Of a stretch of 47,467 nucleotides of DNA, positions 1-47,467 are shown piece by piece; position 1 is the stretch's first letter; each line of letters starts with the position of its first letter. The stretch is taken from assembly GCA_017436865.1 (NCBI GenBank), contig JAFSCH010000096.1:1-47467 (forward strand), given 5' to 3'. The stretch is from Lachnospiraceae bacterium (lineage in GTDB: Bacteria > Bacillota > Clostridia > Lachnospirales > Lachnospiraceae). The notes below the pieces were generated by a model that was not told the origin of the DNA, ran no database searches, and was given only the letters and a program-made list of their open reading frames with translations. The position numbers and the translations under genes were made by a program.

Positions 1-324
1 AAAATGGTCTTTAGGAGGTCAAGCAGTAGGAATTATTTGATGATAAAAAAAATCAATTTAAAACTAGGAAAAATAAAAAGGTTAGAAATAATGTGACGTT
101 AGACTTGCTTTTTTGATAGGTATAAATTGAAGTACTACATTCAAGGGGATTGGGGATGTGCCACCAACGAGCGGATAGTAGCTTTTTGTACAAAAAAGCA
201 CTGCTCGCTACTTTGCGAAGACGCGCCTTAACACCATCAAAGATGGTGCCGCGCGAAGAGCGGGAAGACCTTGATAAGAGAATCACAAATATCATTGTAA
301 AAATAAAACTAATTAGATATTAAT

Positions 325-341
325 TCGAAAGTAACTTTCGA
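325..341. promoter_or_regulatory. Perfect palindrome, candidate operator
   Basis: TCGAAAGT-A-ACTTTCGA is a perfect 8+1+8 palindrome ending 17 nt before the -35 box of the operon promoter. Its position and symmetry suit a binding site for a dimeric HTH protein, and the first gene of the operon (461-673) encodes one. Binding by that protein is inference. Confidence 0.45.
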
Positions 342-358
342 GAAGTCGAAAATTGCAT

Positions 359-387
359 TTGAAAATATGCGAGAGTGGGAGTATAAT
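359..387 (+). promoter_or_regulatory. Promoter of the defence operon
   Basis: TTGAAA (359-364), a 17-nt spacer and a consensus TATAAT (382-387). Transcription would begin near 394-396, giving a ~65-nt leader with two small hairpins before the HTH gene at 461. No other promoter this good was seen before 16532, so it may drive the whole run of genes. Confidence 0.7.
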
Positions 388-460
388 GTAACCTAGGACT
401 ATTTATAGGAACCGTAAGGTTCTTCACAAATATGGGTAATCCCCATAAGAGAGGAATTAT

Positions 461-673
461 ATGGCTGTATCTTATAACGGATTATGGAAATTATTAATCG
501 ACAAGAATATGAAAAAGATGGATCTTGTTGAGAACGAAAACATTGGAATCAGTAGCAGCACACTTGCGAAGATGAGCAGGGGTGAGACTGTGTCTATGAG
601 TATCTTGGAAAAGATCTGCATGGAATTGGATTGCGATTTCGGAGACATAATTAGTATTGATAAGAGCAAGTAA
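461..673 (+). CDS. Small XRE-family HTH regulator
   Basis: This 70-aa protein is a stand-alone helix-turn-helix of the Cro/CI (YozG-like) type. The pattern is an N-terminal LWKLLIDKNMKK helix, the turn-recognition segment GISSSTLAKMSRGE (about residues 29-42) and a closing ILEKICMELDCDFGDII helix. Family members bind operator DNA as dimers and often act as autoregulators or restriction-modification controllers. It is the first gene behind the promoter at 359-387 and has an AGAGAGGAATT ribosome binding region just before its ATG. Its place ahead of a helicase and type III Mod/Res genes suggests that it times expression of the restriction genes. The HTH call is secure; the C-protein-like role is inference. 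Confidence 0.8.
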   Translation: MAVSYNGLWKLLIDKNMKKMDLVENENIGISSSTLAKMSRGETVSMSILEKICMELDCDFGDIISIDKSK

Positions 674-761
674 GAAAATTGTTGTGGTCTGTCCGTTTTA
701 AGGGACAAACGATTTTGTAAAATTGAGAAAATGTAAGTAACTGTTAACAAGGAGATTTACC

Positions 762-3700
762 ATGGATTCAATGATGGGTGGAATGAAGTTAATAGATAAT
801 GTGAACCAGACTTTGCGTGAGGATTTAAGTGAAGAAATGAAATCCGGTAGTAAGGTTTCTATTGCTGCTGCGTGTTTTTCAATTTATGCGTTTTCTGAAT
901 TAAAGAAAGAATTGAGTAGCGTAAAAGAACTTAGGTTTATTTTCACTTCACCAACATTTATTAAAGAGCGAGCTGCAAAGGAAAAGCGAGAATTCTACAT
1001 TCCTCGTCAGGAGAGAGAACGCAATCTCTATGGTTCTGAGTTTGAAGTAAAGCTTCGAAATGAAATGAATCAGAAAGCTATAGCGAAAGAATGCGCGGAG
1101 TGGATTCGAAATAAAGCAGTTTTTAAGACCAATGTAACTCATGAGAACATGATGGGGTTCATGAATGTTGATGATAAGAGTTATATGCCTATTAATGGAT
1201 TCACTACAGTGGATCTTGGCTGTGAGCGTGGTAATAATGCCTACTACATGGTACAGAAATCTGAATCTCCAATGAGCCAGGCGTACTTACAGTTATTCGA
1301 ACAGCTATGGAATGATAAAGATAAACTTCAAGACGTTACAGATGAGGTTATAAAAAGTATTACAACAGTTTACAACGAAAATTCACCTGACTACTTATAT
1401 TTTGTAACGTTGTACAACATCTTCAATGAATTCCTTGAAGATGTATCAGAAGATGTTTTGCCAAATGAAGCTACTGGTTTTAAAGAGAGTAAGATATGGA
1501 GCCTTCTCTATAATTTCCAAAAAGATGCAGCAATGGCAATTATTAATAAACTTGAAAAGTATAATGGTTGTATCCTTGCCGATTCAGTTGGTTTGGGTAA
1601 AACTTTCACAGCTTTGTCTGTAATCAAGTACTACGAGAACAGAAACAAATCTGTACTGGTTTTATGTCCAAAGAAGCTTGCTAACAACTGGAATACATAT
1701 AAGGATAACTATGTAAATAATCCTATTGCAACAGATAGGATGCGTTATGATGTCCTTTTTCACACAGATTTAAGTAGAGATAGAGGATCATCTAATGGCT
1801 TAGATCTAGATAGGCTTAACTGGGGAAATTATGACCTTGTTGTTATTGATGAGTCTCATAACTTTAGAAATGGCGGTAAGATTTCAGGTGATGACGATAA
1901 AGAAAATCGTTATCTCAAGTTGATGAATAAGGTTATAAAAAAGGGAGTAAAGACCAAGGTTCTTATGCTTTCAGCTACACCGGTAAATAATCGATTTGTT
2001 GACTTACGTAATCAGATTGCCTTGGCTTACGAAGGTGAAAGTGAATTGCTTGAATCAAAACTTGATACAAATAAAAGTATTGATGATATATTCAATCAGG
2101 CGCAGAAAGCATTTAATAATTGGAGCAAACTTGAGCCAGAACAGCGTACAACAAGTGTGCTGTTAAAGATGCTTGATTTTGATTTCTTTGAGCTACTTGA
2201 CAGTATAACGATTGCTCGTTCGCGTAAGCATATACAGAAATACTATGATACTTCCGATATCGGTACATTCCCTAAGAGAAAGTTGCCTATATCAAAGAGA
2301 CCGGGCCTTACAGATCTGGATACATCTGTAAATTACAATGTTATCTTTGAGCAATTGAATAATCTGTTGCTTTGTATTTACACGCCAACAAATTACATCC
2401 TGCCAAGTAAGGCCGCAAAATACATTGACATGTATGATTCAAAACATGTTAAAGGTGGGCTAACTCAAAAAGGACGTGAAGAAGGTATTAGACGTTTGAT
2501 GGCTATTAACCTTATGAAACGTATGGAGAGTTCTGTTTATTCATTTAGGCTCACTGTTACACGAATTAAAGATTTGATATCTGCTACGTTACAAGAGATA
2601 GAAGATTTTGAAAATGGTAAGACGAGAACAGAGCTTAAGCTTACAGATGTGACTGAGTCAGAATTCGATGAAGATGATCAGAATGATGATGTATTTGCAA
2701 TAGGCAAAAAGGTAAAAATTGATATTGCAGATATGGATTATGTTACATGGAAAAGAGAGCTTGAAGGGGACAGAGAAATATTAGTTTCTTTGTTGGCTAT
2801 GATTGCCCCAATTACTCCGGCGCATGATAGTAAATTGCAGGAACTCTTTGATGTTATAGATGATAAGATGGCTAATCCTATCAATCCAGGAAATAGGAAG
2901 CTTATCATTTTTACTGCATTTGCTGATACAGCAGAATATTTGTACGACACAGTAAGTGAGTATTGCAAAAAGAAATTCGGTTTAGATACGGCTCTTGTTA
3001 CAGGCTCCGTAGACGGAAGAACGACAGTAAAAGGACTTAGAACAGATCTGAATACTGTGCTTACATGCTTCTCCCCAATTTCCAAAGGTAAAGATTTACT
3101 TATGCCTAATCAGAAGGCTGAGATTGATGTGCTTATAGCGACTGATTGTATTTCAGAAGGCCAGAACCTTCAGGATTGTGATTATCTGATCAACTATGAT
3201 ATTCACTGGAATCCAGTTCGTATTATCCAGCGTTTTGGTCGTGTAGACAGAATTGGAAGTAAGAATGAGTATATTCAGCTTGTTAACTTCTGGCCTGACA
3301 TTACACTAGATGAATATATCAATCTGAAGGCTAGAGTAGAAACAAGAATGAAGATTGTTGATATGACAGCGACTGGCGATGATAACGTTCTTAGCCCTGA
3401 AGAAAAAACAGATCTTGAATACAGAAAGCAGCAATTAAAACGACTTCAGGAAGAAGTTGTAGATATTGAAGATATGTCAACTGGTATTTCTATAATGGAT
3501 CTTGGATTGAATGAGTTTAGATTGGACTTACTTGAATATATCAAGAATCATCCGGAATTAGAAAAAGCGCCTCGCGGAATGAATGCAGTTGTAGAGGCAA
3601 CCGATGAGTTACCATCGGGAGTGATTTTTGTTCTACGCAATGTAAAGAACGAAGTGAATATAAATAGTCAGAACAGGTTACATCCGTTCTACATGGTTTA

Positions 3701-4013
3701 TATTGCTGAGGATGGAGAAATTATAATTGATCATCTTTCTCCAAAAGATATGCTAGATTCATTTAGATTGTTGTGCAGAGGAAAGAAAGAGCCAAACGAA
3801 AAACTGTGTGCTTTGTTTAATGAAGAAACAAATGATGGAAAGAGTATGGGAAAATATTCCGAACTGTTAGGTGATGCAATTTCTTCAATAATCGAAGTGA
3901 AGGACGAGAGTGAAATGGATAGTTTCCTCAGTGGGCAGAATATGAGTTTTCTATCTGAAACAATAAATGGATTGGATGATTTTGAGTTAATAACATTTTT
4001 GGTTATTAAGTAG
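762..4013 (+). CDS. SNF2-type helicase with degenerate PLD-like N-terminus
   Basis: This is a 1083-aa SNF2/superfamily 2 DNA translocase. The N-terminal ~170 residues look like the phospholipase-D-like nuclease domain of the helicase-PLD family, but the HxK signature appears as H127-E-N129, followed by INGFT (144-148) where GSSNFT is usual. The catalytic lysine is therefore missing from this reading. The motor is intact: Walker A DSVGLGKT (274-281), DESH (363-366), LSATPVNN near 405 and a C-terminal helicase lobe with SEGQNLQ and QRFGRVDRIG. The start has AAGGAGA upstream. It is followed by DUF4391 and type III Mod/Res genes, with no terminator between. It probably remodels or translocates along target DNA as part of that system. 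Motor function is certain; the role and nuclease inactivity are inference. Confidence 0.85.
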   Translation: MDSMMGGMKLIDNVNQTLREDLSEEMKSGSKVSIAAACFSIYAFSELKKELSSVKELRFIFTSPTFIKERAAKEKREFYIPRQERERNLYGSEFEVKLRNEMNQKAIAKECAEWIRNKAVFKTNVTHENMMGFMNVDDKSYMPINGFTTVDLGCERGNNAYYMVQKSESPMSQAYLQLFEQLWNDKDKLQDVTDEVIKSITTVYNENSPDYLYFVTLYNIFNEFLEDVSEDVLPNEATGFKESKIWSLLYNFQKDAAMAIINKLEKYNGCILADSVGLGKTFTALSVIKYYENRNKSVLVLCPKKLANNWNTYKDNYVNNPIATDRMRYDVLFHTDLSRDRGSSNGLDLDRLNWGNYDLVVIDESHNFRNGGKISGDDDKENRYLKLMNKVIKKGVKTKVLMLSATPVNNRFVDLRNQIALAYEGESELLESKLDTNKSIDDIFNQAQKAFNNWSKLEPEQRTTSVLLKMLDFDFFELLDSITIARSRKHIQKYYDTSDIGTFPKRKLPISKRPGLTDLDTSVNYNVIFEQLNNLLLCIYTPTNYILPSKAAKYIDMYDSKHVKGGLTQKGREEGIRRLMAINLMKRMESSVYSFRLTVTRIKDLISATLQEIEDFENGKTRTELKLTDVTESEFDEDDQNDDVFAIGKKVKIDIADMDYVTWKRELEGDREILVSLLAMIAPITPAHDSKLQELFDVIDDKMANPINPGNRKLIIFTAFADTAEYLYDTVSEYCKKKFGLDTALVTGSVDGRTTVKGLRTDLNTVLTCFSPISKGKDLLMPNQKAEIDVLIATDCISEGQNLQDCDYLINYDIHWNPVRIIQRFGRVDRIGSKNEYIQLVNFWPDITLDEYINLKARVETRMKIVDMTATGDDNVLSPEEKTDLEYRKQQLKRLQEEVVDIEDMSTGISIMDLGLNEFRLDLLEYIKNHPELEKAPRGMNAVVEATDELPSGVIFVLRNVKNEVNINSQNRLHPFYMVYIAEDGEIIIDHLSPKDMLDSFRLLCRGKKEPNEKLCALFNEETNDGKSMGKYSELLGDAISSIIEVKDESEMDSFLSGQNMSFLSETINGLDDFELITFLVIK

Positions 4014-4026
4014 GGGGTGTATATAG

Positions 4027-4635
4027 GTGTTTGGGTTACCAGGTTCTACAGAAATAAGAAAACCGGTGCATAAAAAAATGTTATATCAGAGATTTCCTGA
4101 TGAATTAAGCGGGGAGAAAAAGGAGCGGTTTGATGCGGATATAAGCAGGATAATCATTACAAATGAGATATCAGAGGCTTCTGTAAATATACAGCCTACT
4201 GAAAAAATAAAATCAATATTTGTTGTTCAAGTGGAATTGAAGACTAGAAATTATAATGACCGGAATATTACGCTTATATCAAGGTTGTTTGGGCAAAATT
4301 TATTGATGATTCTTCACTATGAGGATGAATATCAGATAGCAATTTATGAAACGAGACTTTTAAAATCTGAATGGGAAAAAGAATTTGATCTGAGTCTTAA
4401 AGGGTTGGATTTGTCCGCTGTTTGGGAAGGATTTGTAACAGCGGTTTCTGGAATTTCAGCAAGCGAAGAAAATACGCTAGGGGAACAGATAGAAATTGAA
4501 GCCGAAAAAGAAAGATTGAGAAAATTGATTTTTGATATGGAAAGTAAAGCGAGAAAGGAAACACAATCAAAAAAGAAGTTCGCGCTGTTTCAAAAGATAA
4601 AAGAATATCAAAAAAAATTAGATGAGATGATGTAA
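4027..4635 (+). CDS. DUF4391 family protein
   Basis: This 202-aa protein begins at a GTG with GGGGGTG upstream, 13 nt after the helicase gene. It matches the DUF4391 family as I know it: an N-terminal MFGLPGSTEIRKPVHKK segment, a central beta-rich core containing VVQVELKTRNYNDRNITLIS, and a charged C-terminal coiled coil (about 155-200, rich in Glu and Lys). No enzymatic motif is established for the family; the E-L-K-T in the core is faintly reminiscent of a PD-(D/E)XK E-x-K but I would not claim it. DUF4391 genes recur beside helicases and type III methyltransferases, so a structural or adaptor role in the restriction complex is likely. The coiled coil suggests oligomerisation. Confidence 0.75.
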   Translation: MFGLPGSTEIRKPVHKKMLYQRFPDELSGEKKERFDADISRIIITNEISEASVNIQPTEKIKSIFVVQVELKTRNYNDRNITLISRLFGQNLLMILHYEDEYQIAIYETRLLKSEWEKEFDLSLKGLDLSAVWEGFVTAVSGISASEENTLGEQIEIEAEKERLRKLIFDMESKARKETQSKKKFALFQKIKEYQKKLDEMM

Positions 4636-4676
4636 AAAGTTAATGTAGATAATAATCGTTTTAGCATGGAGGATTA

Positions 4677-6632
4677 ATGAATATGGACAAATTAAATATG
4701 CAAACCGAGAATTTGGCAGACAAGAACTATGAGGTATTATCAAAATTATTTCCAAATGCAGTAACAGAAACTGTTGATAAGGACGGTAATATCGTAAGAG
4801 CAATAGATGCAGATGTTCTTAGAAATGAAATATCATGTGTTGTAGTGGAGGGAAAAGAAGAACGCTATCAGTTTACATGGCCAGATAAGAAAAAAACTAT
4901 GCGTATGATAAATGCCCCTGTACAAGGTACACTCCGTCCATTATCAGAAAAAAGTGTTAATTTCGATTCGACAGAGAACATATATATTGAAGGGGATAAT
5001 CTTGAGGCACTAAAACTTCTTCAGGAGTGTTATTTGGGTAAAGTAAAGATTATTTACATAGATCCGCCTTACAATACGGGAAATGACTTTGTATATGCAG
5101 ATGATTTTTCTGAAGATGCTGATAGCTATATAGCTAGAAGTGGACAAGTAGATGAAGTGGGTAATAGACTGGTTAAGAATATGGATTCTAATGGAAGGTT
5201 TCATACGGATTGGTTAAACATGATGTATTCAAGATTGAAATTGGCTAGAAATCTTCTGACAGAGGATGGATATATTTTTATTAGTATTGATGATAATGAA
5301 TTTGAAAATTTAAAAAAGATTTGTAACGAGGTGTTTGGCGAAGGAAATTATATTAATCATTTTGCTTGGGTATCAAATATTACTGGAAGACAGATTTCTG
5401 GTAGGGGAGCTGCTAAAACATGGGAGAGCGTACTGGTATATGCGAAAGATGCATTGAATGCTGCAGAATTCAATATTGATATATCTTTTGCTAAAGAGAA
5501 AATGCCTGATACATATAAGGGATTTAATAAAGATATTAGGAAAGATGATAGGGGTGAGTTTGCAGTAGGCGACACACTTTATAATCATAATAGGAAATTC
5601 AATGAAGAAACCCGTCCTAATTTGGTTTTCTCCATTTTCTATAATCCTGAGACTGAGGAAATTATTCCGGGGGATATAGGAGAAAAAAAAGAAGGATTTG
5701 TTGAATTATTACCTCATGCAAATGGAGATGGGGTGCATAAGTATCATGCTTGGAGATGGTCTAGAAATAAGATTATCAATGAAAGTTATGATTTGATTGT
5801 TCTGCCTAATTCTAAAAATGGATATGAAATATACACACGCATAAGAAACTTTAACACAACACTTTTAAAAGATTTGATTACTAATATATCTAATGGAGAT
5901 ACAGAGGTTCAGAAATTATTTGGAGGTAAGAAGTATTTTGATTATCCTAAATCTGTTGATTTGCTAAAAACACTTATAGGCGCTATTTCTGATAAGGATT
6001 CTATTATAATGGATTTCTTTTCTGGTTCTGGAACTACGGCGCATAGCGTAATGGAATTAAATGCTGAGGATGGAGGAAATCGTAAGTTTATCATGGTGCA
6101 GATACCAGATGAATTGGAGACGAAATCTGTAGCCTACAAAGATGGTTTTAGGACATTATGTGATATAGGTGAAGAGAGAATAAAGAAAGCTGGTTTTTCT
6201 CTGCAGAGTAGTAATAAAACGTTAGATTGTGGATTTAGAGTTTTTAAAGTTGATAGTTCAAATATGAAGGATATCTATTATAATCCTTCAGAGGTTCAGC
6301 AGACGTCTTTGTTTGGAATGGCGGATAATATAAAAGAAGATAGATCTGCTGAGGACTTACTTTTCCAAGTTATGCTGGATCTAGGGGTTTTATTATCGAG
6401 CAAAATAGAAAAAGAAACTGTTGTTAATAAAGAAGTATTCAGTGTGGCGGATGGTTTCTTAATAGCATGTTTTGATTCTGATATTACTGATGATGTCGTG
6501 AAAGAAATAGCACAGCGCAAGCCATATTATGTGGTTTTTAGGGATAGTTCAATGGCTAATGATAGTGTTGCGACAAACTTTGACCAAATTTTTCAAAGTA
6601 TTAGTCCAGATACCGTAAGGAAGGTGCTTTAA
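4677..6632 (+). CDS. mod: Type III restriction-modification methyltransferase (Mod)
   Basis: This 651-aa adenine-N6 (beta-class order) DNA methyltransferase carries the catalytic motif IV DPPYNTG at residues 129-135 ahead of the S-adenosylmethionine-binding motif DFFSGSGTT at about 445-453. The variable segment between them is the target-recognition region. In type III systems Mod recognises an asymmetric site, methylates one strand and is needed by Res for cleavage. GGAGG at 4668-4672 lies 4 nt before ATG 4677 and 10 nt before the in-frame ATG at 4683, so the second start is equally possible. The res gene follows 2 nt after the stop, as usual for mod-res pairs. I see no homopolymer or simple repeat in the gene that would suggest phase variation. 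Confidence 0.92.
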   Translation: MNMDKLNMQTENLADKNYEVLSKLFPNAVTETVDKDGNIVRAIDADVLRNEISCVVVEGKEERYQFTWPDKKKTMRMINAPVQGTLRPLSEKSVNFDSTENIYIEGDNLEALKLLQECYLGKVKIIYIDPPYNTGNDFVYADDFSEDADSYIARSGQVDEVGNRLVKNMDSNGRFHTDWLNMMYSRLKLARNLLTEDGYIFISIDDNEFENLKKICNEVFGEGNYINHFAWVSNITGRQISGRGAAKTWESVLVYAKDALNAAEFNIDISFAKEKMPDTYKGFNKDIRKDDRGEFAVGDTLYNHNRKFNEETRPNLVFSIFYNPETEEIIPGDIGEKKEGFVELLPHANGDGVHKYHAWRWSRNKIINESYDLIVLPNSKNGYEIYTRIRNFNTTLLKDLITNISNGDTEVQKLFGGKKYFDYPKSVDLLKTLIGAISDKDSIIMDFFSGSGTTAHSVMELNAEDGGNRKFIMVQIPDELETKSVAYKDGFRTLCDIGEERIKKAGFSLQSSNKTLDCGFRVFKVDSSNMKDIYYNPSEVQQTSLFGMADNIKEDRSAEDLLFQVMLDLGVLLSSKIEKETVVNKEVFSVADGFLIACFDSDITDDVVKEIAQRKPYYVVFRDSSMANDSVATNFDQIFQSISPDTVRKVL

Positions 6633-6634
6633 TT

Positions 6635-9600
6635 ATGAAGTTTAATTTTAAAATACAACAATATCAGTCAGATGCGGTAAAGAGTGTGGTAGATGTATTT
6701 AAAGGACAACCATATCAGGATAAGGTAAGCTATCGAAGAGATATTGGTAGTAAGGGTATGCAGACATATTCACAGATGTCATTTACAGGCGGGGAACAAT
6801 ATTTCTTTGACTTGACAGATGATTTTGATGATTCAGGATTTAAGAATGAGAGTATTCTATTATCCGCTGAAACATTGTTAGCTAATGTAAAAGAGGTTCA
6901 GCAGAATAATAATGTTATGATGTCTGACAAATTGATAGATAATCTTGGGGCTTGCTCACTTGATATTGAGATGGAGACTGGTACAGGAAAGACATATGTT
7001 TATATAAAAACAATGTATGAGCTTAATCAAAAATATGGATGGTCAAAATTTATTGTAGTTGTGCCATCTATTGCAATCCGAGAGGGTGTTAAAAAGTCTT
7101 TCGAAATTACGCAGGATCATTTTATGGAACAATATCATAAAAAGATTAGGTTTTTTGTTTACAACAGCAGTGACTTGAACAAACTAGATTCTTTTTCTAG
7201 TAATTCGGGAATAAATGTAATGATAATAAATATGCAGGCTTTTAATACATCTATGAAAGAAGGTGGAAAGAGTAAGGAAGCTCGTATAATTTATGATAAG
7301 CGAGACGAATTCGGAAGCAGAAGACCAATTGATGTAATAAAGGCTAATAATCCAATCATTATTTTGGATGAGCCTCAGAAAATGGGGGGCGAAGCTACAC
7401 AGAAAGCTTTGAAAAACTTCAATCCATTGTTCTGCCTTAATTATTCTGCAACTCATGCAAGGCATCATAATTTGGTCTATGCACTTGATGCCGTTGATGC
7501 GTATAACCAGAGGCTTGTAAAGAAGATAGAGGTTAAGGGGTTTCAGGTAAAGAATTTCCGTGGAACAGATCATTATTTGTACTTGGAAGATATTATTGTT
7601 TCTCCAAGCAAACCTCCTAGAGCCAAGATGGAGTATGAGAAAGATTACAAAATTAAAGGAATTAATCATGAATCAAGAATGTTTGATATTGATGATAATC
7701 TTTATGAAATATCAAACAATATGGAGCAGTACAAGGGATATCGAATTGCTGAAATTGATCCAGTAGCGGGAACAGTAACATTTACTAATGGTGAATCTAT
7801 AAAAAAAGGAGAAGTAGTCGGTGATATATCTGAAAAGGATATGCGACGTATACAGATTAGAGAAACTATTAAATCTCACCTTGAAAAAGAAGAACAGCTC
7901 TTTAATCAAGGAATAAAAACCTTGTCATTATTCTTTATTGATAAAGTTGAAAACTATCGTCAGTATGATGAGGACGGTAATGAGCTTACTGGTGAATACG
8001 GAAAGATGTTTGAGCAGGAATATAATGAGGTTGTAAACGACTATATTACTGTGTTTGATACACCATATCAAAAGTACCTTAAGTCAATAGAAGCTCATGA
8101 TACACACAAAGGTTACTTTAGTATCGATAAAAAAGGCCGTGCAGTAAACAGTGAAGTTAAACGTGGTTCAGATATCTCAGATGATATATCAGCATATGAC
8201 CTTATTCTAAAAAACAAAGAGCGATTGCTTAGTTTTGATGAGCCTACAAGATTTGTCTTTTCACACTCTGCATTGCGTGAAGGCTGGGATAACCCTAATG
8301 TTTTTCAGATTTGTACACTTAAGCATAGTGATAGTACTACGACAAAGAGACAGGAGGTAGGACGAGGGTTAAGACTTTGTGTAAACCAAGATGGATTTCG
8401 AATGGATGAGCAAAGCGTTGGCTTACAGATGGTTCATAAAATTAATAAGCTTACAGTTATTGCGAGCGAGAGCTATAAGGACTTTGTGACAGATTTACAA
8501 AAGCAAATTAAAACAGATCTTTATGAACGTCCGCGCAAGGCTTCTATGGATTACTTCCATGGAAAGACGGTCATGGTAAATGGTATTCCTGAAAAGATAA
8601 CGCAGCAACAAGCCGCCATGATTTATCAGTACATGATTAAAAATGATTATGTATCATCTGATGGTGAGGATCATGTTACAGAGCAGTATGTAGTGGATCT
8701 TGAAAATAATAATTTGGCACCTTTACCTGAGCATTTAATTGCATATGCAGAGGGAATACATAAGCTTATTCAGAGCGTATTTAATGATAAGAATCTTGAT
8801 GAAATGATAGAAGATGGTAATGAAACAAAGATTCCTAACAATGATTTGAATGAAAACTTTTACAAGAAGGAGTTTCAGACATTATGGGGATATATCAATC
8901 ATAAGTATGCCTATACAGTTTCGTTTGATACCGAAGAACTCATAAAGAAGGCAATAGAGGCTATTGACAGAGATCTCCATGTATCGATGTTACAGTATAC
9001 TACATCAATATCAGAACAAAAAGATACAATGACAGCTGATGCTGTTAAGTCTGGTGAATCATTCAAAGGTGTTAAGTCGGAGACTCAAGCTTTGAGACAC
9101 TTTGAAACAAGCCAGGTTAAATATGACCTGATAGGTAAGATTTCAGAGGCTACAGTGCTAACAAGAAAAACTGTTGCAGAGATACTCCAGGGGATAAGAC
9201 CAGATAAATTCGCTATGTATAAGAATAATCCGGAAGAGTTTATTGCCAAGGCGACAAGACTAATAAAAGAGCAGAAAGCTACAATGATTGTTGACCATAT
9301 TTCTTACAATCAGCTTGAAGGTACATATGATAGTGATATTTTCACAGCAGAAAAACATGCATCATTGGATAAAGCATTTAAAGTAGAAAAACATATCCAG
9401 CCGTATGTGTTTACAGACGGTACGGCGGATAAGTCAGTCGAGAGAAAATTTGCAGAAGAACTTGATGGAGCATCAGAAGTATGCGTATATGCAAAGCTTC
9501 CTAAGGGATTTTCTATTCCTACACCTGTAGGGAATTACAGCCCCGACTGGGCTATTGCATTTAATGAGGGTACAGTTAAGCACATTTATTTTGTCGCTGA

Positions 9601-9763
9601 AACTAAGGGAACGATGGAGAGCTTACAATTGCGTCCAGTAGAAAGAGCAAAAATATCGTGTGCTCGAAAATTGTTTAATGAAATATCTAAAGATAATGTT
9701 GTGTATCATGATGTTGATAGTTATCAAAGCTTATTAAACATAATGCAGTCAATAGATAAATGA
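6635..9763 (+). CDS. res: Type III restriction endonuclease subunit (Res)
   Basis: This 1042-aa Res subunit is an ATP-dependent superfamily 2 translocase fused to a nuclease. Walker A is METGTGKT (about 112-119), the DEAD-like box is ILDEPQKM (about 243-249) and SATH follows near 271. The C-terminal lobe contains the HSALREGWDNPNVFQ and QEVGRGLRL motifs typical of Res. The C-terminal PD-(D/E)XK nuclease shows PDWA followed by FVAETKG (about residues 969-992), giving the D...E-x-K triad. With Mod it cleaves DNA carrying two sites in the proper orientation. The length is normal and all motifs are intact, so the system looks functional. It sits directly after mod, and a further nuclease gene follows after about 25 nt. 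Confidence 0.92.
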   Translation: MKFNFKIQQYQSDAVKSVVDVFKGQPYQDKVSYRRDIGSKGMQTYSQMSFTGGEQYFFDLTDDFDDSGFKNESILLSAETLLANVKEVQQNNNVMMSDKLIDNLGACSLDIEMETGTGKTYVYIKTMYELNQKYGWSKFIVVVPSIAIREGVKKSFEITQDHFMEQYHKKIRFFVYNSSDLNKLDSFSSNSGINVMIINMQAFNTSMKEGGKSKEARIIYDKRDEFGSRRPIDVIKANNPIIILDEPQKMGGEATQKALKNFNPLFCLNYSATHARHHNLVYALDAVDAYNQRLVKKIEVKGFQVKNFRGTDHYLYLEDIIVSPSKPPRAKMEYEKDYKIKGINHESRMFDIDDNLYEISNNMEQYKGYRIAEIDPVAGTVTFTNGESIKKGEVVGDISEKDMRRIQIRETIKSHLEKEEQLFNQGIKTLSLFFIDKVENYRQYDEDGNELTGEYGKMFEQEYNEVVNDYITVFDTPYQKYLKSIEAHDTHKGYFSIDKKGRAVNSEVKRGSDISDDISAYDLILKNKERLLSFDEPTRFVFSHSALREGWDNPNVFQICTLKHSDSTTTKRQEVGRGLRLCVNQDGFRMDEQSVGLQMVHKINKLTVIASESYKDFVTDLQKQIKTDLYERPRKASMDYFHGKTVMVNGIPEKITQQQAAMIYQYMIKNDYVSSDGEDHVTEQYVVDLENNNLAPLPEHLIAYAEGIHKLIQSVFNDKNLDEMIEDGNETKIPNNDLNENFYKKEFQTLWGYINHKYAYTVSFDTEELIKKAIEAIDRDLHVSMLQYTTSISEQKDTMTADAVKSGESFKGVKSETQALRHFETSQVKYDLIGKISEATVLTRKTVAEILQGIRPDKFAMYKNNPEEFIAKATRLIKEQKATMIVDHISYNQLEGTYDSDIFTAEKHASLDKAFKVEKHIQPYVFTDGTADKSVERKFAEELDGASEVCVYAKLPKGFSIPTPVGNYSPDWAIAFNEGTVKHIYFVAETKGTMESLQLRPVERAKISCARKLFNEISKDNVVYHDVDSYQSLLNIMQSIDK

Positions 9764-9788
9764 TACCAGTTAAAAAGTGAGGTACATC

Positions 9789-10667
9789 ATGGGTGAAATA
9801 AATCCTAGAGATAAGTTATCGTCAGAAGACTATTTGTATCTATATTGGTTTGAAAAGTTTACTGATGGAGTAGAAATTGAATATGAAAATTTTCAACCAA
9901 CAGAGTCCATGATTAACCGTTTTAACGCATATATCCAGGAATGGAATAAGAGATTTGCAAGTGACCGTATTCATTATGAAAAGCCTGTTGATTGGGATGT
10001 AAATCGACAAAAGACAGGATATTTTAAAGATAAATTGCAGGTTGGTCATGAGTTTGAAATATGGGTTGAAGAACAATTTATGGCTGAGGGAATTGAGTTA
10101 AAAAATTATCTTGATGAAAAAGGACAATATACAGGTGAAAATGAATTTGGTCTTGAAATAAAGCATGATACTAAGTTAGCCGAAACAGGGAATTTGTATA
10201 TAGAATATGAGGAGCGCTTAAAAAGAGAGAATAAATGGGTTCGTAGTGGAATCCTAAAGGATGATAATACAAAATATTGGATTATTGGAAGTTTTGACGA
10301 GTATTATCTTTTTAATAAAAGTGACTTATGTAATATATATGCAAAATTACTAAAAACCCCCCATGGATATCCGGGATGTCGCTTTGTACGTGAAAAAGGA
10401 AATGGCACATCAAAAGGATTTATTATTAATAGAGACATCGCTAGTAGTATTTGTATATCAAACACCATCAATGACTTTATTAATAAAATCTCAAAAAAAT
10501 ATTTTGCGAATGGATATTATTATCACGGCAAGAGAAGTTGCAAGTATATCGTAAATAAAAGTGATGATAGTATAACAATTTTTGATGATGAAAATGAGGC
10601 GAAGCAAGCAGGATATAAGAAATGCACGGCCGACGATTGTTTTAGTGAGAATGAAAAAAATGGTTAA
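9789..10667 (+). CDS. Predicted PD-(D/E)XK nuclease, unknown family
   Basis: I do not recognise a named family. The 292-aa protein has the look of a PD-(D/E)XK nuclease in its middle: an alpha-helix GHEFEIWVEEQF carrying a conserved-type Glu, then GENEFGLEIKHD with E-x-K, then GNLYIEYEER, the strand-helix seen in related nuclease domains. An unusually aromatic stretch (KYWIIGSFDEYYLFNK) follows. An upstream in-frame GTG (9777) is possible, but GTGAGG at 9777-9782 is better read as the ribosome binding site for ATG 9789. The gene lies between res and a PC4-like gene in the same operon, so it may be an accessory restriction nuclease. The fold and role are inference from motif spacing. Confidence 0.55.
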   Translation: MGEINPRDKLSSEDYLYLYWFEKFTDGVEIEYENFQPTESMINRFNAYIQEWNKRFASDRIHYEKPVDWDVNRQKTGYFKDKLQVGHEFEIWVEEQFMAEGIELKNYLDEKGQYTGENEFGLEIKHDTKLAETGNLYIEYEERLKRENKWVRSGILKDDNTKYWIIGSFDEYYLFNKSDLCNIYAKLLKTPHGYPGCRFVREKGNGTSKGFIINRDIASSICISNTINDFINKISKKYFANGYYYHGKRSCKYIVNKSDDSITIFDDENEAKQAGYKKCTADDCFSENEKNG

Positions 10668-10680
10668 GAGGTGAAAGTAC

Positions 10681-10896
10681 ATGGCAGACTTTAAATATGA
10701 AATAGTTGAAGAAATTGGCGTTCTCTCTGAGAACGCCAAAGGCTGGAGAAAAGAGCTTAATAAAATATCATGGAACGGTGCAGAGCCAAAGTATGATATT
10801 AGAGACTGGGATCCGGAACGTGAGAAGATGGGAAAGGGTGTAACACTTACCGAAGAAGAAGCACAGGCATTAAGAGACTTGCTTAATAGTAATTAG
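10681..10896 (+). CDS. YdbC/PC4-like ssDNA-binding protein
   Basis: This 71-aa protein matches the bacterial YdbC family, homologues of the eukaryotic transcription cofactor PC4 that bind single-stranded DNA as small beta-sheet dimers. Supporting features are the N-terminal strand KYEIVEEIGVLSE, the GWRKELNKISWNG hairpin, the DIRDWDPEREKMGKGVTLT segment and the final EEEAQALRDLL helix. AAGAGGTG lies upstream of its ATG, 13 nt after the preceding stop, and GajA begins 19 nt after it. Such proteins are usually lone housekeeping genes. Here it is embedded between a nuclease and Gabija, which suggests it binds unwound DNA made by one of the neighbouring helicases. The family call is firm; the defence role is inference. 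Confidence 0.8.
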   Translation: MADFKYEIVEEIGVLSENAKGWRKELNKISWNGAEPKYDIRDWDPEREKMGKGVTLTEEEAQALRDLLNSN

Positions 10897-10915
10897 AAAA
10901 GGGGCGACTGGAGAA

Positions 10916-12616
10916 GTGGAGTTTAAGTCTATTAGTATTAAAAATTTTAGAAATTTCGAGGAGGTTACAGTTGATCTTTCTAATAAGAATATCTTTTTTG
11001 GAATGAACGATGTAGGAAAGACCAATTTTCTATATGCATTAAGATATGTATTTGATAAAGACGTAAGAAAGAACGAGATGCTGGATTCTGATTTTTATCA
11101 AAAAAATACGGCTGAACCTATTGAAATAGTAGTTGCAATCGACATAAGTGATGTAGCTGATAATGATAGTCAGAAATTGCGAGCAAGGGTAAAAGGAAAT
11201 ATTTCTTCTGGTGATAATATTGTATATATCAAGTTATATGCAGAATATAACCCTAGCGAATTAATAGCAATTCCTGAAATGTATTGGGGAGGCGATTTGA
11301 ACAATTTAGGAGAAATGAAGGCAAAATCCACATATTTTGAATTGGATTATGTGTTTAATCCAATTTATATAGATGCATATGTTGATTTAAATACTTTATT
11401 TCGAAAGAATTCAAATCAGCTTATAATTAGTCAAGATGAAGCAGACGAGGATACTATTTCTGAGATTGAAGGAAAAATACGAGACTTAAACGAAACGATT
11501 GGGTCGCTCTCTGGTGTAAAGGCATTTGAGGATAACGTTACTCCGGAATATAAGAAATTTAAGAATGAAGATATTGAAGTTTCAGTAAAGTCGGAAATTG
11601 CGATTAAAGGCTTATACTCTAATATTGTTCCTTATATTAAGAAAAATGGTGAGGATTTATTGTATCCTACGGCTGGAGAAGGGAGAAAAAAGCTTTTAGT
11701 TTACTCTATATATGATTTGCTTGCAGGGACAGATCAGAATGCAAAAAAAATCAATATTTTCCTCATAGAGGAGCCGGAGAATCACTTGCATAGGTCAATG
11801 CAAATGGCAATTTCTAGAGTTTTATTTGGCGAAGATAATTACAAATATCTATTTGTTACTACACATTCCCCATTAATACTTACAGAGATGGATAATGTTA
11901 ATCTCGTTCGAGTGTTTAATGAAGGAAGATTAGATACAAGAGGAGTGTTTTACACAGTTCCAGATGAATATAGGCAAAAAAAGAAAATGCTTAATAGAGG
12001 GCTATCAGAAGCTATTTTTGCAAAAAAAGTTTTATTGGTTGAAGGACCTTCTGAAAATGTCCTTTTTACAAAAGTGCTCTCTGAGATAAAGCCTGATTAT
12101 GAAGTTGATGGAGTGTTCATATTGCCTGTCAATGGTATTACTTTTAGAGCTTATAAAGAAATACTTGAGGCACTTGACATTAAAACCATAATCAAAACTG
12201 ATAACGACTTAAGGAAGACAAATACTCCTGGTCAATATAGTGTGCTTGGCTTTTTACGTGTAAATGGGTATGTTACAGGAGCGAAATTACCTGAAACTAA
12301 AATATCAGCAAGTGGTTCAGGGGATATAAATGCTAAGCGTGATTTATATGATAGTAATAGGATTCGCTTGGATCAGATACGTGAGGAAGAGGGAATCTTT
12401 TTGTCGCATTGTGGACTAGAAGAAGATTTGGATGAAATTCTTCATGATGAAATGGTGACATACTTACCCGAAAGTAATGGTAACCCAATTGAATATTTAC
12501 AAGATGCAAAGAATTATCATATGGTTGAGTTAGTAGATAAGCTTAGTTACGACGATTGCCAAGTTATATATGATGATTATAATTTTGCTTGCTTAAAGGA
12601 GGTAATGGAAGGATGA
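10916..12616 (+). CDS. gajA: GajA, OLD-type ATPase-TOPRIM nuclease (Gabija)
   Basis: This 566-aa protein has the architecture of Gabija GajA, an ABC-type ATPase fused to a TOPRIM nuclease. Walker A is GMNDVGKT (29-36), Walker B is FLIEEPENHLH (near 283), the H-loop is TTHSPLILTEM, and the TOPRIM acidic motifs are LLVEGPSE (near 374) and KTDNDLRKT (near 428), followed by GLEEDLDE. In characterised Gabija, GajA forms a tetramer that nicks DNA when nucleotide levels fall during phage replication, and GajB amplifies this. The start is GTG, preceded by GGGGCGACTGGAG. The stop overlaps the next gene's start as ATGA, indicating translational coupling. Size and partner agree with Gabija, and all motifs look intact. 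Confidence 0.88.
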   Translation: MEFKSISIKNFRNFEEVTVDLSNKNIFFGMNDVGKTNFLYALRYVFDKDVRKNEMLDSDFYQKNTAEPIEIVVAIDISDVADNDSQKLRARVKGNISSGDNIVYIKLYAEYNPSELIAIPEMYWGGDLNNLGEMKAKSTYFELDYVFNPIYIDAYVDLNTLFRKNSNQLIISQDEADEDTISEIEGKIRDLNETIGSLSGVKAFEDNVTPEYKKFKNEDIEVSVKSEIAIKGLYSNIVPYIKKNGEDLLYPTAGEGRKKLLVYSIYDLLAGTDQNAKKINIFLIEEPENHLHRSMQMAISRVLFGEDNYKYLFVTTHSPLILTEMDNVNLVRVFNEGRLDTRGVFYTVPDEYRQKKKMLNRGLSEAIFAKKVLLVEGPSENVLFTKVLSEIKPDYEVDGVFILPVNGITFRAYKEILEALDIKTIIKTDNDLRKTNTPGQYSVLGFLRVNGYVTGAKLPETKISASGSGDINAKRDLYDSNRIRLDQIREEEGIFLSHCGLEEDLDEILHDEMVTYLPESNGNPIEYLQDAKNYHMVELVDKLSYDDCQVIYDDYNFACLKEVMEG

Positions 12617-14151
12617 AAAAACCATTATCTCCTGTTCAAGAAGATATAGTGAATACTTCTGGGAATATTATTGTTAAAGCTAGTGCGGGTACTGGTAAGA
12701 CTCATACAATGGTAACTAAAATAGAAAAAGATATAGCTGATAATAAAAGCCATAAGGTTATTGCTGCAATCACTTTTACTATAAAGGCAGCGGGAGAAAT
12801 AAGGGATAGGTTACCAGCTATTTCAGAAGATCATTTTATTGGTACAAATAATAGTTTTGCTATTGAAGAAATCATAAAGCCATTTATGAAGGATATTTAT
12901 GGGCAAGATTATGATAAAGAAATGGGGACGGATTATGAGGTTAAAGTTGAAGACTTTGACGAAGGAATTGACGAAATAAAGGAAAGTGGAATAATTGCGT
13001 CTCTTAAGGATAACAAGGAAAATTTCATTTTTAAGCTGGCTCTTGATATTGTAAAAAATTCATTTGCTTGTCGTGAGTTTTTAAAAGCTAAATATTTTAA
13101 TATATATGTTGATGAATATCAGGATTGCGATAAGGATATGCATGCTTTCTTTATGTATTTGTGTGATGAGTTAGAAATAAATACATTTGTTGTAGGTGAT
13201 GCTAAACAATCCATATATATGTGGCGTGGAGCATATCCTAAAGCTTTTGAGAGTATTTGGGAAAAACCAAATTTTGAGAAAAAGTTCATGGGTGAAAACT
13301 TTAGATCTTGTGAGGCAATACAGAATTATTCGAATATGTTATGCAAGGAAACAAGGTCTTTCGTTAGAGAGATAGACGATGCTTCTGCAATAAGACTCGT
13401 GTGTACAAATTTAAGAGATTGGCCTATAGATATATTGAATGAACTAGATTTAAGTAAAAAAACTACAGTTTTAAGATATAGTAATGATAATGCAAGAGTT
13501 GCTGCAGAATTACTTTCAGATGACGCTAATGAGTTTATTTATGTACCGACGCCTCCGATTGCGTCTATCACGACAAATACCGCTTGGCTTTACACGGCTA
13601 TTGCTAGTTTTTTTATCATAAAAACATATTCTGTTTATGATATTATTCAAGTTATTCCGGATGAAGCTGTTGGATATAAGAGTTTGAAAAAGAACATACA
13701 AGCTCATTTGGATAAGATAAGTGAAACGTTAGATGCTAAAGATGAAGAGAACTTTATGAACAAAGTAAAGTCTTTGGCTGATTATTTGGGCTATGAGACA
13801 AAAGATATTCACTTGAAAAAACTCTACAAAACCATTATTGATGAAAATAATCATTATTATTTCTTACAAGATAGTATACAGAATATTTCAATGACATTTC
13901 ATTCATCTAAGGGACTTGAGTTTGATCAGGTGGTATTATTTGCTGAAGATTATAATCTCTATTATCCTGATAGTATTTATAATCATTACGTTGCAGCAAC
14001 AAGAGCGAAAGAGCGACTAATAATAGTTTATTTGGGTGAAAGTAAAGACCAAAATTTTTACAGAAATCTTAGCAATAAAATAGCTGACATGAATAAGAAA
14101 ACAGAAGATTTTATGAAAATAATTATAAAGGATAAAGCTTCTAATGAATAA
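12613..14151 (+). CDS. gajB: GajB, UvrD-like helicase (Gabija)
   Basis: This 512-aa superfamily 1 helicase carries Walker A KASAGTGKTHT (22-32), DEYQD (about 166-170), GDAKQSIYMWRGA (motif III), NFRSCEAIQNY (motif IV), MTFHSSKGLEFDQVV (motif V) and YVAATRAKERLII (motif VI). It is shorter than UvrD or PcrA, as expected for GajB. I start it at ATG 12613, which overlaps the gajA stop in ATGA and has AAAGGAGG at 12595-12602. A TTG at 12589 would add eight residues but lies before that ribosome binding site. GajB is thought to sense DNA ends made by GajA and to hydrolyse nucleotides. The following gene overlaps its end by 8 nt, so it may belong to the same functional unit. Confidence 0.88.
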   Translation: MKKPLSPVQEDIVNTSGNIIVKASAGTGKTHTMVTKIEKDIADNKSHKVIAAITFTIKAAGEIRDRLPAISEDHFIGTNNSFAIEEIIKPFMKDIYGQDYDKEMGTDYEVKVEDFDEGIDEIKESGIIASLKDNKENFIFKLALDIVKNSFACREFLKAKYFNIYVDEYQDCDKDMHAFFMYLCDELEINTFVVGDAKQSIYMWRGAYPKAFESIWEKPNFEKKFMGENFRSCEAIQNYSNMLCKETRSFVREIDDASAIRLVCTNLRDWPIDILNELDLSKKTTVLRYSNDNARVAAELLSDDANEFIYVPTPPIASITTNTAWLYTAIASFFIIKTYSVYDIIQVIPDEAVGYKSLKKNIQAHLDKISETLDAKDEENFMNKVKSLADYLGYETKDIHLKKLYKTIIDENNHYYFLQDSIQNISMTFHSSKGLEFDQVVLFAEDYNLYYPDSIYNHYVAATRAKERLIIVYLGESKDQNFYRNLSNKIADMNKKTEDFMKIIIKDKASNE

Positions 14152-14473
14152 TAAATATCCTGTTATTACTCTGTGTGGAAGTACACGTTTAAAAAAATTT
14201 ATGGATGTGCAGAAACAGCTAACATTAGAGGGCAACATTGTTATCAGTGTTGGCCTTTTTGGACATTCAGGAGATTCTGAAGTCTGGGAGAATATGGATG
14301 AAGGAGCCCTTACCAAAACCAAGGAAATGCTGGATGACATGCATAAGCGAAAAATCGATATGGCGGATTCAATCTATGTAATCAATGTTGGTGGTTATAT
14401 TGGTGATAGTACACGTTCAGAGATTGATTATGCTATTAGACATGGTAAGAAGGTTCGATATTTGGAGGATTAA
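14144..14473 (+). CDS. Nucleoside 2-deoxyribosyltransferase-like protein
   Basis: The 109-aa protein has the short Rossmann-like fold seen in nucleoside 2-deoxyribosyltransferase and SLOG-type proteins. Features are ITLCGSTR at the start of the first strand-loop, a long middle helix containing KTKEMLDDMHKRKIDMADSIYVINV, GGYIGDSTRSEIDYA with an acidic residue in the position of the family's catalytic Glu, and a final HGKKVRYLE strand. Family members bind or cleave nucleosides or nucleotide signals. It overlaps the gajB reading frame by 8 nt, so it is almost certainly co-translated with Gabija. A nucleotide-related enzyme attached to a nucleotide-sensing defence system is attractive, but the substrate is unknown. 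The family assignment is good; the function is inference. Confidence 0.65.
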   Translation: MNNKYPVITLCGSTRLKKFMDVQKQLTLEGNIVISVGLFGHSGDSEVWENMDEGALTKTKEMLDDMHKRKIDMADSIYVINVGGYIGDSTRSEIDYAIRHGKKVRYLED

Positions 14474-14475
14474 GC

Positions 14476-14664
14476 ATGGGTATTTTTACAGATGGAGATG
14501 ACGAAGAAGATGAGTTATTTGATCTGTATATGCTAAATGAAATACATGAAGGCAGTAGTAAAAGCGGAAGCACAAATCACTCAGGCGGATGTCTGACAAG
14601 CTTTCTTCTTATCATGATAGTTCCTATCGGAATAGTCTTAGGAGTGATTTCAATTTTGGTATAA
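14476..14664 (+). CDS. Tiny acidic membrane protein, GSTNxSG family
   Basis: I do not recognise a named family. The 62-aa protein has a very acidic N-terminus (DGDDEEDELFD), a Ser/Gly linker containing SGSTNHSGG, and one hydrophobic helix (about 40-61: TSFLLIMIVPIGIVLGVISIL) that should span the membrane. It starts 2 nt after the preceding stop, with TTGGAGG upstream. A protein with the same plan and the same GSTN-x-SG linker is encoded at 34920-35165, upstream of the type I restriction locus, so both defence regions carry a copy. A membrane-tethered accessory or toxin-like role is possible but not demonstrable. Confidence 0.6.
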   Translation: MGIFTDGDDEEDELFDLYMLNEIHEGSSKSGSTNHSGGCLTSFLLIMIVPIGIVLGVISILV

Positions 14665-14683
14665 ACGAAAGGTGGTTTTTCTT

Positions 14684-15715
14684 ATGAGTATTTGGCTATT
14701 TAGAGCAGGAAGAAATGGTGAATATGAATCCAAGTTTCTTGAGGATAAGAGAATTTATCTGACTTGGAATGGACTAAACATAGATTTGGCAAAGTATCAA
14801 GACAGAGATAAGCTATTAAAGAAATTAACGGAAATGTATGAGGGCGAAAAGCCTAATACGATAAAGAACTGGGCTTCTCAGATATATCCAATAGCGCATC
14901 GCATTGAAAAGGGAGATTGGATTGTACTTCCAAGTAAATTGTCCAGCACAATTCATTTTGGAAAGGTTGTGGGCGATTATGCATTTGATGGAGATGCATC
15001 TAATCCTTACTTCCATTACAGAAATATAGATTGGTTTGCTACAGATATACCAAGAAGTAACTTTGATCAGGACATCTTGTATTCCTTTGGTGCATTCATG
15101 ACTGTTTGTAAGATTACTAGAAATGATGCTGAGCAAAGAATAAAGGATATGGCTGCAAATAATTGGAAGGTAAAAAGCGCTCCACAGAAAGTATTCGCAG
15201 ATGCAGATGACATTGAAACAGTATCTCAGACAAATATTGAAGAGGCATCGAGAGATGCTATTTCTAAGTATATTATTCAGAAGTTTCAGGGCTATAAAAT
15301 GGAACAGTTGATATCTGAAATCCTGAAGGCAAAAGGCTTTACTGTATATCATAGTAAACAAGGTGCAGACGGAGGAAAAGATATACTTGCAGCTGGCGGA
15401 GAAATGGGATTTGGTTCACCAAAGATTTGTGTTCAAGTGAAATCTCATGATACACCGGTAGATCGTCCTACACTTGATCAGCTCGGTGGAGTAATGAATA
15501 AGGTCGGCGCGGAGTATGGACTTCTCGTATCATGGAGCGGATTTAAGAGCAGCGTAGAACAGGAACGTGGTAATCAGTTCTTTAAAATTCGCCTTTGGGA
15601 TGCAAATGATGTTATAGATGAGCTGTTTAACAATTATGACAAGCTTAGCTCTGATTTACAAGCTGAGATACCTCTTAAAAGAATATGGATGCTGAGCGAT
15701 GACGGAGAGGAGTAG
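14684..15715 (+). CDS. Mrr-like restriction endonuclease with N-terminal reader-like domain
   Basis: This 343-aa protein ends in an Mrr catalytic domain: a helix GYKMEQLISEILKAKGF, then GADGGKDILA (227-236) and ICVQVKS (248-254), which supply the Asp and the Q-x-K of this PD-(D/E)XK family. Mrr-type enzymes cut modified DNA. The N-terminal ~150 residues, beginning SIWLFRAGRNGEYE and including KGDWIVLPSKLSSTIHFGKVVGDY, resemble the PUA/EVE-like wing of modification-dependent enzymes, which would read a modified base. I start at ATG 14684, with GAAAGGTGG 8 nt upstream; a GTG at 14672 would add four residues. It may complement the methylation-based system upstream by cutting foreign modified DNA. 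Nuclease family is firm; the reader domain is a weaker call. Confidence 0.75.
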   Translation: MSIWLFRAGRNGEYESKFLEDKRIYLTWNGLNIDLAKYQDRDKLLKKLTEMYEGEKPNTIKNWASQIYPIAHRIEKGDWIVLPSKLSSTIHFGKVVGDYAFDGDASNPYFHYRNIDWFATDIPRSNFDQDILYSFGAFMTVCKITRNDAEQRIKDMAANNWKVKSAPQKVFADADDIETVSQTNIEEASRDAISKYIIQKFQGYKMEQLISEILKAKGFTVYHSKQGADGGKDILAAGGEMGFGSPKICVQVKSHDTPVDRPTLDQLGGVMNKVGAEYGLLVSWSGFKSSVEQERGNQFFKIRLWDANDVIDELFNNYDKLSSDLQAEIPLKRIWMLSDDGEE

Positions 15716-15722
15716 AGACTCT

Positions 15723-16532
15723 ATGTCTGACGAGATTAGAAGTATTCGTATAGAATCTAACAATATCTGTTATGGACCTGAGCCAGGTGCTGATGATGAA
15801 GTTGAACAATATCTTACTATTTCTTCAACGGGAAGAGTATGGTTTTCTGCACGAAATTATCAGCAGTATTGTAATAGTAAGGACTATTGCCGTAAGAAGC
15901 AGACAAGCATTGATAAATGGAAGGCAGAGTTTCTCTTACGCTTAATAGATAATATTTCAGAGAATATGTCTTTAGTAACAGACGTTGGATCTTATGATTT
16001 GGAAATCAGGTATTCCAATGATACAAAGAGGAGAATATCAGGTTCTCTTATCGGCGATGTATATTCACATGCCTATGGAGAGGATAATAATGTTGATGTT
16101 ACCAGATTAATCAGAAGATATATTCCTGTATATGGATTATGGGCTTTTGATGGTTCTACATCTCCTGATTATGAAGGAAAAAAAGCGGTTTTTCTTTTTG
16201 CAGAAGCGTGGGAGAGATTTTTCAAGAATCCTGATTCAAGTAAAGATTTTGAAGATGGATTTGGACGTGAGTGTGAGTCTTTAGGCTTTCAGATGGATTG
16301 CGGAGAAAAATTTGTTTTTGAATGCAAGAAGAGAGGATGTAAGACTCCTTATGGCGAAGGTTTAAAAGAAGCTGTGGCTGATATAGATGATATCGAAGTC
16401 ATTGGTTCAGGTGCATTTTCATATTGGAGAGGTTTAACACACTGGGATTTTATGTACCATCTTGGACCGGAAGAATGTGGTATATTTCTATGCTTATTAC
16501 GTAGACTTAAGGAATTAACCCGCGAGAAATAA
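15723..16532 (+). CDS. Hypothetical 269-aa protein, partner of the Mrr-like gene
   Basis: I do not recognise this family. The protein has no signal peptide or membrane segment. Its N-terminal half has a stretch YLTISSTGRVWFSARNY followed by a basic helical region, which resembles small beta-rich domains seen in genes of the accessory genome. Its C-terminal half contains Cys-rich segments (QMDCGEKFVFECKKRGCKTPYG) and a final helix LCLLRRLKELTR. I start at ATG 15723 behind GGAGAGGAG (15704-15712). An in-frame ATG at 15699 would overlap the mrr-like gene by 17 nt and lacks as good a site. The tight spacing suggests it works with the endonuclease. It is the last gene of the first operon. Confidence 0.6.
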   Translation: MSDEIRSIRIESNNICYGPEPGADDEVEQYLTISSTGRVWFSARNYQQYCNSKDYCRKKQTSIDKWKAEFLLRLIDNISENMSLVTDVGSYDLEIRYSNDTKRRISGSLIGDVYSHAYGEDNNVDVTRLIRRYIPVYGLWAFDGSTSPDYEGKKAVFLFAEAWERFFKNPDSSKDFEDGFGRECESLGFQMDCGEKFVFECKKRGCKTPYGEGLKEAVADIDDIEVIGSGAFSYWRGLTHWDFMYHLGPEECGIFLCLLRRLKELTREK

Positions 16533-16539
16533 AAAACTC

Positions 16540-16570
16540 AACCTCAAGTTTAGTTTTTGAAACCTCAAGT
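16540..16570 (+). promoter_or_regulatory. Two direct repeats AACCTCAAGT spaced 21 bp
   Basis: AACCTCAAGT occurs at 16540-16549 and 16561-16570, exactly 21 bp or two helical turns apart, each followed by TTAGTTT with small spacing changes. The second copy overlaps a possible -35 (TTGAAA, 16557-16562) that sits 17 nt from a weak -10 (ATTCAT, 16580-16585). This is the pattern of a repressor site for the HTH gene that starts at 16601. Confidence 0.5.
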
Positions 16571-16600
16571 CGTTAGTTTATTCATGTAGGAGGGCTTATC

Positions 16601-16966
16601 ATGAGTTTATCAACAGAATTAAAGGACGATGAGTTATCGATTGGTAAGCTCATTAAGAAGCAAAGGAAAGAAAAAGGACTGACGCAGCAGGCACTTGCGG
16701 AAGAACTCAATGTTTCTCCGCAGGCTATATCGAAGTGGGAACGCGAGATATGTGAGCCGGACAAGCAACTTTGGGTTAAACTCTCAAAAATTCTTGATAT
16801 TCCCAAGGAGCGATTTGCATGTTTATATGAGGCTCCTGCTGATAATGGTGATGTAACAGTTCCACCAGGTGTAATTGCAGCTTTGAACACCTTTGCTGAT
16901 GCTTTAAGTATGGTGAAATCAAACATGTGGGGAGGTAATAGTAATGACCGAGACAGTGATAGTTGA
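16601..16966 (+). CDS. XRE-family HTH transcriptional regulator
   Basis: This 121-aa protein has a canonical Cro/CI helix-turn-helix at residues 14-66: IGKLIKKQRKEKGLTQQALAEELNVSPQAISKWE followed by the PDKQLWVKLSKILDI support helix. The remaining ~50 residues are an unrecognised tail ending in polar NSNDRDSDS. A strong AGGAGGG precedes the start. Phased direct repeats at 16540-16570 lie over its likely promoter, so autoregulation is plausible. A 28-codon open frame with its own ribosome binding site overlaps its end. It follows the 16532 stop by 68 nt and marks the start of a second, shorter transcription unit in the island. Confidence 0.85.
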   Translation: MSLSTELKDDELSIGKLIKKQRKEKGLTQQALAEELNVSPQAISKWEREICEPDKQLWVKLSKILDIPKERFACLYEAPADNGDVTVPPGVIAALNTFADALSMVKSNMWGGNSNDRDSDS

Positions 16967-17030
16967 ATTGATTCATAGTCTTAGAGATGTTACACTGAAA
17001 ATTATTGAGTGTGCGTTACTTGATAAGTAA
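16944..17030 (+). CDS. Possible 28-aa small protein
   Basis: A 28-codon open frame (beginning MTETVIVELIHSLRDV) starts 8 nt after GGAGGT (16931-16935) and overlaps the last 23 nt of the HTH gene in another frame. It ends seven nt before a terminator hairpin. The product would be a single amphipathic helix with two cysteines or fewer. The ribosome binding site and placement support translation, but I cannot assign a role, and short frames arise by chance. Confidence 0.35.
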   Translation: MTETVIVELIHSLRDVTLKIIECALLDK

Positions 17031-17037
17031 TAATTTG

Positions 17038-17072
17038 ACGAAGCGAAGCTGTTATGGCTCCGCTTTCGTTTT
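17038..17072 (+). terminator. Rho-independent terminator after the HTH unit
   Basis: ACGAAGCG and AGC pair with GCT and CGCTTTCGT around a TGTTATG loop, with one bulge and one mismatch, and TTTT follows. It ends the 16601-17030 unit, so the next gene must have another promoter or depend on readthrough. Confidence 0.7.
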
Positions 17073-17090
17073 CTTAGAAAGGAGTTATTT

Positions 17091-18245
17091 ATGCCAAAGC
17101 AGAAAAAAAGAAGACTTGTTGATTATTCGACTACAGAGATGGTAAAGCTTTGTGGAATGAAGGCTAGTAGCACTTTTGAAAATAAAAGAGATAAAGTCTT
17201 TGAAAGATACGAAATTGATTCAAGTCTTTTTAAAATGGATCCGAATATAGAAAATGGTGGAGAAAATTTCTATCCAGTTATTTGTGCTGAATTGTTGGCA
17301 ATCCTAATAAGGAATTGGGATAAGAATCCTTCAAGCAGAAAAAATGCAAATAGAGACAATGTTACAGTGACTCAAATTTGTGATTATTATAGGGCATTAT
17401 TAAAAGATGTAGATAATCTTCCAAAAGAATTAAGAGGACTTATATATAAATCTTGTCAGAGTCATTTTACTACAAAGTGTCTTGTTATATGGGCGGAAAG
17501 ACTTGTAAATGGATTGGCGTTATTTACAGAAACTTATTTGGATCAACAGAAGGAAAATATAGGTAAGCTTTGTCAATCTCTTGCAATCAATTTGGATAAA
17601 ATGACATACATGGAGTACATGAATAATAAGCTTATAGAGGCAATCCCTTGGATTACTCAATTTGGTGTGATTTTAAATCCGTTTAACATGAATTCTATGC
17701 AAAAACCAACAATAGATACTCAAAATGTTGGCTTAGACGTTGGCTTAGCAGAGCTGATTAAGGCTATTGCATTAAAGATGAATAACGATAAGGAAGAAAT
17801 ACAGTATGAATCTATAAAAGAAAATGTATCCGATGTTAACACTGCAAGGGGGGAGTATTACAAAATGGTACAGGCGTGGTATATATCGTCAGAACAGGAA
17901 GAATATACTACGAATACTTATTCACAAGGAGCTTTAGCATGGAAAAATTGGGCTAAAAAAATTGAAACCGGAGAGATGGAAGGAAAAGATGCAATTGTTG
18001 CTTTTTATGAGAAACAACTTGCTGATGCAAGATTGGAAGTTATGGCATTAGAACAGCGCTTGGAGGCCATAAAAAAAGATAATCCATCGATTTTTCCAGT
18101 GACGGTTGAGGAATTAGAAGATATTAATGATACATACGTAGAATATTTCAATGATAAGTATGGTAAGCAAACAAGTAATCAGCGGTATGCGGATGTATAT
18201 ATTGGACAGATGTTATGGTCTTTTTTAACACAAGATTCAAATTAA
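17091..18245 (+). CDS. Hypothetical 384-aa protein
   Basis: No family recognised. The protein is basic at its N-terminus (PKQKKRRLVDYSTTEMVKLCGMKASSTFENKRDK, which could be a winged or HTH-like DNA-binding segment) and otherwise helical, with a coiled coil near the C-terminus (about 320-345, FYEKQLADARLEVMALEQRLEAIKK). No signal peptide, membrane segment or catalytic motif is visible. AGAAAGGAG precedes the ATG. The gene lies between a terminator (17038-17072) and a 53-aa HTH-like gene in the distal part of the defence island. A DNA-binding structural or replication-type role is possible on composition only. Confidence 0.6.
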   Translation: MPKQKKRRLVDYSTTEMVKLCGMKASSTFENKRDKVFERYEIDSSLFKMDPNIENGGENFYPVICAELLAILIRNWDKNPSSRKNANRDNVTVTQICDYYRALLKDVDNLPKELRGLIYKSCQSHFTTKCLVIWAERLVNGLALFTETYLDQQKENIGKLCQSLAINLDKMTYMEYMNNKLIEAIPWITQFGVILNPFNMNSMQKPTIDTQNVGLDVGLAELIKAIALKMNNDKEEIQYESIKENVSDVNTARGEYYKMVQAWYISSEQEEYTTNTYSQGALAWKNWAKKIETGEMEGKDAIVAFYEKQLADARLEVMALEQRLEAIKKDNPSIFPVTVEELEDINDTYVEYFNDKYGKQTSNQRYADVYIGQMLWSFLTQDSN

Positions 18246-18319
18246 ATGTTGAGATTAAATTTTTCAATCAGTTTATGCTGTAAACTCTTTCTATAAGAAA
18301 CAGGAAAGGAGAGTTTGTG

Positions 18320-18481
18320 ATGGTAAAGTTAACTGATGTTCAGAAAAAGACAGCTGTAAGCAAGTACGCTGGTCGTCAAAAGACAATAAGGCAACTTGCA
18401 AAAGAATATTGTGTGACGTATGAACAAATGCGAAAAATCATGGTCAAGGCTGGATACTCGAACGGGTTGAAGGTAAGATGA
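18320..18481 (+). CDS. 53-aa HTH-like small protein
   Basis: The frame encodes 53 residues beginning MVKLTDVQKKTAVSKYAG. The segment RQKTIRQLAKEYCVTYEQMRKIMVKAGY is a helix-turn-helix of the Hin/resolvase-like or sigma-like type. GGAAAGGAG lies 8 nt before the ATG, and a strong terminator follows 13 nt after the stop, which supports a real gene. It would be a minimal DNA-binding protein. A short palindrome AGTTTA-TGCTG-TAAACT lies upstream of the gene and could be a site for it. Confidence 0.6.
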   Translation: MVKLTDVQKKTAVSKYAGRQKTIRQLAKEYCVTYEQMRKIMVKAGYSNGLKVR

Positions 18482-18494
18482 GTGATTGCGGCTG

Positions 18495-18525
18495 AGACCT
18501 GTCCCTATATCGGGACAGGTCTTTT
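18495..18525 (+). terminator. Strong terminator
   Basis: AGACCTGTCCC (18495-18505) pairs perfectly with GGGACAGGTCT (18512-18522) across a TATATC loop and is followed by TTT. An 11-bp GC-containing stem makes this a confident rho-independent terminator. It closes the island's second unit. Confidence 0.85.
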
Positions 18526-18604
18526 GCTACCATTAGAATCATAAAAGGGGGAGTGCACGATTTTCGCGGCTTGTCGGCTATTTCAAACTTTTTGTAGATT
18601 GTTA

Positions 18605-18633
18605 TTGCAAACACACGTTCGGAGTATTATACT
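18605..18633 (+). promoter_or_regulatory. lexA-like promoter with overlapping SOS box
   Basis: TTGCAA (18605-18610), a 17-nt spacer and TATACT (18628-18633) form the promoter. On the minus strand 18609-18620 reads GAACGTGTGTTT, an exact match to the Gram-positive LexA box pattern GAAC-RNRY-GTTY. The box covers the end of the -35 and the spacer, so LexA binding would block RNA polymerase. The LexA-like gene starts about 50 nt downstream. Confidence 0.75.
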
Positions 18634-18685
18634 TTTAATCAGGAAGTAACGAAAGCAGATTGCTTCCTTTAGAAAGGAGCGGCGT

Positions 18686-19183
18686 ATGAGACATAAATCT
18701 ACAGAGCTTATGGGTACTATTAAGGCATTTGTAGAGGAATACTACAAGAACTATCGCCACTCACCGTCTACAACAGAGATTGCCAATGCGGTCGGTATTG
18801 CCAGAGGAACTGCATATAAGTATCTGTTAGCCATGAGTGACAATGGCATGATCAGATATGATGGCCAGCAGATTTCTACTGAGCAGACCGAGAAGGTCCA
18901 GACAGAGTTTACAAGCGTAGCGCTTCTAGGTGCTGTTTCCTGCGGCGTTCCCACGCTGGAGGAAGAGTACGCGGAAGAATATGTGTCATTGCCTGTTTCT
19001 ATGTTTGGCAACGGAACTTTTTTCTTACTTAGAGCTAACGGCGAGTCCATGATCGATGCTGGAATCTCTCCCGGAGATCTGGTACTTGTCAGAAAGCAGT
19101 CAGAAGCCATGGATGGCGATATTATTGTTTCAGACTGTGAGATTCAGGGTGTAGCTGTTAAGGTCATCAAAGACCTCGCGTAA
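18686..19183 (+). CDS. LexA-like repressor lacking the catalytic-lysine segment
   Basis: This is a 165-aa LexA homologue; LexA is usually about 200 aa. The N-terminal winged HTH (about 1-55, with TTEIANAVGIARGTAYKYL) is intact, as are the cleavage site (C-G in GAVSCGVP) and the catalytic serine (RANGESMIDAG). After GDIIV the sequence jumps to SDCEIQGVAVKVIKDL, which is the normal C-terminal end of this family. The ~35 residues between, which carry the catalytic lysine (the VKR or LKR of LexA), are absent, in frame. The remaining Lys in AVKVI belongs to the terminal strand. The protein probably cannot self-cleave and may be a constitutive repressor or misfolded. The start has AGAAAGGAG upstream. 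The homology is firm; loss of cleavage is inference. Confidence 0.8.
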   Translation: MRHKSTELMGTIKAFVEEYYKNYRHSPSTTEIANAVGIARGTAYKYLLAMSDNGMIRYDGQQISTEQTEKVQTEFTSVALLGAVSCGVPTLEEEYAEEYVSLPVSMFGNGTFFLLRANGESMIDAGISPGDLVLVRKQSEAMDGDIIVSDCEIQGVAVKVIKDLA

Positions 19184-19510
19184 TGTGTGCTAAACAGTTT
19201 TTACAGATCAGACCAGTCGTGCATTGATGATGGCAGTGTTGACTACACTACGGAAAGGCCATTATCGGGAGATTACAGTATGCTCATCATATCGGTTTCT
19301 TTCCCTTTTCCGAATGAGAGATATCAAGCTTGAAAGACAAAGGAGGCGTGATGTTGATGAGTTTATAGGAGGGAGTCGGAGAGGAACATAGTACTGATAA
19401 TGACTTGGAAAACATCAGCGAAATTACCAGAAAATATTTATAATCATAGTGAAAAAATCAGCCAATAATGATAAAATTAAACTATGGTATTAAAAATATG
19501 GAGGTGTTGT
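19184..19510 (+). other. ~330-nt stretch without a recognisable gene
   Basis: I find no convincing gene. The most notable element is AAAGGAGG (near 19340) followed by ATGTTGATGAGTTTATAG, a strong ribosome binding site before a five-codon frame, which suggests a decayed gene start downstream of the LexA-like gene. The last part is A/T-rich (GATAATGAC, AATATTTATAATC and AATAATGATAAAAT) and probably holds the promoter of the chemoreceptor gene, but I could not fix a -35/-10 pair. This is the likely edge between the defence island and the chromosomal genes. Confidence 0.4.
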
Positions 19511-21610
19511 ATGGGATATTACGAAAAAGAATTTGCAAAAAAAGCAAACAAAAAAGCAATGATTATGTGGATGATTCTAATTCTTGTTTTTTCGATCGTT
19601 TATATTGTTGAAGTGGCAAAAGGACAGAAAACGCTATTATTTTTCGTTGGAATGGAATTGGTATCATGGGGGCCTTTTGTTTTAGGTTTGATGGTCATTA
19701 AGTTAAAAGGATGGCAGACGAAGCTGTATCAGGATATAGCTTGTATAGGATATGGTCTGTATTATCTATATATTATGCTGGCGAGTGAAGAAATGCTGGT
19801 ATTTACCTATGTGCTACCTATGGTGGGAATTATGATTATTTTTAAGAATCAAGGGCTTATTTTACGTTGCGGTGCATTTAATGTAGTACTATTAAGTGTT
19901 TGTATTATCCGTAATTGTATGAATGGGATGAATTCGCCACAAGAGATTTTTAATTATGAAATGCAAGTGGGAATTATTCTGCTTTGTTACATGGGCTATA
20001 TTGTGTCTATTAAACATTTGTCGGTTTCTGATAGTACATTACTAGAATCGATTAAAGATAATTTGGACAAAGTAACGACCACGGTAGAGAAAGTAAAGAT
20101 TGCAAGTAATTTTGTAGTGGATGGAGTTACGGTGGTAAGAGAGCTTGCGGACGAGAATAGAGAGGGGGCAAAGCAGGTTGTTGAAAGTATGGGAGATTTA
20201 GCAGAGAAGAATCGTATGTTAAGTCAGAGAATTGATTCTTCTATGGAGATGACTAAGGATATTGATCAACAGGTGGAAAATGTAGCAAGCCTCGTTGAAA
20301 ATATTGTACAAATTAGTGAAAAATCAGAAGAGCATGCAAATAGCAGTGCGATTGAATTAGAAAAGGTAGTAGAATCTACCAATGCAATGGCCAAATTATC
20401 GGCAGAAGTAGAAACTGTTTTAAATGAATTCAAGAATCAGTTTGAAAGAGTAAAACAGGAAACGGGTACGATTGAGAATATTTCTTCTCAGACAAATTTA
20501 CTTGCATTGAATGCTTCTATTGAGGCAGCGAGAGCGGGCGAAGCAGGAAAAGGTTTTGCGGTTGTGGCGGATGAAATTCGCAATTTAAGTATGGGAACAC
20601 AAAATTCTTCTAATAGTATTATGGAAGAATTAAAGAATTTAGAGGATACTTCAGATAAAATGACAGAGTCTATAACAACCATTTTAAAATTGATTTCAGA
20701 GACTCTTGAAACAATGCAGGCAGTAAACAGCAGCGTAAGAATGATTGCGGATGATTCTAAGGAGCTTGGAAATGAGATTCAGATTGTTGATGATGCGATG
20801 AAGAGTGTGGAAGGCTCTAATAAGAACATGGTTGAGAATATGAATCAAGTGCAGGATATTATGGTTACAATGACAGAGAGCGTGGTAGAATCTGAAAATA
20901 CGACGAACTCTATGTTGAGCAAGTATGAAGAAACGGCACGTAATGTGATTAATATTGAAGGTGTTGTTGGTGCACTGGTAGAAGAACTTGGCGAAGGCGG
21001 TTTTATGAGCGAACAGGATATAGAAGAAGGCATGAAGGTAAAACTGGCTGAAGAAGGAAGTAATCGAGAGCTTCATACAGAGGTTGCTGAAATCAGAGAG
21101 GGATGTATATGGATACCGTCAGATGCACGTACAGACTTATTTTTAGAGGGCGAGATTAAGAAGAAAAGGTATGTGGCGCAGATAGTTGTTAATAATTCAG
21201 TATATGTATGGGAGCATGCTTTCATCGGAAGAAAAGATAAGATGACTTATGAATTAGAATTGGAAGGAACGCCAAAGGTAGTAAACCGAAGAAAACATCC
21301 AAGATTGCCGATGACTAATTCTTGTGATATTCTGTTAAAGAATAAAAATCATTCTTTTGCTGGCAGGATGGTTAATATCAGCGCTGGAGGTTTTGCATTT
21401 GCATGTAGAGGACAGGAATTTGCAGATGCTAAGGGTGAGGTGGTACAGATTACGATTAAGGATTTTGCCTTACTCAATGATAAACCACTTACAGGAGTAG
21501 TAATTCGTTCGAGCAATGATAATGGAACTTACGTTGTGGGCTGTCGTATGCCAGAAGACCATCTTGAGATTCAAAAGTATGTAAAAGAAGTAGGAAGGTA
21601 TAACGGATGA
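19511..21610 (+). CDS. Methyl-accepting chemoreceptor with C-terminal PilZ domain
   Basis: The 699-aa protein combines an N-terminal membrane block (about six hydrophobic helices, residues 15-175, including [18 protein letters not shown]), an MCP cytoplasmic signalling domain with the hairpin-tip signature around residue 325 ([20 protein letters not shown]) and a C-terminal PilZ domain with RRKHPRLP (near 595) and NISAGGF (near 622), the c-di-GMP binding motifs RxxxR and D/N-x-S-x-x-G. It would couple chemotaxis output to c-di-GMP. I start at ATG 19511 with GGAGGT just upstream, because the in-frame ATG at 19484 lacks one. Its stop overlaps the next start. A diguanylate cyclase lies just beyond, on the opposite strand. 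Confidence 0.87.
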
Positions 21611-22404
21611 GGGATGAAATACGTAGACAGCTGGTGGAAAGAGCAGAAACAAAATATAGAGATTTCTCGTCATCGTTAATACCAAAGTCCAAGCCGTTGC
21701 TTGGTGTTCGGCTTCCTGTATTGAGAAAACTTGCCAAAGATGTCATAAAGAACATGGATTGGAAGAGAGAAATAGAGTCTTATGAAGGTCAATATGAGGA
21801 TATTTATTTTGAAGAGGTTATGCTTCGTGGAATCATAATCGGTTATGGCACGCAGAAGGAAGAGGTACAAGTGGCATTGCAATTGTTAAGGGATTTTATT
21901 CCACATATTGATAATTGGTCTGTTTGCGATAGTTTTTGCAATAGCTTTACCTTTGCAGCGGCTAACGGGGAGCTTATATGGGAGTTTTTACAGCCTTATC
22001 TTTTTTCGGAGAAGGAATTTGAGACAAGAGTAGCAGTGATTCTTCTGTTGAATCATTATTTGAAATATGATAAAAGCGGAAAGAAAGTGTCTCGAAAAAG
22101 AGTGATTTCCATGGCAGATGTTGTGACAGATACGAGCAAAGAAAATAAAGAAAATTATCCATTTTTGGAGCGTATTTTGTCAATGCTGAACAGGGAATAT
22201 ACGCAAGGGTATTATGCGCAGATGGCAGCAGCTTGGACAACAGCAGAAGCTTTTGTGACATTTCCTTACGAAACGATGCAGATGCTACAAAAGGATTGTA
22301 AAATGGATATGTGGACTTATAACAAGACATTGCAGAAAATCTGTGAGTCAAGGAATCCGGATGTGGAAGTAAAAAAGATGATTAAAGCGATGCGAAAACG
22401 ATAG
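21607..22404 (+). CDS. AlkD-type DNA alkylation repair protein
   Basis: The 265-aa protein matches the AlkD/HEAT-like DNA glycosylase family that removes alkylated purines. Supporting elements are the amphipathic repeat helices and the conserved [43 protein letters not shown] and [13 protein letters not shown] segments, with the Asn-Trp...Cys-Asp motif around residue 102. It overlaps the chemoreceptor stop as ATGA and is therefore translationally coupled to it. Its length is standard. The functional link with the receptor is not obvious, so this is probably an operon of convenience. A bidirectional terminator follows. Confidence 0.85.
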
Positions 22405-22453
22405 GTACAGATAAGTGAGTTTTATAGAAAAATGTACATTTATGTACATAGTA

Positions 22454-22488
22454 AAAAAGAAAAGCAGTTATTTTCTGCTTTTCTTTTT
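22454..22488. terminator. Bidirectional terminator
   Basis: AAAAAGAAAAGCAG (22454-22467) pairs perfectly with CTGCTTTTCTTTTT (22475-22488) around a TTATTTT loop. T-runs follow on both strands. It serves the + strand repair gene and the converging minus-strand cyclase gene, whose TTA stop codon (22468-22470) lies in the loop. Confidence 0.85.
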
Positions 22489-24372
22489 CATTTTGTACAT
22501 GGCTTTGTCTGCAATTGCTATCATATTTTCTAAGTTCATATTGCGAGTAATAGGAAGACAAATCATGCCTACACTTGCTTCTACGGGATAAGGTTTTTCA
22601 GCAAGTCCATTTGTTAAGGCAATGCAACCTTTTAGAGTTTCTGAAAAATCAGTCGCAGTGTAGGCGTTTTCTCTTTCGCTAATAATAGCTACAACGAATT
22701 CGTCACCACCAAATCGGGCGCTAATGGCAAGATCTCCGGTTACGTTTTGGATAGCATGACCAAGCGTTGTAATGGCATAGTCTCCATCAGCATGACCATA
22801 AGTATCGTTTATGTATTTTAGTTTGTTCATATCTATAGAAAAGATATACAAAAGCTTTCCCAGGTTGAATTCCATATCCAACAATGGCTCTATTGCTTTA
22901 TAAAAGCCCTGACGATTGTATAATCCAGTCATAGAATCCTGTAGCGCCATGGTAGAGATTTCTAAGTTAGTATTAATAAGGTCGGTAGTAAGTTCTTTAT
23001 TGATATTGTTATACAAAATTGTATTAAGGCAGTAGGAAAGAAAAAAAGTAAAGTATTTACATTGCAGCATCTTTTGCTCGTCAATTTCCTTATGGCCATC
23101 TATATTATATCCATATACTGTATTGTCGGAACATAGTATTGTGATAATAAGAATGTCATTATTGATTTTAGAATTAATGTAATCAATGAGATCTTTAAGT
23201 GCCAAAATCTTTCCGGGTTTTTGATATTTCTCTTCTCCTATATCTAAAAGTGTTACCATATCGGTAAGGCCATCAGGAACCTCATAGGAATGTAGTAAGC
23301 TAGCTTTTACAAAAGAAAAGCGGAAATGATCATTCCACGAATGGGCATGTTCAAGAAGCATGTCTGCAAGTTGCATAATATCAGAATTACGATAATTAGT
23401 GGTAACGAGCTGATTCATCGTAATGTTATACCATGCAGAATCTGAACAATTCTTATATGAGGTTGAAACAATATGGTTAAGGTTGTGTAATGAAATTGTT
23501 TTGCATCCACATGATTGATTAATGAGTGGGATATATGGGATGGGACAATCAAATGGTTTGCGGGTTTGGTGATTGTGAAACTGTATAATTTCTTCTAAAA
23601 TAAAACGGGAAGCAGATTCAAAATCTGGCTGACAAGAAGAAAGTGCAGGAATAAAATGCTGACCATGTTGCGTTCCACCAAAACCTGTTACAATTAAATC
23701 ATCAGGAATAGAAATCCCTACATTCTGTAATTCATCACATGCAGTAATTGCTATATCATCATTAATACAAACTATGGCTTCTGGCATGGATAGAGGGGTA
23801 TTTGATATTTCTTGAACCGCTTTTCGAGTAAATATTTCGCTAAAATCTCCATATTTAATTCGCTCAGGTTCGATAGGGATATTGTTTTCTGTTAAAACCT
23901 TTTTATATAGATTGACTCTTTGCTTAGAAAAGAAATCCTCTTCTGGTCCTGCAAGTATGTCAACTTTACGGCAACCATGATATTCTACTACATGACGGAC
24001 TAGAGCTTCAAAACCGCTTAAATTGTCAAAATTCATGTGATAGGCACCGTCAAGCTCTCCCTCAATACAGAATACAGGGATTTTCTTTTCGACACATATG
24101 TCCATGATCAGTTTAATGAGAGAAGGATTTTTTATAGTGTCAGCAAAAATAATCATACCTCGAAAATAAACATGTCTAATAAGTTCAACAAGTTGCTTAT
24201 TGCATGTAATGTCTGCGTTATTGAGGTTAGAATTATCTGCGCTACAGCAGAAAGTAGCGATGCAATAATTGTGTTTTTGGCTTTCTTTTTGAAGTGCCTG
24301 TATAAATTTAATTGGTTGTTGATTAAATAGGTTAACACCACAGATACCAATCATTTTAGTCCCTGTATTCAT
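22468..24372 (-). CDS. Diguanylate cyclase with LacI-type sensor
   Basis: This 634-aa protein is a soluble c-di-GMP synthase. Its N-terminal ~290 residues are a periplasmic-binding-protein-like (LacI/GalR-type) domain without an HTH (KMIGICGVNLFNQQPIKF, PEAIVCINDDIAITACDEL, VTGFGGTQHGQ), suggesting direct sensing of a sugar-like ligand in the cytoplasm. After a central helical linker, the C-terminal GGDEF domain has the active site FGGDEF (GGDEF at 555-559), with YGHADGDYAI before it. I see no RxxD inhibitory site in the usual place. The gene runs opposite to the chemoreceptor-PilZ gene, with which it could share c-di-GMP control. The sensor ligand is unknown. Confidence 0.88.
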   Translation of the reverse strand: MNTGTKMIGICGVNLFNQQPIKFIQALQKESQKHNYCIATFCCSADNSNLNNADITCNKQLVELIRHVYFRGMIIFADTIKNPSLIKLIMDICVEKKIPVFCIEGELDGAYHMNFDNLSGFEALVRHVVEYHGCRKVDILAGPEEDFFSKQRVNLYKKVLTENNIPIEPERIKYGDFSEIFTRKAVQEISNTPLSMPEAIVCINDDIAITACDELQNVGISIPDDLIVTGFGGTQHGQHFIPALSSCQPDFESASRFILEEIIQFHNHQTRKPFDCPIPYIPLINQSCGCKTISLHNLNHIVSTSYKNCSDSAWYNITMNQLVTTNYRNSDIMQLADMLLEHAHSWNDHFRFSFVKASLLHSYEVPDGLTDMVTLLDIGEEKYQKPGKILALKDLIDYINSKINNDILIITILCSDNTVYGYNIDGHKEIDEQKMLQCKYFTFFLSYCLNTILYNNINKELTTDLINTNLEISTMALQDSMTGLYNRQGFYKAIEPLLDMEFNLGKLLYIFSIDMNKLKYINDTYGHADGDYAITTLGHAIQNVTGDLAISARFGGDEFVVAIISERENAYTATDFSETLKGCIALTNGLAEKPYPVEASVGMICLPITRNMNLENMIAIADKAMYKMKKKSRK

Positions 24373-24696
24373 AATTAAACCACTCCATAAAAATAAGATG
24401 AAACGAAAAATATCAGAATTAATTATATTATAACAGAAATAATTTTGAAAGTCGATTGAATTAGTGTAAAAATGAAAAAAAGAATAGATATTATCACAAA
24501 ATATATTAGTACAAGAAAGAAGAAAAGAGAATGCAAATGATGCTGGACAGCAGAGATTTTACATACTATGATATGGAAAGATAGAAGTTTGCAATGGAAG
24601 CATGCGAATATGAAATGCAAATCGGTGCTTCTAGTAGAGATATCCGTCTATGTAAGTGCATTATACTATAATAAGTAGAAAAGGAAATAGAACAAA
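24373..24696. other. 324-nt divergent intergenic region
   Basis: No gene seen. It separates the minus-strand cyclase from the + strand HD gene. It contains the cyclase promoter (24427-24455) and, near the right end, a TATAAT (24667-24672) without a clear -35, which probably belongs to the HD gene. The HD ribosome binding site is AAGGAAAT. Confidence 0.5.
24427..24455 (-). promoter_or_regulatory. Promoter of the diguanylate cyclase gene
   Basis: On the minus strand TCGACT (24450-24455), a 17-nt spacer and TATAAT (24427-24432) lie about 55 nt before the cyclase ATG. The -10 is consensus and the -35 matches at four of six positions. Confidence 0.55.
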
Positions 24697-25533
24697 ATGA
24701 TAATAGACCGTAATCATGTGAAAAATACTTTTGCAGAATATGTTTCGCACTATAATGAGAAGGATGAAAAGGTAAAGCTTAAAATTGATCATACATATCG
24801 CGTGGCAGAGCTGTGTGATACGATTGCAAGAAGTGTGAAATTGTCAGAGAAAGATATTGATTTAGCATGGTTATGTGGTATGCTTCATGATATCGGGAGA
24901 TTTGAACAGATTAAGAATTATGGGACATTTATTGATGCGGAATCGGTTGACCATGCATTATATGGAGCTAAGATTCTTTTTGATGATGGGAAGATTGGGG
25001 ATTATTTGGGGCAACCATCGGACGAGCTATGTGATTTTTTAAGAAAGGTAATCTCCTGTCATAGTGCGTATCGTGTGCCAAAAGAGTATGATGAACGGAC
25101 AAGAATGTTTGCTAATATTTTGCGTGATGCAGATAAGATTGATATTCTGAAGGTGAATGTTGAAGTTCCTCTAGAAGAAATATATAATGTTACAACAGAA
25201 GAACTTATGAATGCTGAGGTGACTAAGGAGGTAATGGATAGCTTTGGCGAGGGGAATGCGATATTGCGTTCATTGAAAAAAACCCCCGTAGATCATGTGG
25301 TGGGGCATATCTCGCTTGTATATGAGCTTGTATATCAGATTAGTGTTAAGATAGTTCAAGAACAGGGCTATCTTGATAAATTGATGAATTTTCCATCCTA
25401 TAATCCTAGAACGCGAAAACAGTTTGAGGAGCTAAGGGGTATGATGCAGAGTTATATTGCAAGAGTGAGATTGCAATTGAGGCAACCAGATGTGCTCACT
25501 GTACATCGGTTTTGGATGAATAAAATTCATTAG
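24697..25533 (+). CDS. HD-domain phosphohydrolase
   Basis: The 278-aa protein has the HD metal-binding motif: H in KIDHTYRVAELCDTIA (near 31), the HD pair in CGMLHDIGRFEQ (near 66), and the later Asp in FANILRDADKIDIL (near 147), together with HALYGAKIL and SCHSAYRVP. Such enzymes hydrolyse nucleotides or phosphodiesters. The sequence lacks the HD-GYP signature, so it is not obviously a c-di-GMP phosphodiesterase. The substrate is unknown. AAGGAAAT precedes the ATG, and a hairpin terminator follows. The cyclase is divergent from it. Confidence 0.8.
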   Translation: MIIDRNHVKNTFAEYVSHYNEKDEKVKLKIDHTYRVAELCDTIARSVKLSEKDIDLAWLCGMLHDIGRFEQIKNYGTFIDAESVDHALYGAKILFDDGKIGDYLGQPSDELCDFLRKVISCHSAYRVPKEYDERTRMFANILRDADKIDILKVNVEVPLEEIYNVTTEELMNAEVTKEVMDSFGEGNAILRSLKKTPVDHVVGHISLVYELVYQISVKIVQEQGYLDKLMNFPSYNPRTRKQFEELRGMMQSYIARVRLQLRQPDVLTVHRFWMNKIH

Positions 25534-25586
25534 TGACAAAATTCATAAATAGTGATAAAATCTATAACGTTATTATGAGATATATG

Positions 25587-25617
25587 TGGGCTGTGGAAAA
25601 AAGCAGCCCATTTATAT
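25587..25617 (+). terminator. Terminator after the HD gene
   Basis: TGGGCTG (25587-25593) pairs with CAGCCCA (25604-25610) around an A-rich loop and is followed by TTTATATT. It probably ends the HD transcript; the T-run is imperfect. Confidence 0.55.
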
Positions 25618-25641
25618 TGTAGAAGGAAGTGGAGAAAGAAA

Positions 25642-26019
25642 ATGAATGGTTTTGTTGAAGACATTTATCAGAAGCATGGTTTTATATATCAGATAGGTGA
25701 AAAATTCTATGCGTTAGGTACTGCTATTTTTGCGGAAGTTACTGATACAGCAGAAATTGACAATATCGAGTTGCTTCAAAGTGCAGTAAAGAAGAATAAC
25801 GAAAGACAGATTGGCAAATATCTAGATAAGATTATTCGTATTGCAAATGGTTATCGTGTGGATGCAAAAGAGCATTTAAAGTTGCAGGCAAAGCTTGCGG
25901 AGTTTCTTCAAGAGTTGGAACAGCAGAATGTGGAGGATTATCAGGCATTACAGAAACAGGTTTTTGAGTTTGATGAATTATTTGCGAGATATTCGAAACA
26001 TAGTGGTGGAAATGTATAG
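25642..26019 (+). CDS. Hypothetical 125-aa protein
   Basis: Unknown family. The protein is soluble and mostly helical: an N-terminal FVEDIYQKHGFIYQIGEKFYALGTAIF segment, then long charged helices (ERQIGKYLDKIIRIANGYRVDAKEHLKLQAKLAEFLQELEQQN) suited to a small helical bundle. AGGAAGTGGAGAAAG lies upstream of its start, and the HD gene's terminator just before it makes it a separate or readthrough-dependent unit. No motif gives a function. Confidence 0.6.
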   Translation: MNGFVEDIYQKHGFIYQIGEKFYALGTAIFAEVTDTAEIDNIELLQSAVKKNNERQIGKYLDKIIRIANGYRVDAKEHLKLQAKLAEFLQELEQQNVEDYQALQKQVFEFDELFARYSKHSGGNV

Positions 26020-26053
26020 TAAAAAAACAGTATTTTTCCATGTTTTTCGAGGC

Positions 26054-26082
26054 TAGACAAATGAGCATTATTATGCTATGAT
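26054..26082 (+). promoter_or_regulatory. tRNA-Arg promoter
   Basis: TAGACA (26054-26059), a 17-nt spacer and TATGAT (26077-26082) lie 38 nt before the tRNA, a typical arrangement for a stable RNA promoter. Confidence 0.65.
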
Positions 26083-26120
26083 TACACTCGTGATGTAACA
26101 ATATTGTAATATTATCACAT

Positions 26121-26192
26121 GCACCCGTAGTCTAATGGATAGAACGTAGGCCTCCGACGCCTTTAATGCAGGTTCGACTCCTGTCGGGTGCA
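26121..26192 (+). tRNA. tRNA-Arg (anticodon CCG)
   Basis: The 72-nt sequence folds as a cloverleaf. The acceptor stem GCACCCG pairs with CGGGTGC and is followed by A73. The D arm contains AATGGAT. The anticodon stem GGC/GCC closes the loop CTCCGAC, giving anticodon CCG, which reads CGG (Arg). The T arm is GCAGG-TTCGACT-CCTGT. CCA is not encoded. One C-A mismatch in the D stem and T-T at the outermost anticodon pair are tolerable. Confidence 0.93.
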
Positions 26193-26298
26193 TTCTTATT
26201 ATTCGTTAGGAAAGTGTTCGAAGCGTAGTAAGCGTTATCTAAAAGAGTTTAGTATTTTGCTATGTGAGAGTATGCACAGTAGTGGGATGGAGTATGAA

Positions 26299-27786
26299 AT
26301 GAATAAGAAAAAGAAGCACAATTCAAAACAGGAAAAGAAGGAAGTAATGACACAAAAGAATATGGCAGATGCTGTAGAAGAAATTGTGGAAAATGTGACT
26401 GATACTGTAGAAGAGACTATCGAAAGTACAGTGGACAATGTAATAAAAACAGAAAAACAGGATAATATTTTACAGGCATTTATTAAGAGGGCGAAAAATA
26501 CGTCTAAGGAAAGTTACAAAACGCTGGCGTTAGCTGGACTAAAGGTTGTATTGCCTGCACTTGCACTAATTATTGTAATTGCAACCATTGTTTCTCTTGT
26601 GCAGGTGAAGAATAAGAAACAAGAGGAAGAAGCAGTGGTTATGACAGAGGCATCAACAGAAGGAACTGTTATGATGCAGACACTGGAAATGGATGCTTAC
26701 CCAAATGTAAATGAGAAGATTATTTCTTATTATAATGCATTGGCGTCAGGAGATATGAATGAAGTATCGCTTCACAGAGATAATATTGGTGAAACAGACT
26801 TAATACAGTTAAAGGTAAAAAGTGACTTTGTGGAAGGATATTATAATATTAATTGTTATACTAGAAATAGTATTGAAGAAAATGCATACTTTGTTTATGT
26901 TACTTATGAGACAAAATTCAATGGATATGAAACGATGGTTCCAGGAGTTATGACTCATTATGTTTATCAGACAGAGGATGGTAGCTTAAAGATTGCCGAA
27001 GTATATAAGACAGAAGATGGCGGTCTTGCGGTTGATAAAGAAAATGACGGAAGCATCAATATGGCTTTGATGGAGTCTTCCTGTCAAGATGATGTTGTTG
27101 ATATTTTTAATAAAATAGATGTTGATTACAAGGAAGTTCTAGCGAGCAATGAAGAGTTAACCCAGTTCTTGACAGAGATGTCAGCACAGATTAAGACAAA
27201 GATGGGTGAAGAAATTGCAATGCTTGAAGGTGGCGAGACATTACAGGAGGAGCCAACAGAGGTTGCAACTACTCCGGAAACAGAAGTAGTGGTTAATGAA
27301 CAACTTCAGACGCAGATTGTAGATGAAGAAGTGAAGGCAACTACTACAGTGAATGTAAGATCTTCGGATAGTGAAAATGCAGATAAAGTTGGACGTTTAG
27401 AGTCTGGAAAGATAGTAAAAAGAACAGAGAATAAGATTAATGGCTGGAGTAAGATTATCTTTGAAGATAAGGAAGCGTATGTGAAGAGCGATTATCTAGA
27501 AGTAGTATCATCCACACCGGTAGAGCAGTCAACAGATACAACATCAGAGGATGCAACACAAACAGAGACTTCAGAGATAACAACAACTCCTTCTGAAACG
27601 AAAAAGGAAGGTTCTGTAACAGCAACAACCAATGTTAATGTAAGAAATAAGCCAAGTACATCGGCAGATACTATTGGTAAGGCAAATGGTGGAACTTCTT
27701 ATAAATTGATTGAAGATCAGGGAGAATGGCTTAAGATTGAATACAAAGGACAGACTGGATTTGTTAAAGCGGAGTTTTTTAATTAA
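26299..27786 (+). CDS. Membrane-anchored protein with two SH3 domains
   Basis: The ~495-aa protein has a charged cytoplasmic N-terminus, a single hydrophobic segment (LALAGLKVVLPALALIIVIATIVSLVQV), a central globular region (PNVNEKIISYYNALASGD onward) and two C-terminal SH3b domains (TTTVNVRSSDSE... and TATTNVNVRNKPST...) separated by a Thr/Ser-rich linker. It is therefore probably a type II membrane protein with wall-binding domains outside. The open frame reaches back to 26188 through the tRNA; I place the start at ATG 26299 behind GGGATGGAG. ATG 26347 after GAAGGAAG is another candidate. It may bind peptidoglycan or sense cell-wall state. No enzymatic domain is visible. Confidence 0.78.
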   Translation: MNKKKKHNSKQEKKEVMTQKNMADAVEEIVENVTDTVEETIESTVDNVIKTEKQDNILQAFIKRAKNTSKESYKTLALAGLKVVLPALALIIVIATIVSLVQVKNKKQEEEAVVMTEASTEGTVMMQTLEMDAYPNVNEKIISYYNALASGDMNEVSLHRDNIGETDLIQLKVKSDFVEGYYNINCYTRNSIEENAYFVYVTYETKFNGYETMVPGVMTHYVYQTEDGSLKIAEVYKTEDGGLAVDKENDGSINMALMESSCQDDVVDIFNKIDVDYKEVLASNEELTQFLTEMSAQIKTKMGEEIAMLEGGETLQEEPTEVATTPETEVVVNEQLQTQIVDEEVKATTTVNVRSSDSENADKVGRLESGKIVKRTENKINGWSKIIFEDKEAYVKSDYLEVVSSTPVEQSTDTTSEDATQTETSEITTTPSETKKEGSVTATTNVNVRNKPSTSADTIGKANGGTSYKLIEDQGEWLKIEYKGQTGFVKAEFFN

Positions 27787-27805
27787 TCACATATAAAAGA
27801 ATGGA

Positions 27806-27836
27806 AACCCATGCGACAAGAGTTGCATGGGCTTTT
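27806..27836 (+). terminator. Terminator after the SH3 protein gene
   Basis: AACCCATGC pairs with GCATGGG around GACAAGAGTT, with CTTTT following. The next gene starts 24 nt after it, so that gene needs its own promoter or partial readthrough. Confidence 0.7.
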
Positions 27837-27859
27837 CCAATAGAAAGGGGCATGCAGAT

Positions 27860-29020
27860 ATGCTAAAACAAAAGAGAGTTGCAATTATGGGGGCGGGAAA
27901 TATTGCAGGAGTTATGGCAAAAACCATAAAGAAAATGAAGCATGTAAAATGCTATGCAATTGCGTCAAGAGATTTAGGACGGGCAAAAGAATTCGCCAAG
28001 AAGTATGGAATAAAAAAGGCATATGGTTCATATGAGGAAATGGTACAGGACCCAAAGATAGATTTAGTATATATAGCGACACCACATTCTGAGCATTATC
28101 AAAACATGAAGATGTGCATTGAATATGGAAAACCAGTTTTATGTGAAAAGGCATTTACAGCAAATGCAGAACAGGCAGAAGAAGTATTGCAACTTGCAAA
28201 AGAAAAAGGAGTTTTTGTTGCGGAAGCGATATGGACTAGATATATGCCATTTTTGTCTACAATTCGTGGAATTCTTAGTTCGGGTATTATAGGGGCACCA
28301 TCCATGCTTACATGCAATTTGGGCTATCCGTTGGTACATGTACCACGTATGATGCAGCCGGAGTTAGCTGGAGGTGCATTATTGGATTTGGGTGTGTATA
28401 CACTTAACTTTGCCTCTATGCTATTCGGTACAGATATTACAAGGATGACTTCGGCTTGCACAATGACACCAACAGGAGTGGATGCTTCAAATAGCATTAC
28501 CATTACATATCGTGATGGCCGTATGGCAGTTTTAAACAGTACAATGCTCGGAACTACTGATCGTAGAGGTATCATCTATGGAACAAATGGTTTTATAGAG
28601 ATTGAAAATATTAATAATTTTGAGTCTGTTACGGTATATGATAATAGCCGTAGGGTCGTAAAATCAGTAAAAGCACCAAAGCAAATATCAGGCTATGAGT
28701 ATGAAGTGATTTCTAGCTTAAATGCTATAGAAAGAGGGCAGCTTGAATGCTGGGAAATGCCACATGCAGAAATAATACGAATCATGAAAATGATGGATGA
28801 GTTGCGAAAGGCATGGGGAATTGTATATCCATTTGAAGAAACTGAAAAAGAAAAAGAGATGATGGAGGAGCCGGAAGTTGTAGATGAAGTAGAGGTGATT
28901 CCGGTTAATTTAGAAAATGATCCAATGCCAGAGGTTTATGCCGAGGTTGTAGAAGAAACAACAGCTACATATACACCATTATTTGTTGCAGAAGTGGCAA
29001 AAAGTGACGAACAGGAATAA
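27860..29020 (+). CDS. Gfo/Idh/MocA family oxidoreductase with acidic tail
   Basis: The protein (386 aa from ATG 27860) has the Rossmann nucleotide-binding start VAIMGAGNIAGVMAKTI, the DLVYIATPHSEHYQNM and CEKAFTANAEQAEE (the EKP-like motif with Ala in place of Pro) segments, and a substrate domain containing GGALLDLGVYTLNFA. It oxidises or reduces a sugar-like or similar polyol with NAD(P). The start follows AAAGGGG by 9 nt; an in-frame upstream ATG has no ribosome binding site. The last ~65 residues are a highly acidic Glu/Val-rich extension (EEPEVVDEVEVIPVNLEND...) beyond the normal family end. The substrate is unknown. Confidence 0.83.
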   Translation: MLKQKRVAIMGAGNIAGVMAKTIKKMKHVKCYAIASRDLGRAKEFAKKYGIKKAYGSYEEMVQDPKIDLVYIATPHSEHYQNMKMCIEYGKPVLCEKAFTANAEQAEEVLQLAKEKGVFVAEAIWTRYMPFLSTIRGILSSGIIGAPSMLTCNLGYPLVHVPRMMQPELAGGALLDLGVYTLNFASMLFGTDITRMTSACTMTPTGVDASNSITITYRDGRMAVLNSTMLGTTDRRGIIYGTNGFIEIENINNFESVTVYDNSRRVVKSVKAPKQISGYEYEVISSLNAIERGQLECWEMPHAEIIRIMKMMDELRKAWGIVYPFEETEKEKEMMEEPEVVDEVEVIPVNLENDPMPEVYAEVVEETTATYTPLFVAEVAKSDEQE

Positions 29021-29073
29021 ATAGGATAAAAATGGAGATAATATAGCTATCCGAGACTAATGGAGGTAGCTGT

Positions 29074-29505
29074 ATGAAAAAGGATGATCGAGAGATTCTT
29101 AAAGAGGTACAAAAAAACAGTCAGATGGCTGTAAAAGCGATTGATACTATTACAGAAAAGACCTGTGATGAAATTATGCGTTATGAGCTTGTAAAGGAAA
29201 GGCGAAAGTATACGGATATTTATAACAGAGCAGAGGAACGTTTGCTTCAGAATAAGGCGGAAGAGTATCATGCCAGTGCCATAGAAGATGTGATTCTAAA
29301 AGGTGCAATCAATGTGAATACTGCGTTGAATTGCAGTAGTAGTAAGTTGGCAGAGCTGATGATTCAAGGGAGAAATCGAGGCATAACCAATATGTGGAAA
29401 GCAATGAATCATAATGAATCGGCAACAGAAACATCCTTGGAAATAGCGAAAGAGCTAATAGATTTTGAAGAAAAATGTATAGAGCAGCTAAAACATTATT
29501 TGTAG
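29074..29505 (+). CDS. Hypothetical 143-aa helical protein
   Basis: No named family recognised. The protein is predicted to be all-helical, with charged helices such as REILKEVQKNSQMAVKAIDTITEKTCDEIMRYELVKERRKYTDIYNRAEERL and the later LEIAKELIDFEEKCIEQLKHYL. The pattern is that of a four-helix bundle of ferritin-like size, but no metal-ligand motif is evident. GGAGGT precedes the ATG by 7 nt. It lies between the oxidoreductase and the pseudouridine synthase without terminators, so co-transcription is possible. Confidence 0.6.
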   Translation: MKKDDREILKEVQKNSQMAVKAIDTITEKTCDEIMRYELVKERRKYTDIYNRAEERLLQNKAEEYHASAIEDVILKGAINVNTALNCSSSKLAELMIQGRNRGITNMWKAMNHNESATETSLEIAKELIDFEEKCIEQLKHYL

Positions 29506-29530
29506 CTGTAAAGAAAGGCATGACAGATAC

Positions 29531-30238
29531 ATGATGAGAATCAATAAATATCTGGCAGAATGCGGAGTTTGTTCGCGTAGAGAGGCAGATAAGTATATAG
29601 AACAGGGTAAAGTCAAGGTTAATCAAAAAATAGCTGTTAGTGGCATGCAGGTTAGTGAACAGGATGTTGTAGAAGTATTTGGTAAAGTAATAGAGCCAAA
29701 AAATCGGAAGATTGTATTGGCATACTATAAGCCGATAGGTGTGACTTGTACAGAAAAAGATGCTCATGCAGATAAAACAATTATACAGGCATTGAATTAT
29801 CCTGTTCGCCTGACTTATGCGGGAAGATTAGATAAGGACTCGGAAGGGTTGATTATCATGACAAATGATGGCGATCTGATTCAAAATATGATGAAGGGTG
29901 CCAATGGCCATGAAAAGGAATATATGGTTAAAGTGAATAAAGAGATTACCAAGGAGTTTCTTGAGAAGATGTCACAGGGAGTATATTTGAAAGAGTTGGA
30001 TCAGAAAACGCGTCCATGCAAACTGGAACAAATTGGTAAGTTTACTTTTCGTATCATTCTGACACAGGGATTAAATAGACAAATCCGACGAATGTGTCAG
30101 GAATTTGGGTATAAGGTAACTTCGCTGCGGCGTGACAGAGTTGTGAACGTAGAATTAAAGGGCTTAAGAAGTGGTCAGTTCCGTGAGCTTCAGGGAGAAG
30201 AGCTTGCACAATTATATGAATTGTGTGGAATGAAATAA
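29531..30238 (+). CDS. RsuA/RluF-family pseudouridine synthase
   Basis: The 235-aa protein has an N-terminal S4 RNA-binding domain (MRINKYLAECGVCSRREADKYIEQGKVKVNQ) and a pseudouridine synthase core with the catalytic Asp in AGRLDKDSEGLII (D101), HEKEYMV and LTQGLNRQIRRMC. It isomerises a uridine in rRNA or tRNA; the sequence type resembles RluF/RsuA. Two adjacent ATGs (29531, 29534) begin the frame, and the ribosome binding site is weak (AAAGG, 13 nt away). The sequence is complete. The target position is inference. Confidence 0.87.
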   Translation: MMRINKYLAECGVCSRREADKYIEQGKVKVNQKIAVSGMQVSEQDVVEVFGKVIEPKNRKIVLAYYKPIGVTCTEKDAHADKTIIQALNYPVRLTYAGRLDKDSEGLIIMTNDGDLIQNMMKGANGHEKEYMVKVNKEITKEFLEKMSQGVYLKELDQKTRPCKLEQIGKFTFRIILTQGLNRQIRRMCQEFGYKVTSLRRDRVVNVELKGLRSGQFRELQGEELAQLYELCGMK

Positions 30239-30257
30239 TTAGATAGGAGATGAAAAA

Positions 30258-31115
30258 ATGTTACACGAGATAGTACATGCAGTGGAGCATACTTTTGAGG
30301 AGTGTATTGTTCTAATTCCAATTTTATTTATTACATATGTAATCATGGAGTGGTTAGAGCATAGAGCAAAGGACAAGTCTTTGAATATGATTCGTTTTTC
30401 GGGAAAACTTGGACCTTTAGCTGGTGGTTTGGTAGGGATTATTCCTCAATGTGGATTTTCAGGTGCGGCAGCAAGCTTTTATACAGCCCATAGTATAACA
30501 TTAGGTACTTTGATTGCTGTATTTATGGCAACTTCGGACGAGATGCTTCCAATTCTAATTTCTGCTGCATTGGAACCAGCCATGATTACAAAAATTTTGA
30601 TTGTAAAATGTGCAGCGGGAGTTGTGTGCGGTTATCTAGTGGATATTTTATATAAAAGACGACCAAAGATTGAACCAAATCATATACATGATTTTTGTGA
30701 ACAGGAACATTGTGAATGCGAGAAAGGTATCTTTGGTTCTGCGGTAAAACATACGATTAGTGTTTTTGTACTGATTTTTATTGTGTCTATAGCAGCACAT
30801 ATGTTAGTTCATTTTGCAGAAGCACATAATATTATATTGGCAGATTCGATTTGGAATCATCCAGTTTTTGGACATTTTCTGGCAGGTATTGTTGGTCTGA
30901 TTCCAAACTGTGCAGCATCAGTTCTTCTTACAGAACTTTATGTCACAGGAGTTATTGATATTGGTATTATGATGACCGGATTATTTGTGAATGCCGGAAT
31001 AGGACTTCTTGTTTTGTTTAAGGTAAATCATCACATGAAGGAAAATTTCTCGATTATGGGTATTCTTTACATATTAGGAGTGCTTGCAGGAATAGTAACA
31101 GGATTCATTTTATGA
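30258..31115 (+). CDS. ArsP_2-type membrane transporter (putative metal exporter)
   Basis: The 285-aa protein is a polytopic membrane protein of the putative manganese/heavy-metal exporter family (PF11449-like). It has repeated hydrophobic segments in two halves, each with a Gly-rich Asn/Gln-Cys motif: LVGIIPQCGFSGAAASFYTA and IVGLIPNCAASVLLTELY, an internal-repeat signature of this family. A histidine/cysteine-rich loop (HIHDFCEQEHCECEKG) lies between the halves and could bind metal. It is preceded by AGGAGATG. I see no riboswitch in its 20-nt upstream gap. The transport substrate is inferred from family naming only. Confidence 0.8.
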   Translation: MLHEIVHAVEHTFEECIVLIPILFITYVIMEWLEHRAKDKSLNMIRFSGKLGPLAGGLVGIIPQCGFSGAAASFYTAHSITLGTLIAVFMATSDEMLPILISAALEPAMITKILIVKCAAGVVCGYLVDILYKRRPKIEPNHIHDFCEQEHCECEKGIFGSAVKHTISVFVLIFIVSIAAHMLVHFAEAHNIILADSIWNHPVFGHFLAGIVGLIPNCAASVLLTELYVTGVIDIGIMMTGLFVNAGIGLLVLFKVNHHMKENFSIMGILYILGVLAGIVTGFIL

Positions 31116-31167
31116 GATAGTAAAGTGCTGTAGCGTAGTGTACAATTTTATAGATTGAGGTAGGAAG

Positions 31168-33141
31168 ATGGAGAATAGTAAGGCAATCATCAGAATGAAG
31201 GAACTGGTGGAGACATTAAGAGAAGCGTCAAAGGCTTATTATGCAGAAGATAGAGAAATCATGAGCAATTACGAATATGATAAGCTCTATGATGAGTTGA
31301 TGGCTTTAGAGGCAGAAACGGGAATGGTGCTTGCAGGCAGTCCAACGATTACAGTTGGATACGAAGCGGTGGATGAACTTCCAAAGGAAGCGCATGAAAG
31401 TCCAATGTTATCCCTAGGAAAGACAAAGGATAGAGAAGAACTAAGAGATTGGCTCAAAGATAAGGAAGGACTTCTTAGCTGGAAGTTAGATGGACTGACA
31501 ATCGTGTTGACTTATCAAAATGGAGAGTTGTTAAAAGCTGTAACAAGAGGAAATGGTGAAGTTGGTGAGGTTATTACCAATAATGCAAGAGCGTTTAAAA
31601 ATATACCACTAAGAATTCAATATCAAGGCGAACTCATTCTACGTGGTGAGGCTGTTATAACCTATTCTGATTTTGAAGAAATTAATAGTCAGATTGAAGA
31701 TGTGGATTCAAAGTATAAGAATCCGAGAAATCTGTGCTCCGGTTCTGTGCGTCAATTAAATAATGAGATTACTGCTACACGAAATGTAAGATTTTATGCA
31801 TTTTCATTGGTTAAGGCTGAGGGTGTGGATTTTGAGAATTCTAGAGAAAAGCAGTTTCGGTTTATGAAGCAGCAGGGATTTGACGTGGTAGATTATGCCA
31901 AAGTAGATGCTTCTACGATAATGGAAGCAATTGCAGAGTATGAGAAGCGGATAGAAGATTACAACATTCCTTCGGATGGACTTGTATTAACATATGATGA
32001 TATTGAATATGGACGTTCCTTAGGAAGAACGGCAAAGTTTCCGAGAGATGCGATTGCTTTTAAATGGGCAGATGAGATTCGTGAAACTACATTAAAAGAG
32101 ATAGAATGGAGTCCTAGTAGAACGGGATTGATTAATCCGGTAGCAATCTTTGAACCTGTGGAATTAGAAGGAACAACCGTAAGCAGGGCATCTGTTCATA
32201 ACGTTAGTATATTACGTGCACTAAAGCTTGGAATTGGTGATACCATTACTGTTTATAAGGCAAATATGATTATTCCTCAGATTGCCGAGAATCTTACAGG
32301 AAGTGATACTGTTGAAATTCCTTGTAACTGTCCGGTATGTGGTGGAAATACTCAGATACAGGCAGTGAATGAGGTGCAGTCTCTGTATTGTATGAATCCC
32401 GATTGTGATGCAAAAAAGCTTAAGTCATTTGTTCTGTTCGTTAGCAGAGATGCAATGAATATTGATGGAATGTCAGAGGCAACCTTGGAAAAGTTTTTAG
32501 CAAAGGGCTTTATTCATGAATATCAGGATATGTTCCATTTGGACAGATATTGTGATGAAATTATTCAAATGGAGGGATTTGGAGAGAAGTCTTATCAAAA
32601 GCTGATAACCAGTATTGAACAGGCAAGAAAAGTTACACTTCCTAAGCTGATATTTGGTCTTGGAATTGCGAATATTGGACTTGCGAATGCAAAGGTGATA
32701 TGCCGTTATTTCAAGAATGATATAGAGGCTATGCGACATGCAGATGTAGAGGAACTGAGTCAGATTGATGGAATTGGTGAAGTAATCGCCAAGGCGTTTG
32801 TAGACTATTTTGCAAAGGAAGAAAATAGTGTGCGATTTGAACATCTGCTGACAGAAGTGGAAATCGAACAGGAAGAAATGGATGAAGCCGGCCAGACATT
32901 AGAGGGCAAGGTATTTGTTGTGACAGGAAGCCTGGAACATTTTAGTAGCAGAAATGAATTAAAGGATATCATTGAAAAGAAGGGCGGTAAGGTGACAGGA
33001 AGTGTTACCTCGAAAACAGATTGCCTGATTAATAATGATATTGCATCCAATTCTTCAAAGAATAAAAAAGCAAAAGAACTTCAGATACCAATCGTGACAG
33101 AAGAAGAATTTATGATACAGTATCTTGGAATGGAGATATAG
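31168..33141 (+). CDS. ligA: NAD-dependent DNA ligase LigA
   Basis: The 657-aa protein is a full NAD-dependent DNA ligase. The N-terminal Ia domain has SNYEYDKLYDEL and SPMLSLGKT, the adenylation lysine is K106 in WKLDGLTIV, and the OB fold, Cys4 zinc finger (CNCPVCGG ... LYCMNPDC), HhH repeats (GIGEVIAKAF) and C-terminal BRCT domain (LEGKVFVVTGSL...) follow in order. The enzyme seals nicks with NAD+ during replication and repair. The start has GAGGTAGGAAG upstream. Its sequence is somewhat divergent (WKLDG for the usual xKIDG) but all active-site elements are present. MetA follows 12 nt later. Confidence 0.93.
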   Translation: MENSKAIIRMKELVETLREASKAYYAEDREIMSNYEYDKLYDELMALEAETGMVLAGSPTITVGYEAVDELPKEAHESPMLSLGKTKDREELRDWLKDKEGLLSWKLDGLTIVLTYQNGELLKAVTRGNGEVGEVITNNARAFKNIPLRIQYQGELILRGEAVITYSDFEEINSQIEDVDSKYKNPRNLCSGSVRQLNNEITATRNVRFYAFSLVKAEGVDFENSREKQFRFMKQQGFDVVDYAKVDASTIMEAIAEYEKRIEDYNIPSDGLVLTYDDIEYGRSLGRTAKFPRDAIAFKWADEIRETTLKEIEWSPSRTGLINPVAIFEPVELEGTTVSRASVHNVSILRALKLGIGDTITVYKANMIIPQIAENLTGSDTVEIPCNCPVCGGNTQIQAVNEVQSLYCMNPDCDAKKLKSFVLFVSRDAMNIDGMSEATLEKFLAKGFIHEYQDMFHLDRYCDEIIQMEGFGEKSYQKLITSIEQARKVTLPKLIFGLGIANIGLANAKVICRYFKNDIEAMRHADVEELSQIDGIGEVIAKAFVDYFAKEENSVRFEHLLTEVEIEQEEMDEAGQTLEGKVFVVTGSLEHFSSRNELKDIIEKKGGKVTGSVTSKTDCLINNDIASNSSKNKKAKELQIPIVTEEEFMIQYLGMEI

Positions 33142-33153
33142 GGAGGACTAGAT

Positions 33154-34062
33154 ATGCCAATTAAAATACAAAGTGATTTACCAGCAAAGGAAGTATTGGA
33201 ATTGGAAAATATATTTGTGATGGATGAAAACAGAGCTATGCATCAGGATATTCGTCCTTTGCAGGTGTGCATTCTGAATATTATGCCTATAAAACAGGAT
33301 ACAGAATTACAGCTTTTGAGAGCTTTATCCAACACACCTTTACAGGTAGATGTAACCTTTCTCATGGTAACCAGTCATGTATCCCAGAATACCTCAGCAA
33401 ATCATTTGAATCGTTTCTATACAACTTTTGCAGATATTAAGGATAAACGATTTGATGGTATGATTATTACGGGAGCACCAGTGGAAGATATTACATTTGA
33501 AGAAGTGGATTATTGGGATGAAATCTGCGAGATTATGGATTGGGCTGAGGAACATGTAACCTCGACACTTCATATTTGCTGGGGAGCGCAGGCTGCGTTT
33601 TATCACTATTACGGAATACAGAAACGTCAGCTTCCAGAGAAATTGTTTGGCTTATATTCTCATAAGGTACAAAATAGAAAAGTACCGTTGGTGCGTGGTT
33701 TTGATGACTATTTCCTTGCTCCTCATAGTAGACATACCGAGACACCGGCAGCAGATATTCATAACTGTGAAGCAGTTACTGTTTTGGCAGAGTCTGATGA
33801 AGCAGGTGTATTCTTAGCCTATGCAGAGAATGGTAAAAAGATATTTGTAAATGGACATCCGGAATATGACCGTTTCACTCTTGATAAGGAATATCAGAGA
33901 GATTTGGCAAAGGGATTACCTATACATATTCCAAGAAATTATTACCCTGATGATGATCCTAGTAAGAAACCGACTTTACAGTGGAGATCACATAGTAATA
34001 ATTTATATACGAATTGGTTGAATTATTACGTTTATCAGAACACACCGTATGAGTGGTCGTAA
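33154..34062 (+). CDS. metA: MetA homoserine O-acyltransferase (predicted acetyl-CoA specific)
   Basis: This 302-aa enzyme starts methionine synthesis by acylating homoserine. The catalytic triad is in place: Cys142 in HICWGAQ, His235 and Glu237 in NGHPEYD. Residue 111 is Glu (GAPVED), and structural and mutational work on the family links Glu111 with acetyl-CoA and Gly111 with succinyl-CoA use, so this is probably homoserine O-acetyltransferase. The length is standard. The start has GGGAGGA upstream, 12 nt after ligA. No SAM riboswitch is visible before it, so regulation may come from the ligA-side promoter. The family is certain; acyl donor choice is inference from one residue. Confidence 0.93.
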   Translation: MPIKIQSDLPAKEVLELENIFVMDENRAMHQDIRPLQVCILNIMPIKQDTELQLLRALSNTPLQVDVTFLMVTSHVSQNTSANHLNRFYTTFADIKDKRFDGMIITGAPVEDITFEEVDYWDEICEIMDWAEEHVTSTLHICWGAQAAFYHYYGIQKRQLPEKLFGLYSHKVQNRKVPLVRGFDDYFLAPHSRHTETPAADIHNCEAVTVLAESDEAGVFLAYAENGKKIFVNGHPEYDRFTLDKEYQRDLAKGLPIHIPRNYYPDDDPSKKPTLQWRSHSNNLYTNWLNYYVYQNTPYEWS

Positions 34063-34080
34063 GTCCAGTAAATATCGCAG

Positions 34081-34150
34081 ATTTTACGCGCTAAACCAAA
34101 CTGTTATTTGTGGTTTTTATGGGACACGATGGAATTTATAATTGGAACAT
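34081..34150. repeat. Degenerate ~70-bp repeat, copy 1
   Basis: This copy aligns without gaps to 34490-34559, with 49 of 70 positions identical by my count. The best-kept parts are ATTTTAC at the start, TTATTTGTGGT and GGACAC in the middle and AATTTATAATTGGAA at the end. It runs from the metA 3' flank into the WYL fragment. I do not recognise it. Confidence 0.5.
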
Positions 34151-34455
34151 TTGATTCATTTGATATTGCAGCCTATACAAAGAAAAGCTTTGGTATGTAC
34201 GGGGGAGAAGAGCAGTCTGTTAAGCTGGAATTTGAGAATCGTCTAGTAGGGGTTGTTATTGATAGATTTGGAAAAGATATTATCATCGCACCGGCAGGTG
34301 ACAATCATTTTACAATAAAGGTAGATGTTGCAGTGAGCGATCAGTTCTTAGGCTGGGTGTTTGCATTAGGAGATGGCGCAAAGATGCTTGGACCGGCTAA
34401 TGTCGTGGTGCAGATGAAAGTACTGGCGAAGAAGGCTATAGAGAAGTATCAGTGA
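34129..34455 (+). pseudogene. Truncated WYL-domain regulator (C-terminal fragment)
   Basis: About 109 codons matching the C-terminal (WCX) part of DeoR/YafY-type WYL regulators: FDSFDIAAYTKKSFGMYGGEE, the LVGVVIDRFGKDIIIAP core and VSDQFLGWVFALGDGAKMLGPANVV. The HTH and most of the WYL domain, expected upstream (about 200 residues), are missing. The fragment begins within copy 1 of a ~70-bp repeat and ends just before copy 2, so it is probably a decayed remnant left by a rearrangement. The frame is open from an ATG at 34129 (or 34108), but I see no good ribosome binding site. Confidence 0.7.
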
Positions 34456-34489
34456 ATATAGAGAAATTCCATCTAGCTTTTAAAAATAT

Positions 34490-34559
34490 ATTTTACCCTA
34501 TAAAGGGAACGGTTGTTTGCGGTGATTATTGGACACATAAAAATTTACAATTGGAATCA
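34490..34559. repeat. Degenerate ~70-bp repeat, copy 2
   Basis: Second copy of the element at 34081-34150. Its final AATTGGAA doubles as the left arm of a terminator hairpin (34549-34589) that copy 1 lacks. Confidence 0.5.
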
Positions 34560-34593
34560 GGATAAGGAAAACTTATTTTGGTTCCAATTTTTT
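34549..34593 (+). terminator. Long terminator or attenuator hairpin
   Basis: An 18-bp stem (34549-34566 with 34572-34589, several G-U pairs, loop GAAAA) is followed by TTTT. It lies 29 nt before ATG 34622, so it either ends the WYL/metA side transcript or attenuates the next gene. Confidence 0.7.
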
Positions 34594-34621
34594 GTTTCGT
34601 GAGAAAGGATGGTTGAACATT

Positions 34622-34849
34622 ATGAAGGAAATAGGTACAGTTGGCTATATTGCAAACTCACCGTATACAACAGCGACAGGTACAATGAGTGCAGGACGTA
34701 TATATGAACAGGTAAAGAAGAAATTTATAGTGGAAGTAATGTTTATTACATCATCCAAGGTAATCTGTCGAGTGATAGAAGGATTGAAGACCGGTAAAGA
34801 AGATGAGAAAGAGATAATGAGCCTCGAAGAGGAAGGCGTTGTTGAGTAA
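34622..34849 (+). CDS. Hypothetical 75-aa protein
   Basis: Unrecognised small protein, MKEIGTVGYIANSPYTTATG at its start, then a helix (GRIYEQVKKKFIVEVMFITSSKVICRVIEGL) and an acidic end (KEIMSLEEEGVVE). No signal peptide or membrane helix. AGAAAGGAT lies 11 nt before the ATG; an earlier in-frame TTG overlaps the terminator stem. It starts 29 nt after the hairpin at 34549-34593. Translation looks likely from the ribosome binding site. Confidence 0.5.
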   Translation: MKEIGTVGYIANSPYTTATGTMSAGRIYEQVKKKFIVEVMFITSSKVICRVIEGLKTGKEDEKEIMSLEEEGVVE

Positions 34850-34919
34850 TGCGAACATAGTAGAAGGATAAGAAAAAACGATAAACTATGAAGGAATAAG
34901 AAACTAGAGAAAGTGAGGT

Positions 34920-35165
34920 ATGACTATGGCTATGCACGATTGGAATGATAACGGAAATAAAAATGATATGACAGATCATTTTATTGAGTATCAGATTTAT
35001 AAGGATTGTACAAAGGATAGTAATATGTCGAACGGTTCTACGAATAAATCGGGAAGTGGTTTCTGGATTGTATTTATGATCGCTTGCATAGTCTCTGTAT
35101 TTAGTGAAGGGCTTGGCGTTCTGATTATATTAGGATATGGATTATTAAAACTTTTAGGAATGTAA
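34920..35165 (+). CDS. Small membrane protein, GSTNxSG family, paralogue
   Basis: The 81-aa protein has a polar N-terminus, the linker NGSTNKSGSG and a hydrophobic C-terminal region (FWIVFMIACIVSVFSEGLGVLIILGYGLLKLLG) that should form one or two membrane helices. It shares the plan and the GSTN-x-SG linker with the protein at 14476-14664. The start is ambiguous among ATGs at 34920, 34926 and 34932; GTGAGG at 34913-34918 favours 34926. It precedes hsdM by about 170 nt. No function is known. Both copies sit beside restriction systems, though not in one operon here. Confidence 0.6.
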   Translation: MTMAMHDWNDNGNKNDMTDHFIEYQIYKDCTKDSNMSNGSTNKSGSGFWIVFMIACIVSVFSEGLGVLIILGYGLLKLLGM

Positions 35166-35338
35166 TGATTACAGATGAGATAAGAGAGGGTGCTGCCGAA
35201 TTGCGCATAGTTATCGAGAATATTATACAAAATTATGTTAACTATTCACAGTGATATCCACCCGAATTATTTGAATAATTAGGAACATTTTGATAAACTT
35301 ATTATGACATGTTGTGTTTGCAAAAAATGGAGGAACTT

Positions 35339-36799
35339 ATGATAACAGGAGAATTAAGAAATAAAGTCGATAAGATTTGGGAGACTTTTTGGACAGGCGG
35401 AATTACCAATCCATTAGATGTAATAGAACAGTTTACATATTTGCTTTTTATCAAACAGTTAGATGATATTGAAACAAATAAGGAAAATGAATCAAACTTT
35501 TTAGGAATTCCTTATGAGACAATGTTTCCAGAAGATTGTCAAAAATATAGATGGAGTAAATTTAAAAATCTTGGTTCGGCTGAAGAGATGTATAATGTCG
35601 TTTTAAATGGAGTATTTCCATTTATCAAAAATCTTCATCAAGATGGTGATTCGGCATATGCAAAATATATGGGAGATGCAATCTTTAAGATTCCTACAGC
35701 CGCAATGTTGACAAAGATTGTAGATGGAATTGATGGGTTAGAACTTGGAGATGAAGATACAAAGGGAGATCTTTATGAATATTTGCTTTCTAAAGTTGCA
35801 ACAGCAGGAACAAATGGTCAGTTTAGAACCCCTAGGCATATCATTAATATGATGGTGAATTTGGTTCAACCTACACCAGAAGATATTATTATAGACCCAG
35901 CCATGGGGAGTGCGGGTTTCCTTATTGAAGCACAGCAATACCTAAGAGACAACCATGCAGATTTATTTTTACATGCGGGGTTACGAGAACATTTCAATAA
36001 TAAGATGTTCTATGGTAATGATATGGATAGAACAATGCTTCGTATCGGTGCTATGAATATGCTTTTGCATGGTGTTGATAATCCAAATATTTCATATAGA
36101 GATAGTTTGTCTGAGCAAAACTCTGATGAAGAGAAATACACATTGGTATTAGCCAATCCACCTTTTAAGGGAAGCCTTGATTATGAAGCAGTATCAGCAG
36201 ATTTGTTGAAGGTAACAAAGACTAAGAAAACAGAGCTTTTATTCTTAGCGTTATTCTTAAGAATATTGAAAAAAGGTGGGCGTGCAGCTGTAATTGTACC
36301 AGATGGAGTATTATTTGGTAGCAGTACTGCCCATAAGCAGATTAGAAAAGAAATATTAGATAACAATAAATTGGATGCAGTTATTTCAATGCCAAGTGGT
36401 GTGTTTAAACCATACGCAGGAGTATCTACAGCTATTCTTATCTTTACAAAGACAGGCACAGGTGGAACGGATAATGTTTGGTTCTATGATATGAAAGCAG
36501 ATGGATTTAGCCTTGATGATAAGCGTCAAGAAATATCAGATAATGATATTCCAGATATTATTGAAAGATATAAAAATCTTGCTGAAGAAACAGACAGAAA
36601 GAGAACAGAGCAAAGCTTTTGTGTACCAGTTCAAGAGATAAGGGACAATAATTATGATCTTTCCATTAACAAGTATAAAGAAGTAGTGTATGAAGCTATT
36701 GAATATGAATCAACAGATGTGATTCTTGGAAAGATAGAAGCAATAGAAAATGAGATTCAGGTAGAATTAGCTGAATTAAAGAAACTGTTAACAAAATAA
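35339..36799 (+). CDS. hsdM: Type I restriction methyltransferase HsdM
   Basis: The 486-aa adenine methyltransferase has the N-terminal HsdM segment ELRNKVDKIWETFWTGG, the QFRTPRHIINMMV entry, SAM-binding motif DPAMGSAGFLIEA (near 186) and catalytic NPPF (near 272, in VLANPPFKGS), then an HsdS-contact C-terminus. It modifies the target set by HsdS. I start at ATG 35339 with GGAGG at 35329-35333; an in-frame ATG at 35309 lacks a ribosome binding site. A weak promoter candidate (TTGAAT, 17 nt, TAAACT) lies upstream. The gene is intact and the first of the hsd locus; its stop is 22 nt before the preferred hsdS1 start. Confidence 0.92.
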   Translation: MITGELRNKVDKIWETFWTGGITNPLDVIEQFTYLLFIKQLDDIETNKENESNFLGIPYETMFPEDCQKYRWSKFKNLGSAEEMYNVVLNGVFPFIKNLHQDGDSAYAKYMGDAIFKIPTAAMLTKIVDGIDGLELGDEDTKGDLYEYLLSKVATAGTNGQFRTPRHIINMMVNLVQPTPEDIIIDPAMGSAGFLIEAQQYLRDNHADLFLHAGLREHFNNKMFYGNDMDRTMLRIGAMNMLLHGVDNPNISYRDSLSEQNSDEEKYTLVLANPPFKGSLDYEAVSADLLKVTKTKKTELLFLALFLRILKKGGRAAVIVPDGVLFGSSTAHKQIRKEILDNNKLDAVISMPSGVFKPYAGVSTAILIFTKTGTGGTDNVWFYDMKADGFSLDDKRQEISDNDIPDIIERYKNLAEETDRKRTEQSFCVPVQEIRDNNYDLSINKYKEVVYEAIEYESTDVILGKIEAIENEIQVELAELKKLLTK

Positions 36800-36817
36800 A
36801 TTCGGATTTGTAGGGAT
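36799..36817. repeat. hsdS 5' direct repeat, copy 1
   Basis: AATTCGGATTTGTAGGGAT, identical to 40539-40557 upstream of hsdS2. It carries the hsdS ribosome binding site and the GATTTGT core shared with the other hsdS repeats. The 11-nt part TTCGGATTTGT also occurs at 40040-40050. Confidence 0.85.
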
Positions 36818-36821
36818 GAAG

Positions 36822-37985
36822 ATGAAAGTAAAGTTAGGAGATATTGCTATTTTGATAAATGGCGACAGAGGAAAGAATTATCCATCTCAAGCTGATATTG
36901 TGCTTGATGGAGATGTACCTTTTGTAAATGCAGGCCATCTCAACGGTCGAAATATTAATTTTAGTGAGATGAACTATATATCAAAAGAAAAGTATGCTCA
37001 ATTGAATTCTGGCAAGTTTCGCGAAGGAGATATTTTATATTGTCTCAGAGGTTCATTAGGCAAAAAAGCAGTTGTGAATAGTTCAATACAGGGTGCTATT
37101 GCCTCTTCATTAGTTATTATTAGACCTGATTCAATGAGGGTGGACGTCGATTATTTAATGTTTGCTCTTGATTCACCAAGTATTCAAGAACAGTTGATAA
37201 AAGCCAATAATGGTAGTTCACAACCTAATTTGTCTGCGGCTAGTGTTCGAGGATACGAAGTTGACTTGCCTGATAAAAAGATTCAAGAAGATATAGTTGA
37301 TAAATTAAGCAAAGTTAGGGCAATTATTGACGCTCGTCAGCAAGAATTGCAAAAATTGGACGACCTCATCAAAGCCCGATTTGTCGAGATGTTTGGAGAG
37401 CCTAGAATAAATCCCTTTGGATTTGAGAAAATGATGCTGAAGGATACATGCAAGGTTATCACTGGGAATACACCATCAAGAGCAGTAGAGGATTATTATG
37501 GAAATTATGTAGAATGGATTAAGACAGATAATATCGTGTCAGGCATACTGAATCCAACGAAAGCATCTGAGAGTTTATCGGAAAAGGGTATGCGGGTTGG
37601 ACGAATAGTAGATGCAAATGCAATATTGATGGCATGTATTGCTGGTAGTGTAACTAGTATTGGAAGAGTGTGTGTTACAAATAGAACAGTGGCATTTAAT
37701 CAGCAAATTAATGCCGTGGTTCCAGAGAAATATAATGTTTTATTTTTATATACTCTGTTCCAAATTTCCAAAGATTATTTGGTAGAAGATATAAATATGT
37801 CGCTAAAGGGTATTTTGTCAAAATCTAGGCTGGAAGAAAAAGAGTTTATTGTTCCGCCAATGGAACTGCAAAATGACTTTGCAAATTTTGTCGAACAAGT
37901 CGACAAATCAAAAGTTGTGATACAAAAAGCTTTGGATGAAACACAATTACTATTTGATAGCTTAATGCAGAAATATTTTGGTTAG
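36822..37985 (+). CDS. hsdS: Type I specificity subunit HsdS1
   Basis: The ~387-aa protein has two target-recognition domains separated by the conserved helix LSKVRAIIDARQQELQKLDDLIKARFVEMFG, and ends in the second conserved helix (NFVEQVDKSKVVIQKALDETQLLFDSLMQKYFG). It sets DNA target choice for the HsdM/HsdR complex. GTAGGG lies directly before ATG 36816 and 6 nt before the in-frame ATG 36822, which I prefer. Three of its segments recur nearly verbatim in hsdS2: the 5' leader (36799-36817), a 38-bp central stretch (37359-37396) and a C-terminal stretch (37894-37916). The recognition domains of the two genes differ completely. The gene looks intact. Confidence 0.9.
   Translation: MKVKLGDIAILINGDRGKNYPSQADIVLDGDVPFVNAGHLNGRNINFSEMNYISKEKYAQLNSGKFREGDILYCLRGSLGKKAVVNSSIQGAIASSLVIIRPDSMRVDVDYLMFALDSPSIQEQLIKANNGSSQPNLSAASVRGYEVDLPDKKIQEDIVDKLSKVRAIIDARQQELQKLDDLIKARFVEMFGEPRINPFGFEKMMLKDTCKVITGNTPSRAVEDYYGNYVEWIKTDNIVSGILNPTKASESLSEKGMRVGRIVDANAILMACIAGSVTSIGRVCVTNRTVAFNQQINAVVPEKYNVLFLYTLFQISKDYLVEDINMSLKGILSKSRLEEKEFIVPPMELQNDFANFVEQVDKSKVVIQKALDETQLLFDSLMQKYFG
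37359..37396. repeat. hsdS central 38-bp direct repeat, copy 1
   Basis: Identical over 38 bp to 41091-41128 in hsdS2. It encodes DDLIKARFVEMFG and contains GATTTGTCGA (37378-37387). Confidence 0.9.
37894..37916. repeat. hsdS C-terminal 23-bp direct repeat, copy 1
   Basis: Identical over 23 bp to 41644-41666; contains TCGACAAATC (37900-37909), the reverse complement of the GATTTGTCGA in the central repeat. Confidence 0.85.
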
Positions 37986-37997
37986 GAGGGGCGGTAT

Positions 37998-38462
37998 ATG
38001 GCAATGATGACAGTCTACCATGGAGGGTATCAACCAATTGACCAGCCTGAAATTCGAAAAGGAAGAAATACAAAAGATTTTGGTACAGGGTTTTATTGTA
38101 CAATTATTAAAGAACAGGCTCAAAGATGGGCAAGAAGATATGACTCAGGCATTGTTTCTATTTATGATGTTGTAATGAATATGAATCTGAAAATCAAAGA
38201 ATTTAAAGAAATGTCAGAAGAATGGCTAGATTTTATTATTGAATGCAGGTCTGGAAAAAGTCATGACTATGATATTGTAATTGGAGCAATGGCTGACGAC
38301 CAAATTTATAATTATATTTCAGATTATATGGATGGCACGATTACAAGAGAGCAATTTTGGGTGTTGGCTAAATTCAAATATCCTACGCATCAGATAGTGT
38401 TTTGTTCAAATGAAGCTCTGAAATGTTTGCGTTACAGAGGTTACGAGGAGGCACAAGAATAG
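37998..38462 (+). CDS. DUF3990 protein (ADP-ribosyltransferase-like)
   Basis: The 154-aa protein matches DUF3990, a small family related to ADP-ribosyltransferase toxins: VYHGGYQPIDQPEIRKGRNTKDFGTGFYCTII carries the Gly-rich NAD-binding-like entry with the phenylalanine/tyrosine-rich FGTGFY motif, and the C-terminus ends in HQIVFCSNEALKCLRY. AGGAGGGG precedes the start by 6 nt, 12 nt after hsdS1. The next gene follows after 2 nt and probably encodes its partner, as DUF3990 genes commonly lie in two-gene modules. A toxin-antitoxin role is likely but inferred. The pair sits between the two hsdS genes. Confidence 0.8.
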   Translation: MAMMTVYHGGYQPIDQPEIRKGRNTKDFGTGFYCTIIKEQAQRWARRYDSGIVSIYDVVMNMNLKIKEFKEMSEEWLDFIIECRSGKSHDYDIVIGAMADDQIYNYISDYMDGTITREQFWVLAKFKYPTHQIVFCSNEALKCLRYRGYEEAQE

Positions 38463-38464
38463 AA

Positions 38465-38920
38465 ATGAATGGACGAGAAGATCAAAAAGATAATGATTTG
38501 TTTTATACATGTAGTTTGATTGATTATATAGCAAGACAGACAAAAAATACTCGTGTGGTTGTGGTAAACCAGTTAGGTAAAACGAGACTTCAGAAAATAT
38601 ATGAGTATGCTGATGTTTTCCATTGTGATAACATCGAGAAAGTGAGTGACGATTTCATAAATGAAGCTCAAATTAAAATGGGAACGTTTGATAACGTAAA
38701 GACTTGTAAATATGCGATTCCATCCTATTGGGATATTGGAAAAGTATATAAGAGACTAATTAAGCAAGTGGCACAGGAAGAAGAGAAAGCGGTTATTGAT
38801 GCTTTGATAGAGGTATATAACTCTTTTATCAGTGCTAAAATTGATGATTATAACAGTAGTGTATATTATGAGAATCCGTCATATATATTCGAATGTTATA
38901 GAGAAAAGGCAATGATATAA
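38465..38920 (+). CDS. Partner of the DUF3990 protein, probable antitoxin-like
   Basis: The 151-aa protein has an N-terminal helical DNA-binding-like region (FYTCSLIDYIARQTKNTRVVVVNQLGKTRLQKIYEYADVFHCDNIEKV) resembling DUF3791-type partner proteins, then a helical C-terminus. GAGGAGG lies 13 nt before ATG 38465, within the end of the DUF3990 gene, and the coupling (2-nt gap) suggests joint translation. Which of the two is toxin is inferred from the ADP-ribosyltransferase-like character of the upstream product. An in-frame upstream ATG would overlap the DUF3990 gene by 40 nt. Confidence 0.55.
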   Translation: MNGREDQKDNDLFYTCSLIDYIARQTKNTRVVVVNQLGKTRLQKIYEYADVFHCDNIEKVSDDFINEAQIKMGTFDNVKTCKYAIPSYWDIGKVYKRLIKQVAQEEEKAVIDALIEVYNSFISAKIDDYNSSVYYENPSYIFECYREKAMI

Positions 38921-39065
38921 AAATAATAGAGCATGCGTAATTGTTTAGGTAGATCGAAGCATTTATTGCTGAGAATGTAAGAATATGAATCGATAAGCAA
39001 ATGGACAAATAAAGATGGAATGATCGGGAGAAGGATGTTGGTACGGGTGGAAGGAATGTATCAAC

Positions 39066-40034
39066 ATGGAAGAAAAAGTAGTAAGAATTATCAATGAAAT
39101 GGCAGAATATCTTAATGTTTCGCAAATGAAGAAATTGCAGGAGGTATTACTGAAGACTTTTTCAGAACATGAATCTGAAAAAGTAGAAATAAGCAATCAA
39201 GACTATCTTGGGTTGTTTTTGGATGCGAAAAAGATTGAAGGATGTTCAGAACGAACAATACATTATTATAGAGCCACTATTGAACGATTACTTCTCAATA
39301 TTTCAACACCAATACGAAAAATTACAACAGAGGAAATAAGACACTATCTTGTTGATTATCAGCAAATAAATAATTGTAGCAAGGTGACAGTAGATAATGT
39401 TCGACGAAATATTTCTAGCTTCTTTTCATGGTTAGAAGAAGAGGACTACATTTTAAAAAGTCCTATGCGAAGAATACATAAAATCAAGACGAAACAGCAG
39501 GTTAAGGAAACGATATCTGACGAAGCAATAGAGCAATTAAGAGATAAGTGTAATTGCTTAAGGGATTTGGCAATGATAGACTTATTATATTCTACAGGAA
39601 TACGAGTAGGTGAATTAGTGAATCTGAATATTTCAGATGTGGATTTGGAAGCAAGAGAATGTGTGGTGTTTGGGAAAGGTGATAAAGAGAGAAAAGTGTA
39701 TTTTGATGCAAAGGCAAAAATACATTTGCAAGAATATCTAAACAGCCGGAGTGATAGTAACCCAGCGTTGTTTGTTACATTAGATGCGCCATTTGATAGG
39801 CTGAAAATTAGCGGCGTTGAGATAAGGATGCGGAGATTGGGCAGAATGCTTAATATGGAGAAAATACATCCACACAAATTCAGAAGAACGATGGCGACGA
39901 GGGCAATTGATAAAGGAATGCCAATAGAGCAGGTGCAAAAGCTCTTGGGACATTCGCAGATTGACACGACTATGCAGTATGCAATCGTAAATCAAACAAA
40001 TGTAAAGACATCTCATCAGAAATTTATTGCGTAA
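39066..40034 (+). CDS. Tyrosine site-specific recombinase
   Basis: The 322-aa protein has a core-binding SAM-like N-terminal domain and a tyrosine recombinase catalytic domain with all expected residues: Arg in YSTGIRVGEL (near 179), Lys in GKGDKERKV, His-x-x-Arg in HPHKFRRTMATRAI (near 268), LGHSQIDTTMQYAIV with His and the nucleophile Tyr (near 304). The XerC/D-like size and placement between two hsdS genes suggest it rearranges the locus. The ribosome binding site is GGAAGGA, about 10 nt away. It ends just before a TTCGGATTTGT copy (40040-40050) matching the hsdS leaders. The recombinase type is certain; its target sites are inference. Confidence 0.9.
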   Translation: MEEKVVRIINEMAEYLNVSQMKKLQEVLLKTFSEHESEKVEISNQDYLGLFLDAKKIEGCSERTIHYYRATIERLLLNISTPIRKITTEEIRHYLVDYQQINNCSKVTVDNVRRNISSFFSWLEEEDYILKSPMRRIHKIKTKQQVKETISDEAIEQLRDKCNCLRDLAMIDLLYSTGIRVGELVNLNISDVDLEARECVVFGKGDKERKVYFDAKAKIHLQEYLNSRSDSNPALFVTLDAPFDRLKISGVEIRMRRLGRMLNMEKIHPHKFRRTMATRAIDKGMPIEQVQKLLGHSQIDTTMQYAIVNQTNVKTSHQKFIA

Positions 40035-40039
40035 GCGGT

Positions 40040-40050
40040 TTCGGATTTGT
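40040..40050. repeat. Third copy of TTCGGATTTGT
   Basis: An 11-nt match to the hsdS 5' repeats, six nt after the recombinase stop. Together with 40539-40557 it brackets the type I toxin-antitoxin locus. Confidence 0.6.
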
Positions 40051-40078
40051 TGACGGAGAAAAAACTTAGTGGTATTAT
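40050..40078 (+). promoter_or_regulatory. Promoter of the antitoxin RNA
   Basis: TTGACG (40050-40055), a 17-nt spacer and TATTAT (40073-40078). The transcript should start near 40085 and end at the hairpin 40138-40174. No other gene lies in this interval. Confidence 0.75.
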
Positions 40079-40084
40079 AATAAT

Positions 40085-40178
40085 TGAAAAAAGGTGCTAC
40101 CGATAGACGGTTAGCCTGAATAATTAGTAGTTATAATAATAACCGCCAAGTTTTCTCAGGACAGGGCGGTTATTTTTG
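40085..40178 (+). ncRNA. Type I antitoxin RNA (RNAII-like)
   Basis: A ~90-nt RNA is predicted from the promoter at 40050-40078 to the terminator at 40138-40178. Its 3' part is antisense to the toxin stop codon and 3' UTR. Its 5' part carries GGTGCTACC (40093-40101) and GGTTAG (40109-40114), which also appear in the toxin mRNA leader (reverse of 40345-40372). This layout equals the par/Fst system, where the two convergent RNAs pair through 5' repeats and a shared terminator. Confidence 0.75.
40138..40178. terminator. Shared terminator of toxin and antitoxin RNAs
   Basis: AATAACCGCC (40138-40147) pairs with GGCGGTTATT (40165-40174), followed by TTTG on the + strand and, on the minus strand, by ATTATAACT. 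The antitoxin uses the better T-run. The toxin stop codon TTA (40170-40172) falls in the stem. Confidence 0.75.
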
Positions 40179-40268
40179 TGTTCTGTTATTCTTTCCAAAC
40201 GAATAGCCAAGGCTGAAACAGGTTAAACATAGACTGATAACAGCAATTAAGCTTTCGATAGTTAGCAT
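40170..40268 (-). CDS. Type I toxin, Fst/holin-like peptide
   Basis: A 32-aa peptide on the minus strand, MLTIESLIAVISLCLTCFSL then GYSFGKNNRTQK. It has a single membrane-spanning helix with the charged end typical of the putative holin-like toxin family (PF16935-like, Fst-related). AGGAGGAC lies 8 nt before the ATG. The peptide would depolarise the membrane when its antisense RNA is lost. It is convergent with the antitoxin RNA, and its mRNA begins at a promoter at 40379-40407. The sequence, ribosome binding site, two promoters and shared terminator make this a confident type I module, although activity is untested. Confidence 0.85.
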   Translation of the reverse strand: MLTIESLIAVISLCLTCFSLGYSFGKNNRTQK

Positions 40269-40378
40269 AAGCAAAGTCCTCCTCAGTAAAGATTTCTGCA
40301 AGCAGATATCTATGTAATCGGAGGTCACAGTCCTCCGTAGAAGACTAACCGCCTACCGTAAATGGTAGCACCCAGAAT

Positions 40379-40407
40379 AGGATAACAAACATATGTTTAC
40401 ATGTCAA
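40379..40407 (-). promoter_or_regulatory. Promoter of the type I toxin mRNA
   Basis: On the minus strand TTGACA (40402-40407), a 17-nt spacer and TATCCT (40379-40384). The leader (~105 nt) contains a hairpin CTACCGTAAATGGTAG (40354-40369) and the repeats shared with the antitoxin. Confidence 0.75.
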
Positions 40408-40538
40408 GAATGGACTTGAGATAAAATATAAAAAGTATTTTTAAAATATAACAGCAGGATGCAATAATTATTATTCTATAAAGAATGAGTAATATCTATT
40501 AGTTGCTAACGAAATATAGATTTGGGTAGGATATCATC

Positions 40539-40557
40539 AATTCGGATTTGTAGGGAT
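40539..40557. repeat. hsdS 5' direct repeat, copy 2
   Basis: Identical over 19 bp to 36799-36817; it carries the hsdS2 ribosome binding site. A possible promoter (TTGCTA, 18 nt, TAGGAT at 40527-40532) lies just upstream, so hsdS2-hsdR may be transcribed independently of hsdM. Confidence 0.85.
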
Positions 40558-40559
40558 AA

Positions 40560-41726
40560 ATGAGATTAAAAGATGTATGTACTGTCTTTGCTGATGGCGA
40601 TTGGATTGAAAGCAAAGACCAATCGGAGGAAGGCATCCGATTGGTTCAAACCGGAAATATTGGTGAAGGCATATATTTAGAGAAAGAATCAAGAGCAAAG
40701 TATATTTCTGAAGATACTTTTAAACGGTTAAAGTGTACAGAGATATTCGCAGGAGATATTTTGGTTTCAAGATTACCTGAACCAGTTGGAAGAGCATGTA
40801 TTATTCCAGATAAAACAGAACGAATGATTACAGCGGTGGATTGTACTATATGTAGGCCTGATTCAAATTTGATTAGCAAGGAATATCTGTGCTATTTCAT
40901 GCGTTCAAATACATATTACACACGATTGCTTGGCAATGTTACCGGAACGACAAGAAAAAGAATTTCTAGAAAGAATTTAGGAAATGTGGAATTGAGAGTT
41001 CCGTCAAAAGAAGAACAGAAGTCGGTAGTAGAACGATTAGATTGTCTATTAAAGGTGATTGAATCAAGAGCAAAAGAATTACAATTGTTAGACGACCTCA
41101 TCAAAGCCCGATTTGTCGAGATGTTTGGGGATACAGTAACGAACTCTATGAACTGGGAAGAACACGTTTTGAGTGAATATATTGTTTTCCTAACTTCTGG
41201 CTCACGTGGATGGGCACAGTACTTTACAGATGAGAGTGGTGAAGTGTTTATAACCATCAAAAATGTGAAGAACAATCATATTAACCTGGACAATGTGCAA
41301 TACATTATGGCACCGAATAATAAAGAAGCAGAAAGAACGAAAGTGCAGGCGGGTGATTTATTAATTAGTATTACAGCTGATTTAGGAAGAACGGGAGTTG
41401 TTGATGAAGATATAGCAAGTAAGGGAGCCTATATTAATCAACATTTGTCGTTAGTAAGATTAGATAGCAGTAAAATCAGTCCTTTATATGTTTCATATTT
41501 TCTAGAAACAGAAGGTGGAAAACGACAATTTGAAAGCAGAAATCAAAATGGAGTGAAAGCTGGACTGAATTTTGATGCTATTAAATCACTTAGAATATTG
41601 GTACCAGATAAAAAACTGCAAGAGGAATATTTGCAGTTTGTCAAACAAGTCGACAAATCAAAAGTTATGGAGATAAAAAAGAATTGTGAACTAATAAATA
41701 ATAGTTTTTACTATAAATATATTTAG
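40560..41726 (+). CDS. hsdS: Type I specificity subunit HsdS2
   Basis: The 388-aa protein has the same two-domain plan as HsdS1 but different target-recognition domains. The central conserved helix is VERLDCLLKVIESRAKELQLLDDLIKARFVEMFG, and the second one ends FVKQVDKSKVMEIKKNCELINNSFYYKYI. The final residues lack the QKYFG ending of HsdS1, perhaps slight decay. It shares the 19-bp leader, the 38-bp central repeat (41091-41128) and the 23-bp C-terminal repeat with hsdS1, in the same orientation. Its ribosome binding site is the repeat's TAGGG. The locus therefore offers two complete specificities and, by recombination, two hybrids. Confidence 0.9.
   Translation: MRLKDVCTVFADGDWIESKDQSEEGIRLVQTGNIGEGIYLEKESRAKYISEDTFKRLKCTEIFAGDILVSRLPEPVGRACIIPDKTERMITAVDCTICRPDSNLISKEYLCYFMRSNTYYTRLLGNVTGTTRKRISRKNLGNVELRVPSKEEQKSVVERLDCLLKVIESRAKELQLLDDLIKARFVEMFGDTVTNSMNWEEHVLSEYIVFLTSGSRGWAQYFTDESGEVFITIKNVKNNHINLDNVQYIMAPNNKEAERTKVQAGDLLISITADLGRTGVVDEDIASKGAYINQHLSLVRLDSSKISPLYVSYFLETEGGKRQFESRNQNGVKAGLNFDAIKSLRILVPDKKLQEEYLQFVKQVDKSKVMEIKKNCELINNSFYYKYI
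41091..41128. repeat. hsdS central 38-bp direct repeat, copy 2
   Basis: Matches 37359-37396 at all 38 positions; contains GATTTGTCGA (41110-41119). Confidence 0.9.
41644..41666. repeat. hsdS C-terminal 23-bp direct repeat, copy 2
   Basis: Matches 37894-37916 at all 23 positions; contains TCGACAAATC (41650-41659). Confidence 0.85.
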
Positions 41727-41741
41727 AAGGGGTTATGATTT

Positions 41742-44700
41742 ATGAATACGAATTTTGATTATTTATTAAAAGAAAAATTATATGATTCATTTTCTAATCA
41801 AGCGATAGAGGCTGAAAGGGCGCTTATTGTTTCGCCGGCTACCTGTGCAATTTTATCGAGAAGAGCACTAGAATTAGCTGTTAGATTTGTTTTCTCGTAT
41901 GATAATGCATTAGTAATACCTTATCAGGATAATATTTCTAGTTTGATTCATGAACATTCTTTTCGCGGAATCATAGAGCCGCGTTTATTCCCTATGATTA
42001 AATACATAATTAAATTAGGAAATGTTGCAGTACATACGAATAGTATGATCAAACGAGATGATGCGGTACTAAGCCTTAGAAATCTTTTTGAATTTTGTGA
42101 CTGGATTGATTACAGTTACTCAAAAGATTACGAAGAAAAGAAGTTTGATGAAACAATTCTTGAGGAAAGTACAGAAACAAGAAAACGTCCAGAAGAGTTA
42201 AAAGATTTATATGACAAATTAAGCAGTAAAGATAAGAAATTAGAGGAAATACGTAAGGAGAATGAAGAACTTCGTAATCTTGTTTCACAGTCACGTATTC
42301 AAAATATTAAAAATAGAGATTTTAATGTTGATGCAATTAGTGAAGCTCAGACAAGAGAAAAGTATATTGATGTTGAATTGAAAGAGGCTGGATGGAGTCT
42401 GGGAAAAGATTGTATTGCAGAAGTACCAGTAACAGGTATGCCTAATTCTTCTGGAAAAGGTTCAGTTGATTATGTATTGTATGGAAAAGATAGTTTACCA
42501 TTAGCAGTTGTAGAAGCAAAGAAATCTGCTGTTGATTCTAATGTAGGAAGTCATCAGGCAAAACTATATGCAGATTGTTTGCAGAAGCAATATGGACAGA
42601 GACCGTTGATATTCTTATCAAATGGATTTGAGTTTTTCTATATAAATGATTTTATGGGATATCCAAAGCGAAATGTTTCTGGATTTTTCACACAAGAAGA
42701 ATTGCAGCTAGAAGTGGATAGAAGACAGCAGAGAATACCATTGGATAAGATAAAGATTAAGGATGAAATAACAAACCGTCCATATCAGAAAGAAGCGGTT
42801 ACTGCTGTATGTGATGCTATTATGAATAAGCATAGAAAGGCATTAATTGTTCAGGCAACCGGCTCAGGAAAAACTAGAGTTAGTATCAGTATAGTTGATG
42901 TTTTGCGCAGACATAATTATGTAAAAAATATACTTTTTCTTGCAGATAGAAAAGCATTAGTAAAACAGGCGAAGAATAATTATGTTGCGTTATTAGATGA
43001 TTTATCGTGTTGTAATTTGTTAGACAATAAAGACGATCCAGAACAGTGTAGGATGATATTTAGTACGTATCCCACTATGCTAAATGCGATTGACGAACAG
43101 AAGAATAAGGATGGTAAGAGATTATTTACGCCTAGTCATTTTGATTTGATTATCGTAGATGAATCTCATAGATCAATTTATAAAAAATATCAGGATATTT
43201 TTTCATATTTTGATGCGTATTTATTAGGAATGACAGCGACTCCTAAAAATGAAATTGATAAAAATACTTATGGAATTTTTGACCTTGAAAGAGGAGTACC
43301 TACTTTTGCATATGAACTAGAAAAAGCTGTTGAAGAAAAGTATTTGGTTAACTATTCGACTTTGGAATATAAATCAAAAGTAATGGAAGAAGGCATTCAT
43401 TACGACGAGTTATCTGATGAAGATAAGGAAGAATTTGAAGAACAGTTTGAACATGATGAGAATATCGATAAAGATATTTCGGGTGATGCTGTAAATGAAT
43501 GGCTATTTAATGCAGACACAATCGATATGGTATTAAGAGAGCTTATGGAAAAAGGTCTTAAAGTCGAAGGTGGAGATAAGATAGGGAAGACTATAATCTT
43601 TGCGAAGAACAGTCTTCATGCAAAAGCAATTGTAGATCGATTTAGAACTATTTTCCCGGAATATGGTGGAGATTTTATTGCGCAGATAGATTATAGCATA
43701 AAGTATGTTGATGATTTGATTGATAAATTTAGTACGAAAGAAAAGATGCCTCAAATTGCTGTATCCGTAGATATGTTGGATACAGGTATTGATGTACCAG
43801 AGATTTTAAACCTTGTTTTCTTCAAGAAAGTCAGAAGTTTTTCAAAGTTCTGGCAGATGATTGGGCGTGGAACTAGACTTTGTAAGGATTTATTAGGGGT
43901 AGGACAAGATAAAGAGAAATTTTTGATTTTTGATTTTTGTAACAATTTTGAATTTTTCAGAGTAAACAAAAATGGTGAAGAAACAGGAATTCAAGAATCG
44001 TTAAGTGAGAAAATCTACAATACGAAAGTAGCGATTGCACGAGAATTGCAGGATGCAAAATTTACTAGTGATGAGGAATATATTTCATATAGAAGAGATA
44101 TTGTTGATGATTTGCATCAGATGGTTGTTGATTTCGATGATAATAGTTTCAGAATAAAAAGACATTTACGTTATGTTGAGAAGTTCAGAAATATAAAATC
44201 TTGGGAAAATCTTGAAAGTGTTGGTGTTTCTGAATTACGTGAACATATTGCGCCATTAACAATTCCCAAAAAAGAAAATGAATTAGCTAGAAGATTTGAT
44301 TATTTAATCTACAGTATTGATTTGGGAATGTTACAAAGCAAGAATGTAAAACAACCGATTAAGACGGTGATAGGAACAGCGGAAAAATTAAGCAAAAAAT
44401 ATTCTATTCCACAAGTTGCAGAACAGAAATACATCATTGAAAAAGTTGTTACTCCAGAATTCTGGGAATCAACAAATGTGTTGGAACTGGATTCCGTTCG
44501 TGAAGCGCTGAGAGATCTTTTGCAATATTTGGAAAAGGAGACACAGAAGATATATTATACTCAGTTCTCAGATAGTTTTATAGATATGGTTGAAGGGGAA
44601 CCTATTTTTGGAGAAAATGATTTAAAGAATTATAAGAAAAAAGTAGAATATTACTTAAAAGAGAATATGAATAATGAGAATAGTCTTGCAGTATATAAGC

Positions 44701-45104
44701 TTCGTAAAAACAAGAAACTTACACAGGGCGATGTGGATGAACTTGAAAGAATTCTTTGGACTGAATTAGGAACAAAAGAAGATTATGAGAAAGAGTATTC
44801 TGATACACCTGTTGGAAAACTTGTTAGAAGAATTGTTGGTGTTGATCGAGCGGCAGTAGAAGAAGCTTTTAGTGAATTCATTTCAGATGAACAATTAAAT
44901 GTTAATCAGATTCGTTTTGTAAGGCTTATTATCGATTATATTGTTACGAATGGAAATATTGAAGATAATACGATATTACAGCAAGAGCCATTTAGAAGTG
45001 TTGGAAGCATTATGGTATTGTTTAAAAATGACTTAGATAAAGCCAAGCAATTAATGAGTATTGTTGCAGATATTAAGAGTAATTCGGAAGTTATTACTGC
45101 ATAA
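41742..45104 (+). CDS. hsdR: Type I restriction subunit HsdR
   Basis: This 1120-aa protein is the EcoEI-type HsdR. The N-terminal ~130 residues are a DUF4145 domain (AERALIVSPATCAILSRRALE), the nuclease domain has SVDYVLYGKDSLPLAVVEAKK (about 240-258, D...E-A-K), and the helicase has Walker A QATGSGKT (near 370), DESHRS (near 472), MTATP and the IGRGTRLC motif, ending in an EcoEI_R_C-like helical domain. It translocates DNA and cleaves unmodified DNA at a distance when bound by HsdM/HsdS. GGGG lies 9 nt upstream of the ATG. The gene is complete and follows hsdS2 by 15 nt. A terminator follows at 45135-45154. Confidence 0.92.
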   Translation: MNTNFDYLLKEKLYDSFSNQAIEAERALIVSPATCAILSRRALELAVRFVFSYDNALVIPYQDNISSLIHEHSFRGIIEPRLFPMIKYIIKLGNVAVHTNSMIKRDDAVLSLRNLFEFCDWIDYSYSKDYEEKKFDETILEESTETRKRPEELKDLYDKLSSKDKKLEEIRKENEELRNLVSQSRIQNIKNRDFNVDAISEAQTREKYIDVELKEAGWSLGKDCIAEVPVTGMPNSSGKGSVDYVLYGKDSLPLAVVEAKKSAVDSNVGSHQAKLYADCLQKQYGQRPLIFLSNGFEFFYINDFMGYPKRNVSGFFTQEELQLEVDRRQQRIPLDKIKIKDEITNRPYQKEAVTAVCDAIMNKHRKALIVQATGSGKTRVSISIVDVLRRHNYVKNILFLADRKALVKQAKNNYVALLDDLSCCNLLDNKDDPEQCRMIFSTYPTMLNAIDEQKNKDGKRLFTPSHFDLIIVDESHRSIYKKYQDIFSYFDAYLLGMTATPKNEIDKNTYGIFDLERGVPTFAYELEKAVEEKYLVNYSTLEYKSKVMEEGIHYDELSDEDKEEFEEQFEHDENIDKDISGDAVNEWLFNADTIDMVLRELMEKGLKVEGGDKIGKTIIFAKNSLHAKAIVDRFRTIFPEYGGDFIAQIDYSIKYVDDLIDKFSTKEKMPQIAVSVDMLDTGIDVPEILNLVFFKKVRSFSKFWQMIGRGTRLCKDLLGVGQDKEKFLIFDFCNNFEFFRVNKNGEETGIQESLSEKIYNTKVAIARELQDAKFTSDEEYISYRRDIVDDLHQMVVDFDDNSFRIKRHLRYVEKFRNIKSWENLESVGVSELREHIAPLTIPKKENELARRFDYLIYSIDLGMLQSKNVKQPIKTVIGTAEKLSKKYSIPQVAEQKYIIEKVVTPEFWESTNVLELDSVREALRDLLQYLEKETQKIYYTQFSDSFIDMVEGEPIFGENDLKNYKKKVEYYLKENMNNENSLAVYKLRKNKKLTQGDVDELERILWTELGTKEDYEKEYSDTPVGKLVRRIVGVDRAAVEEAFSEFISDEQLNVNQIRFVRLIIDYIVTNGNIEDNTILQQEPFRSVGSIMVLFKNDLDKAKQLMSIVADIKSNSEVITA

Positions 45105-45400
45105 ATGCGTTTAATCCCATCCGTAGCTGTTTAGAGGAGGTTGTATGACCTCCTGTTTGTGATTTAGTCACAGAAGTATTCGATAATAGAGGTTATAGTG
45201 TCACTATAGAATAAAAAATTATTCAAGAAAAGTAAAAGAAAGAAGTTCTAGAACAGAATTAGCGTATATCGGCTTGAGCTGAGTTTTTTAGGCGAGAAAT
45301 AGTAAAACATTGGAATAATTCTCCACTCTTGTCCATATACTATATTAGCAATTGGTTTTATTCCAATCAGTTATAATGTATAAGGTAAGGAGATAGTACG
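45105..45400. other. Intergenic region after hsdR
   Basis: No gene visible. It holds the hsdR terminator (45135-45154), an AT-rich stretch and, just before the next gene, a TATAAT (45372-45377) without a convincing -35 at the normal spacing. Confidence 0.5.
45135..45158 (+). terminator. Terminator after hsdR
   Basis: AGGAGGT (45135-45141) pairs with ACCTCCT (45148-45154) around TGTATG, with GTTTG following. The T-run is poor. Confidence 0.5.
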
Positions 45401-45625
45401 ATGGCAAGAGGTGCAAAAAAGTCATTGCAGGAGAAAATTACACAGAAGGAAGAATTAATTGAATCATTATCTATTCGTATCAAAAAAGAGCGCGAAGAAT
45501 TAAATGAATTGTTGGAGCAACAGAAAAATGAAGAGTTAAATGAACTTCGTATGGTGATGCAGAAGACAGGAATGGAGATAGCAGATATTATTCAAATTGC
45601 ACAAACCAGAATGGCAGAAGCGTAA
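45401..45625 (+). CDS. 74-aa coiled-coil small protein
   Basis: Beginning MARGAKKSLQEKITQKEELI, it is dominated by a charged heptad-like helix (about 8-48, KITQKEELIESLSIRIKKER) with a short C-terminal helix. This type of small coiled-coil protein is frequent in Clostridia, but I know no function. AAGGAGA lies 7 nt before the ATG and TATAAT (45372-45377) upstream. It lies between hsdR and asnS and may mark the border of the type I locus. Basic N-terminus and coiled coil would suit a DNA-bridging or structural role; this is a guess from composition. Confidence 0.65.
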   Translation: MARGAKKSLQEKITQKEELIESLSIRIKKEREELNELLEQQKNEELNELRMVMQKTGMEIADIIQIAQTRMAEA

Positions 45626-45665
45626 TTTCGTTTCAAACGAACACAAAATTGTTAAAATTAGCCAT

Positions 45666-45738
45666 AAAAAAAGTCCAAACTCGTTGCGTACATAGCCCAA
45701 AATGGGTATAATGGTAAGCAATGAAATGGACTTTTTTT
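45666..45738. terminator. Long imperfect hairpin, terminator with embedded asnS promoter
   Basis: AAAAAAAGTCCA (45666-45677) pairs with TGGACTTTTTTT (45727-45738). Inside, CGTTGC pairs with GCAATG, and ATA-CCCA pairs with TGGG-TAT. The outer arms act as a strong terminator in either direction. The asnS promoter lies within the inner part. Confidence 0.7.
45684..45712 (+). promoter_or_regulatory. asnS promoter inside a terminator hairpin
   Basis: TTGCGT (45684-45689), a 17-nt spacer and consensus TATAAT (45707-45712). The start would be near 45719, so the asnS mRNA begins inside the right arm of the hairpin and does not contain the left arm. Confidence 0.7.
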
Positions 45739-45756
45739 AGTAGGAGGCTTTAGGCT

Positions 45757-47142
45757 ATGATTAATATTAAGGAATTATACCGCAATTATAAGGATTATGC
45801 GGATAAAGAAGTAACAATTGGCGGATGGCTTAGAAGTAAGAGAGATTCAAAAACTTTCGGTTTCTTAGTAGTAAATGATGGTACATTCTTTGAGCCGGTT
45901 CAGGTTGTATATAGCGATGCATTAAATAATTTTGCAGAAATTAATAAATTAAATGGTGGTGCAGCAGTAATTGTTACAGGTGTTGTAACTTTAACACCGG
46001 AAGCAAAGCAACCATTTGAAATTCAGGCAACAGAAGTATTTATCGAAGGTGATTCTACACCGGACTATCCTTTACAGAAGAAGCGTCACAGCTTTGAGTA
46101 TCTGAGAACGATTTCGCATCTTCGTCCTCGTACCAATACATTCCAGGCTGTATTCCGTGTGCGTTCTCTTTGTGCTTATGCGATTCATAAGTTCTTCCAG
46201 GAGAGAGATTTCGTTTATGTACACACTCCATTGATTACAGGAAGTGACTGTGAAGGTGCTGGTGAGATGTTCCAGGTTACTACAATGGATTTGACTAACA
46301 TTCCGATGACAGATGATGGTAAGGTAGATTTCAGCAAGGATTTCTTCAATAAGCCTACCAACCTTACAGTAAGTGGACAGTTAAATGGTGAGACTTATGC
46401 AATGGCATTCAAGAATATCTATACCTTTGGTCCAACCTTTAGAGCTGAGAATTCTAATACAACGAGACATGCAGCTGAGTTTTGGATGATTGAGCCAGAA
46501 ATCGCATTTGCAGACCTAAAGGATGATATGATGCTTGCAGAGAGCATGTTAAAGTATGTCATTAATTATGTATTAGAGAATGCACCAGAAGAAATGGCAT
46601 TCTTTAATCAGTTTGTAGATAAGGGCTTAATTGAGAGATTACAGCATGTTGCAAATTCAGAATTTGGTCATATTACTTATACCGATGCGATTGCTGAGCT
46701 TGAGAAGCATAATGATGAGTTTGAATATAAGGTATCATGGGGCTGTGATTTACAAACAGAGCATGAGAGATACTTAACAGAGAAGCTCTTTGGACGTCCT
46801 GTGTTCGTTACAGATTATCCAAAGGAGATTAAGGCATTCTACATGAAGTTGAATGAAGATGGAAAAACTGTTGCTGCTATGGATTGTCTCGTACCAGGAA
46901 TCGGTGAGATTATCGGAGGAAGCCAGAGAGAGGATAAGCTTGATGTTTTAGAGAAGAGAATGACAGAGTGTAACTTGAATCCAGAGGATTATGACTTCTA
47001 TCTTGATTTAAGAAGATATGGTAGTGCAAGACACGCAGGATTTGGTCTTGGATTCGAGCGTTGTGTTATGTACTTAACAGGTATGGGCAACATTCGTGAC
47101 GTTATTCCATTCCCAAGAACGGTAAATAATTGTGAATTATAA
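45757..47142 (+). CDS. asnS: Asparaginyl-tRNA synthetase AsnS
   Basis: The 461-aa class IIb synthetase has an N-terminal OB-fold anticodon-binding domain ([24 protein letters not shown]), motif 2 ([24 protein letters not shown]) and motif 3 ([34 protein letters not shown]). It attaches Asn to tRNA-Asn in protein synthesis. AGGAGG (45742-45747) lies 9 nt upstream of the ATG. I see no T-box elements; the leader after the predicted start is only ~40 nt. Sequence is complete, and a terminator follows at 47154-47189. Identification is secure. Confidence 0.95.
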
Positions 47143-47153
47143 TTAAGAGAAAG

Positions 47154-47191
47154 AAAACGGGCATATTCGTTGAAGAATATGTCCGTTTTTT
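47154..47191 (+). terminator. Terminator after asnS
   Basis: AAAACGGGCATATTC pairs with GAATATGTCCGTTTT (one G-U) around GTTGAA, followed by TT. A long stem with a T-run. Confidence 0.85.
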
Positions 47192-47212
47192 CGTGCAAGC
47201 TGCTGAGCAAAC

Positions 47213-47467
47213 ACTTTTTAAGTAATGAAAATTGCTGTAACGTAGTGGTGGTTAAACAAGAATTTCGACAGAAATTCTTGCCAAAGTGCGTGCGCTGGCA
47301 CGCACTATATTTAAATATTAGAAAATTGCTGTAACGTAGTGGTGGTTAAACAAGAATTTCGACAGAAATTCTTGCCAAAGTGCGTGCGCTGGCACGCACT
47401 ATTTTTAAGTAATAGGAAAATGCTGTAACGTAGTGGTAGTTAATAAAGAATTTACGAAGTAAATTCT
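47213..47467. repeat. 94-bp tandem repeat array with hairpins, running off the window
   Basis: Three units with a constant 94-bp period (TGCTGTAACGTAGTGG at 47233, 47327 and 47421). Each unit has the lead TGCTGTAACGTAGTGG, a hairpin CAAGAATTTC-GACA-GAAATTCTTG (47257-47280 in unit 1), a second hairpin AGTGCGTGC-GCTG-GCACGCACT (47285-47306) and an A/T-rich joint TTTTTAAGTAAT. The third unit is cut by the window end and has a different but still paired first hairpin, AGAATTTAC-GAA-GTAAATTCT. No coding frame is evident. It is probably an extragenic structured repeat element. Confidence 0.85.

Follow-up and report, generated by a model that had tools for sequence, protein, structure and literature searches.

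Organization of the locus

The window, that is, the whole stretch of DNA that was analysed, covers positions 1 to 47,467 of contig JAFSCH010000096.1 of assembly GCA_017436865.1 (Lachnospiraceae bacterium), read on the + strand. The following features were identified:

359..387, + strand: promoter-like sequence TTGAAA-17-TATAAT (11 of 12 consensus matches)
461..673, + strand: HTH_26 regulator, a variable part of the locus (Pfam, 61.3 bits)
762..4013, + strand: SNF2 motor of 1083 aa with a degenerate PLD/HKD-like N-terminus (Pfam Helicase_C, 55 bits; SNF2-rel, 44.7 bits)
4027..4635, + strand: DUF4391 protein, predicted motor-methyltransferase coupler (Pfam, 102.6 bits)
4677..6632, + strand: type III Mod (Pfam N6_N4_Mtase, 114.1 bits; PADLOC MTase_III, 697 bits)
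6635..9763, + strand: type III Res, SF2 motor plus PD-(D/E)XK endonuclease (Pfam RE_endonuc, 103 bits, and ResIII, 61.4 bits; PADLOC REase_III, 976 bits)
9777..10667, + strand: 296-aa protein, family not assigned, a rare addition 3' of res (ORF; family searches)
10681..10896, + strand: PC4-like protein (Pfam, 43.2 bits)
10916..12616, + strand: GajA (ATPase-TOPRIM) of Gabija (737 bits)
12589..14151, + strand: GajB (UvrD-like) of Gabija (585 bits)
14233..14252, + strand: terminator-like hairpin 3' of GajB (terminator scan)
14672-15715: Mrr-type nuclease, beyond the hairpin

As the original prediction had proposed, the six ORFs from the HTH regulator to the 296-aa protein form a run on one strand, in the expected order and with intergenic gaps of 88, 13, 41, 2 and 13 nt (2 to about 90 nt had been claimed). 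The proposed lack of terminators between these genes was also confirmed, as the scan identified no + strand terminator-like site between the ORFs of the 461-14151 run; the hairpin at 14233-14252 is the sole + strand site of this kind outside the named ORFs (14 sites against 5.3 expected, both strands considered). The promoter placed before the regulator is present at 359-387, although the promoter scan as a whole gave 36 sites against a mean of 64.8 in shuffled sequences, i.e., below chance expectation. The end of the locus had been set at 10667. However, the same-strand run passes this position and reaches 14151 through the genes for PC4 and the Gabija pair, and because these come directly after it, the boundary is arbitrary. 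GajA and GajB are nearly full length and constitute a separate known system, and the region of the window is a defence island (Gabija, Mrr).

Mod and Res have the features of a type III restriction-modification (R-M) system: a beta-class Mod, and a Res with an SF2 motor and a C-terminal PD-(D/E)XK nuclease. The window Res matches EcoP15I Res (4zcf_C) with an E value of 1.8e-72, and the window Mod matches three solved type III Mods and presents DPPY ahead of FSGSG, the motif order of beta-class enzymes. At the loci carrying the module of motor and DUF4391, the DPP[YFW] motif was found in 68 of 68 Mods and an FxGxG-like motif in 64 of them, whereas for Res the nuclease pattern was present in 64 of 67 and the Walker A pattern in 56 of 67. 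Known type III enzymes are Mod2Res, and their cleavage involves two head-to-head unmethylated sites, the cut being made about 25-27 bp away. Both window proteins, with their methyltransferase and nuclease motifs, are clear members of the EcoP15I kind; the difference is that the window unit adds an SNF2 motor and DUF4391.

Recurrence of the four-gene unit

The HKD-derived SNF2 motor, DUF4391, Mod and Res are a recurrent four-gene unit. In the 299 genomes of the window's family, DUF4391 was above cut-off at 16 places in 12 genomes, and at 14 of these the same SNF2 motor lies upstream on the same strand (with one gene between in L053, and cut by the contig end in L057). The remaining two correspond to a gene with an internal stop (G062) and to a weak match (G000:C67). 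Type III Res (PF19778) was located at 30 places in 26 of the 299 genomes: 11 hold the full unit, one lies beside a broken DUF4391, 14 are in genomes without a DUF4391 match (at four of these, L068, L073, L076 and L079, the contig ends within the region 5' of the genes) and four have another SNF2 upstream of Mod, the one scanned (L250) being DrmD. The Mod/Res pairs lacking the module at these places were counted against the explanation preferred below.

At class level, DUF4391 was above cut-off in 27 of 391 genomes. Among 26 regions inspected, 22 contain the motor, one is cut by the contig start and three, all from one genus (L118, L120 and L129), lack it; these three and G000:C67, with DUF4391 and no motor, also count against the preferred explanation. 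The regions of G171 and G105 contain no core gene, and a weak match in G657 was below cut-off and outside the regions inspected.

Scanning viral contigs for the motor yielded 75 loci, from the best 80 of 102 stretches. Considering motors with at least 600 nt behind them, DUF4391 follows within 3 kb in 33/33 cases in genomes (1/1, 1/1, 12/12 and 19/19) and in 60/67 in these viral contigs. The seven viral exceptions are L214, L216, L218, L222 and L235, which belong to another branch, L220, with Res directly behind the motor, and L186, scored without DUF4391 solely because the ORF start falls inside the end of the motor. Where at least 6 kb lie behind the motor, Res follows in 27/27 cases in genomes (1/1, 1/1, 9/9 and 16/16) and in 42/51 in viral contigs (again from the best 80 of 102 stretches); of the nine without Res, four are of the other branch and five have DUF4391 (L168, L173, L198, L236 and L238). 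All four genes were found in 73 loci, and in 72 of them they follow the one-strand order motor, DUF4391, Mod, Res. The gap between motor and DUF4391 is at most 60 nt in 67 of these 72 loci, with an overlap of exactly 4 nt in 25.

The predicted recurrence of the helicase and DUF4391 genes with mod/res was thus borne out by the genome co-occurrence search, in raw counts: rare accompaniment, named beforehand as the contrary outcome, was not what was found. Another reading of the locus is that defence genes reside together in a passive island with no functional link between them. The presence of Gabija and Mrr in the region would fit this, but the fixed order on one strand, the short or overlapping junctions and the wide recurrence make it extremely improbable.

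Phylogenetic analysis of Res indicates that the association is changeable. In a quick tree of 51 rows with some long branches, restricted to Res of at least 900 aa and one in three viral loci, the distribution of the module can be explained by no fewer than six or seven gains or losses. The module is thus exchangeable, and Mod/Res appear not to require it. In addition, the closest Res outside the module (L075) is 85% identical to that of the window and comes from a genome with neither a DUF4391 match nor a strong motor match, which counts against a strict need of Mod/Res for the module.

Variable neighbours of the core

The original prediction had joined the six genes into one composite defence system. 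The motor, DUF4391, Mod and Res do recur, but the other two genes are variable additions: HTH_26-family genes at most 400 nt 5' of the motor number 18 for 112 helicase ORFs, and the 296-aa protein is present in 2 of the 299 family genomes. A six-gene composite was rejected, since neither is a regular member. In the second genome, the 296-aa protein comes after two ORFs, one Mod-like (26% identity) and the other matching Res in a single short segment. The earlier label of the window protein, a predicted PD-(D/E)XK nuclease, was not backed by Pfam (DPRP, 22.7 bits with a cut-off of 22.1, and a weaker DUF5348), by PHROGs (matches to three families without known function, the best with an E value of 1.3e-6), by PADLOC or NCBIfam (no match) or by the PDB (none at E≤1).

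PC4 was found 3' of Res in six loci, at 14-29 nt in three of them, and a GajA- or GajB-like ORF was observed at only two other mapped motor loci, L213 and L191, within the stretch drawn. At least one same-strand ORF of at least 95 aa lies inside the core in 36 of the 72 ordered loci, between motor and DUF4391 in 3, between DUF4391 and Mod in 27 and between Mod and Res in 21. The core of the window has no insert; its 296-aa protein, PC4 and Gabija sit behind it. Among 20 inserted proteins scanned, one of them (L080) from a locus without the module, AbiJ_NTD4, YhcG/DUF1016 nuclease, Schlafen AlbA_2, RhuM and TIR were above the Pfam cut-off, DUF4145, a second TIR, Mrr_cat_2, DUF4365 and DUF5677 were below it, and eight gave no match.

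The SNF2 motor and the loss of its HKD motif

The window motor matches the PADLOC model C3a139 'HKD+Snf2' with 444 bits; this label was not found in the literature searched. The Walker A Lys, the motif II Glu and both motif VI Arg are kept in 101 of 101 aligned motors. By contrast, the HKD motif HxK..GSxNF is intact in none of the 98 motors of the window's clade, the window included, 91 of which have a DUF4391 ORF in the locus, whereas it is intact in all eight related motors beside Eco57I/IIG methyltransferases (5/5 in the Eco57I-partnered branch and 3/3 in the IIG-partnered one; the methyltransferase label of the IIG branch comes from a scan of one of its three loci, and the partner of L216 is cut by the contig end). 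The loss of the motif in this clade, and its retention in the Eco57I/IIG-partnered relatives, is a new observation.

The N-terminal PLD-like domain aligns with the HKD region (HGKMYHI...GSSNFT in a relative and HENMMGF...INGFT in the window). The PLD-like N-terminus that had been predicted for the motor therefore corresponds to this region but without its motif, and a working PLD nuclease in the motor was rejected on the basis of the motif (0/98 in the clade). With this loss, an intact nuclease motif remains in Res alone.

A careful tree covering 31 of the motors, from which the long branch L255 was omitted, separates the type III-linked motors from the others by one branch (88/93 support, not starred), so that a single loss of HKD could suffice. 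However, a quicker tree of 59 motors including L255, with about every second motor of the window's clade, required two changes in HKD state. The conserved motor residues and the degenerate N-terminus suggest that the motor is most likely a non-cleaving translocase serving Mod/Res.

DUF4391 and the N-terminus of Eco57I-branch methyltransferases

No free DUF4391 was found in the Eco57I-partnered branch. However, the methyltransferase N-termini of three of its five proteins match Pfam DUF4391 with 22.8, 23.0 and 19.5 bits, all below the cut-off of 29.9; the other two (L222, and L216, cut by the contig end) gave no match at E≤0.001. These sub-cut-off scores were counted against the preferred explanation. 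Comparison of DUF4391 with the methyltransferase N-terminus using hhalign yielded an E value of 1.6e-4 and a probability of 50% with 26 sequences, and 3.3e-6 and 88% with 49 sequences (1.9e-7 in the other direction), while 0 of 68 decoys fell under 1e-3 (best, 0.027). Additionally, the DUF4391 HMM matched only four such methyltransferases among 230 ORFs of at least 900 aa. The N-terminus profile, run against 10,873 ORFs, matched only DUF4391 proteins outside its own five rows; it recovers just 5 of 101 DUF4391 ORFs, which also counts against the preferred explanation. As these profile comparisons show, the Eco57I-branch methyltransferase N-terminus is a distant homologue of DUF4391. The domain is thus on the methyltransferase where the motor keeps HKD, and is encoded separately, 3' of the motor, where the partners are Mod/Res, a distribution pointing to DUF4391 most likely being a motor-methyltransferase coupler.

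The AlphaFold model of the window DUF4391 is confident (mean pLDDT 94.5) and has an alpha/beta core and two long C-terminal helices. Foldseek gave no PDB match to it at E≤0.001, which does not establish a new fold, and the DUF4391 profile had one match to PDB sequences, sc-apCC-6-DPH-NR, over the C-terminal helices (E value of 0.041). Median pairwise identity over 58 loci is 24% for DUF4391 against 55% for the motor. A tblastn of the window DUF4391 against plasmids returned nothing at 1e-5 although annotated DUF4391 genes adjoin the motor on plasmids, indicating that this family diverges fast.

Co-variation was studied in the same 58 loci, from 62 left after dropping near-copies. Motor and DUF4391 co-vary with a rho of 0.75, and of 0.49 given Res, whereas DUF4391 and Res given the motor show 0.06. 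Distances of motor and Res correlate at 0.84, and the target-recognition region of Mod gave values from -0.07 to 0.12 with every other part. Once the motor is accounted for, DUF4391 co-varies weakly with Mod (0.10-0.18), which gives no direct support to docking on Mod.

These values bear on an explanation in which the locus holds two operon neighbours, an ordinary type III system and a separate motor-DUF4391 pair that borrows the Mod mark and blocks or remodels phage DNA without Res. In its favour are the closer co-variation of DUF4391 with the motor than with Mod, the inserts between DUF4391 and Mod in 27/72 loci, the 14/30 Res places in genomes without DUF4391 and the five viral contigs with DUF4391 (listed above), which have no Res within 14 kb and, in four of them, partial Mod only. 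The presence of Res in all 27 genomic loci with enough sequence behind the motor and the motor-Res correlation argue against it, and we consider it rather unlikely.

Presence in plasmids, phages and E. coli

Viral contigs, plasmids and E. coli also carry the four-gene unit. Using tblastn, the motor was found in 129 plasmid records at E≤1e-30 (in 97 of them with at least 80% of its length covered) and in 5 phage records at E≤1e-20 (3 over at least 80%). In E. coli pLAO18, motor, DUF4391, methyltransferase and Res are annotated in this order, and a DNA match to its motor is present in 68 of 5426 complete E. coli genomes (10 over at least 80%). Acinetobacter NEB149 has the same four in order with an IS between mod and res. 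E. coli CFT073 and NCTC11023 also present the four genes in order, the former with a YafY-family regulator in front and the latter with a MAD1-like HTH, so the regulator varies and the core stays. In Erysipelothrix phage phi1605, the motor is accompanied by Mod and Res, and the place of DUF4391 is taken by a protein of 237 aa whose annotation is chemotaxis protein.

SNF2/RapA-like proteins remodel protein-DNA complexes. Together with the location of the module on plasmids, for which it is important to control restriction upon arrival in a new host, this would fit a regulator or safety device, in which motor and DUF4391 restrain Res, or strip Mod2Res from the host's own DNA while this is repaired or once the genes have become established in a new host. 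However, Mod/Res occur without the module, and an effector function is suggested by the presence of a coupler domain on methyltransferases whose neighbouring motors have an intact HKD. Such a role is therefore decidedly unlikely.

Comparison with known systems

The sections of Murray 2021 (PMC8259958) consulted describe a conserved third gene 5' of mod, which encodes a helicase-like SF2 ATPase of unknown function; it belongs to two m4C systems and, by the authors' count, occurs in over 500 genomes. According to them, it is not needed for methylation and gave no peptide in partially purified Eco86II; these results, obtained with another ATPase, were counted against the preferred explanation. 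DUF4391 is not mentioned in those sections. The strain of Eco86II is E. coli NCTC86 (PMC8259958, same sections), and in about 151 kb of its 5.14 Mb one SNF2-mod-res locus was identified, without a DUF4391 gene, which is presumably Eco86II. Its SNF2 protein shares 44% identity with the DrmD of L250 across 625 residues; with the window motor, identity is about 30% and confined to short stretches. It scored 149 bits against the profile of the window's clade, while three clade members gave 1660-1783 bits. Assuming that this locus is Eco86II, the window motor is not the Murray ATPase: in both systems, as far as the text consulted describes, an SF2 ATPase is encoded 5' of mod, but the families differ. 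A DrmD-like SNF2 without DUF4391 before Mod/Res in NCTC86 suggests that extra SNF2 motors have joined type III systems at least twice.

In the parts of the reports consulted, the HKD-SF2 motors of the PbeA/CxC ABC systems (PMC10853773) and of Type-2 BR (PMC12839542) have HKD before SF2/SNF2 and an adjoining DNA methylase. Unlike these, the window motor lacks the HKD motif and its core has no DUF499 or ABC-ATPase partner; against the PbeA model it reached only 38.9 bits. A BREX-related DUF499 system (cf. PMC12839542, seen in part) was discarded, as the Pfam scan of the run's nine proteins gave no DUF499 match. DISARM DrmD is likewise an SNF2 motor beside a methyltransferase, with weak similarity to the window motor (122 and 145 bits). 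DISARM was also rejected, given 144.9 bits against the NCBI DrmD cut-off of 610 and no DrmB among the matches listed for the nine proteins of 461-14151, where DrmA appears solely through the motor, with a weak score of 70.8 bits.

DUF4391 appeared in the literature searched only in a host-range table, and the passages of PMC10059834 and PMC11514479 consulted contain nothing on it. The DUF4391 kind of extra-motor type III is not described as a system in that literature.

A model for the unit

In the explanation that we prefer, Mod would recognise an asymmetric site, methylate it and report its methylation state, and Res would provide the only intact nuclease motif. DUF4391 would dock the extra SNF2 protein on Mod or on Mod2Res. 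This protein, which probably descends from the HKD-nuclease motors beside Eco57I/IIG methyltransferases and has lost the nuclease motif in this branch, may function as a translocase on dsDNA or as a remodeller. Where the site is unmethylated, it would use ATP to pump DNA or move the complex; cleavage would then be less dependent on free sliding and on an encounter with a second complex in head-to-head orientation, or obstacles would be cleared, with a putative role against phages. The original prediction had likewise suggested, as possibilities, that Mod/Res might act without two opposed sites or be coupled to DNA stalling. The sections consulted of PMC11142916 describe known type III enzymes as using ATP for short-range remodelling, followed by sliding to the second complex. 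A true translocase, if added, could replace or help this sliding step. We give this coupled motor-DUF4391-Mod/Res scheme as a whole an even chance of being right.

A more specific version can be put forward tentatively, as possible rather than probable. The unit would be a four-subunit, two-motor restriction enzyme in which the translocase arm of the HKD/Eco57I systems, now nuclease-less, was grafted onto Mod/Res through DUF4391, a former methyltransferase domain. Directional translocation, as in type I, would then allow cutting from a single site or past roadblocks.

The new finding is at variant level, an extra-motor type III R-M, for which we infer the mechanism proposed above. Type III loci often carry a motor of unknown role, and the motif loss together with the homology between DUF4391 and methyltransferases offers a testable reason for one kind of them. 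If the pair frees type III enzymes from sliding to a second site, this would explain how DNA is restricted when its sites are scarce or unfavourably oriented and, if true, DUF4391 would gain a function.

Gene insertions and variants of the core operon

The junctions between the genes encoding DUF4391, Mod and Res were occupied by extra genes in 36 of the 72 loci. Several of these inserts belong to known defence families (TIR, Schlafen, AbiJ, YhcG nuclease and RhuM), and many others have no known family. The loci carrying them span L052–L063, L113–L121 and L169–L238.

The SNF2 motors of loci L119 and L121 have a C-terminus longer by about 120 residues and bearing the pattern 'GSRDF..SGTA.GAD', an extension fused to the motor that presumably resembles a SLOG/DprA-like domain. 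In three loci of one genus (L118, L120 and L129), DUF4391 occurs without Mod and Res and without a motor of the window's clade; near DUF4391, L118 and L120 contain similar 104-aa ORFs (73.7% identical).

Related type III loci

The SNF2-Mod-Res locus of E. coli NCTC86 (NZ_LT601384.1, 5046030–5055447; L269) is probably the Eco86II system (Murray 2021), its Mod (1040 aa) and Res (1126 aa) both being longer than their window counterparts.

Within the window's own genome (G000), a type III pair on contig C127 is flanked by DISARM genes, found with PADLOC (locus L250):

4930–18420, single run in the order DrmMII, DrmD, Mod, Res, DrmA, DrmB

Loci of three further genomes (L251, L253 and L254) resemble it in gene order and sizes, some of them being truncated at the ends. 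Since the contamination of G000 is listed at 7.68%, the host assignment of the window's contig is not beyond doubt.

Genes downstream of res

Among 299 genomes, the sole other homologue of the 296-aa protein was found in G264 (L264, 9599–10474), likewise behind Mod-like and Res-like ORFs. A small PC4-like protein is repeatedly encoded 3' of type III res (window 10681–10896, L061, L074, L075, L112 and L114), both with and without the motor module. Downstream of the window's type III run lie a Gabija pair (10916–14151) and then an Mrr-type nuclease (14672–15715), and together the three constitute a compact defence island.
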